64,000 nt of DNA. It comes from Tethya wilhelma (Eukaryota; Porifera; Demospongiae; Tethyida; Tethyidae). The stretch is taken from assembly GCA_964030475.1 (NCBI GenBank), contig CAXIPT010000004.1, forward strand, positions 1,030,385 to 1,094,384, written 5' to 3'. The translations under genes and the position numbers were made by a program. The notes beneath the pieces are model-generated. The model was given only the letters and a program-made list of their open reading frames with translations, made no database searches and was not told where the DNA came from. Of this stretch, positions 1-64,000 are shown piece by piece (position 1 is the stretch's first letter; every line of letters starts with the position of its first letter).

Positions 1-1759
1 CATTAAGTGAGAGCATACATGAGGCAAATAGAGCAGCTGCTGGAAGAGATGAAATGTCTTCCCAGTCCTCTAGCTCTAAAACCAAACTCAGGATGAATCA
101 ACCAGGAAAAATATTGAATTCTTTCCCTGAAGGTGGAGGTAGGTTGAAGAGTATACGTAGAGGAATTGATTGTGTACACTGCATATACTGCAATTTAATG
201 TCATTATAATTGAAGGTTTGTCAATAGCAGTTATATAGGAGTAAGAGAGAATAATGCACGATTGAATACAGCCTTCTCATGGCAGTTAAGGAAGGTCTCT
301 GCATGCACCCCGTTAAACATTGCATTACCTAATGCAATGCGAACAAATCACTAGGCAACCCGCACCATGCACATTATCGATGAGGTTATCTTTAATTTAC
401 AGTCACGAGTAGGAGATAGTCACCTATGCTCTTCAAAAATCAAGGCTATGATACGCTAATATATAATATGACGTCATAAATTACACATAAAACGACTACC
501 GTAATCCTCTGCACGTGATACACATGTGCCGAGGCTTAATTAATCTACCAGATGACCAATAATTATTAATAATAATGTATGGTGGAGCTAAATCACCAAA
601 TTTAAATTGCCCAATCATACTAAAATGCAAATCCCCCAAATTATAAACCCACCAAATTTATCTGCAATACTATAATAAATTATATGGTATACCATTAATT
701 ATGTCGCAATGATTTACTCACAATAAAATGCATGCAGGTCACGTTCTAGGTACTTCCAAGGACTCCCCTCCTCTCTCCACTCAAACTACTCAACCTCAGC
801 CAACCTCCAATGATGCAGCTTCTGATGGAAGTAGTTCTTCCTCTTCACCCACACAAAAATGGGATCGTTCCAAGGCACATGCCTTGTTGGATCGACTTGA
901 GAAGGAGCGTAAACTGCAACAGGAACAGTCAATAAGCAGTCCATCATCAACTCAACCTCCAAAACAAAATAATAAATCTGGTCCAAAAGAGAGAGCATTA
1001 TTAAGAGAAAAACAACCTTTGAGTAAAGATTCTGACTCATCTAGTCAATGCCCACCAACCCAACTGAGTGTCACGGAAACTACCCTTAAAGCATCACTAG
1101 TAACTGTTGACAAATCAGCTACTCCAAAAACTTCACGTTTTCCAGATATTGAGATATCTGAGGATTGTGAATCAGGACTTTTTGAAATGATAGCAGAAAA
1201 GGTTAAAAAATGGGAATTTCTTGGTCGTTCCTTGAACCTTGAAGATGAGCTGCTTGAAACCATCGACAAGAATAATCACTTCAGAGGAGAAAAGTGCATG
1301 AAGATGCTATTTGAATGGAAGAAGGAGTTTGGACATCAAGCAACATACGCTAAACTTAAAGGAGCACTGAAGAATACCCTTCGTGAAGACTTGCTTGAAG
1401 AGCTTGAAACAATTATCCCTGATTCAATAAGCCTCACAGATATGAACATTAATAGTAAAGAGTACCAACTTCAGCTCAAATCTGACAGACTTTCTGAAAC
1501 TGATTTGGCAAGAATCAAGGAAAGTTTTCAAACTAGTAAAGATGACGGCTTGAGCACGGCCATCGTGACAATGTCATTTTTAAGTAGTCCGTCTGAAGTA
1601 AAAAATGAAGGGCCGCCTTGTTCAGTGTGTTGTTATAGTTTTACTGTTAATTTGTGTGAAGAGAGTTGTGTGAGTATTGTAGAAGCTTTGTGTTCGTATG
1701 CTGCTGTTATGAAGCATGCTAATTCTGTCTTGTTTTCTGTGCAATATTCTTTGTTATAG
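1..1759 (+). CDS. Death-domain protein, 3' part (paralog of the gene at 59588-63600)
   Basis: Two exons are visible: 1-138, which continues upstream of the window, and 738-1759. The donor follows G138 and the acceptor precedes 738, and the phases match. The first part is low-complexity Ser/Pro/Gln sequence with a conserved helical patch (WDRSKAHALLDRLEKERK). The middle carries a death domain from about FPDIEISEDC to LLEELETI, with the expected Trp and amphipathic helices. After it comes about 100 residues rich in Cys and Ser that I cannot name but that is conserved in the paralog. DD proteins act as homotypic adaptors in apoptosis and immune signalling; the partner cannot be told. Exon 2 is intronless, whereas the paralog spreads the same segments over three exons and has a long extra middle. 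An AATAAA lies near 1982. The DD call is firm, the specific function unknown. Confidence 0.8.
488..538 (+). repeat. Terminal fragment of the 54784-55508 element
   Basis: This stretch of intron 1 of the first gene matches the right end of the element that interrupts the dead-caspase exon. It includes AACGACTACC, CTCTGCACGTG and the terminal GTGCCGAGGCTT. The rest of the intron (139-737) is AT-rich; I see only short inverted patches in it. Confidence 0.6.
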
Positions 1760-2190
1760 TCTTTGACCCTGTTATAGGTTTTAATTTGTGTATGCATGTA
1801 TGTTTAATAGTAATTATACTTACTAGAATCTACTATTGCATGTGTTTATTCACTTTATTCTCACCTTGTATATATTGTTACTATATGAAATGACTAGTGT
1901 TATAGACTATTAAATTTTAAGTTAATTCTGTAGTTCAGTTGTTCTTTGTATATTGTATTGTGGGTATAGTTGTTAAGTATAAATAAATGTTTATTGTAAT
2001 AATCAACTTGATCTTGAGAAGTTACCATATTATTCTTAGTGTATAATGTTTTATTCAGTGTTTCTTATTTTGTATATATAATTATATATTTGCTGGTTTT
2101 CCAGTCAGTTAAAATTGACCACTACTGAATTAGCTTCACAGGCAGCATGCATGTCTCATTCTGTTTTCAGAGTGTCTCATTGATCGGTGA
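1760..2190. other. 3' UTR and intergenic spacer between genes 1 and 2
   Basis: No coding signal. The sequence from about 2030 to 2210 is recognisably similar to the reverse complement of about 58390-58940 (shared tracts such as GTGTCTCATTGATC and ATGCATTCTGGTTCTGG). This shows that the duplication includes non-coding flanks. The right-hand copy carries a MITE here that the left lacks. Confidence 0.6.
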
Positions 2191-2338
2191 ATGCATTCTG
2201 GTTCTGGCCCCACCCAGTTTCACGTGCAATTTATAGTACTCGCTATTCTCCAACAACTTGCAACAAGAGAACACGACGAAGTTGATATCATCATGGTTGT
2301 TATAATAGATATAGGTACGTATGACTATGTGCTGTGTG

Positions 2339-2404
<66 letters not shown>

Positions 2405-4566
2405 CATAGATATACTATATATCTATGGTGTGTGTGTGTGTGTGTGTGTGCTTGCGTACATCTTCACACTAGCTACTTGTCACTGTACATGTTGCATGCA
2501 GAGGTAAGTAGCAGAAGGGGTTCTCTCCCCAGCTAAGTATAATTATTATACTATGCCTTATATTGCAGCTCCTGATGATTATTACAAAGTAATATCCTAT
2601 TTGGAGAAATTGGACCACACTCAGATTAGACACCTTGGCCATGTGTTAGGCTTGGATCCAGATCGTCTCGACAAAATGAGTGAATTACCTCGAGAGATGG
2701 TTGGAGCCTGGCTACGAACAGAAGACAATGTGATGGAGAAATCAGGCACACCTACGTGGAACGTTTTAATAAAATCCCTGGAAAAGATTAATCAGAATGA
2801 GCTTGCTGATAAAATTCGTAAGGAAAAGTTCTCGCAACCAAGTAAGTGAGTGTTAGTGCTTGGCCATGGATGGTTACCACTAGCACACTAAGGAATGAGT
2901 TGTAATTGGACAGCACCATGCACAGACCACTAATTAAAGCCATATCCCCTGCAGCTCGCCAAGCTGCATGTTGTCATTTTTACTCAGAAATGCACTCATG
3001 TGCAATAATCTGTTCATGCTGTGTTGTAATTAAATTCCCAGTGTCGGGTCAGTTGTGGAAGGTATAACAACAACAAAAAAGAGAATATCCATATTTATTA
3101 TCATGATAATGGCAGCACTTCACAAAATGGTACCAGCAATCCGTTTTTCTAAGCAATCTTACACTTAGTTGTTCCTAGGCTTCTTCCTCACATTCGAAGA
3201 AAATAAATACAAGGGAGGAGGCTGAGAATGCAGCTAGTTACTATTATTCTGTTTGAGTCACTAAAATATTATTAATGGCAGCAGGCAATTATTATACTGA
3301 GTGCATGTGTCATTATTATAGCACCCTGGTATCATGCTATTGTACATCTCTCTCTATATATATAGAAGTATCATTGGCCGTGATCACTGAGCAACCACAA
3401 GATGTCAAAGGTGAAATTGGCCAAAGAGCAACCTTAAAATGCCAAGCCGAAGGCAGTGGAAAACTCTTGTACAAATGGTTCAAGTCAACCACTCGAGGTG
3501 GTGAAAAATCACCACTGAAAAAGAGCAACGATGGCATACTAGAATTCAACAAGCTAAGTCAACAAGACTTAGGGTACTATACGTGCCGAGTTAAACAAGT
3601 TTTGGATGGTGCTAGTAAATCAGCTCCAACTATTCTAGAATCTGTTACAGTAGAAGTCAGTGTGACATTGACTGAAAATGAGCACTTGGATCACCAGAAA
3701 AAAGGTATACCTATATATATATCGAATACCGCTTAATTTTCGTGGTACTTAACTTTCGCGGTTTTCGCAGATCGAACGTTATCCGCGAAAATTATTCAAC
3801 GAAAAATTGCGTGCTCATATGCGTGCACACACGAATGATATCAATCCGCGAAACTTATTCAACGAAAATCTGCAATAGCGCAATCCGCGAAAATTAAGTA
3901 ACCTCGAAAATTAAGCGGTATACGGTATATATATACCGTATAGCTGGAAATATTGACGGTCAAAAAATTTGACGGTTTGCTCCGCAGAACGTAAAATAAA
4001 AATATTGACGATTTTAAATTTGACGATTTGCGCATGCACATAATACATTCATATACGGCGCCCAAAATATTGGCGGATTTAAATTTGACGATTTGGACTT
4101 TGACCGTCAAACCGTCAAATTAAAATTCCCGTCAATATTTCCGGCTATACAGTATTCATACAGTATAGGTACATTCCACAAGAGGTACAAAAGCATTAAA
4201 ATTCCATCTGATTTTCATGTGATATAATTGCATTCCATTGAGAATGTGTTAAATTGGTGACTATGTGCTACACTGTCAGAAATAGGTGTAATTTAATACC
4301 TTTTTGGGGTCTCCAAAGTAATGTTTAAGTTTTGCCCTCCTGGAGTGTTATAGAGCACCCCTCAAAATTCACTAGAGTGTTACTTAGCCTCAGCTATTCA
4401 ACATTCTGTAATGTAGCTGCACGCCACCTTTAATAATGTGTCAATTTCATGTTGAAAATTCAGTAAAAAAACGTACTGCATAATTTGTTTCTATGATCTC
4501 GATCTCCAGAGTCTTTCTCTTGACAAATGTCCAGAGAGTTGCTGCTTGTAGCTATGTATACCTGTT

Positions 4567-4610
<44 letters not shown>

Positions 4611-6755
4611 TGCTAAGCAACAGTAGTAGTTAAGCAAGTTTATATGCATTTTAAGTGTTTTTGCATATTTGGGGTGAGCCTAAGCGAGCCCCCTCTTAGT
4701 AGTGTCAGTAACATTAAAACCTGTGAAAGAAACAAGAAGGAGGTCCCTCTAACAAATTCTAGCAACGATTACTAAAGGTTAAAGAGAATGGCATTACTAT
4801 TAGGGAGGGTAAAATTAATAACTGTATGGGTCAGAATGGCAGCTCACAGTTTCTGTCTCGTACGTGTTTCCACGCATTTCCTAATAGTATGTAAGTATCG
4901 TGTCAATGGCTGATTGTGAGTCTGAGATGTTCTTCTTTGCTACTGTCTATATTCTAGCTTGTTTTGTTCCAATTGCTGCTATAATATCATTCACCATGCT
5001 TGCAAATATTATAATGCTTGATTATCAGCTAGCTCTACGTGTTTCTCTCCGATTTTTTCAACTTTTCTCATATGGAATTCAGAGAGCAGTGATTGAAGCA
5101 TGGCAGGACCACTCACTAAGCTTACAGTGCAAGACACTGCTAAATAGCTTGCCTGCTGACCACACATGTGTATATTCTTGACATCTCAGTATACCTCATA
5201 CACCAGCATGTTTACCATGCAGTACATATCTGGCCAGGAAGACTGAAAATTGAAAAATAGGTCTATACAAAGAAACTACAGCTGCATAGAAACTTGTATA
5301 TGCATGTAGTCCTATAATAGTTTACAGACCAGACCACTAATGCTCTTCATTATAAACACAATTCTGTCTTATAGATGGTGCATCGTCATCGGATACTGTA
5401 GAATTGGGATTGCCTGATCCACCTCCCAACCCTCCCTCATCATTACCTTGTCAAAAGGTACATCAATGCATGTATATATGTGTACACACACACATGCTAT
5501 AGCTGTTAATATGTTTTACTACAATAGTATTATCATAATAATTGGAATAAGTACATAATAAATTACAATTTTTTATAATATTGGAATAAAGTACTAAATT
5601 TCACATCTCGTTAATTTTGGATTGCAACTATAATATTTAATGTTTTTGGGGGTTTTTTGCTGTTGTGTTCAGGATCAAGCAATACCACATCTCACCGATT
5701 TCAGAAGTGTCACTCCTCTTTCAAAATCGGGATTGGATACTTCTGCTTACGGAATTTGGAGACTGAAAGACATCCATGACAGACTGAATGGAGAGGGCAT
5801 AGTCATAGCTATAATAGACAATGGTGTCAACTATGCTCATGACGCATTCCAAGCAGCAAAGCCATTTTCTAAAGAAGAGAGACGATTAAGTGGAAAACGA
5901 TACCTGCCAACAGGAGGGACTTCAGATAAATGGGGGGTTCCGGAGAGTGGTGACACAGCTAGTCACGGAACCATGGCTGCTTTTATTGCTGCTGGGGAGC
6001 CATATGGTAATGTCCAGAGTAGAGGGGTTGCCCCTAAATCAACTCTATGGATTTGTTCAGTTGGGAAGGATTACGATGAAGATTCTATTATCAATACCCT
6101 CAAACATTTGATCAAAATAAAGAAGTCGGAGAAACCGGAATGGAAGAAATTTTCACCGGATATCGTTTCCATGTCATTTGGCTTAGAATACAAACCAACT
6201 GATGCAAATCAAAAGACAATGGCAGAACATCTGAAAACTCTTAGTGAAGAAGGAGTGGTCTTAGTTGCCGCTGCTGGTAATTATGGAAATCTAAAAGGAG
6301 GCATTCAATTTCCAGCGACCGAACCAGAAGTGATTTGTGTGGGAGCTCATGGAAAGGTAGGAGGGAAGATGGAAATTTCTCCTGGAAGTGTTGACTGTTA
6401 TGCTCCAGGAGAAGCTGTGCTACACCCACATGACACTAGTAATACAGGATCATTGAGTAGTTCCGGCACTTCTTGTGCTGCTCCTGCCGTTTCCGGCCTG
6501 ATAGCTCTTTTGCTTCAGTTTTCAGAGCATTACGTGACAGATGAAGAACTAAAGAAAGAATATCGAAAACCTAGTTTCTTGAAACACTTCTTGAGGACAC
6601 ATAAGTTGGCCGGTGATCCTTACGTGCTTGATCCAGTCACCACATTCTTTGAAAAAGAATTCCTTGAATATGAAAAGGAACAATTGAAAAAACAAGTTGA
6701 ACATTTGTCAGCTTGTGCAAGCAAATCCAGCAGTAATCAATTCAATGATAGCTAG
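2191..6755 (+). CDS. Death domain - Ig domain - subtilisin-like (S8) protease
   Basis: Exons 2191-2314, 2569-2841, 3366-3704, 5375-5457 and 5673-6755 splice in frame to about 633 residues. Residues 42-132 are a death domain (LGHVLGLDPDRLDKM, then MVGAWLRTEDN). Residues 133-245 are an Ig domain with Cys in ATLKCQ, the core Trp (YKWFK) and DLGYYTC. After a Pro-rich linker comes a subtilase with the full S8 machinery: Asp322 (IIDNGVNY), His371 (SHGTMAA), oxyanion Asn476 (AAAGNYG) and Ser540 (SSGTSCAAP). I see no signal peptide or propeptide, so a cytoplasmic protease is likely. DD followed by Ig and then a protease copies the order in the paracaspase MALT1, but with a different protease fold. 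The first exon (start at ATG 2191) is the least certain part. Domains and catalytic residues are read directly; the MALT1-like role is inference. Confidence 0.85.
2339..2452 (+). repeat. TG microsatellite in intron 1 of the DD-Ig-subtilase gene
   Basis: Two (TG)n tracts, 2339-2398 and about 2428-2450, are separated by a short AT-rich stretch. The open frames across them are repeat artefacts. Confidence 0.9.
3727..3920. mobile_element. Palindromic MITE, TACCG family A
   Basis: It starts TACCGCTTAATTTTCG and ends CGAAAATTAAGCGGTA. Internally it is rich in CGCGAAAA and its complement. It lies in the intron between the Ig exon and the linker exon and carries no coding capacity. Confidence 0.75.
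3934..4154. mobile_element. Palindromic MITE, TACCG family B
   Basis: Inverted ends TACCGTATAGCTGGAAATAT and ATATTTCCGGCTATACAGTA enclose repeats of GACGGTCAAA / TTTGACGGT. It lies about 13 bp after a family A element in the same intron. The rest of the intron (4155-5374) holds a (TG)n run at about 4569-4603 and no other structure I recognise. Confidence 0.75.
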
Positions 6756-7307
6756 TTCAGTATCTTGTCACGGGGAACTTGCATCGACTCACTTAAACAA
6801 TAACATGTTAGCTATATATCCCTCTTTCAGTTTTTGTGTGTATGTCAATAGTCTACATTTTACATGGTATTTTGTAATTACTGACTGTATGCAAGTGTGT
6901 GTGTAGCTTACTGTGTGTGTGCATGTGTGTGTGTGTGTGTGTGCATGTGTGTTTGAAACAAATAGTTTGCCTGCATATAATGTGTGTGTGTGTATTTGTT
7001 TGCCATTCAACGCCTAGCAACCAAAGCTAATTGCTGGTCAAGTAGTAGTTACTGGCTGGGTGGCCAACTGTTTGCGGCTATATAGGTGAACTCCCAGGGG
7101 ATTACCCTCTATTCGACCGGTTGTGGTCAAAGTTTATGACGCACTGTAATAATTAGTGAACTAAAGTCATTTCCAAGAAAGTTAATAATTAATGTTAACG
7201 TTTATCGATGCTCATGAATAGCTACTTGCTCTGAGCCTATATACAGCTGTCTATTAAGATTCGAATGCACAAGGAAGTTTCAAGAATTCAACTACAATGA
7301 TCAAATT
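6756..7307. other. Intergenic spacer upstream of the first ankyrin-kinase gene
   Basis: It contains TG-rich stretches (about 6893-6990) and then about 300 bp of AT-rich sequence that presumably includes the 3' UTR of the subtilase gene and the promoter of the kinase gene. No further genes are seen. Confidence 0.6.
7092..7107 (+). promoter_or_regulatory. kappaB-like element upstream of the ankyrin-kinase gene
   Basis: The sequence CTCCCAGGGGATTACCC lies about 200 bp before ATG 7308. It matches the layout of the paired elements upstream of the two paralogs at 17499 and 41898. GGGGATTACC differs from the NF-kappaB consensus GGGRNWYYCC at one position, so alone it is weak; the paralog comparison is what supports it. 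Confidence 0.4.
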
Positions 7308-10300
7308 ATGATGGATGGAGTGCAGCCTGTGAAAGATAACCAGTGGAACAAACACAGACTGAGAGAACTCACTGGTTGTGCCGTCAATACACCAGAGAAA
7401 GAGTTTCAAGGTACCTGAATATTAAAGGCTGTGTATTTGTAATATTTTGGTACGAATCATACATCAATAGCGGCATAGGTAGTCTGCATGATTATATATA
7501 TAGTCTAGGCTAAATGCCAGCCTGTTACTGTGTAGTTACTAGCTGGAAAGTTATACTGAAAAAATTATGACACTCTCTTTTCACTAATTCTCTAGATACA
7601 AGGATTTTGTTGAAGTTACCAAGCAACTGTTATGTACAGCTGAAAGATGCTGACACTTTGAGTCTAGCAGAACAACTCAATGTTCTTATGCCTGGAACAT
7701 TTGCTCCAAATGAAATACAATTTTTCCGGCAAGACAATGGCGCCAAGCCTGATATGCAAATGCAAAAGTGTACTTATTTTTTAAACAAACTTCAGCTCCT
7801 AACAAAAACACCATCATCAAGGGCAAAAGTTGTTGAATGCCTCTATCTTGGTCTGAGAAATTTGTACGAACAAAGTTGTGATGTGACTGTAGACACCTAC
7901 TACACCATGGCCTGCTCACTTAGGACAAAGGGTATTTACAAATGTGTGTATTGTTACTGTTACAATGTCATGTGCCTGTGTAGCATGCATGTGTGTGCGT
8001 CATAATGTTCATAAATGAAACTATTGTGTAATGTTGCATGTGAATAGACTCATTCTGAATCAATTTGTAACATTTATACATTTTCAAGTTACATGTGTGT
8101 ACTAATTTTCATGTAGTTCTTAGTTCTCTACGTAAGGGAGACAAGCTACAAAATGAACGAGGTACTTATAGGTCTTACATAATTCCCTTCTCGGTTACCA
8201 CTTTATACTACTCTTAATGTATATACGTAGATCTTGAAGCAATCGTTGCAAACATTAATGGTGGGGAGGATTTTGATCGTGATAAAGCTAACCAGTTGGT
8301 GAGACTCCTAAACATCAATGATGCTCAAATATTCAACAGCTATGGAGAGGTAGCCTTCCAGTGGCTTAAGGAGAAAGGCTCTAAATGTCAGCTTGTTGAG
8401 TTGGTTCTCGCATTGATGAAAAGCCATTTGGGTAGAGTCATGTCCAAGTTACACCCTAGTTGTAAGTTTAGATGTCTATAGAACACTTTAATGGCTTATA
8501 GCTTGTTCAGAGTTCATTCTTGTACTTGTACACTTAGGGAATTCGAAATGGACTCAAATAGTGCATAGCTATATTTGTACACTTCATTCTTCAATAGGTA
8601 TTAGCAACCCCCCTGTTGTCAAGAGATACATACTGAGCTTGCCTTTGGAGGGTCTGAATGAAGTAATAGCCTTCCTGGGTTACACGAGAGACTGTGATGA
8701 AATCAAAGCCCTTGAAGATGCCTGTGTTCACTCTCCTAACATGAAAGCTCAAATGTTTCTCAGGATTTGTCAATTTCCCGACTGTTTGCGTGAAGTGGAT
8801 CAGATTGTTGAGTGTCTGAAGAATGAAGTAGAACACCCATTGCAGAGACAAGGTACATGTACGTACACACGTACAGATATTATGAACGAACTTTTAATGT
8901 TTTTGTTTCTAAATTGTCAGTTTATTTTTCACTTACTTTCAGTTGTACCAAGGAGTAACAGTACTTCAGAGTCTGACCTGACCTCCTCGGTTGCAAAATT
9001 CGTGAGTTTAACTGAGTATTATCATTCTTGTTTGCTACGATGTTCTACACGACCATATAACTTGTGTTCTTTTTTTAGGTTGGAAATGCTACCCAGGTTC
9101 ACCATCACCAGCATATGCATTACCATATCCAGTATGCTGGCCATGGGCCCAACCAAGAGGTGGTACATGCTTCTCCAACACATCCAGGCATTGACGGCAG
9201 GTATGGTATAATATTATGGTTTGTGAATGCACCAAAATTAGCTTTAAAGTTTGTTATGATGTCCAAAGTATTTTTTGCTCAATGGTAGTTATACACCCCC
9301 ATTGTTACTAAATGCACATACACTGTCAACAGTCCCCAATTTAATCGTACTCTATGGCAGCAACAAAGCGAGGCACATCAACCAAAGATAGGACAGCAAG
9401 CGCCTTCAGTGTATCACTTACAAGATGGTAGTGTCCATAATCCTGTGGCAACCAACCCGGTATTGACCAAGGAGCAGCAGTACTCAGATGCAAGTATTAG
9501 TGTGGAGAAGGAGATGGGAACCTCGAGTGGTTCTACTTCCCTTAGTTCACTTGAAACTGACTTTCCAAAACACCCCTCAGTGCCAGCACACAAAGCGGAC
9601 CAAGTAGTACAAGACTCTCAGTTAGCAAATCCTGCAACACATGCACAGTCACCAAGTTTGACACACAAAGCTTATAACGGTTCACAAAATTCACCGAATC
9701 AGCCTGCATTGTCCCCAGAGACCCAACAGATGGTGAGTACCATATGCAAGCCCTTACAAACTGCCTGCCATGTTGTGTGTATATGTAGCAGATACCACAG
9801 ACATCACCTCATCATGTTGTGCTGACTGGACAGGATGGTGGGGAAAGGTATGCACTATCAATTTGTAGCTATGGTAACAAACCTTGTACCCAGTGAACTT
9901 TATAGTTGTGATAAATAAACAAAAGTCACAATGTTATGCTACACACAGGAACAGTGACTCCCTTAGTGGGGAAGTCCAGCAACCACAAACAGTGAGTAGT
10001 GCTAGTTTTTGTTGATGAATGCACAATATTTATTATACTCACATACATGACATTGTACAAGTAAGATGTTACTATGATAATGTATGTGGCCTCTCAAAAT
10101 TAATGTTAGGTTAACTCTGATTTTGATGGTGAGAAATTCTTAATCCACTGCATGTTCAAAGAATGGGACATGGTGGATGCTATGATTGACTCAGCTATTG
10201 GACCAATTCCTATTGAGCAACAGCAGTCTGATGAAAGTGTTAGTTAATTGCCACAGTTGTATCATAATAAGTTAATTTTGAATGCTAAGAATTTTACATC

Positions 10301-10541
10301 ATAGCCTTTATGTTATTGTCCAGACTGGAAAGAATGCTTTTCACTACATCTGTGCAAATGGAAATCTGGATCGAGTGAAAGCAATGATTTTGAAAGGCGC
10401 TGACTTGGCACATACCGACAATGTAAGTAACTACATAGTGAATCCACGGTAAGTTAACATTATTCAGTTGTTTTCAGTCTGGCTGCTTGACCTAGCCTCC
10501 CCCACCTCTTTCACACACATGCACAGCATGGCAACTAGTTT

Positions 10542-10590
<49 letters not shown>

Positions 10591-13500
10591 ATGGATTATC
10601 AGTTCTTCACTACAGAGAAGTCCTAAGTAATGTTGAGTTACTCACTCTCTTGCTGATCAAGTTTCATGATAATAATAAGTCAGTGGATCCTCCCAGTAAA
10701 GTAAGCTATCACATGCACTGTGATCCTACAATGCATACCATAATTAATGCCAAGCTTGCTTAATGACAAAAATTATTGTAGTAAAGTCATTATTGTGATA
10801 AACACGCACACACTATTAACACTTCAAGCAACATTATGTTACTCCATTACTGCAAGCTATCAATGACTTTGGTGAGAGAGCCTACCCAGCCGTTGAGTGT
10901 TTGTTAAAGTATGATGCTTCAGCAGACGGACACAAAAAGGTTATACATTAGCAGAACAAAACAGTAGGTACAGTGTATTCATAGTGCTTGTTCATGATTA
11001 CAGGCACATTCTCGACCTTTGACCCTGTCAAGTCAGTTAGGATCACTGAAGTTGGTGAAACTGCTGGTTGGGTTTGGTGCTGACATGAACATTCAAGACA
11101 AGGAAAGCAACACCCCTGTCCTTGTAGCTTGTAAAGAAAGTCGATGGGAGGTTGTTAGATATTTGCTTGACCAACATAGAGTAAAGCTCAACCTATCAGA
11201 CAGGACTGGTACAACTCCACTATTTGAATGCATAGCAAAATGTCAGTACGAATTGGTTGAAAAGCTTCTACAGTTAGGAGCACCTGCCAATTGCAGTAGG
11301 GTAAGTATAGCTAGCATGCTTTCTAATTTTGATTGAAAGTAACAGTACATGAATGCATGAAGTTTCATTTGTGTTATGCTTTATCCACTACTCCCGTAGC
11401 ATTATTGCAGATTACTGGACAGCACTCATATGCTACTATTTTAACTTTACAATTATTTTTGTACAGCATCGTTCCGGTTATGAATCAATGGGCAGTGTTG
11501 AAGAAACCCCTCTAGCACTTGCATGTGCTCTTGGTCTCATAAGATATGCTCAAGTCCTTCTTGATTACGGGGCAAAGATTAACTATATGTGTTCGGTATG
11601 TCAATCAAGTGCCAAGATACCAATAGCCTATAATTGTTATCTCGGTGCCAGTGTGAAAGTTGCCAATTCTTTCAAATCGATCTTATCCTTTTATTTTGAA
11701 TTCTGTTTCCCCAGGGTACGGTTCCACCTATTGGGTTTGCAATAATTGGTCGCAAGAATGAGATGGCTAACTTTCTTCTAAACCAATCATCACTTGATAA
11801 ATCGATGAGTGGGCTCACTGGTCCTGTAGTGATTTCTGTTAAAACCCAAAACTTTGAATGCACCAAGATGCTTCTAGACTGTTTAGGTGGACCTCAAGAG
11901 GCACTAACTAAAGCTACTGACTATGGGCTAACAGATTTGAAGAATCACGTTGAGACATACTTGGCTTTCAATCCACACAATGAGGTATAAAAATTATATC
12001 ATACGTACGGTAGTACGTATAGTAGGAATGGGCCGACTGTCCCATAGACACAATACAAAATGTTTATGCTCATAAACTTTCAGAGAATGACAGCTAAGCC
12101 TTCAGACATGGATTAAAGCCTCCCTTGGATAGTTTTCTAAGTGCATACATCAACAAAACTCACAGAAACTCTCTAGAGCACTCAGGAGAGAGCGCTGGCG
12201 GGAAGCCAGAACAGTGCAATTTTGTTTTCTTCTTCCTTCCTAACTGACAAACTTGAACGCGATTTCCAGACAAACAAAAGGCATTCAGCCAGCTTTAACT
12301 GTACAGTGCAACTTGACTTCATCCGAACTACGTCCTTTTATACTCGTTTGGTGCCTAAAAGCTATGTAACAAACAAAATCTAGGCATTTTAAAACTCTGA
12401 TATAAAATACTGTACTTGCATGTAGCCATCTTGATGTAGGTAAAGGTCGTCAACAGACCACGTGGTTTGCATGCATATAATGCGCATGCGCATCCAGTGT
12501 ATATACTTGAAAGCAGTAGCTCATGTTTTTTGTAGAGACTGACCAGTCTCTGATAGCTTCTACTCCATTGCAATTGAGCACCTTAGTGTTGGAAAAAGTG
12601 AACAAACAAGTATAGTAAAAATTTCAAAAAAATTAGCAGTGTAGGAATGGGCAGTGCTGCAAAAAGAAAGGAAACAAGGCTGGGACTTTAAATGTCGGCA
12701 CATGACTACTTCATTTTCAAGCTCATATAGGTTGCCTGTATACCTTCTAATTTATTTATGACTTAATTGGAATCAGAATTTTAATCATGATTCTATAATT
12801 ATTATAATAATATCAATGGGCATGTACATGTATAGCATTGTTTGAACCATATCAATATTTATTTTATATGACTGGATACATGAGGAATTGAAAATGAAAA
12901 TGAAGTAGTCATGTGCCGACATTTAAAGTCCCAGCCTTGTTTCCTTTCTTTTTGCAGCACTGCCCATTCCTACACTGCTAATTTTTTTGAAATTTTTACT
13001 ATACTTGTAATTATTATTAGTTAAAATGTATGTACTGCTGAATTAGTTAGAATCAATTTTATATACTGCCCATAATAAAGACAAATTTTGGATCAGCTGA
13101 TGTTCATTCAAGCAATCCTCAAGGCACGTTACAGAATTCCAGATCTGTGCATTCAGCATTCATGCAATCTGGACTTGGTCAAGATTATGAACTACGAGCA
13201 CAGTCAGATGATGTCTTGAGGCAGTTCTGTGAGATATGTATGAAAGTAGTGAAGAAAAAGCTTGACGTAAGAACCGACAATCGCACTTGTTGCAATGGTT
13301 ATGTAGTATTTGCATAGATTAATGTTTGATCCACATTATCTATTATATTTTCAGCTGAATGTACTTGCTGAAGTTACAAAAGCCGAGTGTATGGAAGTGT
13401 CTAACTTCTTTCGAAGATGTGCCAGGAACACTCAAGTAAGTATTAGCTATGTTGAGTTCAAACAAATTTAATGCATGGGCATTAAATTGTCTCATCAAAT

Positions 13501-13881
13501 AATTAATTTTTTCGATGTCCACTTTCTTTATCCCCACCATTCAGCAACCTCTTATGATCAGACCAGAATTTCTTGGAGCCACACGAAATGTATCTCCCCT
13601 GGGATTCCTCATTGGTCAAAATGCCATCACATGTGTAAGTTATCTTTTACGTTAATAATGCAGGGGTAGTTTATGTGTATTGTATTTGAGTAACAGGAGG
13701 ACTTTGTGCAACAAGCAATAGTATACTTCAATGGCAAACCCGAGGAGTTTTACCAGGGTCTTATCAGGTCATTTCATAACGTAAGTATTATTTATGAATT
13801 ATTCACGTACCTCCCTAACTACCACAATCCCCCTCCCTTATGCCATGCACCACCACACACACACACACACATACATACACA

Positions 13882-13951
<70 letters not shown>

Positions 13952-16411
13952 CACACTCACACACTTTGTACACAGATACCAGGAGGAGAAGACCTTCCTT
14001 TTGACAGTAAGACTATAAATTGTAGCTGTATGATCAATCATGATTATTCCTTTAATTCCCTGATTCTTATGTATAGTTGAGAATGTTTTGAATCGACTAT
14101 TCAGTGGACAGTTCTCATTGAATTGCTTCGCTGCTGTTCACGGAACTGGACTCCCTCCTGCTGGTATACGATTGTTTGAGTAAAGCACCCACATTACACC
14201 AATTACAGTACCAATATGTTTATTCCTTTCAATACAGTAATGAGACAGCAACAAGCAGCATTTGAAGCACCATTGTTACCTCGTACATTGGAGTACCATC
14301 AGGTGGCACCTACACAACAGGCTATTACCACAACCTCATCAAGTAAATTGTATATATTGTGTAAGCAGTTTGTATTGTAACTAATAGACCCTATATTGTT
14401 TACTTGTAGATCGTGAAAGCTACTCTAAACCACCAATTCCAAGAAATCCACACATGAATTGGACTCAAAGTGAACCAGTACCTGACAGAAGTCAACCAGT
14501 TTGTGAGGAGGCAATTCAGAGGTCTAATACCAATCCTCTACCCATATCAAGACCACCATTACCATTGGTAGAAAACTCTGCTCTTGCATCAGAATCCACT
14601 TCATCGCAAGATGTGGTACAGCAAAAACTGACTGACCATCATAGACAGCCAAGGGTATCAGTACCGTCACACCCAGCAGCTAGATATGATGATGAAAAAG
14701 TGAAGAGCAAGCCACCATCAAATTCCATTTCTCTATCTAAACTGTCACAAGGTGCTCATAAAGGAAGTCCAAATTTTCAGGGAAAAGTTGCCTCTATACC
14801 ATCAGTGGCAAGTATTGTTAACGAAAAGAACCAACCAGATTATTTTCCTCAGGAAGAGCTCAAAAGATACTCAAGTAACAAACACCGTTCCCAGAACAAC
14901 CCAGTTAACTCTCCCAGTGCTCTTTGGCCTGTGAGCAATTCAGTTCATTCGAGTTCAAATAGCTCGATGCAATCCAATACTTCAAAAGCTGGAACTACCG
15001 CCAAAGATACTGATGTTCAACCCCATCAAATGCTTCAATTTGAAACTGAAACTGATACTGAAAGTGTTGCATACAGTACACTTACTGATGCACCTAGTCT
15101 AGCAGATTTTGAAGGCTCTGAAGCTGGTACAGAATTCACAGATGCTCAATCATATGCAGACAGTTGTGCCAGTATGTCTATTGGAGCAGAAAGAAGCCAC
15201 TCTGTGCCAAACACTGGAGGCACAAATACTCAAATAAGTCATGCAAGTCTAATTGTACACCCAGGTACAGAACAAGGTACGTTAAAATATTCTTATCATT
15301 TCATGTTAGCTAACTGCACAATGCCATGTAAAACTTGAAATAATTCAGATACCCATGCTAGAGCTAATGATTCTCAACAGCCATACTTCAATACATTCCA
15401 GTGGAATCCTATAACCAGTAAGTATAGTTATGGTCAAAATTATCTTCTTATGAACATGCGTGGTTATGTTTAATAGGTAAACAAGTATGTGATTGGAGTA
15501 AACTTGACCCATTCTTACTGGATGTCAATTTACCGGTAAAGCGTAACGTTCTGGGCAGAGGAGCATATGGCCATGTTGAAATTGTTGAACTGAAAGGAAA
15601 GGAGTATGCTGCAAAAGTTCTATACCCAAACAGCTCTGAGCAAAAAAGAGCTAAAATTATGAGGCGATACTTTACTGAGGTCAAAGTTCTCTCTCACTTA
15701 AGACACACGAACATAGTTGGTTATATTGGTGTTGCAATAAAAGACGAGTTTGAATTTCCACTTTTAGTAATGGAAAAGCTCGATGTTGATCTTCACAACT
15801 ATTTGGAACAAAAGCAAGGCCTTGAATTAGGACAGAAATTTTCCATTTTGTTCCAAGCAGCAAATGGTCTGCACTTTTTGCACACTCGCACCCCTGTCAT
15901 CATTCATCGTGATTTAAGTGCAAAGAATGTGCTCCTTGCAATTGGTTCCACAGAATCAAACCTAGTAGTCAAAATAGCTGATTTTGGAAATTCAAGAATC
16001 GTTGATTTGGACCCCTCAGAGAAGAGTCGTACTATGACTGATAATCCAGGTACACTTGTTTACACTGCACCAGAGGCTCTGACAAAGAAAGCACACTATG
16101 GTCCTCCAATCGACATATTCTCATTTGGACATTTAATGATATTCACAATTAACCAAGAATATCCGCAATATCTTAAAAAATCAACCTATCAAAAGACACG
16201 AAATGGGCCAAGACTCGGGCGAACTGAAGTTCAACGGAGGGCTGAGTACATAAAAAAAATGTACAGTATTTTGCCAAGAGAGCACAAGGTTGTTTGTTTG
16301 ATTAAAGATTGTTTACATGACAGGTCAGATCGTCGACCTACAACCACAAAACTTTTAAGTGTTTTAGCGAAAGCTCAGCAACAGTTGCAAGCTTACACAT
16401 CCACAGCCTAA
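7308..16411 (+). CDS. CARD-like / DD-like / ankyrin / TKL-type protein kinase
   Basis: About 27 exons and 1,750 residues. Exon 7596-7931 is CARD-like; 8231-8461 is DD-like (EVAFQWLKEKGSKCQLVELVLAL); 8598-8852 is a third death-fold-like domain. His/Gln-rich linkers follow. Ankyrin repeats span 10324-11984, with TPL and ALA-type helices and GAD hairpins. A conserved helical region of unknown fold covers 13135-14163. A Ser-rich exon (14410-15276) precedes the kinase, mainly in 15477-16411: glycine loop LGRGAYGHVE, lysine in YAAKVL, HRDLSAKN, ADFGNS and TAPEAL. All catalytic residues are present, so it should be active. The start is the ATG pair at 7308. The phase of exon 9079-9200 does not fit the next exon in my reading, so that junction is uncertain. 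RIP-type kinases pair kinase, DD/CARD and ankyrin modules; here the order is reversed, with the kinase at the C terminus. CARD rather than DED is a judgement from sequence feel. Confidence 0.8.
10543..10588 (+). repeat. CA microsatellite ending at a splice acceptor
   Basis: A (CA)n tract runs directly into the acceptor CACAG before exon 10590-10700. The paralogous exon of the minus-strand kinase gene (38046) has a long CA tract in the same place. Confidence 0.85.
12007..12606. repeat. Dispersed repeat R2, left copy
   Basis: The segment begins near TATAGTAGGAATGGGCC and shares several tracts with the reverse complement of 37165-37448: GGGCCGACTGTCCCATAGACA, a GAGACTGACCAGTCTC-like stretch and TAGTGTTGGAAAAAGTG. 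It fills much of the large intron 11985-13134. Confidence 0.6.
12607..13008. mobile_element. Foldback element with ~115 bp arms
   Basis: The left arm, about 12607-12721, is almost exactly the reverse complement of about 12893-13008. Both contain GTAGGAATGGGCAGTGCTGC and GACTTTAAATGTCGGCACA. The AT-rich loop is about 170 bp. No ORF. Confidence 0.85.
13852..13962 (+). repeat. CA microsatellite in a kinase-gene intron
   Basis: Imperfect (CA)n about 110 bp long ends about 13 bp before the acceptor of the 31-base exon 13976-14006. His-rich and Thr-rich open frames across it are artefacts. Confidence 0.9.
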
Positions 16412-17164
16412 CTATAAATTACAATGATAATTATGTCCATGCAATTATACTTTTGCAGTAATAATTACAAGTATAAATCAAATTTATATACTTATCAAAT
16501 TGCCATGATAAGCTTAGTTTATATTATACAAGGAGTGGGGCTCGCTTCGCTCGCCCACTCCTTGTTTGTGTATGTTTATAGGATCAGTTACTATAACTCA
16601 AACAATAGTAAGATAAAATTGATGAGCAAAGCTATTGTGTATAAATATTCTTCTATGGTCAGTTGGCTTAGGACAACTTTGGAGTTGAAGCAACACACAA
16701 CAATCACATCAATACTGGCATAAGCAATTGGAAACTCAATGCTGCTGCTTTTAGTTGGCCAGCTCAGCAATTTACCTCACTACGTGACGTCACAAACGAC
16801 CCTTTTCCGACTTCCGCCATTTTTGTAATCAGCTGGCAAAGAAACTCGTTATCTGGCTAGCTGTGTTTCGTGTACAGCGACAGAGAAGCAGACTCCTAGA
16901 AGCGAAAGTTCTCCCCTCACTACGCTTCTTTTGTGAAAGATTGGCTTCTCTTTCACGCTTTTTCGTCGGATCCAGACGCCACTGGTATGCCGTGTCAGCG
17001 ATCTCAAAAAAAGTTAGCCATACTTGTAGCGCCTGCCATTCTATCCTAGGCTAGTACTATCTAAGCTAGTTCTCTAGGCACACTTTTTATAGCTTGCATT
17101 TCTCACAGTCCAGAGAAAAAGTACCGTTTTAGCTCGAGGTCGCATCACTTCCGGTGACCCTCCG

Positions 17165-17199
<35 letters not shown>

Positions 17200-17677
17200 C
17201 ACACACAACTTTGCTTATAATAATTATGATTAAGATCAAATTCACTTCTTCACAAATTTCCCTTCGCCGGATTATACTCATGCCTATAATTATCATTTTT
17301 TCAAAAAAATTTACTTGTAGACAAATCTAGATCTATACAAAACTTTAATGCTGTGAGATACAGATCTGCAGAGAAGTATATAACAGTCTATATTGCACGT
17401 GTTGCAGAATTTAAAGCACCCCGAAAGTCAATTAAGTTTGAGCAAATTAATTTGGGCATGAATTTGGTAATGGTCATCACTTACACCTGTTCATGTGAGG
17501 GAAATCCCAAGGGGAATACCCTAAGAGTTCACTGAAAGTTTATAATATTTTTCGTGCTGCGAATTCCAGTCTTGCCTTTGTCTGGATAACCTGGAGTGGT
17601 GGGTGATTTTGTGCTGTGTCACCTGTGTGTGTTGTTATCTGTGCATGCTGTTGCTCGATTCGAAACGTACCACAACG
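16412..17677. other. Intergenic spacer holding dispersed repeat R1
   Basis: No gene seen. A dispersed repeat occupies about 16529-17095 and is shared with 39715-40175 and 56262-56795 (common tracts: AGAAGCGTAG, CCAGATAACGAGTTTCTTTG or its complement, TCGCTTTGCTCGC-like end). A CA run sits at 17168-17196. The last 180 bp are the promoter region of the next gene. Confidence 0.6.
17499..17540 (+). promoter_or_regulatory. Paired kappaB-like sites plus ACTGAAAGTT upstream of the CARD-ZU5-DD gene
   Basis: GGGAAATCCC (17499-17508) fits the NF-kappaB consensus GGGRNWYYCC exactly. Two bases later comes GGGGAATACC (one mismatch), and after ten more bases ACTGAAAGTT (17531-17540). The same three blocks occur in the same order upstream of the minus-strand paralog (41872-41919). 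Distance to ATG 17678 is about 170 bp. Function is inferred from motif and conservation only. Confidence 0.55.
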
Positions 17678-20600
17678 ATGGAAAGTGCGGATCCTGAGGA
17701 GAATGCCTCCTGGTCAAAAGAAAGTAGCAAAGCCGTAGATGATTGCCCAGTGACGGGCAGCCAATTATCTCTCAGTATACCTGATGTTGTTTCAAAGGAG
17801 AGTAGTCATGAATGGGATGAATTTCGTCAAACTGAGCTGCCGTCTTTGACTGGTAATTATAGCTTCAAATGAGTATGCATGAACTGAGTGGATGTTTTTT
17901 TACTAGTTTCATGCCCAAACCCTTTCCCTTTTACATTTGGTGGGGTGGGGTGGGGGAGGAAGGGGGGGTCGGTAAAGTCTTCATACACAACTTATTCTAA
18001 TTGGTCCAGGAATTTCATGGACCAACTTTATTTATTAATAGGGTGCTAACTGCCATTTATACAGACAGGTGGGGGGGGGAAGGGCCTGGCAGTGGTCTCA
18101 TGCCCAGCCCCTTTTATTCCCCTTTTACATCACCATTTCTGTCCGTATATCTGAGCGTATATGGTTCTCATTTGCACATGACTATTTATTTACTAAATGG
18201 CTGCAGGTACAACATTAAGACAAGAGTCGGTACATGCCCAAATCATGGAAAAGATGGCCATACAGCTAAAACATGTCTGTGTTAGAAGTTTGGCTACTCT
18301 CCTGATGCATAGGAACATCATATCTCAAAGAGAACGTGAAATGTACTTGAAACCTGACAGAGAATGGGTGGCTGGGATGACAAAGGAAGACCATTTGAGC
18401 TGTCTTCTGATTGAGCGAGCAAAGCTACCAGTCACTGCACTGAAAGTGTTTGAAGCACTGTTTCTCAGTCTACGAGATTCCTATGAAGAAGGATCAAGTG
18501 TCACAACTAACAACCATTACTCCATTGCTCAAGTGCTTCTTGAAGAAGGTATAATAAAGTGTACTATAGTAGCTGTACCAACAATCACAATCTCATAATG
18601 TCCTCATAGCTGCCAAGAAGTGTCCAAGATACAAGAACAGTAAGCATAATACATATTAACCAGTCTGATGTTAATTTTAAGGTAATTACTATAATGACTC
18701 TTATTCCAGCAGACTCTGAATTGTCATCTATCCTTAAATCTATTCCGGTGATCGAATCTGACTTTGAGCCAGTCAAAGCAGCACATTTAATGGAAAACCT
18801 CAGCCTTCCAACCTCTACACAAACTTTCACCAGCTACAGACAGATCTGTCAACGCTGGTTGGACATTGGTGGTGCCAAGTGTACCATGGGACAGCTAGTC
18901 TTGGCTCTGGTGAAGAGTGGTCTAGGGAAACTATCTTCAGGGCTGTATCCTGTCTGTAAGTTGATTCATAGCTTGTAAACAACTGTGTGGTTTAGAAGGG
19001 GGTAGTATTATAATCAAGAGTTGATCTTAAGTCAGCAAATTTCATTGCCTACAGACAGAAGCAATCCTCCACGCTTCCAAAACTATGTGATGAATTTACC
19101 ATCTACTGGTGTAGGACGCACTTGGAAATCAATAGCCTATGTCCTAGGCTATAAAGACACGGACCCAGAGGTCTTCTATGTTGAGAATCACTGTCCTATG
19201 CCAACTCTTCAACCGAGAATGTTCCTTCGAGTGTTTCGTCTTCCTGATTGTGATGAAGACATGGGTTTGGTTGTCTCAGAGATTGCAAGTGGTAGTCCAA
19301 GTAAGAATAAATTTATATATTCCAGATTTCACTCTACTATACACATAATTCATTACAATCCATGTCTTTACAGTTACTCAGCCAAAAAGTGATGATTTAG
19401 AAGTAAAGCCAAATTTACAATGGCAGCTGTCAGCAGCAAGTAGATTTGATACAGTAGTATAATAGTAACAGTGAGAGTGATTGCTCGATCTCGATGATTT
19501 GATGGCTTTGTTAAAGATAGTGTGACTCAGTTGTAATCAGGTCCCCATAATTATGAACAATGAGTAGCAGCAAGATTAAACTTCTTGATTTCCAGATTTG
19601 GTAGCTCCATAAGTTTTAGGGTGTTTTTTGAGCTAAATCTGTATAACCCATGCAATGTAACTTTTCATGGGCTATCTTGTGGTACCAAACTTGAAGCAGT
19701 TGTGTACGCATGCATCAGCTGGTAAGTCAGAATTGTGTCTAAATTTGATCGTGATTGGTGGCTTACTCTACTCAGTGATGTTGGACACTTGGACACTCTC
19801 CCTGTTATTATTATATACCAGCTTGGTCAATGAATTATATTATTATTTCGTTGCTTATTATAATTATGTAGCTCAACCTCATCAGGGTTTTACCAGTCAA
19901 TATTCTTTACGATCTACTCAATTGCCAACCCCGACGAGATTGACTCCCAGCATCGAATTCAGCAACTTTTCTCACAAGCCACTAAGTAGCCCATCTTCAA
20001 CACTGCAGGGTAGCTCCACTACGACTGATTCACCTGTAGCAGCAGCAAGAAATTACGAGTCAGAGCCTTTAACGTCTTTGGCAAGCACCATAGGAGGCTC
20101 AACTGATGTGGAAGGAGAAAGTGCTAGAGAAACAGCTGTCCCAAGCAGTATCAGTAACTCAATGAAAAACCTTGTGAGCACAAGTTCCTTTCATCATTCA
20201 GTTATTGGTAAGTGCTTAAATTGTGTACATTACGTATACCAAGAAATTTTCGAAGGGGAAAATTTTCTCGTTTTCGTCTTGAATAGAAATTCACGAGGAA
20301 AATTTTCGTGGATAGCAACTCAGAAACAACCAGAAGTAATATCTTTTCATGTTGAGATCCATTCTAGCTCTTTTTCTTGCAATAAATTCTTGCTGATTGC
20401 TCATTTTCAACGTTCTGTAAACCTACTAAACTGCGGCTTTCTAGCTTTAGTTGGCTGGCCAACATTGGCTATTTACATGCGTGTGCGTGTGCTCCGAAGC
20501 GGTGATTTTACGCATGCATGACATACCCTTACTTAACAAATTTGGTGGGGGAAAACTTTCGTGGACTGAAACCAAACCACAAAATCCACAAAAATCCCCC

Positions 20601-23600
20601 CCCTTTGAAAATTTCCCGCTATATCATGGTACATGGAAAATTCATTGGAAAAAATCTTGAGATCTAGATATAGGATTTAAACCCAGGTATTTCAAACTCT
20701 GGTTGAATGCTCTTACCACTGAGTTACTAGAGCTCACAGGCATTGGAGCAGAGAATAGTATAGTTATATATACACTACTATTCATAGACACTGTAGACAA
20801 CTTCCAGACCCAATCTCAAGGCCTACTTGTAATGGCATGACCCATGCACATGATGCAAATACATGACCAGCATGTTCTTCCCAATACAAACGTGCCATTA
20901 ACCTAATAACTGGCTTAGTCTGTCGGGGTAATTATCATGATGCTTTTAGCCTGATTTTTATTCTTGCAGTAGTATAATTATAATTATATTCACATAATAA
21001 TAAGCATGTTTCACAATTTCATTCTCAAAGACCTGCTGCAATCCATATATAGTCCAAGTATGCATGGGAATATAGATGCATGCATGTACTCAAAGTGCGA
21101 CAAACTTAATATAGTACTTATCACAATTAAATTTCATGTTACTACTATGTATACAGATCCCCTTCCAAGAAATGCTGAAGTCAAACCAAGTCAAAAGCAT
21201 TTACAATTTCCAGAAAATAGTGAAATAATTGACAACCAGTTCGCAAAGAATTACTATAACATTCAGAAAGATTATGACAAAAACATTGGCAACACAATTA
21301 AAGAGATCGTTCCAGGTTTGTTAACAGTACGTACACACAGAGGTTAATTGGCATGTTATTATAATTATAATAGTGACCAATTAATTGTTGCAGATTCTGA
21401 CATAGATGAAATTGTACTACACAGTTGCAATATAATTGAAGAAAGCAAGTTTATTGTGACTAATAAAACAGATACATTTCGATTGGATAGACATGACTTT
21501 ACTTTATCTGCTCCTAACGATTGCCTTCCCACTGGTGTAACCTCTGTTAAGCTACACGTCAAAGTTTGTTCAAGTGGACCCTTTGAACTTCCTTCAAAAA
21601 GTGACCTTATGTCAGTTGTGTGCTGGATCAAACCAGATCCACCGTGTGAATTCACCAAACCCCTCACCATGACGATGGAGCATTGTGCTGCAATCACTGA
21701 TGACAGACAGCTGTCTTATCTCACATTCATCCGAGCACACTGCACACAACCAACCCTCCCGTACACCTTCAAGGAAAGAAAAGGTGGTGTCTTCACTTCA
21801 AGTCATGGTGTTATTAAACTTACAAGATTTTCTGGCTATGGAATTGTCTCAAAATCTGATTCATTATTATTATCATCATCATCATCATCATCACAAAGTA
21901 CCAGTTCAGAAGGAGAATCATCTGCAGTAGCGGCATCAGGAGACCAGCAAGGTATCCAGAGGCCGGGCATGAGGTGTGGAGTATGGAAATTTAATACAAA
22001 GTTACATAGTAACCAGTGGCAAGTTCGAGTTATTGTTGCTAGAATGCTTGCAGCCATAAAACAGGTGTGTGCATGACTCCTATATATATCTATCTCAGGA
22101 CCACAGTGTGTACATGTACATGTCATGTACCTTAGATTTATTTCTTTGCATTCAGGTGGTTGAGAAACCCTCAATGTTTGGCCAACCCAGGTCGGAGTAT
22201 GATTTCGATATGGTTCTTCATGCTGATACAAGTACCCTGAGTATACCCAGTGCTACAATTAAAAGTGAAGACTGGGAACTATCTCCTTGTCACAAGCCAG
22301 TGGTATGTTTCTAGAATGGGCATACATTTCTAGTTCTTGTATCAGTTTAATAATGCTACATAATTGTGAATATTATTGTTAGATTCATATCAAAGTGTTT
22401 CAGGTGTAGCCTTGTTCCCAGGCTCCTAGCTCCCTTGCAAATATTTTTCTAATGTTGTGGTTTGTATTGAGTAAGTATTTTTGTTCCTGCATGCATGAAG
22501 ACTGTTGTATTTAATTCAAAAATAAATAAATCATGATTAACAATTGTTTCTGTACAGATTAACTACAGTGACATTCTCCAGTACAATAACAAAGACAGTC
22601 GACTGCCTGGTTTCTATCTCAGTGTCCTCTGGAAGGGATCTGGACCCCCTCAAGGTGTTCTCAATGAACGCATCTACTTTACTGGAGATTATCAAGAGGA
22701 ATTCTTTCAAGTGATTATCAATCCAGGTTTGTGCAGTATGGTGTCAGTCAATATTTCACATTTTTCAGACATGCAGATTAATTATGTAATTTATGTATAA
22801 ATTATAGCACTAGCAAATGAATACTGTCAGGTCGTTTGTTTGTTTGTTTTATTGGGTTTGCATAACATTAACCCCATCACTCTGTCGCATGTATCTGTAT
22901 ACCGTATAACGGATAAATTTGGCGGGCTTAAAATTTGGCAAATTCCTATTTTAGGATTATTGGCGATTTTAAATTTGGCGATTCAATTCCGCACGCTGCA
23001 TAGTTTATATGGGCACACGTGCGATGCAAGTTTACCCGCTATACGGTATAATTATAGTCAATTCCTCACACTATGTGCATTCTGAGGGGTCGCTTCTATC
23101 AATGTTGTTCATTAATTCAAAAACTCTATTCACACACACACACGTAGAGGTGAACTACCGATATCACCCATCTGTTGATCCCACAGTTCCTACTTCTGCA
23201 CAGTACTTAGTTCCATCTCGATCTGAACAAGCAACTGTCAGACAATGTAAGTTATACTGTTAAGCCCTCCCATGACATGTACGTTAATCGATCAAAGACT
23301 CATACTTGCAAGTCTTTTATCTACTCAATTACAGCTAGCAGTGATTCTCAAACTCATAGGCCTGAATTATCAGTGTACGAAGGTAGGTCCTATACTTAAA
23401 GCAAGCACTTCTGTGATCATTATTGACTTTATAATACATCCATGCTTGCAGAGGCTCGTTTAGATGTCAACACTCATTTGCGTGCGGTTCGAAATGCTGT
23501 GTGGGATGCTCGTGACAAGTGGCTTGATATCGGAGTTGAACTGGGTGTGCCTTATACCACACTCAGCAATATTGCATCGGAAGGGAAGGACAATGGTGAG

Positions 23601-23735
23601 TGTTTGAGGAAGATGCTTGTGGAATGGCTGAAGGGAACTGGAGAAGGTACACCAAGGTGGAGTGGACTTGTCGAGGCTTTGAAGAAACCGTCTGTTGGTT
23701 TTGAAGAACTGGCAAGGAATATAGCTGATAGATAA
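17678..23735 (+). CDS. CARD-like / DD-like / ZU5 / UPA-like / death domain protein
   Basis: Fourteen exons splice in frame to 1,005 residues: 17678-17852, 18207-18548, 18610-18639, 18710-18955, 19055-19300, 19374-19439, 19872-20207, 21157-21315, 21394-22064, 22156-22302, 22558-22726, 23148-23246, 23335-23382, 23452-23735. The first exons match the minus-strand kinase gene at 41755 almost block for block: a SIPDVV/HEWDEFR leader, a CARD-like domain, a DD-like domain and a third domain. A Ser/Thr-rich linker is also shared. Here a ZU5 domain (exon 21394), a UPA-like region (22156-22726) and a C-terminal death domain (DKWLDIGVELGVPYTTLSNI) replace ankyrins and kinase. ZU5-UPA-DD is the supramodule of UNC5 and PIDD. 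The PIDD-type His-Phe-Ser self-cleavage site appears here as RFS (LTRFSGYGI). A cytoplasmic scaffold role is inferred. Confidence 0.85.
20237..20631. mobile_element. Palindromic MITE, TACCG family A
   Basis: It starts TACCAAGAAATTTTCG and ends GAAAATTTCCCGCTATATCATGGTA (last bases). It is degenerate and lies in the intron 20208-21156. The remaining 500 bp of that intron are AT-rich with nothing recognised. Confidence 0.6.
22900..23048. mobile_element. Palindromic MITE, TACCG family B
   Basis: The ends TACCGTATAACGGATAAATT and ACCCGCTATACGGTA are inverted. GGCGATTTTAAATTTGGCG-type repeats lie inside. It is intronic (22727-23147). Confidence 0.7.
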
Positions 23736-24478
23736 ATTAAGATTATTAATGGCAAGTTAAGCTAGTGACTTACATGCATGATATTTTTATACTAATATCT
23801 TCAAAAAAAATTGTACGGCAACTGAGCCTGTTTTACTCTGACCATATATAACTGCAACTGGAACTGATTTGAAAAAGAGGGTACTAGGAAGCTTGGAGCA
23901 TTGAGAATAATGCTGGAATAGGTGAAAATTTTGTGATTTTTGGTAATGGTCATCACACAAGCATGCATGAATGAAGATTGTTGAGGTACAAAAAGAATGC
24001 ATATAACCCCCCTGTATCTTACTCCAAAAAGCAGTTTTGATATATTTAAGGTGGTTAAACTGTGTTATATTTTTGGTCGTGGGCTTGTTAGTGTTGTTAC
24101 AAGCCTTGTAAGGTTAATGTGCAACATTAGCTTGCTATATACACTTTACTATGATGACCCTGCTACCAAGAATAATTTAATGGGGATCATTAAAAAGAAT
24201 AATAGGGTCATGTATTGGGAATTTAAGAATAGAATAATATAAATTTTTGAGCATAATTTCACAAGGCCTAACTATAATCCCTGTAAGGAATTTCCTTTAC
24301 ACGAATTATTAGAAACAAATTTTAATACCTAAATACACACACGTATATACACACAAACTATATTGTCAGAGTCAACAACTGTTCTCACCAATATGCATGA
24401 CTTGTACATTGCAAAATAAGATCTTAATAAAGCCATTCTACAGTACTTATATATAAAAATCTAAATTAAGATACTTTT
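23736..24478. other. Convergent 3' spacer at the centre of the mirrored cluster
   Basis: This lies between the stop codons of two convergent genes. It is AT-rich. I see no domain-like ORF and no clear inverted repeat across the centre. Confidence 0.6.
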
Positions 24479-27400
24479 TCAAAAGAAATCATCAAAAAAG
24501 TACACATTTCGTGTTGTTTGCTCTTCCAGCGTTGGCAACTGGTGTATCGTTTTGGAACTCACATTTTGTGCTGTCTTCTTTTGAATGTCACTGAGAGTGG
24601 CCTTAGGTGCATCTTCACACAGCGTTTTACACAGTTTGTTGATGTAGAATGTGCCAGTATCAGGCCACCTCCAAGCCTTTTCACCAGGTAGAGTTGCATA
24701 GTTAAATACGAAATCAGCACGATCATGCATCACATCACAATCTGGTTCAGGTTGGGGATTTTCTTCAGGCCCATCTGGCTGGGGCAATTGACGGCATGCT
24801 GATATAAAGAAGAGCTTTGGTTTACGAAGAAGCTTTTCACACTTTGAGAGCTTTGTTTCCAATGAGTCGTCCTTGGTTCGAAGCACAACCTTCTTGCTAT
24901 CTGACCCATAAATGATGTTGTTACTTCCGTGAGAGAGAATGCAGCACACAAAACTGTCATCTTCAGGTTCAATCCAAGAACTAATGTCATCAAATATTCT
25001 CTCAATATCTTGTGATGAAATATCACGTCGAATTTCCACACGATATCCAAGAAAGCGAAACGTTTCAACTAGATTGTATTCATCACGATTTGTTCCACTG
25101 CGCTGATTGTGCTGAGAGTCAATAAAATTCTCATTGTTTAACACAAGGCATAACCCACGCCCCTTCTTGAGTGATCGCCTCTTCATCGGATAGTTTCCCA
25201 CCAAAGAACCAGGTAATTGAACAGGATGCGAATCCAATTTGATCAGGGTTTTGTCATCTTTATCCAGTTTCAATTTAGGCTTATGTTTCATTGTGCGATC
25301 GGTCTTACTGGTAAGCTCACGAGTGTATGGTACATACGTCTTACTGTAGTCAGGACCATCTGATTCAGGCTCGGTATTAGGAGGGTTCCAGTTTTCTGGC
25401 ACATCCATTGGCACTGGTTCTTTCTTCGATATTACAGTTTCTGGATCATAATCTGGGGCAACTCTTTTCTCTGGTTTCTGCATGTATATTTGGTACAGAT
25501 ACATTTAGAGATACATTACATTTACTCTATGAAGACACCAATGATGCTTAATAACCCTTAATTGATGCTCTAGCAATTGCAACACATCACTGGGTAACAA
25601 TGATTACAATATACTATATACCACATGATAATTATAGCTACTTCTCTGGTTGCCATGACATTAATTGAATGTGTGATCATACACTGCAAACCTAGGTCTA
25701 AAAACCTAGAGGGCTAATTCTGATTATTCAAAGTACTATACTTGTATGGGGGCACATTATATAGCTGCTAAAAGCTGAGTCAGCAAAACTTATAATTGGC
25801 TTACGTATGCAAGACTTAATAATTATAATAATTATTTATATAATATAACTCTTTCATGCCTCCTTGGGCATGCATAAAAGTGCAAATGAAGTCAACTATA
25901 GCAATACCTGCTTCTCGTAGCTTGTTTGTGTTGACAAATGCTTCTTTAAGATATTCCTGCAACCTGGGGTAAGTTTCTTTACCCCAGATCGGTCTTTCAT
26001 TTGAGTCAAATCTTTTTCTTCTAATCCCATGAAAGCTTCATTACAAGTGAAACCATTCTCTGTAGTATATAGGAAAGTACAAATCACTAATTAGGGTCTA
26101 AAAATGAAGCTTAAAAAAAGGTCAATAAAATGCCCAGATAACAGTTTCAGTAAATGTCCATGTTGCATGTTCAGTAAATGTTTCTTTGTTGCCAGAAAAC
26201 TTTCTATGTTGCCAAAAAACTTTCTATGTTACCCGAAAACTTGTCAATTTGAGTCGGAAGGTTAGTATCTGTTATCGTTTCAAGGTTCTTGAGACGGCAA
26301 ACTTTCTCCGTGTCCTAGACAGAAATTAGTTCACTAGCCATTGTAGTACACAATTCAACCTTTCTTTATGCAACAAATTACTTATTGCATCATGGGCTCA
26401 AGTGCCACACGGTTTTATTGGCACAGTAGTGCCGTAGAACCCTCGGGCACTACGTCTGTCGTCACTACTGTGCCAATAACTTCCGTGTGGCACTTGAGCC
26501 CATGATGCAATAAGTAATACATTATTGTATCAAAATCAAAAGCTTTTAGTAAGTCCTGACATACCCTCTAATATCTTTTGATCCTTTGCTAGAATCTTTC
26601 CTTCCTTGATAAGTATCAAAAACGGATCGGATTCTGTTTCTGGTTGGTCAGTTGCCCCGTCTAGCTGTTCTTTACTAGTAGTTTTCTGTAAAAGATGATA
26701 AGTCAAAGCGTTCACACAGCCCACAGTGAGCTTGTTTTGGCCAGATTCATCTTCCATCTTCAACAAATCTTGTTCCGTCAAATCCATAAATGCATCATTG
26801 CATGTGATTCCATTTGACTCTGCAAAAAAAATAAAATAAATAAAAAAACACCCCCCGCCGCAGATACCACATAGCGGGAAATTTTCGGGGGTGTAAATTT
26901 TCGTGAAAAGCCTAGACCACGCTTCAGAAGAAAATATTCGTGGTATTAATTTTCGTGACTCAAGTATCTCCAACTTACAGCACTTGAAGGTCTTGTGACT
27001 GTTTATCTGCTTTGGTATACTATAACATGTAGAATACTATTCTAGCTAGATATACTAGCTATTTAGACTGCAAACTTCTTGAGAAGACAGGCAAAAGACA
27101 GAGAATTAATGTCTTTGGCAACGTGCGTGTGGCGAGTATCGTGACCTTGACCTAAGAAAAAAAATTTCGTGACTCGGGGGTTAGTCACGAAAATAACGAA
27201 AATTTGCACCCCATGGAAATTTCCTGCTATACGGTATTGTACCTTTTAGAATGACCTGATCTCCTTCTCCAATCTTACACCGCCTCATAAGTAACAAAAA
27301 GGGATCAGATTCAATTTCACCGGGACTTGCTTTGGAGTCTCCTAAATACAGTTAAAACAAAAAGCAGTCATCAAAAAATTTCTTGATAACTAATGTAGGG

Positions 27401-30256
27401 AAAAAAATCTCTAGTTTGTTATCGAGGATGCTTGTGTATATATCCAGTTTTCATGGAAATTCAGACATCTACAAATGCACACATTGACTATGTACAGTAA
27501 TATAACTCTCACTGTACAGATGTCGAGGGTTGCGTGTGCAGGGTATATAATATATACTTTAAGTGAATCAATGTGGTAGGATGGAAGCAAGAGGAGTATT
27601 ATTATGGTAAAAAAAGGAAGATGTTATATAGCCTCAAGCATAACAATACCTCTATATTCTCAAGAAATATATCTAATGTACATCCAAACTCTTTGACAGA
27701 CTATGTGACTTTACCACTATTACATGATGTCATAGATTACCATCTGTAGTAGTGGTGGCTGCTAGCTGGTTAGGTCCATTTCCTTGTTCTTCACAATTTC
27801 AGTCTACACGAACGCATCGTAATTGTGGGTGTGTCAATTTTTGCTGCCCTTCACGTCACGTAAAATTTTGCACAGAGCTTATTACGTCACGTAGTACTAA
27901 ACGCGCGCATGCTAAATTATTCATATTACATCATTGCAAACTACGTTGACTGATGACGTCAAAAGGAAGGCACATGGAAGATAATAGGACCTTTTCAGGA
28001 TTTTGCAACGGTATATCTCCTCCGTAGTTTTACCTGCATGCTTCTCACTTGGAATACTTGTGGTTCAGGATGGAATGTGCATGCACAGCAAGTCTTGTGA
28101 GCTAGAAAGACTTTGCACATGGTTGCCCAAAAATTCCAAGTTACCGCATCAAGAAAGTTCACTGAACATCACTCAGATAAAATTTGTGTATCTCCAGATA
28201 AGACTAGAGTATGGGCACAGAATAAGTTCTGCTAAAAGTACAGTGTTTTACAAGCAGTGTGGTGCTTGTCTGATGTCAATAGCTCGAGGTAAGCGTGTTC
28301 AGTAGATCAGTAAAGTACCGCATTTCTAGCGGTTTTTGACTAGTAATTTTAGCTATATAGTTTTAGTTACTGGAATACTACTACAGTATGTTATACTGCT
28401 AGATGTAAGTTACAAACTGGTAGAGTATGGATGCCCTCAGTACTTTTGCACCATGCTGCCCAAAAAATCAAAGTCGTCTGGTCCATTTTATCGCTACACG
28501 GTAGAAATTCAACTTGAAGACAATTTAGACTCTGTATTCCTGTTAAAAATTACATTATTATAACAAATATAGCTCTAAGAACTATAGCTACTTCTTTTCT
28601 GGCTGTTTCTCCTGTGTTGTCATTACTTCCATGTGCTTGGCCACCATTTTGTTTAACTTCCGGGTGGAAATTAATTAAGGATGCGTTCGTGTAGACTGTT
28701 TGGTGGTTGAGCAGCTACAGTAACAGGAAAACCGTGGCACATCATTAAAGGAACTGTGTCACTATATAAGCGGTGTTTTGTTACTAAAAATAAAATGCGT
28801 GACGTTTTGTGACATTTTTTGTTGACAAGTGCGCAATATACGTACATACATGGGGCTAATACCCGGGCGTGGTACCCAGATCGCGCAAGAAACAAAACAA
28901 AAAACGTCACAAACGGTCATAGAACATCATAAAATGTCACACATTTTATTTTTAGTAACAAAACACCACTTATATAGTGACACAGTTCCTTTAAGTTCAG
29001 TACACATACAATACTGGTACAATGGTAACTGAAAGTAGTATTAGGATGAGGTCATTTCCAATGGATGTATATAGGTGTGAGGAACACTCACCAATCAAGC
29101 TGATGTACAACAAATTTACACATGACATTGTACAGTCACCTGATTTATGGATTGTGAATTTTGGCCCACATCTAATAACACTGAATAATGACTGTACATG
29201 TTTGAATGACATTGTGCATTGATGTGGCAAACTGATAAGACTGGATGTACGCCAAAAACTGCGACAGAATTGAAAAATTAGCGTGAACCACAAATTTAAT
29301 ACTTTATTAGTCTCTTTGCCCAGGCCCAACCCTTGCCCTCCCAATCAAGGAAAAATAAGTCCGGTACCCTTCCAAAGATTATTGGGATTTGCTGACTCAG
29401 CTCAGTCAGCTGATATCCAATTTGATTCTCACATGAAAGCTTCATTGTCTACTGAGCAGCGTACGAAACAATGTGCTAAAATATTGACTTGCTGAGTCAG
29501 CAAGATCCAAAATCCTTAGAACTGTACCATAATAATTATAGGCCATGGAGACACCCTTTTTTCTCACATCTGAGGGAGGGGTCTGGGCGTGCACGATTGA
29601 AACTGCAACATTCTGTGTATAATTCATTGGGCTCACCATTGGTTGGTTGTGATGGTGTTGTATTGCTTGGTGCTGGAGCCTCACTCTTCTGTCCAGGGGT
29701 ACCTATGAGAAGATGATGAGGTCAAACACAACTGATTGGAACCCTTTGCAATAAGGTATTATGTATGTTTAAATTAACGTGGGGTCAAACTGAATCTGCT
29801 TAAGTACCTCCAAGAACCCTACAAACTGCTTCAGCATAGTCAGGCTTTCCAGCACTAAGAAAGACTTGAATCAGCTCACGATAAGTTGCCTTGAAACCAA
29901 TATTTTGTTTCCACTTGCTTAGAGCAGCTCGCCTGTATAAAGTCATATAAAATTAGACTCATATCTGATACTACATCATTGAATGATTAAACCTGCATGA
30001 CATAGAACTGAACTACTTACGTTTGTAGGACAAGTCCACGTACGTTTTCATCAATATCAGTAACTTGTACCTTGGTGAGACCCAAAGCATCAGCTACATC
30101 GCCTCTCCATTCGTCCATAGATTTGGCAATCATCCCCAGGTGTTTGTCGACACCGTCATGTTCCCTGTCTAACTTCCAGTCAAGCTTGTGTCTCTTTTCT
30201 GGCGGTATGCAGTCAAAATAAGGCTGTGCTTCCTTTTGCAATTGATCATCATCCAT
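24479..30256 (-). CDS. Death domain - SAM - SAM - caspase
   Basis: Exons 30256-30021, 29932-29808, 29702-29637, 27341-27243, 26819-26565, 26059-25908 and 25477-24479 join in frame to 643 residues. A death domain fills residues 1-120 (VADALGLTKVQVTDID, then LSKWKQN). Two SAM-like domains (about 150-225 and 240-300) are each split by a phase-1 intron at the same point. The caspase domain begins near residue 420 with RSGTNRDEYNL and FRFLGY. Catalytic His494 lies in CCILSHGSNN and Cys539 in FFISACRQ, so the usual QACRG reads SACRQ. The p10 part keeps ADFVFNYATLPG and WRWPDTGTFY, resembling the substrate pocket of active caspases. It is therefore probably an active initiator-type caspase recruited through DD and SAM. 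The gene ends about 230 bp from the kinase gene on the same strand. Confidence 0.88.
26379..26518. repeat. Long hairpin in a caspase-gene intron
   Basis: TTACTTATTGCATCATGGGC and its complement bound near-perfect arms of about 55 bp. The loop contains CCTCGGGCACTACG. It lies between the two SAM-encoding exons. Confidence 0.85.
26865..27236. mobile_element. Palindromic MITE, TACCG family A
   Basis: It starts TACCACATAGCGGGAAATTT and ends AAATTTCCTGCTATACGGTA. It fills most of the intron between exons 27243 and 26819 of the caspase gene. Confidence 0.75.
28050..28563 (+). other. Two related open segments on the opposite strand, unidentified
   Basis: In the 2.3 kb intron of the caspase gene, on +, segments near 28070-28290 and 28400-28560 both read CTxLPKxSK followed by a Y-x-x-I/Q-x-LE strand pattern. 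The first is followed by a possible donor (GTAAGC). They may be degenerate repeats of one exon from a nested or transposed gene. I do not recognise the family, and chance similarity is possible. Confidence 0.25.
28749..28990. mobile_element. TTAA-flanked MITE, AGGAACTGTGTC family, copy 1
   Basis: Terminal inverted repeats AGGAACTGTGTCACTATATA and complement; TTAA on both sides (28745-28748, 28991-28994). The halves are further inverted (GTGACGTTTTGTGACATTTT). The TTAA target suggests mobilisation by a piggyBac-type transposase (known for that superfamily). Confidence 0.85.
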
Positions 30257-30488
30257 GGTGAGTTGACTGACTCTCAGGCTTGTCTTGTTATAGGTCTTGA
30301 ATTGACGTAATTTAATGGGTGGGGCTTATTAAGTTTATTTATCCACATGTAATTATAACGAGGCTAACTTTATTAAAAATTAATGTTAAAATTACTTACA
30401 AAAATAATAATTTCATTTGCACGTTCCTGCCTGAATTATAAAAACCTAATGATAAAATTGAAAGATTGGCTCTGCCTATCCCAAAAGT

Positions 30489-33400
30489 TTACTTCAACTC
30501 TTTAGCTAAATAGCCTACAATTTGCAAAGTTGTTGGCCGATATTCAGGTACTATGTCCAAACACTTTTCAATCAATAGCATTACAATATGATCATGTCCC
30601 AGGCACCGACAAGCCTGTTCAAAATGGCTGGCACGCCGTTCAACTTCTGTACGAGCTTTAAGTTGTCTATTTTCTACTTTAACGGCACCAAGAATAGATT
30701 GTGGCTCTTTTTGTGTGATTGTGAACAGTGCTAGATGTCCAAATGAGAAGATATCGATAGGTGCGCCATAGATTTTTTCAACAACTTCTGGTGCGGAGTA
30801 TAATGGTGTTCCTGGGTTGCATGTCATACTCACTTCTGTAGCAAGATCCACGTCAATAACACAAGAATTTCCAAAATCGGATATTCTTGCTCTGTTGTGT
30901 GAGTCTAAGAGAACATTTGTAGCTGTGAGATCTCGGTGGATAACCATTGGATTGTAAGTATGTAAGAAATGGAGACCATTTGCTGTGTCAAGTAGGATGG
31001 AGAGTTTGAGATGTAATGGTAGATCGGGGTTAGTTTCTAAAAACTTTTTAAGATTAGTTTCCATTTTATCCATGATCAAAAGTGGTAGCTCAGAGCCAGG
31101 CTTGAACGCAATACCAACATATCTGACAATATTTTCATGTTTTAAGCAGGAAAGGATGTTAAATTCTCTTGTAAATTTCTTGATAACCTCAGCACGTTGA
31201 TCTTTACTAAAGTCTTTACGAAATGACTTTGCCGCATACTCTCTTCCTTTGTATTTCACAACCTCCACACTTCCATATCGACCAAACCCGAGAGGTTCAG
31301 GTGGCTCTGGGAAAGTTATTTCCTTTGGACTTATGAAACGTTGTAGTCCTGCCCAGTCTTTAGAGTACATTAAGGGGCCTATTATATCAATTTCAAGTAT
31401 AAGATAATGCGCACGTTGCATGCTATGAATATAATTGTAGGAAGAATACGTACCTGGATTGTGTCCTTGTCTGTGTTGAGTCTGGTTAGGATTATTCGTG
31501 GTACTATCTATTTAAAATTTAAGCAAACCACAATGCCATTATGATAATTACAAGCATGCATTAATTATTAAACTTAAACACCAGGAAATGAGGCTATAAC
31601 TGACAATCACATGGTACGTGTATACAGATTGAAAGATTAAACTACAATGTCATGGCCTGTAAACAAGGCTACATAATTATATGCATTTATGAACTTACTA
31701 ATAATGGAATGCTGAGGGGTACTTGTGTCCACCAGTTCTCTCATTGAGTCAATACTGTTTGGGACAGCTGTAACTCGAGCTAGACCATCCTCTTCCGCAT
31801 CAGTTGACTCTCCTACGGTGCTTCCAAAGGAAGTTAAAGGTTCTGAATCATACTCTCTCGCAACTGCTACTGGTGGAGGACTGAAAGGCAAGCTTTGGGC
31901 ATCGTACGACGGCACAGAGCTAGGAGTTGTTTCTCTCTCTCTTGAGTATGTATTTTGGCTCATCCTGGTGTGAGGTCCAAGACTAACTGGACTAGCTTGT
32001 GTTGTAGGAGAGGCACCAGTCGTAGTGGAGCTACCTTGCCACGTTGAAGGAGGACTACTAAATGGCTCATGAGAAAAGTTGCTGACGATACTGGGAGTCA
32101 ATCTTGTGGAAGTTGGTAATTGAGTTGATCCAGGAGAATGTAGACTGACAAAACCTTGAGGTTGAGCTATAAAAACAATCACATAAGCATAAAGCATGTC
32201 AACTAGTCTACATAGTACAACTGTCCAAAAGTTGAGTGCCTGCATGTGTACCTGTTTGTCATTGACTCAAACTTACTTGAAGCTATCTCAGGTCCAACAT
32301 GACCGACTCCTGCTGCTGATTGTTGCCATGGAAAATTTGGTCTTGCTTCTGAATCAGCACTTCTTGGCTGGGTAACTGCAAAAAGATTCATAGATTTGAC
32401 GAATTATAGTAGTAGTATACATTTGGTACTCTCATACTTGGACTATAAGCTTGAGCAGCTCTGGGTGGTTCATAAGAATAAGAAGGTTCTGAAGAAGAAG
32501 AAAGAAAAAAAAAAGGAAAAATAAGAGTCATATATACCAGACCATATCCACAAAGAATTCTCAGGCGGGGTTAACCCAGTACACTTTATGATGTATTTGT
32601 AAACAGAAAAGCTGTGATCTTACTTAGTGACGGACGTGGTGGTGTCCTTCTTCTTTCTCCATAACTACCCTCATATCGGACGCTACTCAAAGAGAATTCT
32701 CCACTAAATAATCGGTCAAGAGCAACATCACCTAAAGTTAAAATAAACCATACAAATGTCCTGGTAACTTCTTTGCAAAGTTCTATAGATAATGTCTTAC
32801 CATTCCATGAAACTCTCTCAGTGTCCCCTGATATCTGTACACACAATTTTTTTTTGTAATTATATACGGCACTCTTTTCAATATTACAGTTGAGTATCTC
32901 AAAATTGCTTACAGTGTGAAATGCAATAACAAGTCTTTCAACAAATGCTTTAGCTTCTGATTCACCTTTGAAATACAATTTGGCATGATGCATGAAGTTT
33001 TGCTGGAAGAAGAGACCACATATATTTACAATACTTAGTATAGGGACAGTACTAGCTATAGCTCTCCATGCACAGAAAGGACATATTTTTTTAAAGTTAT
33101 ATACATGCACTTACTCGCTTCAAAAGTCCGTGTTGAATCACATAAGACAGAGGAGAAACATCTTTGTACGGACCGATAAAATCTTGCTTTAAGGAAGCTT
33201 CATCCTGCATGTGCCATATACAATCCGATACACTGACTCACACATGTGCAGTCCACAAAAATATATGATTGGCAATACAATACCTGATTTCCCCTGGCAC
33301 ATCTCAGGAAAAAGTTTCCTATTTGAGGCGCATGAGGATTAACAGCACTGGCAACTTGAGCAAATTCTAACAACTGTATCTATGGCAATATTGAGTAACA

Positions 33401-36400
33401 CTTACAAGGGAAACAGGATAGCTCGAGTATTATATTAGTCATAGGAGGTATTACATTGTGTGTGCTTTTCACAACCATCATACAAATCTTGCTGAAGTGG
33501 TAGAGGACTTCTTCAATTTCGTCTCTGTGAGTAGAGAGGCTGGTATCAACAGTGTCATGTGATGGTTGAGAGGAACCCTGCATGTATGATAAGGAGAATT
33601 AAAGTATAAAATTATCCAGCTAGTAAAATGGCTAGCCATGTTTGTGTTCATCACTATAAAAGAATACCTGTGATAAGATTTAATCTGTTTTACTTACCCT
33701 ATATCCTGTTCTTGGAGATGAGGTTTGGCTGCGGAATTCATCGATACTCTGAACAAGATCATTTAGTCCCATCCTTTTAGCATCTTCAGCAGCTCTCTCC
33801 ACCCCACCAAGCTTATCAAGCATCCATTGTGTACACTGGTTGTTTCCAGCTTGAACTGAGTAGATGATGGATGTCCTCAGGCCAAAAATGGTTGTATCCA
33901 ACTGCTGACACTCATGTAGTAAGTAGCGAACTATGTTGTTTTTGTGCTTTACAGCAGCAAACAGAAGTGCAGGAGCAATACCCTACAGTTATGTGGCAGA
34001 TTGAAGTATGTAATTGCGGTCATGAAAGTGAGTATTTTTGGAAATGCCCCAAAAGTAAATTTGTGTTCACTTACTGAGCATTTGTAGTTCACATCCACAT
34101 TGTACTTCACCAACACTTTGGCAACCTCCAACATCCCATGCCTACAAGCATGTACAAATGGAGTTTCCTCAACTGTTCTTGAGCCTAAGGAAGGAACTTT
34201 ATCAGATTGAACCTGTTTATGTATGAAAATAACAAAAGGCATGTATGTTAGCAATTTCTTTGAATTAATGAATGTTTGTTATACCCTAGTGTCTGCACTC
34301 CTTGCTCCTTTAGATAAAAGTAGCTCCACCATTTCTGGGTTGTTCTGTGCCACTGCTTCAAACAGTGGAGTGGTCCCAGCTTTGTCTGATCTGTTGATAG
34401 TGGTAAGTTTTGGTAGACCAAGGATGAACCTGACTGCAGTCCAATTCCTCATACTGCAAGCTTTGAGTAGGAGAGTATAACCATCCTGTCCATGAGAAGA
34501 GAAAATGAATGTGTGGGAGGGAAAATTAAAATCTATTGCATATGCAGATTTTGGGGGGAAGGTGGTATAAAGACTGATTTTCACCTTGTCTTGTTTGTTG
34601 ATGTCAGCACCACGTTCCACCAGGAGTTCAACCAGCTCATAAGCATCGTTGGTACTTTGACAAGCAACAATCAGTGGTGTAGAGTGTGCCTGCAATGATA
34701 ATATCAGTGAATTAGAGTCAAAATTTTGTGAACTCTTACCTCAGGATTTCCATTTGGATTAGCTCCAAACTCAAGCAGTAGTTTGGCACTGTTAAGAGCA
34801 GAATCTCCGATGGTACACACTGTCATCAGTGGAGTTAGATAACTTGCCTATAGGTATAGAGATTGAAAACAAACTTGGATTAAAATTTAATGTTAGCTGT
34901 CCATAGTTTTAAACCTTACATGATTATGGCAGAAAGGGTATAAGTACTTACCTTGATTGGTACATCCACAAAAACCTTTTTATTTCTGAAGTCAATTAGA
35001 AGCATTTTCAAAAGTGGCTCATTTGTTAAAACAGCAACGTAGTGCAGAACACTTTGACCATTCTGACAATGAANCATAGATCTAAACATGCTTACAGAAT
35101 GAAATACGATGACAAGTCTTTCAATAAACTCTTCAGCTTCTGGCTTGCTTTTGAAATACAATTCAGCATTTTGCATAAAAATTTGCTGAAAATTTAATAA
35201 GAATCAGAAAGGGCTTAATAATAGACACTACTATTAAGTTATACACTTACCCGATTTAAAAGTCTATGTTGAATTACATACGACAGAGGAGAAACGTCTT
35301 TATATGGTCCAATGAAATCTTGTTTTAATGAAGTTTCATCCTGTATCATACAATCCAATTAATTACAAGTAGTAAAATAAAAATTGCAGGATAAATTACC
35401 TGATTTCCCCTGGCACATCTCAGGAAAAAGTTTCCAATTTCAGGCACATGAGGATTAACAGCACTGGCAATTTCAGCAAATTCAGACAACTGAAGAGAGA
35501 AACAAAATGATTTATGCATCACTTCTTGCATATCTATTTACAGCAGGCATTACATTGTTTGTGCTTTTCACGACCATCATACAAATCTTGCTGAAGTGGT
35601 AGAGAACTTCTTCAATTTGGTTTCTGTGTACAGAGAGACTGGTATCAACAGTGTCATGTGACTGGTGAGAAGAGCCCTGTATAAGAGGATATAGTATTAT
35701 CAATATCCAGTATTCTATATAATTATGTGGCACATACAAGTGCATGGCCTTAAGTTTGAAAGTGTTTGTAACAGGCAAAAGCATAGTCCACAGTACATAC
35801 TAATAAATATAAACCCTTATAATAGGACAAAGTTATAAAGACATTTATGAACTATATTATCATTATGACATACCCCATATCCCACCGATGAAGTTAATGT
35901 TTGGCTACGAAATTGATTGATATGGTGCCACAAAACATTCAGTCCCATCCTTTTAGCTTCTTCAGCAGCTCTCTCTACACCTCCTAGCTTATCAAGCATC
36001 CATTTTGTGCACTGGTTGTTTCCAGCTTGAACAGAGTAGACAATTGACGTACTCAGACCGTACAGAGTTGTATCCAACTGCTGACACTCATGTAGTAAGT
36101 AGTGAACTATGTTGTTTTTGTGGTTTACAGCAGCAAACACAAGTGCAGGTGCAATATCCTGGGGGGGGGGGGATACGATTATAGTAAAAAACTAATAAAT
36201 TTAAAATTTTTACTGAGCATTTGTAGTTCACATCCACATTGTGCTTCACCAACACTTTGGCAACCTCCAACATCCCATACCTACAAGCATGAACAAAAGG
36301 AGTTTCCTCCATGGTTCTTGAACTCAATGTTGGAACTTTCTCAGAATTAACTGATTGTATCTGTGTAAAAAAAAGGCTCCTTTGAAGTTACACCTAAATT

Positions 36401-38043
36401 TGGTATGTGTGTTTATTGATAAATTATTGTACCCGAACATCAGTAGTTCTTGCTCCTTTAGACAAAAGAAGCTCCACCATTTCTGGCTTGTTCTGTGCCA
36501 CTGCTTCAAACAGTGGAGTGGTCCCAGCTTTGTCTGATCTGTTGATAGTGGTAAGGTGTGGTAGACCAAGGATGAACTTGACTGCAGTCCAGTTGCTTGT
36601 GTTACATGCTTTGAGAAGTAGAGTATAGCCATCCTGTGGGTAGAATATTTACAATGTAAAATCAACTAAAATTCTATGAATATGCACTTACCTTATCTTG
36701 CATGTTTATGTCAGCACCATGATCCACAAGAAGTTCAACTAGGTCACAAGAATTATGGGTACTTTGACAAGCAACAATCAGTGGTGTAGAATGTGCCTAC
36801 ATATAAGCATGTAAATATTCAAAGATTTATACTAAGTATAGACAGTCAAATATATCTTACCTTAGGGTTGCCATTTGGATTAGCTCCAAACTCAAGAAGT
36901 AATTTGGCACTATTGAGAGCAGAATCCCCTATGTTGCAGACTGCCATCAGTGGAGTCAGATAACTCCCCTAAAATTAATCGTAAAATAAGGAACTGTGTC
37001 ACCATACAGTAGATAAGAAGTTTCAAACATCACCAGAAACCTTAACCCAGCTACTACAGTTGTAATAACAGTCCCCCCTTTAATGTATTATGTTAGAACA
37101 TTCCTACCAGGGCATAATACACGAGGTAATATTGAATAAACCCGAGCCTTGTTCCAATACTTTTTAACACACCGCCATTCCTACACTACTTTTTTTTTTG
37201 AAATTTTCACTAACTTATTCATCCACTTTTTTCAACACTACAGTGCGTAGACTATCAAGAGACTGGTTAGTCTCTACAGTAGAGTGTTAAGGGAAAGTTT
37301 TTGTGAGCTTTAGGCCTTGCATGCAGTTGGTAATCTGTCAGTGAGAGCCTCTGAAGGCTTAATTTTGTTTGAATAGATTTTTATAGTGAGCAACATTTTG
37401 TCTATGGGACAGTCGGCCCATTCCTACTATACGTACTACCGTACATATGATATTGGGAGAATTTACAGACTATATTCGCACTGGGTTTAAAGGAACTGTG
37501 TCTCTCTCTCTCTCTATATATATATAAGCGCTGTTTTGTTACCAAAAATTAAATGCGTGACGTTTTGTGACATTTTTGTTGACAAACACTCTAAAAAAAC
37601 ACGTACGTACATGGAGCTATTATTCGGATGCGGTACCCAGACTGCGCTAGAAGGAAAACAAAAAATGTCATAAAAGGTCATCGAATGTCATAAAAGGTCA
37701 CGGATTTTATTTTAGTAACAAAACAGCACTTATATAGTGACACAGTTCCTTTAATGATGCATGTAAATGGGGCTATAGTTGCTATTATGTGAGCAGTAAC
37801 AAATGCACAGAGCAAGTATGCAACGTGCAGATCTGGCCCACAAATATATATACAAAAAATGTCACAATATGTAATGATTTCTTATTATTAGCTATTTCTT
37901 CTATTCCTCCTAGACTGAAATGTCATCAAGATTACCTTGATTTGTACATCCACAGAAACCTTTTTATTTCTGAAGTCAATCAGAAGCATTTTCAGTAGTT
38001 GCTCATTTGTTAAAGCAGCATTGTAGTGAAGAACACATTGGCC

Positions 38044-38118
<75 letters not shown>

Positions 38119-38154
38119 GTGCGTGTGCGTGTGTGTGTGCGTGTGCGTGTGTGT

Positions 38155-38193
<39 letters not shown>

Positions 38194-41100
38194 ATAAACA
38201 TGTACACAAGTACTGAATTGATGAATACCTTATCAATGTGAGTGACCTTTGCACCTTTGGCTATCATTCTTCTCACTCTACTGATGTCTCCATGTCTGCA
38301 CACATAATGGAAGGCTGTCTTCCCTTCCTGGAATAAGCACAATACTACAGAAGGTCATCCACAATATATTTCATGAATATCATATTGTGGGAATCTTATC
38401 ACAAACTGGCTTAATTTAATTTTAATAATAATCTTTCCAGCCTTGAATAAGATATTCATGGTTCAATATCTTTCCCAGTATCAATAGGTAAGTACATTAA
38501 GACTTAAACCCAGGCTCATGGGCATAGAGGCATATATTATGGTATTGACTTACATAGCTCTCAAGCTCTTCACCCAGTATCTGCATCGAATCTAGACAAC
38601 TGTCCACAAGTGGCCAATTTCCCACAATACATGTATCAAGTAGAGCAACTTGATCATCATAACTCTACAAGAACAAACATCATTGAATGAAGCACACAAG
38701 CAAAATGTATTAGAACTTACTGGTGGTTTGAGTACTATCACTGGTTGTACTGCAGTAGCCTCAGATTGATTTTGTGACAGCTGTGGCTGTTTTGGCTGTT
38801 TGCTGGCTTCAGATTTGGACTTTGGCTCTGGCTTCCTAGATTATGAAAACAAAAGAAGTCCACACAAACTTAGAATTTGGCTAACTTACCCTTTTTGCAT
38901 CTTAGATGTAGTTTCTTGTCCTGTTGCTACAGATTGTAACTGCTGACAGTGAAAAAAAGGTTGAGTTTTAAGTTACTCGACTTACAATGTAAAACGTGTG
39001 ACGTACCTTTTGTTTATTGTCTTTTGGACGTGGTATCAGAACTTCATGATCAAGAGCAGGTCTAGTTCCAGACACATCTTCTTCATTTTCATCTTTAGAA
39101 GTATCCATCTTCTTTTGAGGGGAATTGACCTTCTGGGCTTTTTCGTCAATTTGGGATTTTTGGTTGGGATAATCTTTGTTTGCCGGGTCTGGTATCTTCT
39201 TCTTTTGGTGAGTACCATCTGCAGCTAGATCATACTGATCACCAATGTTAGTGATTATCTTTTGTTCCTTATTCCATGGGTTAGTGGCATTTGAAGCAGT
39301 GCTATTATAAAATGGTGGTGTCAAACATGTATAATTATATGAGAGACATAAAACTAATAATTGATTACCTTGCCACTAAGTTAGGCTGCTTTATTGAAGT
39401 TGATTTCTTTTTTAGGTGACCATAGATTGGAACAGTCGAATTGCTTACATTTTCTAAATAAATATTCAGCGTATATCAGGTTATAAGCAAAGTTTTGTGT
39501 GTCTGTCCATGTGTGTGTATGTGTGTCACAGGAGTTCACTTGTAGTCAAGCGACCTCAAGTTATATAATGCTAGCCTCGTTCCCAGGCTCTCACCTTTGA
39601 CTTTACACTCACCTTCCTTACCGTGAGTGTAAGGTCAAAGGTGAGAAACTGGGAACAAAGCTAATAAAATGCCATTTCTTCTCTAGATTGTGGAGAATGC
39701 AAAGCTATGAAAATGTGCCTAGAGAGCTAGCTTAGATAATGCTAGCCTAGGATAAAATTACTGGTGCTATAAGTATGGCTGACTGTTTTTGAGATCGCTG
39801 ACAAGGCTTACCAGTGGCATCCGTATCCGACAAAGAAGCATGATAGAGTAGCAAATCTTTCACAAAAGAAGCGTAGCAAGGGGAGAGCTTTTGCTTCTAG
39901 AAGTCTGCTTTTCTGTCGCTGTACACGAAAAACAGCTAGCCAGATAACGAGTTTCTTTGTCAACTGACACAAAAATGGTGGAAGTCCGAAAAGCTTGTTG
40001 AGACATCACGTAGTGAGGTAAATTGCTGAGCTGGCCAAATTGCAAAGAGGAGCAGTGCATACATGCATGGTTGCCTTTCACTGCCCAGTTATTACTATGC
40101 ATCTAGCAGTAAACATCGGTATACTTCATACACAAGCAAGGAGCATAGCGAGCAAAGCGAGCCACACTCCTTGTATAGTATTCTCACATAATAATTATAC
40201 AGGTATACTTACTTGTAATTTTTCCTTGGTTGAAAACACCACTGGCGATCTCTGAGACAACGGAACCCATTTCTTCATCACAATCGGGAAGACGAAACAC
40301 TCGAAGGAACATTCTCGGTTGAAGAGTTGACATTGGAGAGGAATTCTCAACATAGTAGATCTCTGGGTCTGTGTCTTTGTAGCCTAAGAAATAGGCCAAT
40401 GACTTCCAAGTCCGACCAGCAGATGGTAAATTCATCACATAATTTTGGAAGCGTGGAGAATTGCTTCTGTCTGTAGGGAATAAAAATTGGCTGACTATGG
40501 TGTTGTGTGTGTGTGTGTGCATGCACACATGCATCAACACTGAGTATACTCTGATAGCATCCCCCTCTAAACCACACAGTTGTTTATAAGCTATGAATAC
40601 ACTTACAGACAGGATACAACCCTGAAGATAGTTTCCCCAAACCACTCTTCACCAGAGCCAAGACCAGCTGTCCTATGGTACACTTGGCACCACCAATGTC
40701 CAACCAGTGATGACAGATCTGTCTGTAGCTTGTAAAGGTTTGTGCAGAGCTTTGTAGGCTGAGGTTTTCCAACAAACGTGTTGCTTTGGATAGCTCAAAG
40801 TCAGATTCGACTTCTGGAATAGATTCAAGGGCAGTGCTTAATTCAGACTCTGGACCTATAAGACATGAGTACATTTGTAATAATGATCAAAATCACACTA
40901 CGTATAGACAAGAGCACTCTTGGTATAGAATACTCCATTAAAAATCCAAGTGCAATTACAAAAATAATTGCACAGTTTGTACAGACAGTTCATAACTAAT
41001 ATGATTAACCGTACTATAATATTATTTTTATAATGATATTGAGCGTTTGTGCTTACTATTACTATCAGAGCTTGTCCACTTCTTGGTAGCTGCAACTGAA

Positions 41101-41755
41101 TATAAAAGAGAAAAATACAATAAAATCAAAATAATTCACCTATTTGTAACACTCTAACCTTCTTTAAGAAGCAACTGAGCAATAACATAATGATTGTTAG
41201 TTGTGACACTTGATGCTTCTTCATAGGAATCTCTTAAGGTCAGGTAAAGTGCTTCGAAACATTTCTTAGCAGTAACAGGTAGCTTTGCTCGCTCAATCAG
41301 AGTAATATGTAAATGATCTTGCTTTGACATCCCAGACATCCACTCCCTGTCTGCTTGTAAGTACATTTCACGTTCTCTTGGAGATAGAATGTCTCTGTCC
41401 ATCAAAAGGGTTGCTAAGCTTTTAACACAAGTGTGCCTTAAGTGTACAGCCATTTTTTTCATAATTTGGACCTGCACTGGTTCTTGTCCAGTTGAACCTG
41501 TAAACATGACATAATTTGTAGAAAGATTCACTCTGTAGAGAGTTCATAGCTATGTGCCACCTTTTAAAAAAACTTACCAGAATCACTGACAGCTAATGAA
41601 GGCAGCTCAAGTCGACGGAACTCATCCCATTCATGACTTTTCTCCTTTGTAACAACATCAGGTATACTGAAGGATAGTTGACTACACGTTACTGGGCGAT
41701 CAAAGGGTTTTTTTAACTTGGGTTTCTCTCCAGGATCAACACCAGTACCATCCAT
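30489..41755 (-). CDS. CARD-like / DD-like / duplicated ankyrin block / TKL-type protein kinase
   Basis: My reading gives 38 exons, all in phase, for 2,071 residues. The start is ATG 41755. Exon 41497-41159 is CARD-like (residues ~60-172), 40855-40607 DD-like, 40470-40213 a third death-fold-like domain. After Lys/Gln-rich linkers (39453-38721) come ankyrin repeats (38327-35874) and a helical region (35676-35096). A second copy of both follows (35062-33698 and 33577-32624). Then come Ser/Pro linkers homologous to the ZU5 gene (32375-31699) and a kinase (31378-30489): glycine loop GFGRYGSVE, lysine in [25 protein letters not shown]. The kinase looks active. It is a paralog of the plus-strand kinase at 7308-16411, but its N-terminal block is closer to the ZU5 gene at 17678. 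A single N at 35074 sits in a 33-base intron at the duplication joint, so assembly error there is possible. Confidence 0.83.
32913..35062 (-). repeat. Internal tandem duplication, unit 2 (10 exons)
   Basis: Exons starting 35062, 34847, 34689, 34485, 34212, 33982, 33577, 33373, 33204 and 33002 repeat unit 1. Introns are shorter and lack the MITE and the R2 copy found in unit 1. Confidence 0.85.
37165..37448. repeat. Dispersed repeat R2, right copy (inverted)
   Basis: Reverse complement of parts of 12007-12660: CCATTCCTACAC near one end, and TATGGGACAGTCGGCCCATT with TACTATACGTACTACCGTAC at the other. It lies in the intron 36969-37935. Confidence 0.6.
37491..37750. mobile_element. TTAA-flanked MITE, AGGAACTGTGTC family, copy 2
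   Basis: Same termini as 28749-28990, again flanked by TTAA (37487-37490, 37751-37754). A CT/TA microsatellite has expanded beside the left end. Confidence 0.85.
38049..38191. repeat. Long TG/CA microsatellite on a splice acceptor
   Basis: (TG)n with CG interruptions; on the coding (-) strand it is (CA)n running into CACAG before exon 38046. Matches the position of the CA tract at 10543-10588 in the paralog. Confidence 0.9.
39571..39664. repeat. Hairpin with GCCTCGTTCCCAG-type ends
   Basis: Arms CTAGCCTCGTTCCCAG and CTGGGAACAAAGCTA enclose a second inverted pair (TTTGACTTTACACTCA and complement). A similar short hairpin is at 47906-47956; partial ends occur near 22411 and 61016. Confidence 0.7.
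39715..40175. repeat. Dispersed repeat R1, copy in an intron of the minus-strand kinase gene
   Basis: Similar in the same orientation to 56262-56795 and inverted relative to 16529-17095. Shared tracts include TGCCTAGAGAG, AAGAAGCGTAGCAAGGGGAG and CAAAGCGAGCCACACTCCTT. Confidence 0.65.
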
Positions 41756-41871
41756 CGTTAGGAAATTTGATACGGATCAAGTTCACCATGCACACAGATC
41801 GAAACCGGTATATAGAGTAAAGTGACTAAAAAGGGCATATCAACCGCCGAAGGCGGTGTCCCCTGAAGTTG

Positions 41872-41919
41872 AACTTTCAGTAAACTTCGAATTCCATGGC
41901 ATTCCCCAGGGGAAGTCCC
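41872..41919 (-). promoter_or_regulatory. Paired kappaB-like sites plus ACTGAAAGTT upstream of the minus-strand kinase gene
   Basis: On the coding strand: GGGACTTCCC (41919-41910) fits GGGRNWYYCC exactly, then GGGGAATGCC (41907-41898), then ACTGAAAGTT (41881-41872). These are the same three blocks, in order, as at 17499-17540. Distance to ATG 41755 is about 120-160 bp. Confidence 0.55.
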
Positions 41920-42332
41920 TTAATTCAATTACCGCACTATGAACCCGCATTTACAGGTCAAGTTTATTTCCGGCCTCTTACAGCATTAATTAATTTTATG
42001 GTCATGTCTTTAAAAAAAATGCAACAATTATAATCATACAAAATTATTATAATAAATAGATAGATATATAGATACTTTAATGGAATGCATCAGGTCAAGT
42101 GCAGCCTATGTGACAAAAATAATAAATAAGTAAATAAGTAAAATAATACAATAAAAAAAATAATAATAATAAGACAGTTTTAAAAGTAATTAGTAACACT
42201 GTATTGTTGTAGTTACATAGGGTATAATGAAACCAGTTGGTTGCATCAGGAGTGGAAAAGAAGCTAAAATTTTTTTCTTTTGTACGTACATATATAATGC
42301 ACAGCTGCCTGGTGCACACACACACTCACACA

Positions 42333-42370
<38 letters not shown>

Positions 42371-42379
42371 AAATTACTA

Positions 42380-43525
42380 TTATGGAGCATAATTTGTGTC
42401 AAAAATAGTAAAACTGTTGTGAATTCAATATTAATGTGATTTCGAATTTGATTGATGTTGGGTTTGATTTTGGATTTGATTTTTTATGTGATTTGGAATT
42501 TGATTTGATTTCTGTGTGATTTTGGATTTGATTTTTATGTGATTTAGAATTTGATTCGATTTCTGTGTGATTTTGGATTTGATATTTTTATGCAATTTGA
42601 AATTTGATTCGATTTCTGTGTGATTTTTGATTTGATTTTTTATGTGATTTGGAATTTGATTTGATTTCTGTGCGATTTTGGATTAGATTTTTTATGTGAT
42701 TTGGAATTTGATTCGATTTCTGTGCGATTTTGGATTTGATTTATTATTAATGTAATGAATGTATAATAACCATAACCTCATTATACAGGTAAAACATTAG
42801 ATCTAGAAACACAAAACATATAATCATCTTAATTTTAATCGAAAAGAGTGAACAGTTCTGGATAATTAATTATAGATAAATAATTATTCAAAGAGTATTG
42901 GCTATATACTGATATGATGTATATGTATGACCATTGTGCAATTCAGTTTGTCACTACACGGCTACAATATTTTTCACACAATGCATGTCTATACGTATAC
43001 GAAGAACTTACTGTATACACACTTCAACAATATTAATTTTGTACTTTATTGATTGTTTGTTCTGTTTTCCCATGTGTTGTTAAGTAGTCAAGGATACCCT
43101 TGACTTTAGATTTTGTAAATTATAGTGTGAGATTGCTGTATCTTAAAAAGGATTTTCTGAAAGAAGGCTAATTTTCATACAATTAAGCATTGTACTTGGG
43201 GTTATTACCAACTCAGTCTAAAATTGCATAGGAATCAAAACAAGTTTGAAATTACATTCAGATATTAAATTCACAGCTAGTTTCTCAATCTTTTTTGGCA
43301 TAATATGTACTACATCAAATCAAAGTCAAAATCAAAAAAGTAATCACACAAAAATTGAATCAAATTCCAAATCACATAAAATATCAAATCCAATCACACA
43401 GAAATCAAATCAAATTCTAAAACTCAAACCCAACATCGCATAAGAATCGAATCAAATTCGAAATCACATTAATATTGAATTCACAACAGTTTTACTATTT
43501 TTGACACAAATTATGCTCCATATAC
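42380..43525. mobile_element. Foldback element with tandem-repeat arms
   Basis: The outer ends (ATGGAGCATAATTTGTGTCA and its complement at 43500-43520) are inverted. Inside the left arm, 42440-42745, a unit of about 50-57 bp (TTTGATT...TATGTGATTTGGAATTTG) repeats five or six times. The right arm has two or three complementary units (43310-43480). The AT-rich middle has no long ORF. It ends about 55 bp from the subtilase stop codon. Confidence 0.8.
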
Positions 43526-43579
43526 TATTACAAAGATCACATCTGTTGGACTTTGTGGTGTGTACATTGGCAACATTCC

Positions 43580-46500
43580 TTAATTGTTCAATTGTCCTCT
43601 CAGTTGTTTGTAGTCATATTCAACCAATTTGCTTTTCAAAAAGGTGACTGGATCAAGTACAATGTTTGACGGTGGCTTTACATGTCGTACAAAAAATTGC
43701 TCCAAGTTACGAAATTTTCGATACATTTCTTTTTTAGTCTGATCTGTCTCATATGTCTTTGAGAACTGAAGCAAGAGAGCTATTAGGCCAGCAATGGCAG
43801 GAGCAGCACATGAAGTACCAGAACTACTCAATAATTCTTTAGTACTAGCATGGTGAGGGTGTAGCACAGCATTTCCCGGAGCGTAACAGTGAAGGTGTTC
43901 CGGAGGATTAATGTCCATCTTTACTCCTTTTTCGTCATGAGCTCCTACACGAATCACTCCTGACTCGCATGCGGGAAATTGCAAACCTCCTTGAGAACTT
44001 CCATAGTTACCTGCAGCAGCAACAAAGACTACTCCTTTCGCTATCAGAGTTTGGATATGTTCTGCCATTTTCTTTTGCTTTACATCACCAGGGATGTATT
44101 CCAAGCCAAATGACATTGAAACGATATCTGGTGAAAACTTCTTCCATTCTGGATTCTCTGAATTCTTTATTTTAATCAAATCTTCGAGGGCATTGATAAT
44201 AGAATCTTCATCATAATCCTTCCCAACTGAACAAATCCATAGAGTTGATTTAGGGGCAACCCCTCCAGTCTTAACATCACCAAATGGCACTCCCCCAGCA
44301 ACAAAAGCAGCCATTGTTCCATGACTAGCTGTGTCACCACTCTTCGGAGCCCCCCATTTATTTGAAGTCTCTCCTGTTGGCAGGTATCGTTTTCCACCTA
44401 ATCGTCTCTGAGACTCTTCTTTAGAAAGTGGCTCTGCTGCTTTGAATGCATCATGAGCATAGTTGACACCATTGTCTATTATAGCTATCACTATGCCCTC
44501 TCCATTCAGTCTGTCGTGGATGTCTTTCAGTCTCCAAATTCCGTAAGCAGAAGTATCCAATCCCGATATTGAAAGAGGAGTAACGCTTCTGAAATCGGTG
44601 AGATGTGGTATTGATTGATCCTGAATACAACAGCAGCAAAAAAAATAACATTAAATATGTTGTGATCCAAAATTAATGAACTGTTAAATTTATTATTTCT
44701 TATTCCAATAATAAAAAATTATAATAATTATCATGATAATAATATTATTATTGTAGTAAAACATATCAGCAGCTATAGCATCTGTGCGTGTACACATAAT
44801 ATACATGGCATTGATGTACCTTTTGAAAAGGCAATGAGGGAGGGTTAGGAGCTGCAGGTGGACCAGGCAATCCCAAATCTACAGTATCCGAATAAACGGT
44901 ATTTTGTTTAAAATGAAATCTGATTTATAGCATATAATATTGCATTTAACCCTTTACCAACCCATGATGGCATATTTTATCGTGAGACTAATAGTTACAT
45001 TTATAGCTAAAAATCAGTAACAAATTGGCGTGATTAACAATTAACGTCACAATCAACTCACACAACTTATTACATGACACTGTATGGACACATCTATCAA
45101 GCAAATACGAGGATACAAATTTTTTTAGAAACTTCACTGCTTCTATTAAATTTTGTTAAAAGGGTTAAGGTCTGGCCCACAAGCTGTTATATATGTATAC
45201 ATGATGTCAAAATAATTTGTTATAATACACTAATTCAAGTCATGTTAATCATACTTAACGTACCAACAGATCGACTTTGAGCATGAAGTGTGTCCAAGTA
45301 TTTCTTCAATAGTGGTCCGCCAACAATGGTAAGCTTCTTCTTTAAATTTTCTACAGCTTGTGAATCCAACATTAGCAAAAGTTCATCACTGGTGATACCT
45401 TCACCTGAATGGTACAAATTAATACATACGATCATCACAATAACAGTTACCTGTAACTACCGTATATAGCTAGAAATTTTCGAGGAGTATAAATTTCTCT
45501 GTTTAAATTTCACGGATCGTCGGCAATCTGCAAAAATTTTACTCACGAAATATTCAAAATCGTATTGCAATAATATGGGTGGGGCTGATCTATCCTCGAA
45601 AATTACCATATAGCGGGAAATCTTTGTGGGGGGAAAATTTTTTTGCGAATTTCGCGGTTTGGCAGCTTTCCGCGAAAATTTCCCCCACGAAATTTGTAAG
45701 GTATGTGGTCGTCACGTAACATTAAGATGCAATCCACGAAAATTTTCCCCGCGAATTTCTATTCAAGACGAAAACGCAAAAATTTTCCCCACGAAATTTC
45801 CTGCTATATGGTAAATCGCAAAATGTTTGGCGATCGCCTTTCCGCGAAGAGTTTATTCCTCGAAAAATTCTATATAGCTATACGGTATAGAGCTCTAATA
45901 AATATTATTATAGTATACCTTCCAAAGTGTTTCTATCTCTCTCATTAAGTTTGCATTGTTTTAATTTCTCCATGAAAACCTCCTCTGGATTTGGCTCAAT
46001 ATCTAATTATATACAATGAAGAAATAAACGATTATTATTATACAATGTCATCATCATGTACACACATGTGATGCACAGTACATATACAAGCTAATAGCTC
46101 TTCATAAATCAAGTTTCCACTCGTGTATTGGTGTGAAATACATATTCATAATTATTACACAAAATGGCTGAAGGAACCACCTGATAACTTCAATGTATAC
46201 GACTATGTTGTATTCTCTAGAGGCAGTACATGCTCTGCCTCAGTAGGCAAACTGCATGGCTCGTGTCAAGGCTTTGCTCCACCCGTTACTATTACTTTAA
46301 TAGAATTATCTGTCTAAGAACGCTCTGCCATCCATTAACTATCCTTCATAACTATTAAAACTAAGCTGTTAGCATTTCTATGGGCATACTTTACTACTCA
46401 TTTTGACATGCGCATACCATTACTTATATGCAGTGCGGAGCAGACCCGACCTCAGCGTGAGTCGAGAATCAACAAACCTCAATATATTTCTCAAGCAAGT

Positions 46501-47156
46501 AAGCGATTTTTAAAAACTCTTCGCTAGACCCTCACAATTGCAGTTGTATTTCTGCATGTCTGCCTTGATTCACTCCACTAAGCATACTGTTGCAGATATT
46601 TGACGTCAAAAAATTGCTAAATTTTGAGCTCTTCGCTTCGGTTAGCTAAACTTGTGTTAACAACCAAATTCAGCCTAGAGTAGCATAAATTATAGCTGAA
46701 CTAGACTACACTGTTAAAAATAGTGTGTCCACATATATAACTGCTTAGATTTTACACACTAGTGTGTTAAACAACACCCTTTTTCTGTTGCCATGGAAAC
46801 GTTTGATGTGGTTTAAGTTCAAAGAAGCATATTTTCATGTGGATTAACTTTTCTGGGGATTGAATACTGAAATATTAGTTTTCAACATCTAGAGAAGCTT
46901 TTGAGTTACATTATCATGCTTAAATGCACATTTATGATTTACACACTTTAGGTGTGTTAAATTTAACGTGCATGGGAACACACCATTTTTAACAGTGATG
47001 CTCTTGTAACAAATGTATCCAAAATGCAGTGAGACAACTAAACAGAGATTGAACTCTAACCTATATCAGTATTGCACATCAACGGCTGTCTCTCACTGCG
47101 GCATTATGCTGTAAATTTTATGAAATAATAATAGTCATACCTATTTCATCAGCCAT
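43580..47156 (-). CDS. SAM domain - subtilisin-like (S8) protease
   Basis: Five exons (47156-47141, 46002-45919, 45404-45264, 44878-44820, 44620-43580) splice in frame to 446 residues. ATG 47156 begins a 16-base first exon (MADEI). Residues 6-85 are SAM-like, split by a phase-1 intron exactly as in the caspase gene. The Pro-rich linker (LGLPGPP) and subtilase are closely similar to the DD-Ig-subtilase gene. Catalytic residues: Asp149 (IIDNGVNY), His200 (SHGTMAA), Asn305 (AAAGNYG), Ser370 (SSGTSCAAP). No signal peptide or propeptide is seen, unlike secreted subtilases, so a cytosolic enzyme recruited by SAM contacts is likely (inference). It is the only intact subtilase of the right arm. Confidence 0.88.
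45458..45887. mobile_element. Palindromic MITE, TACCG family A, with a nested copy
   Basis: Outer ends TACCGTATATAGCTAGAAAT and ATATAGCTATACGGTA. A second complete element (45604-45813, TACCATATAGCGGGAAAT to CCTGCTATATGGTA) sits inside it. Intronic in the SAM-subtilase gene. Confidence 0.75.
46709..46997. mobile_element. MITE with CACTGTTAAAAAT ends
   Basis: Inverted termini CACTGTTAAAAATAGTGTG and CACACCATTTTTAACAGTG; secondary inverted tracts ACACACTAGTGTGTTAA inside. It is in the first intron of the SAM-subtilase gene. I see no ORF. Confidence 0.75.
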
Positions 47157-48958
47157 GATAATCAACTTTGCCTTGTTCTAGTTGATGGTCAGCGTTGCCA
47201 GAAAAGATTTCTAGTGTCTATATGAAAAGAAATTATTTTGTTTGTAAATTTGGAGTAAATGTTCATAAAATTGGGAAAACACAAAAAATACATAGATAGA
47301 TAGATAATTGAATTGAATTGAATTGAACTGATTTTATTCGTAAGAAAAGGGTTGAACAGAAGGTAACATGTACCTATGTAAAGAACCGAGTCCCCTGTAC
47401 TATGAAAAGATAAAAGATGGGAGAGGGATTGGAAATAGGGGCCGTGGTCAATACGAGGCGCGTTATGGATTACATAATGCATAATGCAGATGGTGATTTA
47501 TTGGGGCGAGCCTGAGTGAGCTACATTGGAACGGTGAAACATTGAGGCAACTGTAACGGCGTTGACCAAACTGGAAATAGCAATGCACAAATTATGCGAA
47601 AAAATTTTAACAACCTGGCCTCAGATTTATTTACGGTATTTCTATTTACACGCGCGCACACAAAATCGAAGAACATTGAAAGAGCTAGAGCTGGACGTGC
47701 GCGCAAAGATCGACTCTGAACAAGTCCTTCAAGCTGAGCATATGCTCAAGTTAGTTGCTTGTTTAGTCTAACAGTACTGGCAGTCTGCCACTCACAGTCA
47801 GCCGCTCAGTCTGACAGTATTTCCATTCACGTCAGCTAAGCATGTCAGCTCATGCAGCCTGACAGTCCACTCACAGGTCACTTGAGTTCAGAGTCAGCCT
47901 GGCATAGCCTCGTCCCCAGCCCCCTCTTTCAAGTTTGGGGGCCTGGGAACGAGGCTAAGCCTGGCAGTACTGGCACTCACAGCCTGACATTCACAGTAAT
48001 GCCACTCACAGTCAGCTAAGCTTAGCTTGTTTCTTCACTCCTTCCCAGGCGATCATGTGTGCAGCCGGCCTGCTTGTGGCCTTGACTGAGTTGTAGATCT
48101 ACTTGACTATAGGCTAGAATCATTTCAATTTTGCCTATAAGTATAACAAGAGTAGATATAATCATGCTATATCTACTTTGTAATAGCAAGAGTAACTCTT
48201 GGTAATAGCACTGATAGTCCTGTGAATGGAAGATCCGCCTTCGCTCAGGCTCGCCTAATGATGTTTCTATCTGACTAGTATGAGTGCATAGCAGAGCATA
48301 CTGTTTATTTGGTAAAGATATGCAGTTCAGAAACCGCTTGTAACAACTGTCCAAAACATTGATAATTGTTCAGATGGCTGCTCATACTCAAATTACATGA
48401 GTGCATACAATGCATGGTGGAACAATGCATTTAGCATAATACTATAGGAGTCACATATTGTGCAAAATGGTGCCTCACGCTAGCTTTGGATGATGATGCA
48501 GTGAGCAATCATAGTGTCATGAATCACTGACTCAGTGATTTGTACAAACTATAATAGTAATAATACATGTCATTGCGGCCAGGTAAACTATGCAGACACA
48601 AAAGACCTCCTGTCATTATATTTAGTATTTAGTCAGAGCTAGAAAAGCGGAAGACCACTTGATCAGGCTGAGGTACTCAAAGTAACAGGCTAAGCTGCTA
48701 GCAGACTGTGCCAGTCAATGAGAAATACATGTCGCACATACGGCTGCTGTCAGACATGTGCCAGCAGTAGTGAACCTGACAGCCAGGCCATAATTATTGA
48801 ATAATTATTGATGATTATCAGCTGTTTCTCTCTAGTATATAGGTGCCTTCTAGCTGTTACTCTTGCACAAAAACAGACTCTTGCTCACTAAAAGTTAAAC
48901 CGTAAGATAGCATCATGACTGAAGCATAGACGAGCGCCCTGTTGCGCTACTAAGTGCA

Positions 48959-49298
48959 TACCGTATTCATTCTACTATTTTTTTACAGCTCCACTCTACA
49001 ACAAGAGCCAACTCTGGATTTCAAAATTTTTTTTGCTCTAATTAAGAACCATTCCAAAATTTTTTTGTGGTGCTTAGTTAATTGGAATGAGATTTAGCCA
49101 CGCTGGCTTTGTATTGATGCATGATGGTTCTTAAATTAGGGTGGTTCTTACAAAAAGAACGAAGTTTACTACTGATTGCAAAACCAAAGCCACGCAAAGC
49201 CATGGGTCAATGATTTTTTTTTCATTCTAAAATTAATGAGAAACCATTTCCATATTTGAATTATTTTTTCTGGTGCTATAATTAGAATGAATACGGTA
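48959..49298. mobile_element. MITE with TACCGTATTCATTCTA ends
   Basis: TACCGTATTCATTCTA at the left, TAGAATGAATACGGTA-like at the right; internal AAGAACCATTCC and GGAATGAGA tracts are also inverted. Confidence 0.75.
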
Positions 49299-49383
49299 GG
49301 CGATATTCGATTCGAAAATGACGTGACGTCACATTAGAAGCGTGACGTGACGTCACGTTAGAAGCGTGACGTGGGGTGACGGC

Positions 49384-49835
49384 AGAGGAGGTTCGACAGG
49401 GTCAAAAAGGTCAAGTAATTATTGCAAATTTCAATCACGTGCGCCATATAACTGTATGGAAGGATCGATTTACCATCTTACCCCGTGCATTTGCGATAGA
49501 AAGCAGTTTCTATCGATTTCTAGTAAGAAAAACAGCTGTTTAGTCCACTCCTACCCCTGGAAATACGCCTTTCAAGTGTGGTTTCGTGCTCTTTCTGCAA
49601 TGACAAGGTCAAAGGTCACGATGTCTTGCGGAAAAGTACACTTTAGAGCCATAATTCCAGGGGTAGGAGTGGACTAAACAACTGTTTATCTTACTAGATA
49701 TTGATAGAAATGGTTTTCCACTGCAAATGCAAGGGGTAAGATGGTAAATCGCTCCTTCCATACAGTTATATGGCGCACGTGATTGGAATTTGCAATAATT
49801 ACTTGACCTTTTTGACCCTGTCGAACCTCCTCTGA
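49384..49835. mobile_element. Large foldback, ~180 bp arms
   Basis: CAGAGGAGGTTCGACAGGGT at the left is the complement of the right end. Arms extend inward through AACTGTATGGAAGGA and CCACTCCTACCCCTGG, leaving a centre of about 85 bp. Both strands give similar ORFs because the arms are palindromic; these are not genes. Confidence 0.85.
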
Positions 49836-51140
49836 GGTGACGGGACCTTTTAATTTTTGAGCTTCGAATTTTCGCGGAAAGGTGATCGCCAAACTTTTCG
49901 CGATTAAATTTTCGAGGCTCGAGCAGCCCCACCCATATATTGCAACAAACTCTAGAATCAACATTTCAAACTGTTTGTGCTACATAGGGATAAATGGTTG
50001 CCACATAGATTATATAGCTCACGCTATGTGGTTGCCATAACAAAGAAAAATACATGAATATTTTTGTGACAAAATTAACATGACTCCAGCTTTCAAATTA
50101 TGCATCATACAATAATTTAGAGAGAAGTATACACACTAATACTTCAAGAACTCTACAGGACTCATTTTAAACAGAGATACAGGGATAAATAACAAGTTCT
50201 ACAGAATTTCTTACGTTTAGCTACAACACAGCGCTTACCTTCGCCATTTCCTAGTGGCCCATGATGGTAACTTAACGTACAGACCACATCCGGTTCCATA
50301 TAAAACCCAGCTTTACCCAAGAATTGCGTTTTTGTTGAAAGAGTTGTTGTGCTATTGCGCTATAAAAGCAAATTGCGCCTGCACTTCAAAGAAAAATTCC
50401 GCCGTCATGTGTATCCATAGAAAAGTAATATTAATGCTAGGGTATCATGCAAGAGGCTGACCACACCTCCCGTTTCCAATCCCTCTCCTAGTCTCATGCC
50501 CAGACTATTTTTTCCCTTTTATATCGGGCGGGGGGGGAAAAGGGTACGTCTGTGCACGAGACTATCCTGGCAATACTACGCTAATTTATTTCATCTTTTC
50601 TCCTAAGTTAGCGGCCCGGGTGATACCGTTTTTTACTAACAAAACTTCAATAGTTGCAGTATATTGGGATCAGTTTCTCAGCAAAAAATGACATGACAGA
50701 GAAGAAAACCATCACCACTTTACAATGTTTACAATAAAGTTCGCAATCCTCACCAATAATTAATGTTCATAGAATTCACAGATTTTGCAATGTTCATGAA
50801 AAATCCTCAACCAGATCTCGAGGAAGAATATTCACAAACTCTAATGATGAACTTTGTTCACAATCTGGTAACACCGTTGACGGTACTCGTAGAGCTTCGC
50901 CTAAACTTTTGTTTCGTGGAGAAAGAATCTTTTGGGCGTGCCCCTAGAGCAGCTAATTGGCGAGCCTAGACCCTCCTCCCCGTCACGTTGCACGAGGGAG
51001 GGTCTAGCAAAGGTGACATTAAATTTTAATGAAATTTCAATTGACCAATCAGATTCTACTATCCAGATTCTGGATAGTGATTTACGTGTAGGCTTGCATG
51101 CTAGACTACTAATTGAACAATTCGTGAATAATGAATGTGC

Positions 51141-51263
51141 TAGCGGATAAATTTAATTGGCAGGCTTAAAATTCGTATTTTAGCCTGATTGGCGATTTTA
51201 ATAGGCGCGTGCGCGATTTTTTATTTGATGATATGCAGAAAATTTGCCAAATTTACCCGCTAT
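51141..51263. mobile_element. Palindromic MITE, family B-like
   Basis: TAGCGGATAAATTTAATTGG at the left and AAATTTACCCGCTA at the right, with GGCGATTTTAATAGGCG inside. Confidence 0.6.
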
Positions 51264-51894
51264 CACTATTCAGTGAACTCTCCGTGTATCTAGCAATAGT
51301 TCACAGAAAACAATTGCAAAATAGAGTCATATAGCACATTTCAACTGTGCAGCATACAAACACAAATCCTCTATAATGCATACACGGTCCCTTAGGGCCC
51401 GGATTATTTATGCATAGGACCTACTTAATTAAACTTTATGAATATTAAATTAGCTTTGTCTTTTGTATATTTTTGTTCTTGCTATAGCCATAGCTACTCT
51501 TTCTTCACTAGTTTTACTTAGCTATGGTTGGACTAAGCCATAGCTGTATCAATTTTTTAAGTTAGTATTTGTTTACTTCAAACGCTTGCAAAAACGGAAG
51601 CAGTCAGAGTTCGCCAAATTACTAGCAAACTTTTGGCTTTTTTCTAGCTAGCAAAGCAGGACTACAGAAGCGGTTAGTTGCAGGTATAGCCTAAGCCTCC
51701 GTGCACCTCCATAACTAGCGTCAAGCTTCTCCTGCAAAGCACTAGGAAAAAAACGTGAGTTTAAAACCGACCGTCTCGATCGTGACGCAAACGCGCGACA
51801 GTTGACCTTTGTATATCGCCACACCCACTAATTAGATCTGGGTCAAACTTGCTATTTTACTAGTCACTACCTTACCTAATTGCATAGTAGTCTG

Positions 51895-51975
51895 GTCTGG
51901 AGTATCCAGACCCTTTACACGCGCGCTAAACGTCGTAGTTTTAGCGCGCGTGTAAAGGGTCTGGATACTCCAGAC
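51895..51975. repeat. Near-perfect hairpin, ~37 bp arms
   Basis: GTCTGGAGTATCCAGACCC and TTTACACGCGCGCTAAA with their exact complements around an 8-base centre. Very stable if single-stranded. Confidence 0.9.
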
Positions 51976-54783
51976 TAAGAGCCCACAGCTCAAACGCCAT
52001 GGCCAACAAGTTGCAAAAAATCGCGAACGTTAAATACGCGCATGCGGAAAAAGCGGCAATCGGCCCTAAAGGGTTAAACTTTTCACACAAATCAACAGTA
52101 AAACTAAACAATGCAAACTCGCTCAGTATTTGCAATGTAAACTTATTATCTATATAATGACATATACACACAAAATTTACTGAAAGAGGGACCGGTAACA
52201 TAATAATATATTTTGTGGCAGTGCAAGTTCCACAATGTAGGTACGTAGTTATCATTGATTAATATTGTTGGATATACCTAACAAAATGTGCATCCAAATT
52301 AATTAACTCAAGCTCAGCTTGAGTCTGACACAGTCACTATATAGCTGAAATTATAGATCATAACGGAAAAAGGATTTCGGATTCAGAACATTTAAATTTT
52401 AATCGAGACTCATGTTCCAGTTTCAGCAGCCCAGGCTCAGCTTCTCTATCAATTGATCACATTCTATAACGGCAATTTCTTTCTCGAAAAAGTCCATTGG
52501 ACTAAGCATAACTGAGTCACCCCCCTTTCGATGTTCTTTAAGAAACCTTGTCAAGAAACTAAGTTCTTGAAATTTCTTTCTCTTCACTTCATTCTTGATG
52601 TACTTCTTTGAGAACTGAAGTAGGAGAGCTATCAGGCCAGCAATGGCTGGAGCAGAACACGAAGTGCCTGTACTGCAAATTGAGGTTTCATTATACCCGT
52701 AGAATCTGGGTGGATCACAGCTTCTCCCGGTGCAAAACAGTTAATATCTTCCGGAGCATTGATGTCCATCGTGTAACCTCTTTGGTTGTGAGCTCCAACG
52801 CAAATAACTTCTGGTTCACTTGCTGGAAATTGAATGCCCCCTTGCAGTTTTCCAAAGTTCCCAGCAGCAGCAACCATGACAACTCCTAGTTCCCTGAGAC
52901 GTTTTATGAGACGGGCCATTTCCTGTTGGTTGCTATCATCAGGAGAGTATTCAAAGCCAAATGACATTGAGATGATATCAGGTGCAAAGATATTCTTTTT
53001 GCATGGTCTTCTTCCTGATCAAATCTTTGAGGGCATTAATAATGGCAAGCTTATTGTACACACTTATTCCAACGGAACAAATCCAGAGAGTTGATTGAGG
53101 GGCAACCCCTCCACTCTTAACTTTACCAAATGGCTCTCCCACGGCAACAAAGGCAGCCATTGTTCCGTGGCTAGCTCCATCACTGCTAGTCTCCGGTGCA
53201 CTCCATTGGGCAGTAGTCTCTCCCTCGTTCGGAAGGTATCTGCGTCCTCGCAATCTTTTTTCGAAAAAGGCTGTCTTGAATGCTTTGTGACTGTAGTTGA
53301 CACCATTGTCTATTATAGCAATTACGATGCCTTCTCCATTCAATTTGCCATGGATTTTGCTCAGCCCCCAAATTGCGGACGCGGAAGTATCAATTCCTGA
53401 CATTGTAAGAGGAGTGGCTCTTCTGAAATCGGTATTACGATACTCCAAAGGCATTGGTGGCTGCAACATGTGTATGCAATTGGTCACAATGAAGTGTGTG
53501 GAGCAATTGTTTCAAAACATTGGGCATAATATTATAATAATCACACAGTCAGTTTAATCTACTTTAATACTTGAAAAACAACAACTGTTATACACTATTT
53601 AAACTCTACCTGAGATAGTAAGTCTGGTCCAGGATTTGGATTCAGACTAGATAGTGGTTGTGGGGGCATTTGACGTATTTGTTGGACTCTGTGGTTTTTG
53701 GAGTCCACCTATGAATAGGTTAATTGATCAAAAGAATATGTAAATTTACAAAATTAATGCTCATAATTCCACACTGGCTGTGGGCATGTTGGTGCATGAT
53801 TAAGGACATGCATGCATGGCTTTCGAATTTTCCATGCAGTATAATATATCCATGGCTCTTTACGTACAAGCAGACCAGATATATAGCCTCCAAACTGTCC
53901 AAAGGCTATATCACATAGAGAATAAAAGTAGAGTTACTTAAAATTAATACAAAACTATATAACACTTATAGGAAATAAAGCTAAAACAAAGGATCTATAG
54001 AACACAACAATGACTATTGTACAACCATTTAAAGACATTAACACTTAACTAGCTAATAACCTAAATACAAACAAACATTAGCACCTAAAGCTATAAAGTA
54101 CAAAGTATAAAGAAAACAATACACAAAAGACTATTCATGCATACAATAAACAAAAGAGTTCTATTCAGTACTATTGATATTACAATTTGCGGATTTTATT
54201 TTGGTGGTAGTGCATGCAGCAATACACATATTCTGTGTATGTGCTGTGCAAAGATGACTGTCTTGCAGATTAATAATTTTAACAGTTACCAAATCTGCCC
54301 TGAATGTTAATTAATCTGCCAAATTTTTGTAATAATCACAACATTATTCTTATTATACACATACCTGTTAGTGTTTTTTCCTCAATTGTTTCCTTACAAA
54401 GATCATAGAAAAAGAAAACACTTTTCGTTAGTCGTGAAAAGTTGACCACAACATCACCAAGACGACCAGAATATGGAGACACCATAACTTTGTCTGCCAC
54501 CAATCGTTGAATCTCGTCAAGTGTAGATTGTGGGGCATGCTTGCAGAGCATCTGACAGAGAGTGCCGATGTAAGGTGTTCCATCGAGCTTAGTATAGCTG
54601 AATGAAAAATCTGGAAGATCAAGGTCAAGCAGATCTGGTTCGGGAAAATTTCCTGATAAAAAGAAAAGCTTTGGCTTGCCAGAAAGACTCGTACATTTAG
54701 ACAGTGTTGTAGTTAGGGATGGGCTGTCAAAACCATCCTTTTTTGCTCGCACTAGGGAATGAAAGCACCACTGTGTGGCGCAC

Positions 54784-55508
54784 AAGCCTCGGCACCCTGG
54801 CTAGTACACATACACATACACTGTGTAAAAGAGTGTATTATACCTACATGTATGGCCCAGGTGTATCAACAAAACTAATCTACCTATCATAGTATAGTAC
54901 TGAGGCCCAAGTTAGCCTATAGTCCCCAGGCTCCTCAGCTTAGTAGCCAGTCAGGCATGTAGTGAAGCTCACTGATACAAACAACACATCTAAGCTCAGT
55001 ACTAGATCATATAATTTATGACACAGTTCTGAACTTCAGCCTCCTCATCTGCTCATCATTGCAGTATGACCAAGCAACACTGCCAACAGTAAGAACAGTA
55101 CTAGATCATACATTCACAGTTCTACAAAGTGTTATTTCACTTGAGTTACTTACCTGACAAAGCAGCTATCTGATTTTCTATGCAAGCTCAACTGTATTTC
55201 TAGATAACGCACATCACATGGGGCGTGATCGATGGGCGTGGTTTCGAAGCCTAAGCGCTCAGAGATGCACAAAAGCCTCAGATCTCAGAAACTACAGCAT
55301 TTCGCAAGATCCTACACGACAAATTTCAAGATAATTTTGATTCATGAACGTAAGTACCTTCCATTTGGACTCTACAGCTGCCGTTCTTCAGATAACTTAG
55401 TAACAGACGGACACACACACACACACACAAAACGACTACCATAACCCTCTGCACGTGCTACCATATTAGCCCTACATTATCTATGGTGCTACGCACGTGC
55501 CGAGGCTT
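54784..55508. mobile_element. 725 bp inverted-repeat element inside the caspase-like exon
   Basis: Ends AAGCCTCGGCAC and GTGCCGAGGCTT. It has no ORF with recognisable transposase and a CA run near its right end. Coding similarity to the caspase gene stops at one end and resumes at the other. I see no target-site duplication. A fragment of the same family is at 488-538. Confidence 0.7.
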
Positions 55509-56132
55509 AATGATTTGCTCCATTGGAAAGAATGCAGCACACAAAACTATCGTCTTCATCTTTGATCAAGGAGGAGACATCGTCACACAAATTTTCGATA
55601 TCCTTCTTTGTAAAATTTTGCATATACAGCAGCTTAGTACAATACCCGAGGAATCGAAAAGTTGAAGTCAAATTCTGAACCATTTTATCACCACTATCTC
55701 CTGTTTCAATCTGAGAATCATTGCTGATGATTAGTGCAATCCCATGTTCGTTGTTGCTCATTGGATACAGAGGTGCAAGAGATGAAGGTGCTCGAACTGA
55801 TAGCGAATCAATTTGTTTCATTGGTGCATACATGGCGGTGCAGTCACTAGAACTGAAGCATAGAAATGGTCTACAGAATTCAGACAGTGTGCCATCAGGG
55901 CTAATGTATCGTGGAGATGGTGATTTGGATACATACTTGTTGTGAAGACCTTGATTCTGTAATAATTAATGATTATAAAAGTAAACGAGATGTATATAGC
56001 TATTTGCAATTGGATTCTCACAATTATAGCTTACAGGGTGATGCTCGGTCATTTGGCTTGTAATTGAACTCATGTTTTCTAAATGAAAAGATACAGAATA
56101 ATTTTGATTATCATGCAAAGTTGTGTCCATGT

Positions 56133-56136
<4 letters not shown>

Positions 56137-56181
<45 letters not shown>
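56137..56181. repeat. TG microsatellite
   Basis: (TG)n in the intron between the caspase-like and upstream exons of the decayed gene. Confidence 0.9.
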
Positions 56182-56184
<3 letters not shown>

Positions 56185-56261
56185 CGGAAGGTAACCGGAA
56201 TTAAGTGATTTGACCTTGAACTTTAAACTGCTACTTTTCCTCTGAACTGCACATCATGCGG

Positions 56262-56795
56262 CATGTTAGTGTGCCTAGAGAGCAAGCTTAGATAGTACTA
56301 GCCTATGATAGATCTTGAATGATAGGCACTACAAGTCAGTATGGCTGACTAAAGTTTTTGAGATTGGCTGACAAGGCTTCTACCATATAGGCGTCTGTAT
56401 CTGACGAAGAAGCGTGATAGAGGCTCATAGAGCAGCCAATCGTTTACAAAAGAAGTGTATGTAGCAAGGGGAGAAATTTCACATCTAGAAGTCTACTTCT
56501 CTGTTCCTGTGCATGTAACACAGGTACTATAGCCTAGCCAGGTAAGGAGTTTCTTTGCCAGTTGATTACAAAAATGGTGGAAGTCGGAAAAGGGTCGTCT
56601 GTGATGTGCAGTGAGGTAAATTGCTGCATAAGCTGGCCAAATTGCAAAGAGGAGCAGTGAATGTATGCATGGTTACCTTTCACTACTATTACTGTGCAGA
56701 TGCCTGGGCTGGCATGCATCTAGCAGTAAACATCAGTATACTTCATACATAAGTAAGGAGTGTGCATGGCGAACAAAGTGAGTCACACTCCTTGT
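56262..56795. repeat. Dispersed repeat R1, copy in the decayed gene
   Basis: Same family and orientation as 39715-40175. It keeps TAGCAAGGGGAGAAATTTC, AGGAGTTTCTTTGCCAGTTG and the CACACTCCTTGTAT end. Confidence 0.65.
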
Positions 56796-58404
56796 ATATT
56801 ATATAATTATATAATAAAATTATAAAAATGGAGTTTATGCACATTACATTAGCGTATATACATGGTGAGCGAATTAAGTGAGCCCGTGACATAATAATGA
56901 TACACACATAATTATTATATATTAATATTATTGTTAATACCTGATTTCACCTCATCTTCATTGAACTTGTCAAAATTAAACTGCACCCATGGCTTTAACA
57001 ACTCTACATCACTTTTCTCCACTCTATGTGCATGACCACGCCTGCTGCAAGGCTTAACTACAGAGTGCAAGTGTTTTATGTCAATCAGTTTTTTCCTTTT
57101 AGCTTTTGACTCTGGGAGCACTACATCAAAGAAATAATGAAACAAGGCATGGATACATGTCTCAATTTAGGTTCAATATATACATTGAAGGTAATGGGCC
57201 CGGGCTCAAAGTTTGGGAATGGAATAATTTAATGGGCAAACTTTTGATAATAATTTGCCAAGGCCTAACTGCTACCACTTAGAATTCACTTCCCATTTAC
57301 GTTGATACAGTTTTAAAATTGGGTCAAGCATAATAATTATTATTATTTTCTGGGTAATCATTTTGGAAATTTTAGCAAAAAAAAAAACATTTAGGCTGCA
57401 CCATGCAACGATATCGACTTGATATGGTCAATACCACAGTCTGAACGTTAAGCTTGTTCACAATCACATGTTTATTGTTTACCACCCTACACTTTTACTT
57501 GTGGATGTATTTTCCTCATAATATTATAATAGTACTAAAGACAAGCAGGTTCATAATATTCAGTGCTGCATGTGTCGCGTCTATACGTAATCACATTTGG
57601 CGACATGATGCAATGTAACAGACTGACACACATTTAGAAAATTGTCCAAATGTATATACTTGTTATGTTGCAAACTGGCACTCTTGCGTATATGTATCTG
57701 AGCATGAATATTTTTACATGACACAATGGAAAATGCCCTGATTATGGTGAACCTGCCTTAGTCTTGTAAACGTGTAAACCTCTGAGAAGAGGACATGATA
57801 ACCTCTCTACAAAAGGTAAACATGCTGAATTTATATTGCTTCCAAAGTTTTCCTTTCTTCAAAAGTTTCACTGTTACTAGTATAGGCCTGTGCAAGATAA
57901 TATTATACTAATGTACTGACTTCTATAAGTTGGCTAGTAAATCCAGATACATAATATTATACTGAAATCAGGAAACACAGCAAAATCCACCGGGGCACTG
58001 AATTGTATACAGACTAAACTGTGTGGGTCACATAGACCCATATTATGAGTGTCACTCAGTCAGCAATATAGTGATCTCCTTTACAGATTCATAATAATAA
58101 TATTATTAACCTCGTTGTACTTGAGTTAAATTGACTTGAGTCTGATCAAGGTTGCAGTCAGTCACTGGCAGATCTATTTGCCCTGAAAGTTCCAGAGGTG
58201 AACTGGCTACAGCCATATCTGCATTGACAGATAAAATATCATTCAAGAGTCAAGTCAAGTTAATACAGTTATATAATGTATATATACCTTTAAATAAACC
58301 CACCGCAGCTGACTGATTTGAAACTCGAGTTCAACTGTTGCCCTACGACTTGAGTCCACCAATTTGTGCACATGAAAGTAGGTGGGGCCAGAACCAGAAT
58401 GCAT

Positions 58405-59587
58405 TCATGGATCAATGAGACACTCTGAAATCAGAATGAGACATGCATACATGCTGCATGATGTGAATTAAAGGTGCTATTGCACGGAAGCGGCAACTTT
58501 TTGAAAAAATGGCCCAAAAATCAATACTGAAATTTCATTGGTTGAAAATACGTCATTGGAATGCAATTTGCGCTCCTATTTTCGCGTTGACTCCAACGTA
58601 CGCATAATTTTTCTCTGTGACCACGTGGCAAGTTTCAGCTATTTGACATACTTATACGCTTAGACTTACACTCATCTAGCTCCTTTCTTCCCCGTTCCTT
58701 CTCTTGGTGTGCTTCTACTACTCATCATGTTTTGTAAGCGTTCAAATTCAAACTGCACGTGGTCGCACATTTTTATACACGCATATTGTTCTACGCACAT
58801 TATGGCTTCACTACGCGGTGTAAATTACTACGCGTACAACTTCCGTGCAATAGCACCTTTAATTTTAACTGAAAACCATGCAGCCTGGCAAGTAAACTAC
58901 AAAACAAGAAACACTGAATAATACACTAAGAAGGTAATTCAGTCTCAAAATCATGGCAATAAACAAAAACTTTAATGACAACTACTGTACTGTTAAATAT
59001 ACATGCCCATAAAATACAATACAATATACAAAGAACAACTGAACTACAGAATCACTTAAAATAAAGGTCTAACACTATAGTCATACAAGGCAAGACACCT
59101 AACAGAAACCATAACTAGTTAACAAGTAAAACTGAGACTAAGCATAAACACAATATTAATTTTAATTATAAGTCAGTATAGATTAACACACATGCAGCAT
59201 GCACACACAAAATAAACAAATATTGCACAGAAAACAAGACAGAATTAGCATGCTTCATAACGTACATCAGCATATGAACACAAATCTTCTATAATACTCA
59301 CAAAACTGCCTTCACACAAATTAACATAGAAAAATTCTGGTATACACAGTAATTCTCAGATATCTCAATATCTGGAAAACGTGCATGCAGTTCTTAATTG
59401 GAGTATAATATTATAGCTGATTAATTTGTCAACTAGTGATGCTTTATACGTGTAGTTTCTGTGACACTCAAATTGGAACTTGTCCCTATAGACTCCCTCC
59501 ACCCCTTTCTGTATACGGCTTCAAAATCATTATATCAAATTTAAAATTAATTATTACAAAAAGAAATAAACTTCTTATATAATTTTA
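58405..59587. other. Spacer between the decayed gene and the long DD gene
   Basis: Counterpart of 1760-2190. It holds the MITE 58472-58858; the rest is AT-rich 3'-flank sequence of the DD gene with patchy similarity to the left arm. No gene seen. Confidence 0.6.
58472..58858. mobile_element. TTAA-flanked MITE, AGGTGCTATTGC family
   Basis: Termini AGGTGCTATTGCACGGAAG and complement, flanked by TTAA at 58468-58471 and 58859-58862. The homologous position in the left arm (near 2110-2120) lacks it. Confidence 0.85.
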
Positions 59588-61890
59588 CTAGCAATATTGA
59601 ACAGAAAACGAGACAGAACTTGCACACTTCAACCGGGCAGCACACAAACACAAATCCTCAATAACACACACACAACTGTCTTCACACAAATCAACAGTAA
59701 AACTATAACAACAGTTACTATGTACTGAATGTGATGAATCTTCATTTTCACCTTCAGGCTGACTACTCAAATATGACATTGTCACCCTGGCTGTGCTCAA
59801 ACCACCATCTCTGCTAGTTTGAAAACTTTTTTTGATTCTTGTCAAATCAGTCTCTGGAAGTCCATCATAAGTGAGTTGAAGGTTGTACTCTCTACCACTA
59901 ACAATGTTTATATCAGCAGGGGCTGTTGATTCAGGGACAAAGCTTTCAAGCTCCTCAAGCAAATCTTCATGAAGAATGTTCTTTAGTGCTTCTTCTAGTC
60001 TAGCATACGTTGCTTGATATTGAAACTCCTTCTTCCATTGCAATAACATCTTCATGCACTTTTCTCCCCTGAAGTGGTTATTCTTGTTGATGGTTTCAAG
60101 CAGCTCATCTTCAAGGTTCAAGTAACGACCAAGAAATTGCCATTTTTTGACCTTTTCTGCTATCATTTCAAACAGTTCTGATACACAATCCTCAGATATC
60201 TCAATATTTGGAAAACGTAAAGTTTTTGGACTGGCTGATTTGTCCACTGGTGATGCTTTAGAAGTAGTTTCTATGACACTAGGATCGTCTGTGCTCGGTT
60301 CAGTGGGTGGGCATTGACTAGAATAGTCTGAATCTTCACTTACAAGTTGTTTTTCTCTCAATACTGTCTCTTTACCACCTGTACTGTCACGAGCTTGTCT
60401 GGAGGTTAAAGTTGACGATCGACTTTTGCTAGAAGAATCATGTGAAAATGACATAGATTTGGGTTTCAATTTCACTTGGCTGTGGTCATCTTTTCTAACG
60501 TGTTGTGCTGGTCCTTTTCCAGAAGCCATTGGTGGAGGGTTAGCAGAATGAGTGCTTCTAGCTGTTAGTTTCTTCACAGCAACAGCAGGTGGAGGTTTAT
60601 TAGAAGTTGGCTGCACAACTTTGTGACTTGATGGTTGCTGTTTGGGTTTAGTCTCTGCTCTACCTGTGATTTTCTTTTTTGCTACTTTTGGCGAAGCTTC
60701 TTGTTTCAGTTTCGTGTTAGTTGAAGAACTTCCTGAAGTGTTCAAACTCTCTTGTGAATTGCTTCGTGATTTCAGTGAAGAATCGCTTATCCTTGACACG
60801 TGGATTGGAATCTTGGACTTTCGGGGAAGGCTTGGTGAAGGCGAGGGTGTTACTCTGATGGGAGGCGTGGGTACTGCTGTAGATATTAAAATGTTAGCTA
60901 CATATAAATACAGACCACAATAATCAAAATTTCATCACAAATTTAATATCAAATGCATATTGTATAGGTTCTATAAAATCAAACTTCAATTGATCTACAT
61001 AGCAATGAATTAGTCTCTTTCCCAGGCTCCACCATTGTGAAGGAGAAGCTTGGGCATGAGGCTAGCAATAATTGTTTACAGTAAAACTACCATAACTGAA
61101 GGATTATAATGGTTTACACGTATGGCTGTTACTCACATTGAGTTTGTGAAGGTAAGTTTGGTTCCAGATCTTCATTCTTTGAGCTTGCAGTATCGGAATC
61201 TGACACGGCCTGACTGTGGGGGGTGAGCATCGATAAATTTAAAGGTGACAACTGAAGACGAGACTCTTCATCAGTTTCTGAGCCTGAAGACAATTCATTT
61301 TTGGTCTTTTGCAACGCTTGAGAGGCACTGAGTGTCTTCAGTGTGAGAGGTTTTCTTGAGGAGATGGGATTCAACAGCTCTGGAGAGGGAGTGAGAGAAG
61401 ATGGTTCAAATGTTTCGCTTCTTTTTGTGTAAACTGGTTCTATGTGTGCTTGAGCTTTAGAATCAGTTGCGGTACTCAACAAGACATTATGATGATAAGA
61501 AGAGTCGGTCAAACTTTGAGCCGAAGATGGTAGACCATTTGAGCAGCTAGTTTGTGCAAAGTCCCCAACAATACTATCAAGAGGACCCATCAATAATGGT
61601 GTAGTTGTAGACGGCATTACTTGACTAGCCAGGCTGAGTTCTGGAGTGATTCCCCCACCGATTGGATTCAGCGTTCCCGCCGATAATGCTATTGATGTAG
61701 ACTCTTGAGTGGCAGCTATGGATTGAGATATGCTTTGGAAGCCTGAGTCTAGAATTGATGAAGATGATGTTTTTTGAGTCGTCTTTTCTGCTAGTGATTC
61801 ACGATCCACAGAAGTGGTGTTAGAGGGTTCTGGTGGTGATGGAGACCTCAGGTCAGGAGATAAAAGTGCGTCTGTATGTGATGTGATGTG

Positions 61891-61945
<55 letters not shown>

Positions 61946-61946
61946 N

Positions 61947-62005
<59 letters not shown>

Positions 62006-63600
62006 AGATTTTGTACATTAATTGTAGCAAGCTAATCATGGTGTCCCTTTACCAACTGGGTGTCTACAAAACCAGTTCGACTTATCAGCCAAGCCAAATC
62101 AAACAGCAGTGCTTCTCCACCATGCTATGGGTCTGCTTTGAAATAAAAACAGTACTTATTAAATGCATACCTTCTAAGTTGTCCTCAACATTGTCAGATT
62201 CCTCATCGTCAAAATTATTCCTGTCTACCATTTCATCTTCTTTAGCCAGTGACTCCATAAAGCTGCCAGGGTTGGTGCTGGAAGGAGGTAGAGTGAAGTT
62301 CATTGTCACAGAAGAAGGTTGCAAACTGTCACCACTTGAGGAAGCAACTGTCTGATGTTTTAAACCTTCTCTTTGAGGCAAAGAAGAAGGCTCGTGATCA
62401 TCTTTTTCTGGGATAGTTTGAACGGAGAGTTCTTGGTTATGTATAGATGAAGTCAGTCCACTCTGTGGAATAGGTACAGGGTCCTGACTTGACGGTTCGG
62501 TAGATTTTGACGCATTCGTGGGCAAAAATTTCGAACCACCAGGTTGCAGTGTGGACGGAATGGGCCGGCTAGAAGATGCAGTAGTAATAGGAGACATACC
62601 CATAGGCTTGGCTTGAATGGACGGGGTTAAGGAATGAGTTTTTGACAAAGAACCCGCAAAGGAGCCATGTGATGTTGCAAAACTCGACGACAAGGTGGGT
62701 GTTGTAGATGAAACACCATTTGATGAACTTGTAGCAATTCCATCTGCGCTACTCTGTGACAGCAATCGAGACATTCTTGGAATAGCAGCACTGCTCCTTG
62801 AAGGAGCCTCAACACTTGATGCTGTCGACACACTTAAAGAATTGTTTGTCAACTGTTCCTGTTGCTGCTTTCGCTGCTTTTCAAGTCGATCTAAGAAGGC
62901 ATTTGCCCTTGAACGATCCCAGCGCTGGATAGGTGGTGATGGAACAGCACTCCCAGCAGATGATGAAGCTTCTCTGGTGGTAGTAGTGGTTGGTTGAGGT
63001 TGAGGGAGGGATCCATTGGGTGGTGGATTGTTAGTGAACTGGGACGGTGTGGAATTGGTGGTGGTGGGGTCATCAGCAGTACCTAGAACATGACCTGGAT
63101 GAATGGGTGAATGGGTGAATGGGTGAATGGGTGAATATTCGGGTGAATGGGTGGATGGGTGAATTGGTCATCTAGAATAGATTGCAAAACAAAACCTTTT
63201 GTATACTAACAAAGCAGAATATAAAACAAGACTAGCTTGTAAATTACAGTCAAATAATTTATGTCTATTATTGTTTTTGTTACACAAATAGTTCTTTACC
63301 TCCACTTTCAGGGAAAGAGTGTTTTTCCTGTTTGACTGGTCCCGAGAATGGCTTAGGAGCCGGGGGACTAGGGGAACGTCTTGCCTGTTCCAAGAGCTTC
63401 TCTATTAACTCACGCCTCCTGCTGTCAGTCAATCCTTCATTGCTACTATTGTTATCTTCTCCGAGCAAAGATTGCAAGCTGTTGCCATTTTGAGCAGGGT
63501 TGTTTTGGATGAGGTGATTTGAATTGAATGTGAAGCGACGATTGAAGAGACCGCTTAAGATCCCTTCTCCAGTCCAGGGAAGATGCTCGCTGCCAGGAAA
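59588..63600 (-). CDS. Large low-complexity death-domain protein, 5' end outside the window
   Basis: Exons 63600-63300, 63094-62171, 61871-61137 and 60876-59588 are in phase and encode about 1,080 residues; earlier exons lie beyond 64000. Most of the protein is disordered Ser/Pro/Thr/Gln sequence. A short conserved helical patch (RWDRSRANAFLDRLEKQ) follows the second visible exon border, and a basic SKSRS-rich stretch precedes the death domain. The DD (FPNIEISEDC to LLEELESF) keeps the core Trp (VKKWQFLGRYL) and matches the gene at 1-1759 at most positions. About 100 C-terminal residues with many Cys are shared with that paralog and unknown to me. Length and disorder suggest a scaffold or nuclear regulator, but no sequence motif decides this. 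Confidence 0.78.
61886..62001. repeat. GT then GA microsatellite with an N
   Basis: (GT)n 61886-61945, unknown base at 61946, then (GA)n to about 62000. It lies just upstream (on the coding strand) of exon 61871, whose acceptor is in the TGTGATGTGATG tract. Confidence 0.9.
63099..63168. repeat. GGGTGAAT minisatellite
   Basis: About eight 8-base units (GGGTGAAT with variants) in the intron between the first two visible exons of the large DD gene. A TG tract at 63606-63646 abuts the acceptor of exon 63600. Confidence 0.85.
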
Positions 63601-63603
63601 CTG

Positions 63604-63649
<46 letters not shown>

Positions 63650-63659
63650 ATGTGTATGT

Positions 63660-63944
63660 TAGTGTTGTTTTAGTTAACTAAAACTAAAACTAAAAACCCT
63701 TTAGTTTTAGCAAAAATGGCCTTTTTTTAACTAACTCATAAAGACTTGGTCAAAATAATAACTAAACTAAGTCAAAAAATGCCCAAAACACCTAATTTTA
63801 GTTAGTTAACTAAACTAAAACCCTTATAGTTAGGCCTTTTTACACTTAGTTAACTAAACTAAAAACTAACTAAACTTTTTCTTGAAGCTTAGAAACTAAT
63901 CAATAACTAACTAAGGGTTTTGAGGGTTAACTAAAACAACACTA
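63660..63944. mobile_element. TA-rich foldback with TAGTGTTGTTTTAGTTAAC ends
   Basis: TAGTGTTGTTTTAGTTAAC at the left and TTAACTAAAACAACACTA at the right. The interior is built from ACTAAAAC / GTTTTAGT blocks that are themselves inverted. Confidence 0.75.
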
Positions 63945-64000
63945 GTGTATGTGTGTTGCAGCTACTATTCAATCTTGAATACTTACATACATACATACAT

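Follow-up and report, generated by a model that had tools for sequence, protein, structure and literature searches.

The window analysed here is a stretch of 64,000 nt (C4:1030385-1094384) from a genome of 124.6 Mb in 204 contigs, and all searches of the species' own genome covered that assembly. Five exons with GT-AG borders throughout are predicted on its forward strand (Table 1), and their lengths give junction phases of 1, 1, 1 and 0. Joined, they read as one uninterrupted frame that codes for 599 aa if translation starts at the ATG at 2293 and for 633 aa if it starts at the in-frame ATG at 2191, in agreement with the exon coordinates and splice sites of the original prediction. The predicted 599-aa protein carries, in order, a death fold, an I-set immunoglobulin (Ig) domain, a linker and an S8 subtilase, so that the proposed succession of death domain (DD), Ig and protease was recovered as an exon array. 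When the joined protein was compared with Pfam, Peptidase_S8 (3.7e-27) and Ig_3 (1.8e-10) were both above cut-off; this search of the spliced protein thus upheld two of the three domains that had been proposed, but not the death domain, for which the best match (PYRIN, 0.11) fell below cut-off.

Table 1. Predicted exons and S8 copies in the window (positions are those of the 64,000-nt stretch).
Feature	Position	Strand	Remarks
First coding exon	2293..2314	+	ATG at 2293, alternative in-frame ATG at 2191; ends in phase 1
Death-fold domain exon	2569..2841	+	Phase 1-1
Immunoglobulin (I-set) exon	3366..3704	+	Phase 1-1; nearest to Ig1 of the genome's own MALT1
Linker exon, 83 nt	5375..5457	+	Phase 1 at its start, phase 0 at its end
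S8 subtilase exon	5673..6755	+	Catalytic Asp/His/Asn/Ser; C-terminal tail helical; stop codon 6753-6755
Intact S8 paralog	43589..44620	-	71% identity; same linker before it (about 44891-44820)
Third S8 copy of the window	52441..53433	-	Frame broken, in three pieces

The two candidate starts differ in what they imply for the protein. The context of the ATG at 2293, read by eye from the letters, is better than that of the ATG at 2191, and the 34-residue extension that begins at 2191 carries a short hydrophobic run, FIVLAIL, near residue 14. The proposal that the protein has no signal peptide holds for the form starting at 2293; the longer one may carry a signal-like segment. The four catalytic residues that had been named for a complete S8 domain (Asp322, His371, Asn476 and Ser540) are present; that numbering fits the start at 2191, and from the ATG at 2293 they become Asp288, His337, Asn442 and Ser506.

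The death-fold domain was the least readily classified of the three. Taken alone, it gave Pfam values of 0.0032 for PYRIN and 0.093 for Death, both below cut-off, and a search of the PDB with the DD profile returned one chance-level match and nothing else. Members of the same death-fold family did better, 16 of 36 matching Death at E<=0.1 (best 5.7e-5), and a confident helical model of the domain found its best structural matches among FADD death domains, with an E-value of 0.2 at best when the window copy was submitted to Foldseek alone; the MALT1 death domain entry was absent from the best 50 structural matches listed. We assign the window copy to the death fold because of these family matches to Death and because of the helical model with its FADD-like fold, so that its place in the death-domain superfamily is given by family profile and by model. 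Within this genome it is one member of a large death-fold family, which is likely to be lineage-specific.

The Ig domain led to a specific relative. A search of the genome with the window Ig returned, after itself, C8:4267078-4267296 (47% identity, 3.7e-19), the third-ranked match being at 1.3e-4. At the locus on C8 (L031) this Ig, here called Ig1, precedes another Ig and a C14 exon; in the PDB the pieces of the locus match MALT1 (3v4o, E 2.7e-25), which identifies it as the genome's own paracaspase. In the reverse direction, the window Ig was the sole match to MALT1 Ig1 at E<=0.01 besides MALT1 Ig1 itself. When 20 Ig rows were put into a maximum-likelihood tree, the two came out as sisters with support of 99/97, on the sole starred branch, although the tree program pointed to an unusual letter composition in the window Ig and to long branches in many other rows, and 1 of the 18 comparison loci fetched was dropped for want of a usable frame. 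The two exons, of 339 and 300 nt, are both of phase 1-1. In a sequence search of the PDB, titin and contactins ranked above MALT1 (3k0w, 2.4e-6), and for this reason the link to MALT1 is based on the reciprocal match within the genome and on the tree. From these comparisons of sequence it is likely that the window Ig is MALT1-derived, and the comparison with MALT1, which had been drawn from domain layout, turned out to go deeper, extending to a reciprocal best Ig match, a well-supported sister relationship and shared exon phases. Scans of L031 for MALT1's own death domain, by profile and by phmmer, gave nothing convincing. The assembly has one N shortly before the Ig1 exon of that locus.

In a sequence search of the PDB with the S8 exon, intracellular serine proteases ranked first (7xr8, 3.2e-13) and third (7y6m, 6.9e-11). 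Bacterial intracellular subtilisins (ISP) are thus among its top matches, yet they are distant in sequence, and to our knowledge the ISP family is without signalling domains. A model built from a 7-row input had the subtilisin fold; its confidence was low (mean pLDDT 66.3) and it was used for fold class only. In an alignment of 21 rows, three of them from the public set and 18 from the genome itself, every row kept Asp, Asn and Ser, and His was replaced, by Gln, only in L026, so that 17 of the 18 own-genome rows kept all four residues. By fold and by catalytic residues the domain is therefore an S8 subtilase, with predicted activity. For two S8 copies of the window, the NG86 method gave dN 0.18 and dS 0.36, or a dN/dS of 0.45-0.5. 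Relative to the linker at 5375..5457, the one at 44.9 kb has a 3-nt indel; its donor is conserved and an acceptor is absent at the homologous place.

There are 53 matches to S8 in the genome, of which many represent one exon of a gene that is split; the S8 domain of the window belongs to an expanded clade within them. The 21 loci nearest in this clade were examined (the window copies at 5.7 and 43.6 kb, L015-L030 and L090-L092), the upstream lengths scanned being unequal and short for L090 and L092. An independently supported death-fold exon was found upstream on the same strand in nine of the 21 (window, L017, L019, L020, L025, L026, L029, L030 and L091), the one in L020 lying 6.3 kb from the S8 exon, and Pfam Death was above cut-off upstream in L017, L019, L020, L025, L026 and L091. 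No such exon was found upstream in the other 12 (the 44-kb copy, L015, L016, L018, L021, L022, L023, L024, L027, L028, L090 and L092); L022 and L023, matched by the iterated profile alone, and L021, with a DD-like tail of 17 aa, were not counted. When the iterated DD profile, whose E-values are inflated for loci that had entered it, was run over both strands of 20 loci (L009-L028), seven had a sense match, L022 and L023 sharing one, and none of the 20 had an antisense match. The six more distant S8 loci among them (L009-L014) had no death-fold match at E<=0.01.

The association was also compared with expectation. Among the matches listed (about 300, some of which may stand in more than one list), a death-fold match lay within 6 kb in 6 of 18 loci; 0.13 would be expected if the genome had 300 death-fold exons and 0.52 if it had 1200 (Poisson P 6e-9 to 2e-5). 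This figure is to be read with the facts that the 6-kb limit was chosen after the lists had been seen, that numerous DD exons and the clustering of immune genes could raise the enrichment, and that a nearby death-fold match was the reason for fetching two of the loci, L029 and L030. Without these two, and again among the matches listed, the count was 4 of 16 against 0.12-0.46 expected (P 7e-6 to 1e-3). The array in the window is not a product of chance, because both the S8 clade and its death-fold neighbours recur in the genome.

Other modules occupy the same upstream position. Ankyrin repeats (ANK) and S8 share one uninterrupted, gap-free frame in four loci (L021, L029, L091 and L092), and likewise in L030 except that one base is unknown. 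In L026 a phase 1-1 DD exon, an 83-nt linker and the S8 exon give 499 open codons when joined, and in L025 a phase 1-1 DD exon, a 101-nt linker and the S8 exon give 486, both joins assuming a GC donor (a GC-AG intron) after the linker. Roc/COR-like stretches lie upstream in L028, L015 and L024, below Pfam cut-off, and a ZU5 stretch lies upstream in L016, above it; in L029 the DD is followed by what we take, by eye, to be a PNPase-like region, to which Pfam assigned 0 families. A second DD-Ig-S8 order was not found, a motif search of 20 further loci giving no other Ig. The upstream exons thus vary by locus (death-fold, MALT1-type Ig, ANK, the weak Roc/COR-like stretches, ZU5), whereas the S8 exon is constant, opened by a homologous phase-0 acceptor in 13 of 16 clade loci (read by eye), as is the phase 1-to-0 linker exon where it was traced. 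An S8 cassette that is kept while the sensor or adaptor exons before it change is typical of an effector module. Since ankyrin repeats are an intracellular module, the single ANK-S8 frames, together with the two DD-linker-S8 joins, favour the earlier proposal of an intracellular S8 protease coupled to adaptors, as far as paralogous sequences can indicate.

These results suggested that the five exons probably form one predicted protein in which a death domain would recruit the S8 protease into a cytosolic signalling assembly. The same exons could instead be divided between two adjacent genes: one would code for a DD-Ig adaptor and stop after exon 3, and the other would be an S8 gene whose first exon lies within 3705-5374 or which starts at the ATG at 5640. 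Intron 3, of 1.67 kb, spans exactly that interval and has a polyadenylation-like AATAAA at 3995 as well as three candidate first exons running from an ATG to a phase-1 donor (1.8 expected per interval); neither the polyadenylation nor the first-exon scan was informative. The ATG at 5640 is in frame just upstream of the S8 acceptor, but it sits inside the pyrimidine tract of that acceptor, and the 44-kb copy is without an equivalent Met. That copy consists of linker and S8, and neither DD nor Ig was found in front of it, and it is because of this copy and of the in-frame ATG that we allow the two-gene reading some weight. Against it stand the acceptor shared by 13 of 16 clade loci and the paralogous cassettes, which are preceded by DD or ANK and are twice open in frame, and we consider it unlikely.

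Another reading is that of a secreted or endosomal Ig-subtilase, which would start at the ATG at 2191; its Ig would be extracellular and its helical domain would not be a signalling death domain. The hydrophobic run of that longer form would suit such a protein, an extracellular location is common among both Ig domains and S8 proteases, and the PDB search with the Ig ranked titin and the cell-surface contactins above MALT1. The better context at 2293, the assignment of the helical domain to the death fold by model and profile, the S8 paralogs in frame with ankyrin repeats, and the sister relationship of the window Ig to an Ig of MALT1, which is a cytosolic protein, all argue against secretion, and make it very improbable. 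It could also be that the gene gives one transcript whose protein acts mainly as a scaffold with vestigial protease activity, as might be suggested by the Gln in place of the catalytic His in the DD-S8 paralog L026 and by a dN/dS that is only moderate; the retention of the full catalytic set in nearly all own-genome S8 rows counts against this, and we give it just as little credence as secretion.

If, as we favour, the death domain, Ig and protease are parts of one protein, the closest animal counterpart is MALT1, in which a death domain is followed by Ig domains and a protease. The window gene has the same order, its death domain preceding an Ig that is homologous to MALT1 Ig1 and has the same exon phases. 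It differs in that the protease is S8 and not C14 (no C14 match up to E 1), that its gene model has one Ig where MALT1 has more, with no Ig after the protease, and that its DD comes from a large family of this genome. As the C14 domain is absent it is not a member of the MALT1 family, and its product is likely to work like MALT1, bringing a protease into a death-fold assembly, without being MALT1.

Outside animals, fungal NLR effector domains include Peptidase S8 (PMC4986451), and the fungal subtilisin-like protease HET-Q2 likely cleaves the gasdermin HET-Q1 (PMC12881547). In the portions of these articles that bear on the matter, the fungal S8 is likewise intracellular and coupled to NLR or repeat modules (S8 NLR, and S8 with ANK, WD40 or TPR), but no death domain or MALT1-type Ig is joined to it there; in the present genome the joining of S8 to sensor repeats is seen in the ANK-S8 paralogs, not in the window copy. 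Fungal S8 sensor proteases that fire gasdermins are the closest parallel known for the window system. We refrain from proposing gasdermin as the substrate here, an exon-wise search of the genome with one model (PF04598) having given no match at E<=10. A lineage-specific death-fold expansion with variable modules has a precedent in Amphimedon, where arrays of death-domain/TRADD-N are joined to caspase, PNPase, ankyrin and other modules (PMC8195603); S8 is absent from the module list in section 10 of that article, whose main text uses neither 'subtilisin' nor 'subtilase'. The gene content of the present genome, with its MALT1 paracaspase, very large death-fold family and death-domain arrays like those of Amphimedon, would suit a sponge.

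The constancy of the linker and S8 exons suggests a portable effector cassette that could accept any phase-1 upstream exon, and on that model the window gene would have arisen when two exons, one for a death fold and one for a MALT1-derived Ig, were placed in front of it. An upstream sensor would seed a death-domain assembly in which homotypic contact gathers several S8 units, perhaps aided in their pairing by the helical C-terminal tail. Cleavage may then be switched on by proximity, or by an interdomain segment leaving the cleft, and the outcome, as for the fungal S8 sensor proteases, would be that a host substrate is cut during immune or cell-death signalling. On balance we lean, by a modest margin of confidence, towards the view that animals possess a second protease class in death-fold signalling that is unrelated to caspases: in this lineage a linker-S8 cassette would have been shuffled behind modules of DD, ANK, Roc/COR or ZU5 type and, in one case, behind a DD and a MALT1 Ig, giving a MALT1 analogue with the protease fold swapped.

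The proteases recruited by death folds in animals that we know to have been described are caspases and MALT1, which share one fold, and among the matches listed from open-licence literature we recognised no description of a death-domain S8 protein in an animal. If the proposed architecture is true, the recruiting arrangement can outlive its enzyme, so that unrelated proteases can be plugged into death-fold signalling, and animal death-domain signalling would join the fungal logic of S8 sensor proteases firing cell death. The S8 clade would, moreover, provide a defined set of genes with which the question of the substrate can be approached. A protein search for large S8 proteins elsewhere, with an ANK-S8 frame as query, gave only one weak match, of 1418 aa. 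The three S8 proteins of the public set share 38-46% identity with the query and up to 56% with the fetched S8 frames, and from these identities the clade likely exists in other species.

Each of the two intact S8 copies of the window has one of two homologous stretches downstream of it (7571-9208 (+) and 40187-41543 (-); 31-45% identity), and neither stretch contains a Pfam family above the cut-off; they are likely to be a duplicated gene pair. A further block, found at 590-2228 and at 58367-62921, is inverted and in part duplicated, and each of its two sides contains a death domain gene (table below).

At L026, another locus of the genome with an S8 of the same clade, the DD-S8 paralog (7621-8610) has Gln at the catalytic His position and is likely to be a pseudoprotease. 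At L029, also a locus of this clade, a single ORF (4990-5724 (-)) located directly upstream of ANK-S8 combines a death domain with a nucleoside-phosphorylase-like stretch, which was recognised by eye and had no Pfam match.

A death domain was looked for at the genome's own MALT1 locus (L031) and was not found; an N is present in the sequence a little upstream of the Ig1 exon.

Several C14 matches were present on contig C4 at 0.91-1.06 Mb, and the S8 gene shares the window with a full caspase domain. Two caspase-like remnants are positioned upstream of the frame-broken S8 copy (52441-53433 (-)).

Coordinates of features in the window and of the MALT1 locus
Feature	Position	Strand	Basis
Paracaspase MALT1 locus L031	C8:4262500-4271400		
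Death domain gene, one side of inverted block	713-1756		Pfam Death
Death domain gene, other side	59591-60931		Pfam Death
Ankyrin exon	10998-11333		
Full caspase domain	24499-25159	(-)	Pfam Peptidase_C14, 1.8e-41
Caspase-like remnant, first piece	54339-54800	(-)	C14, 7e-4, below cut-off
Caspase-like remnant, second piece	55510-55965	(-)	Recognised by eye only
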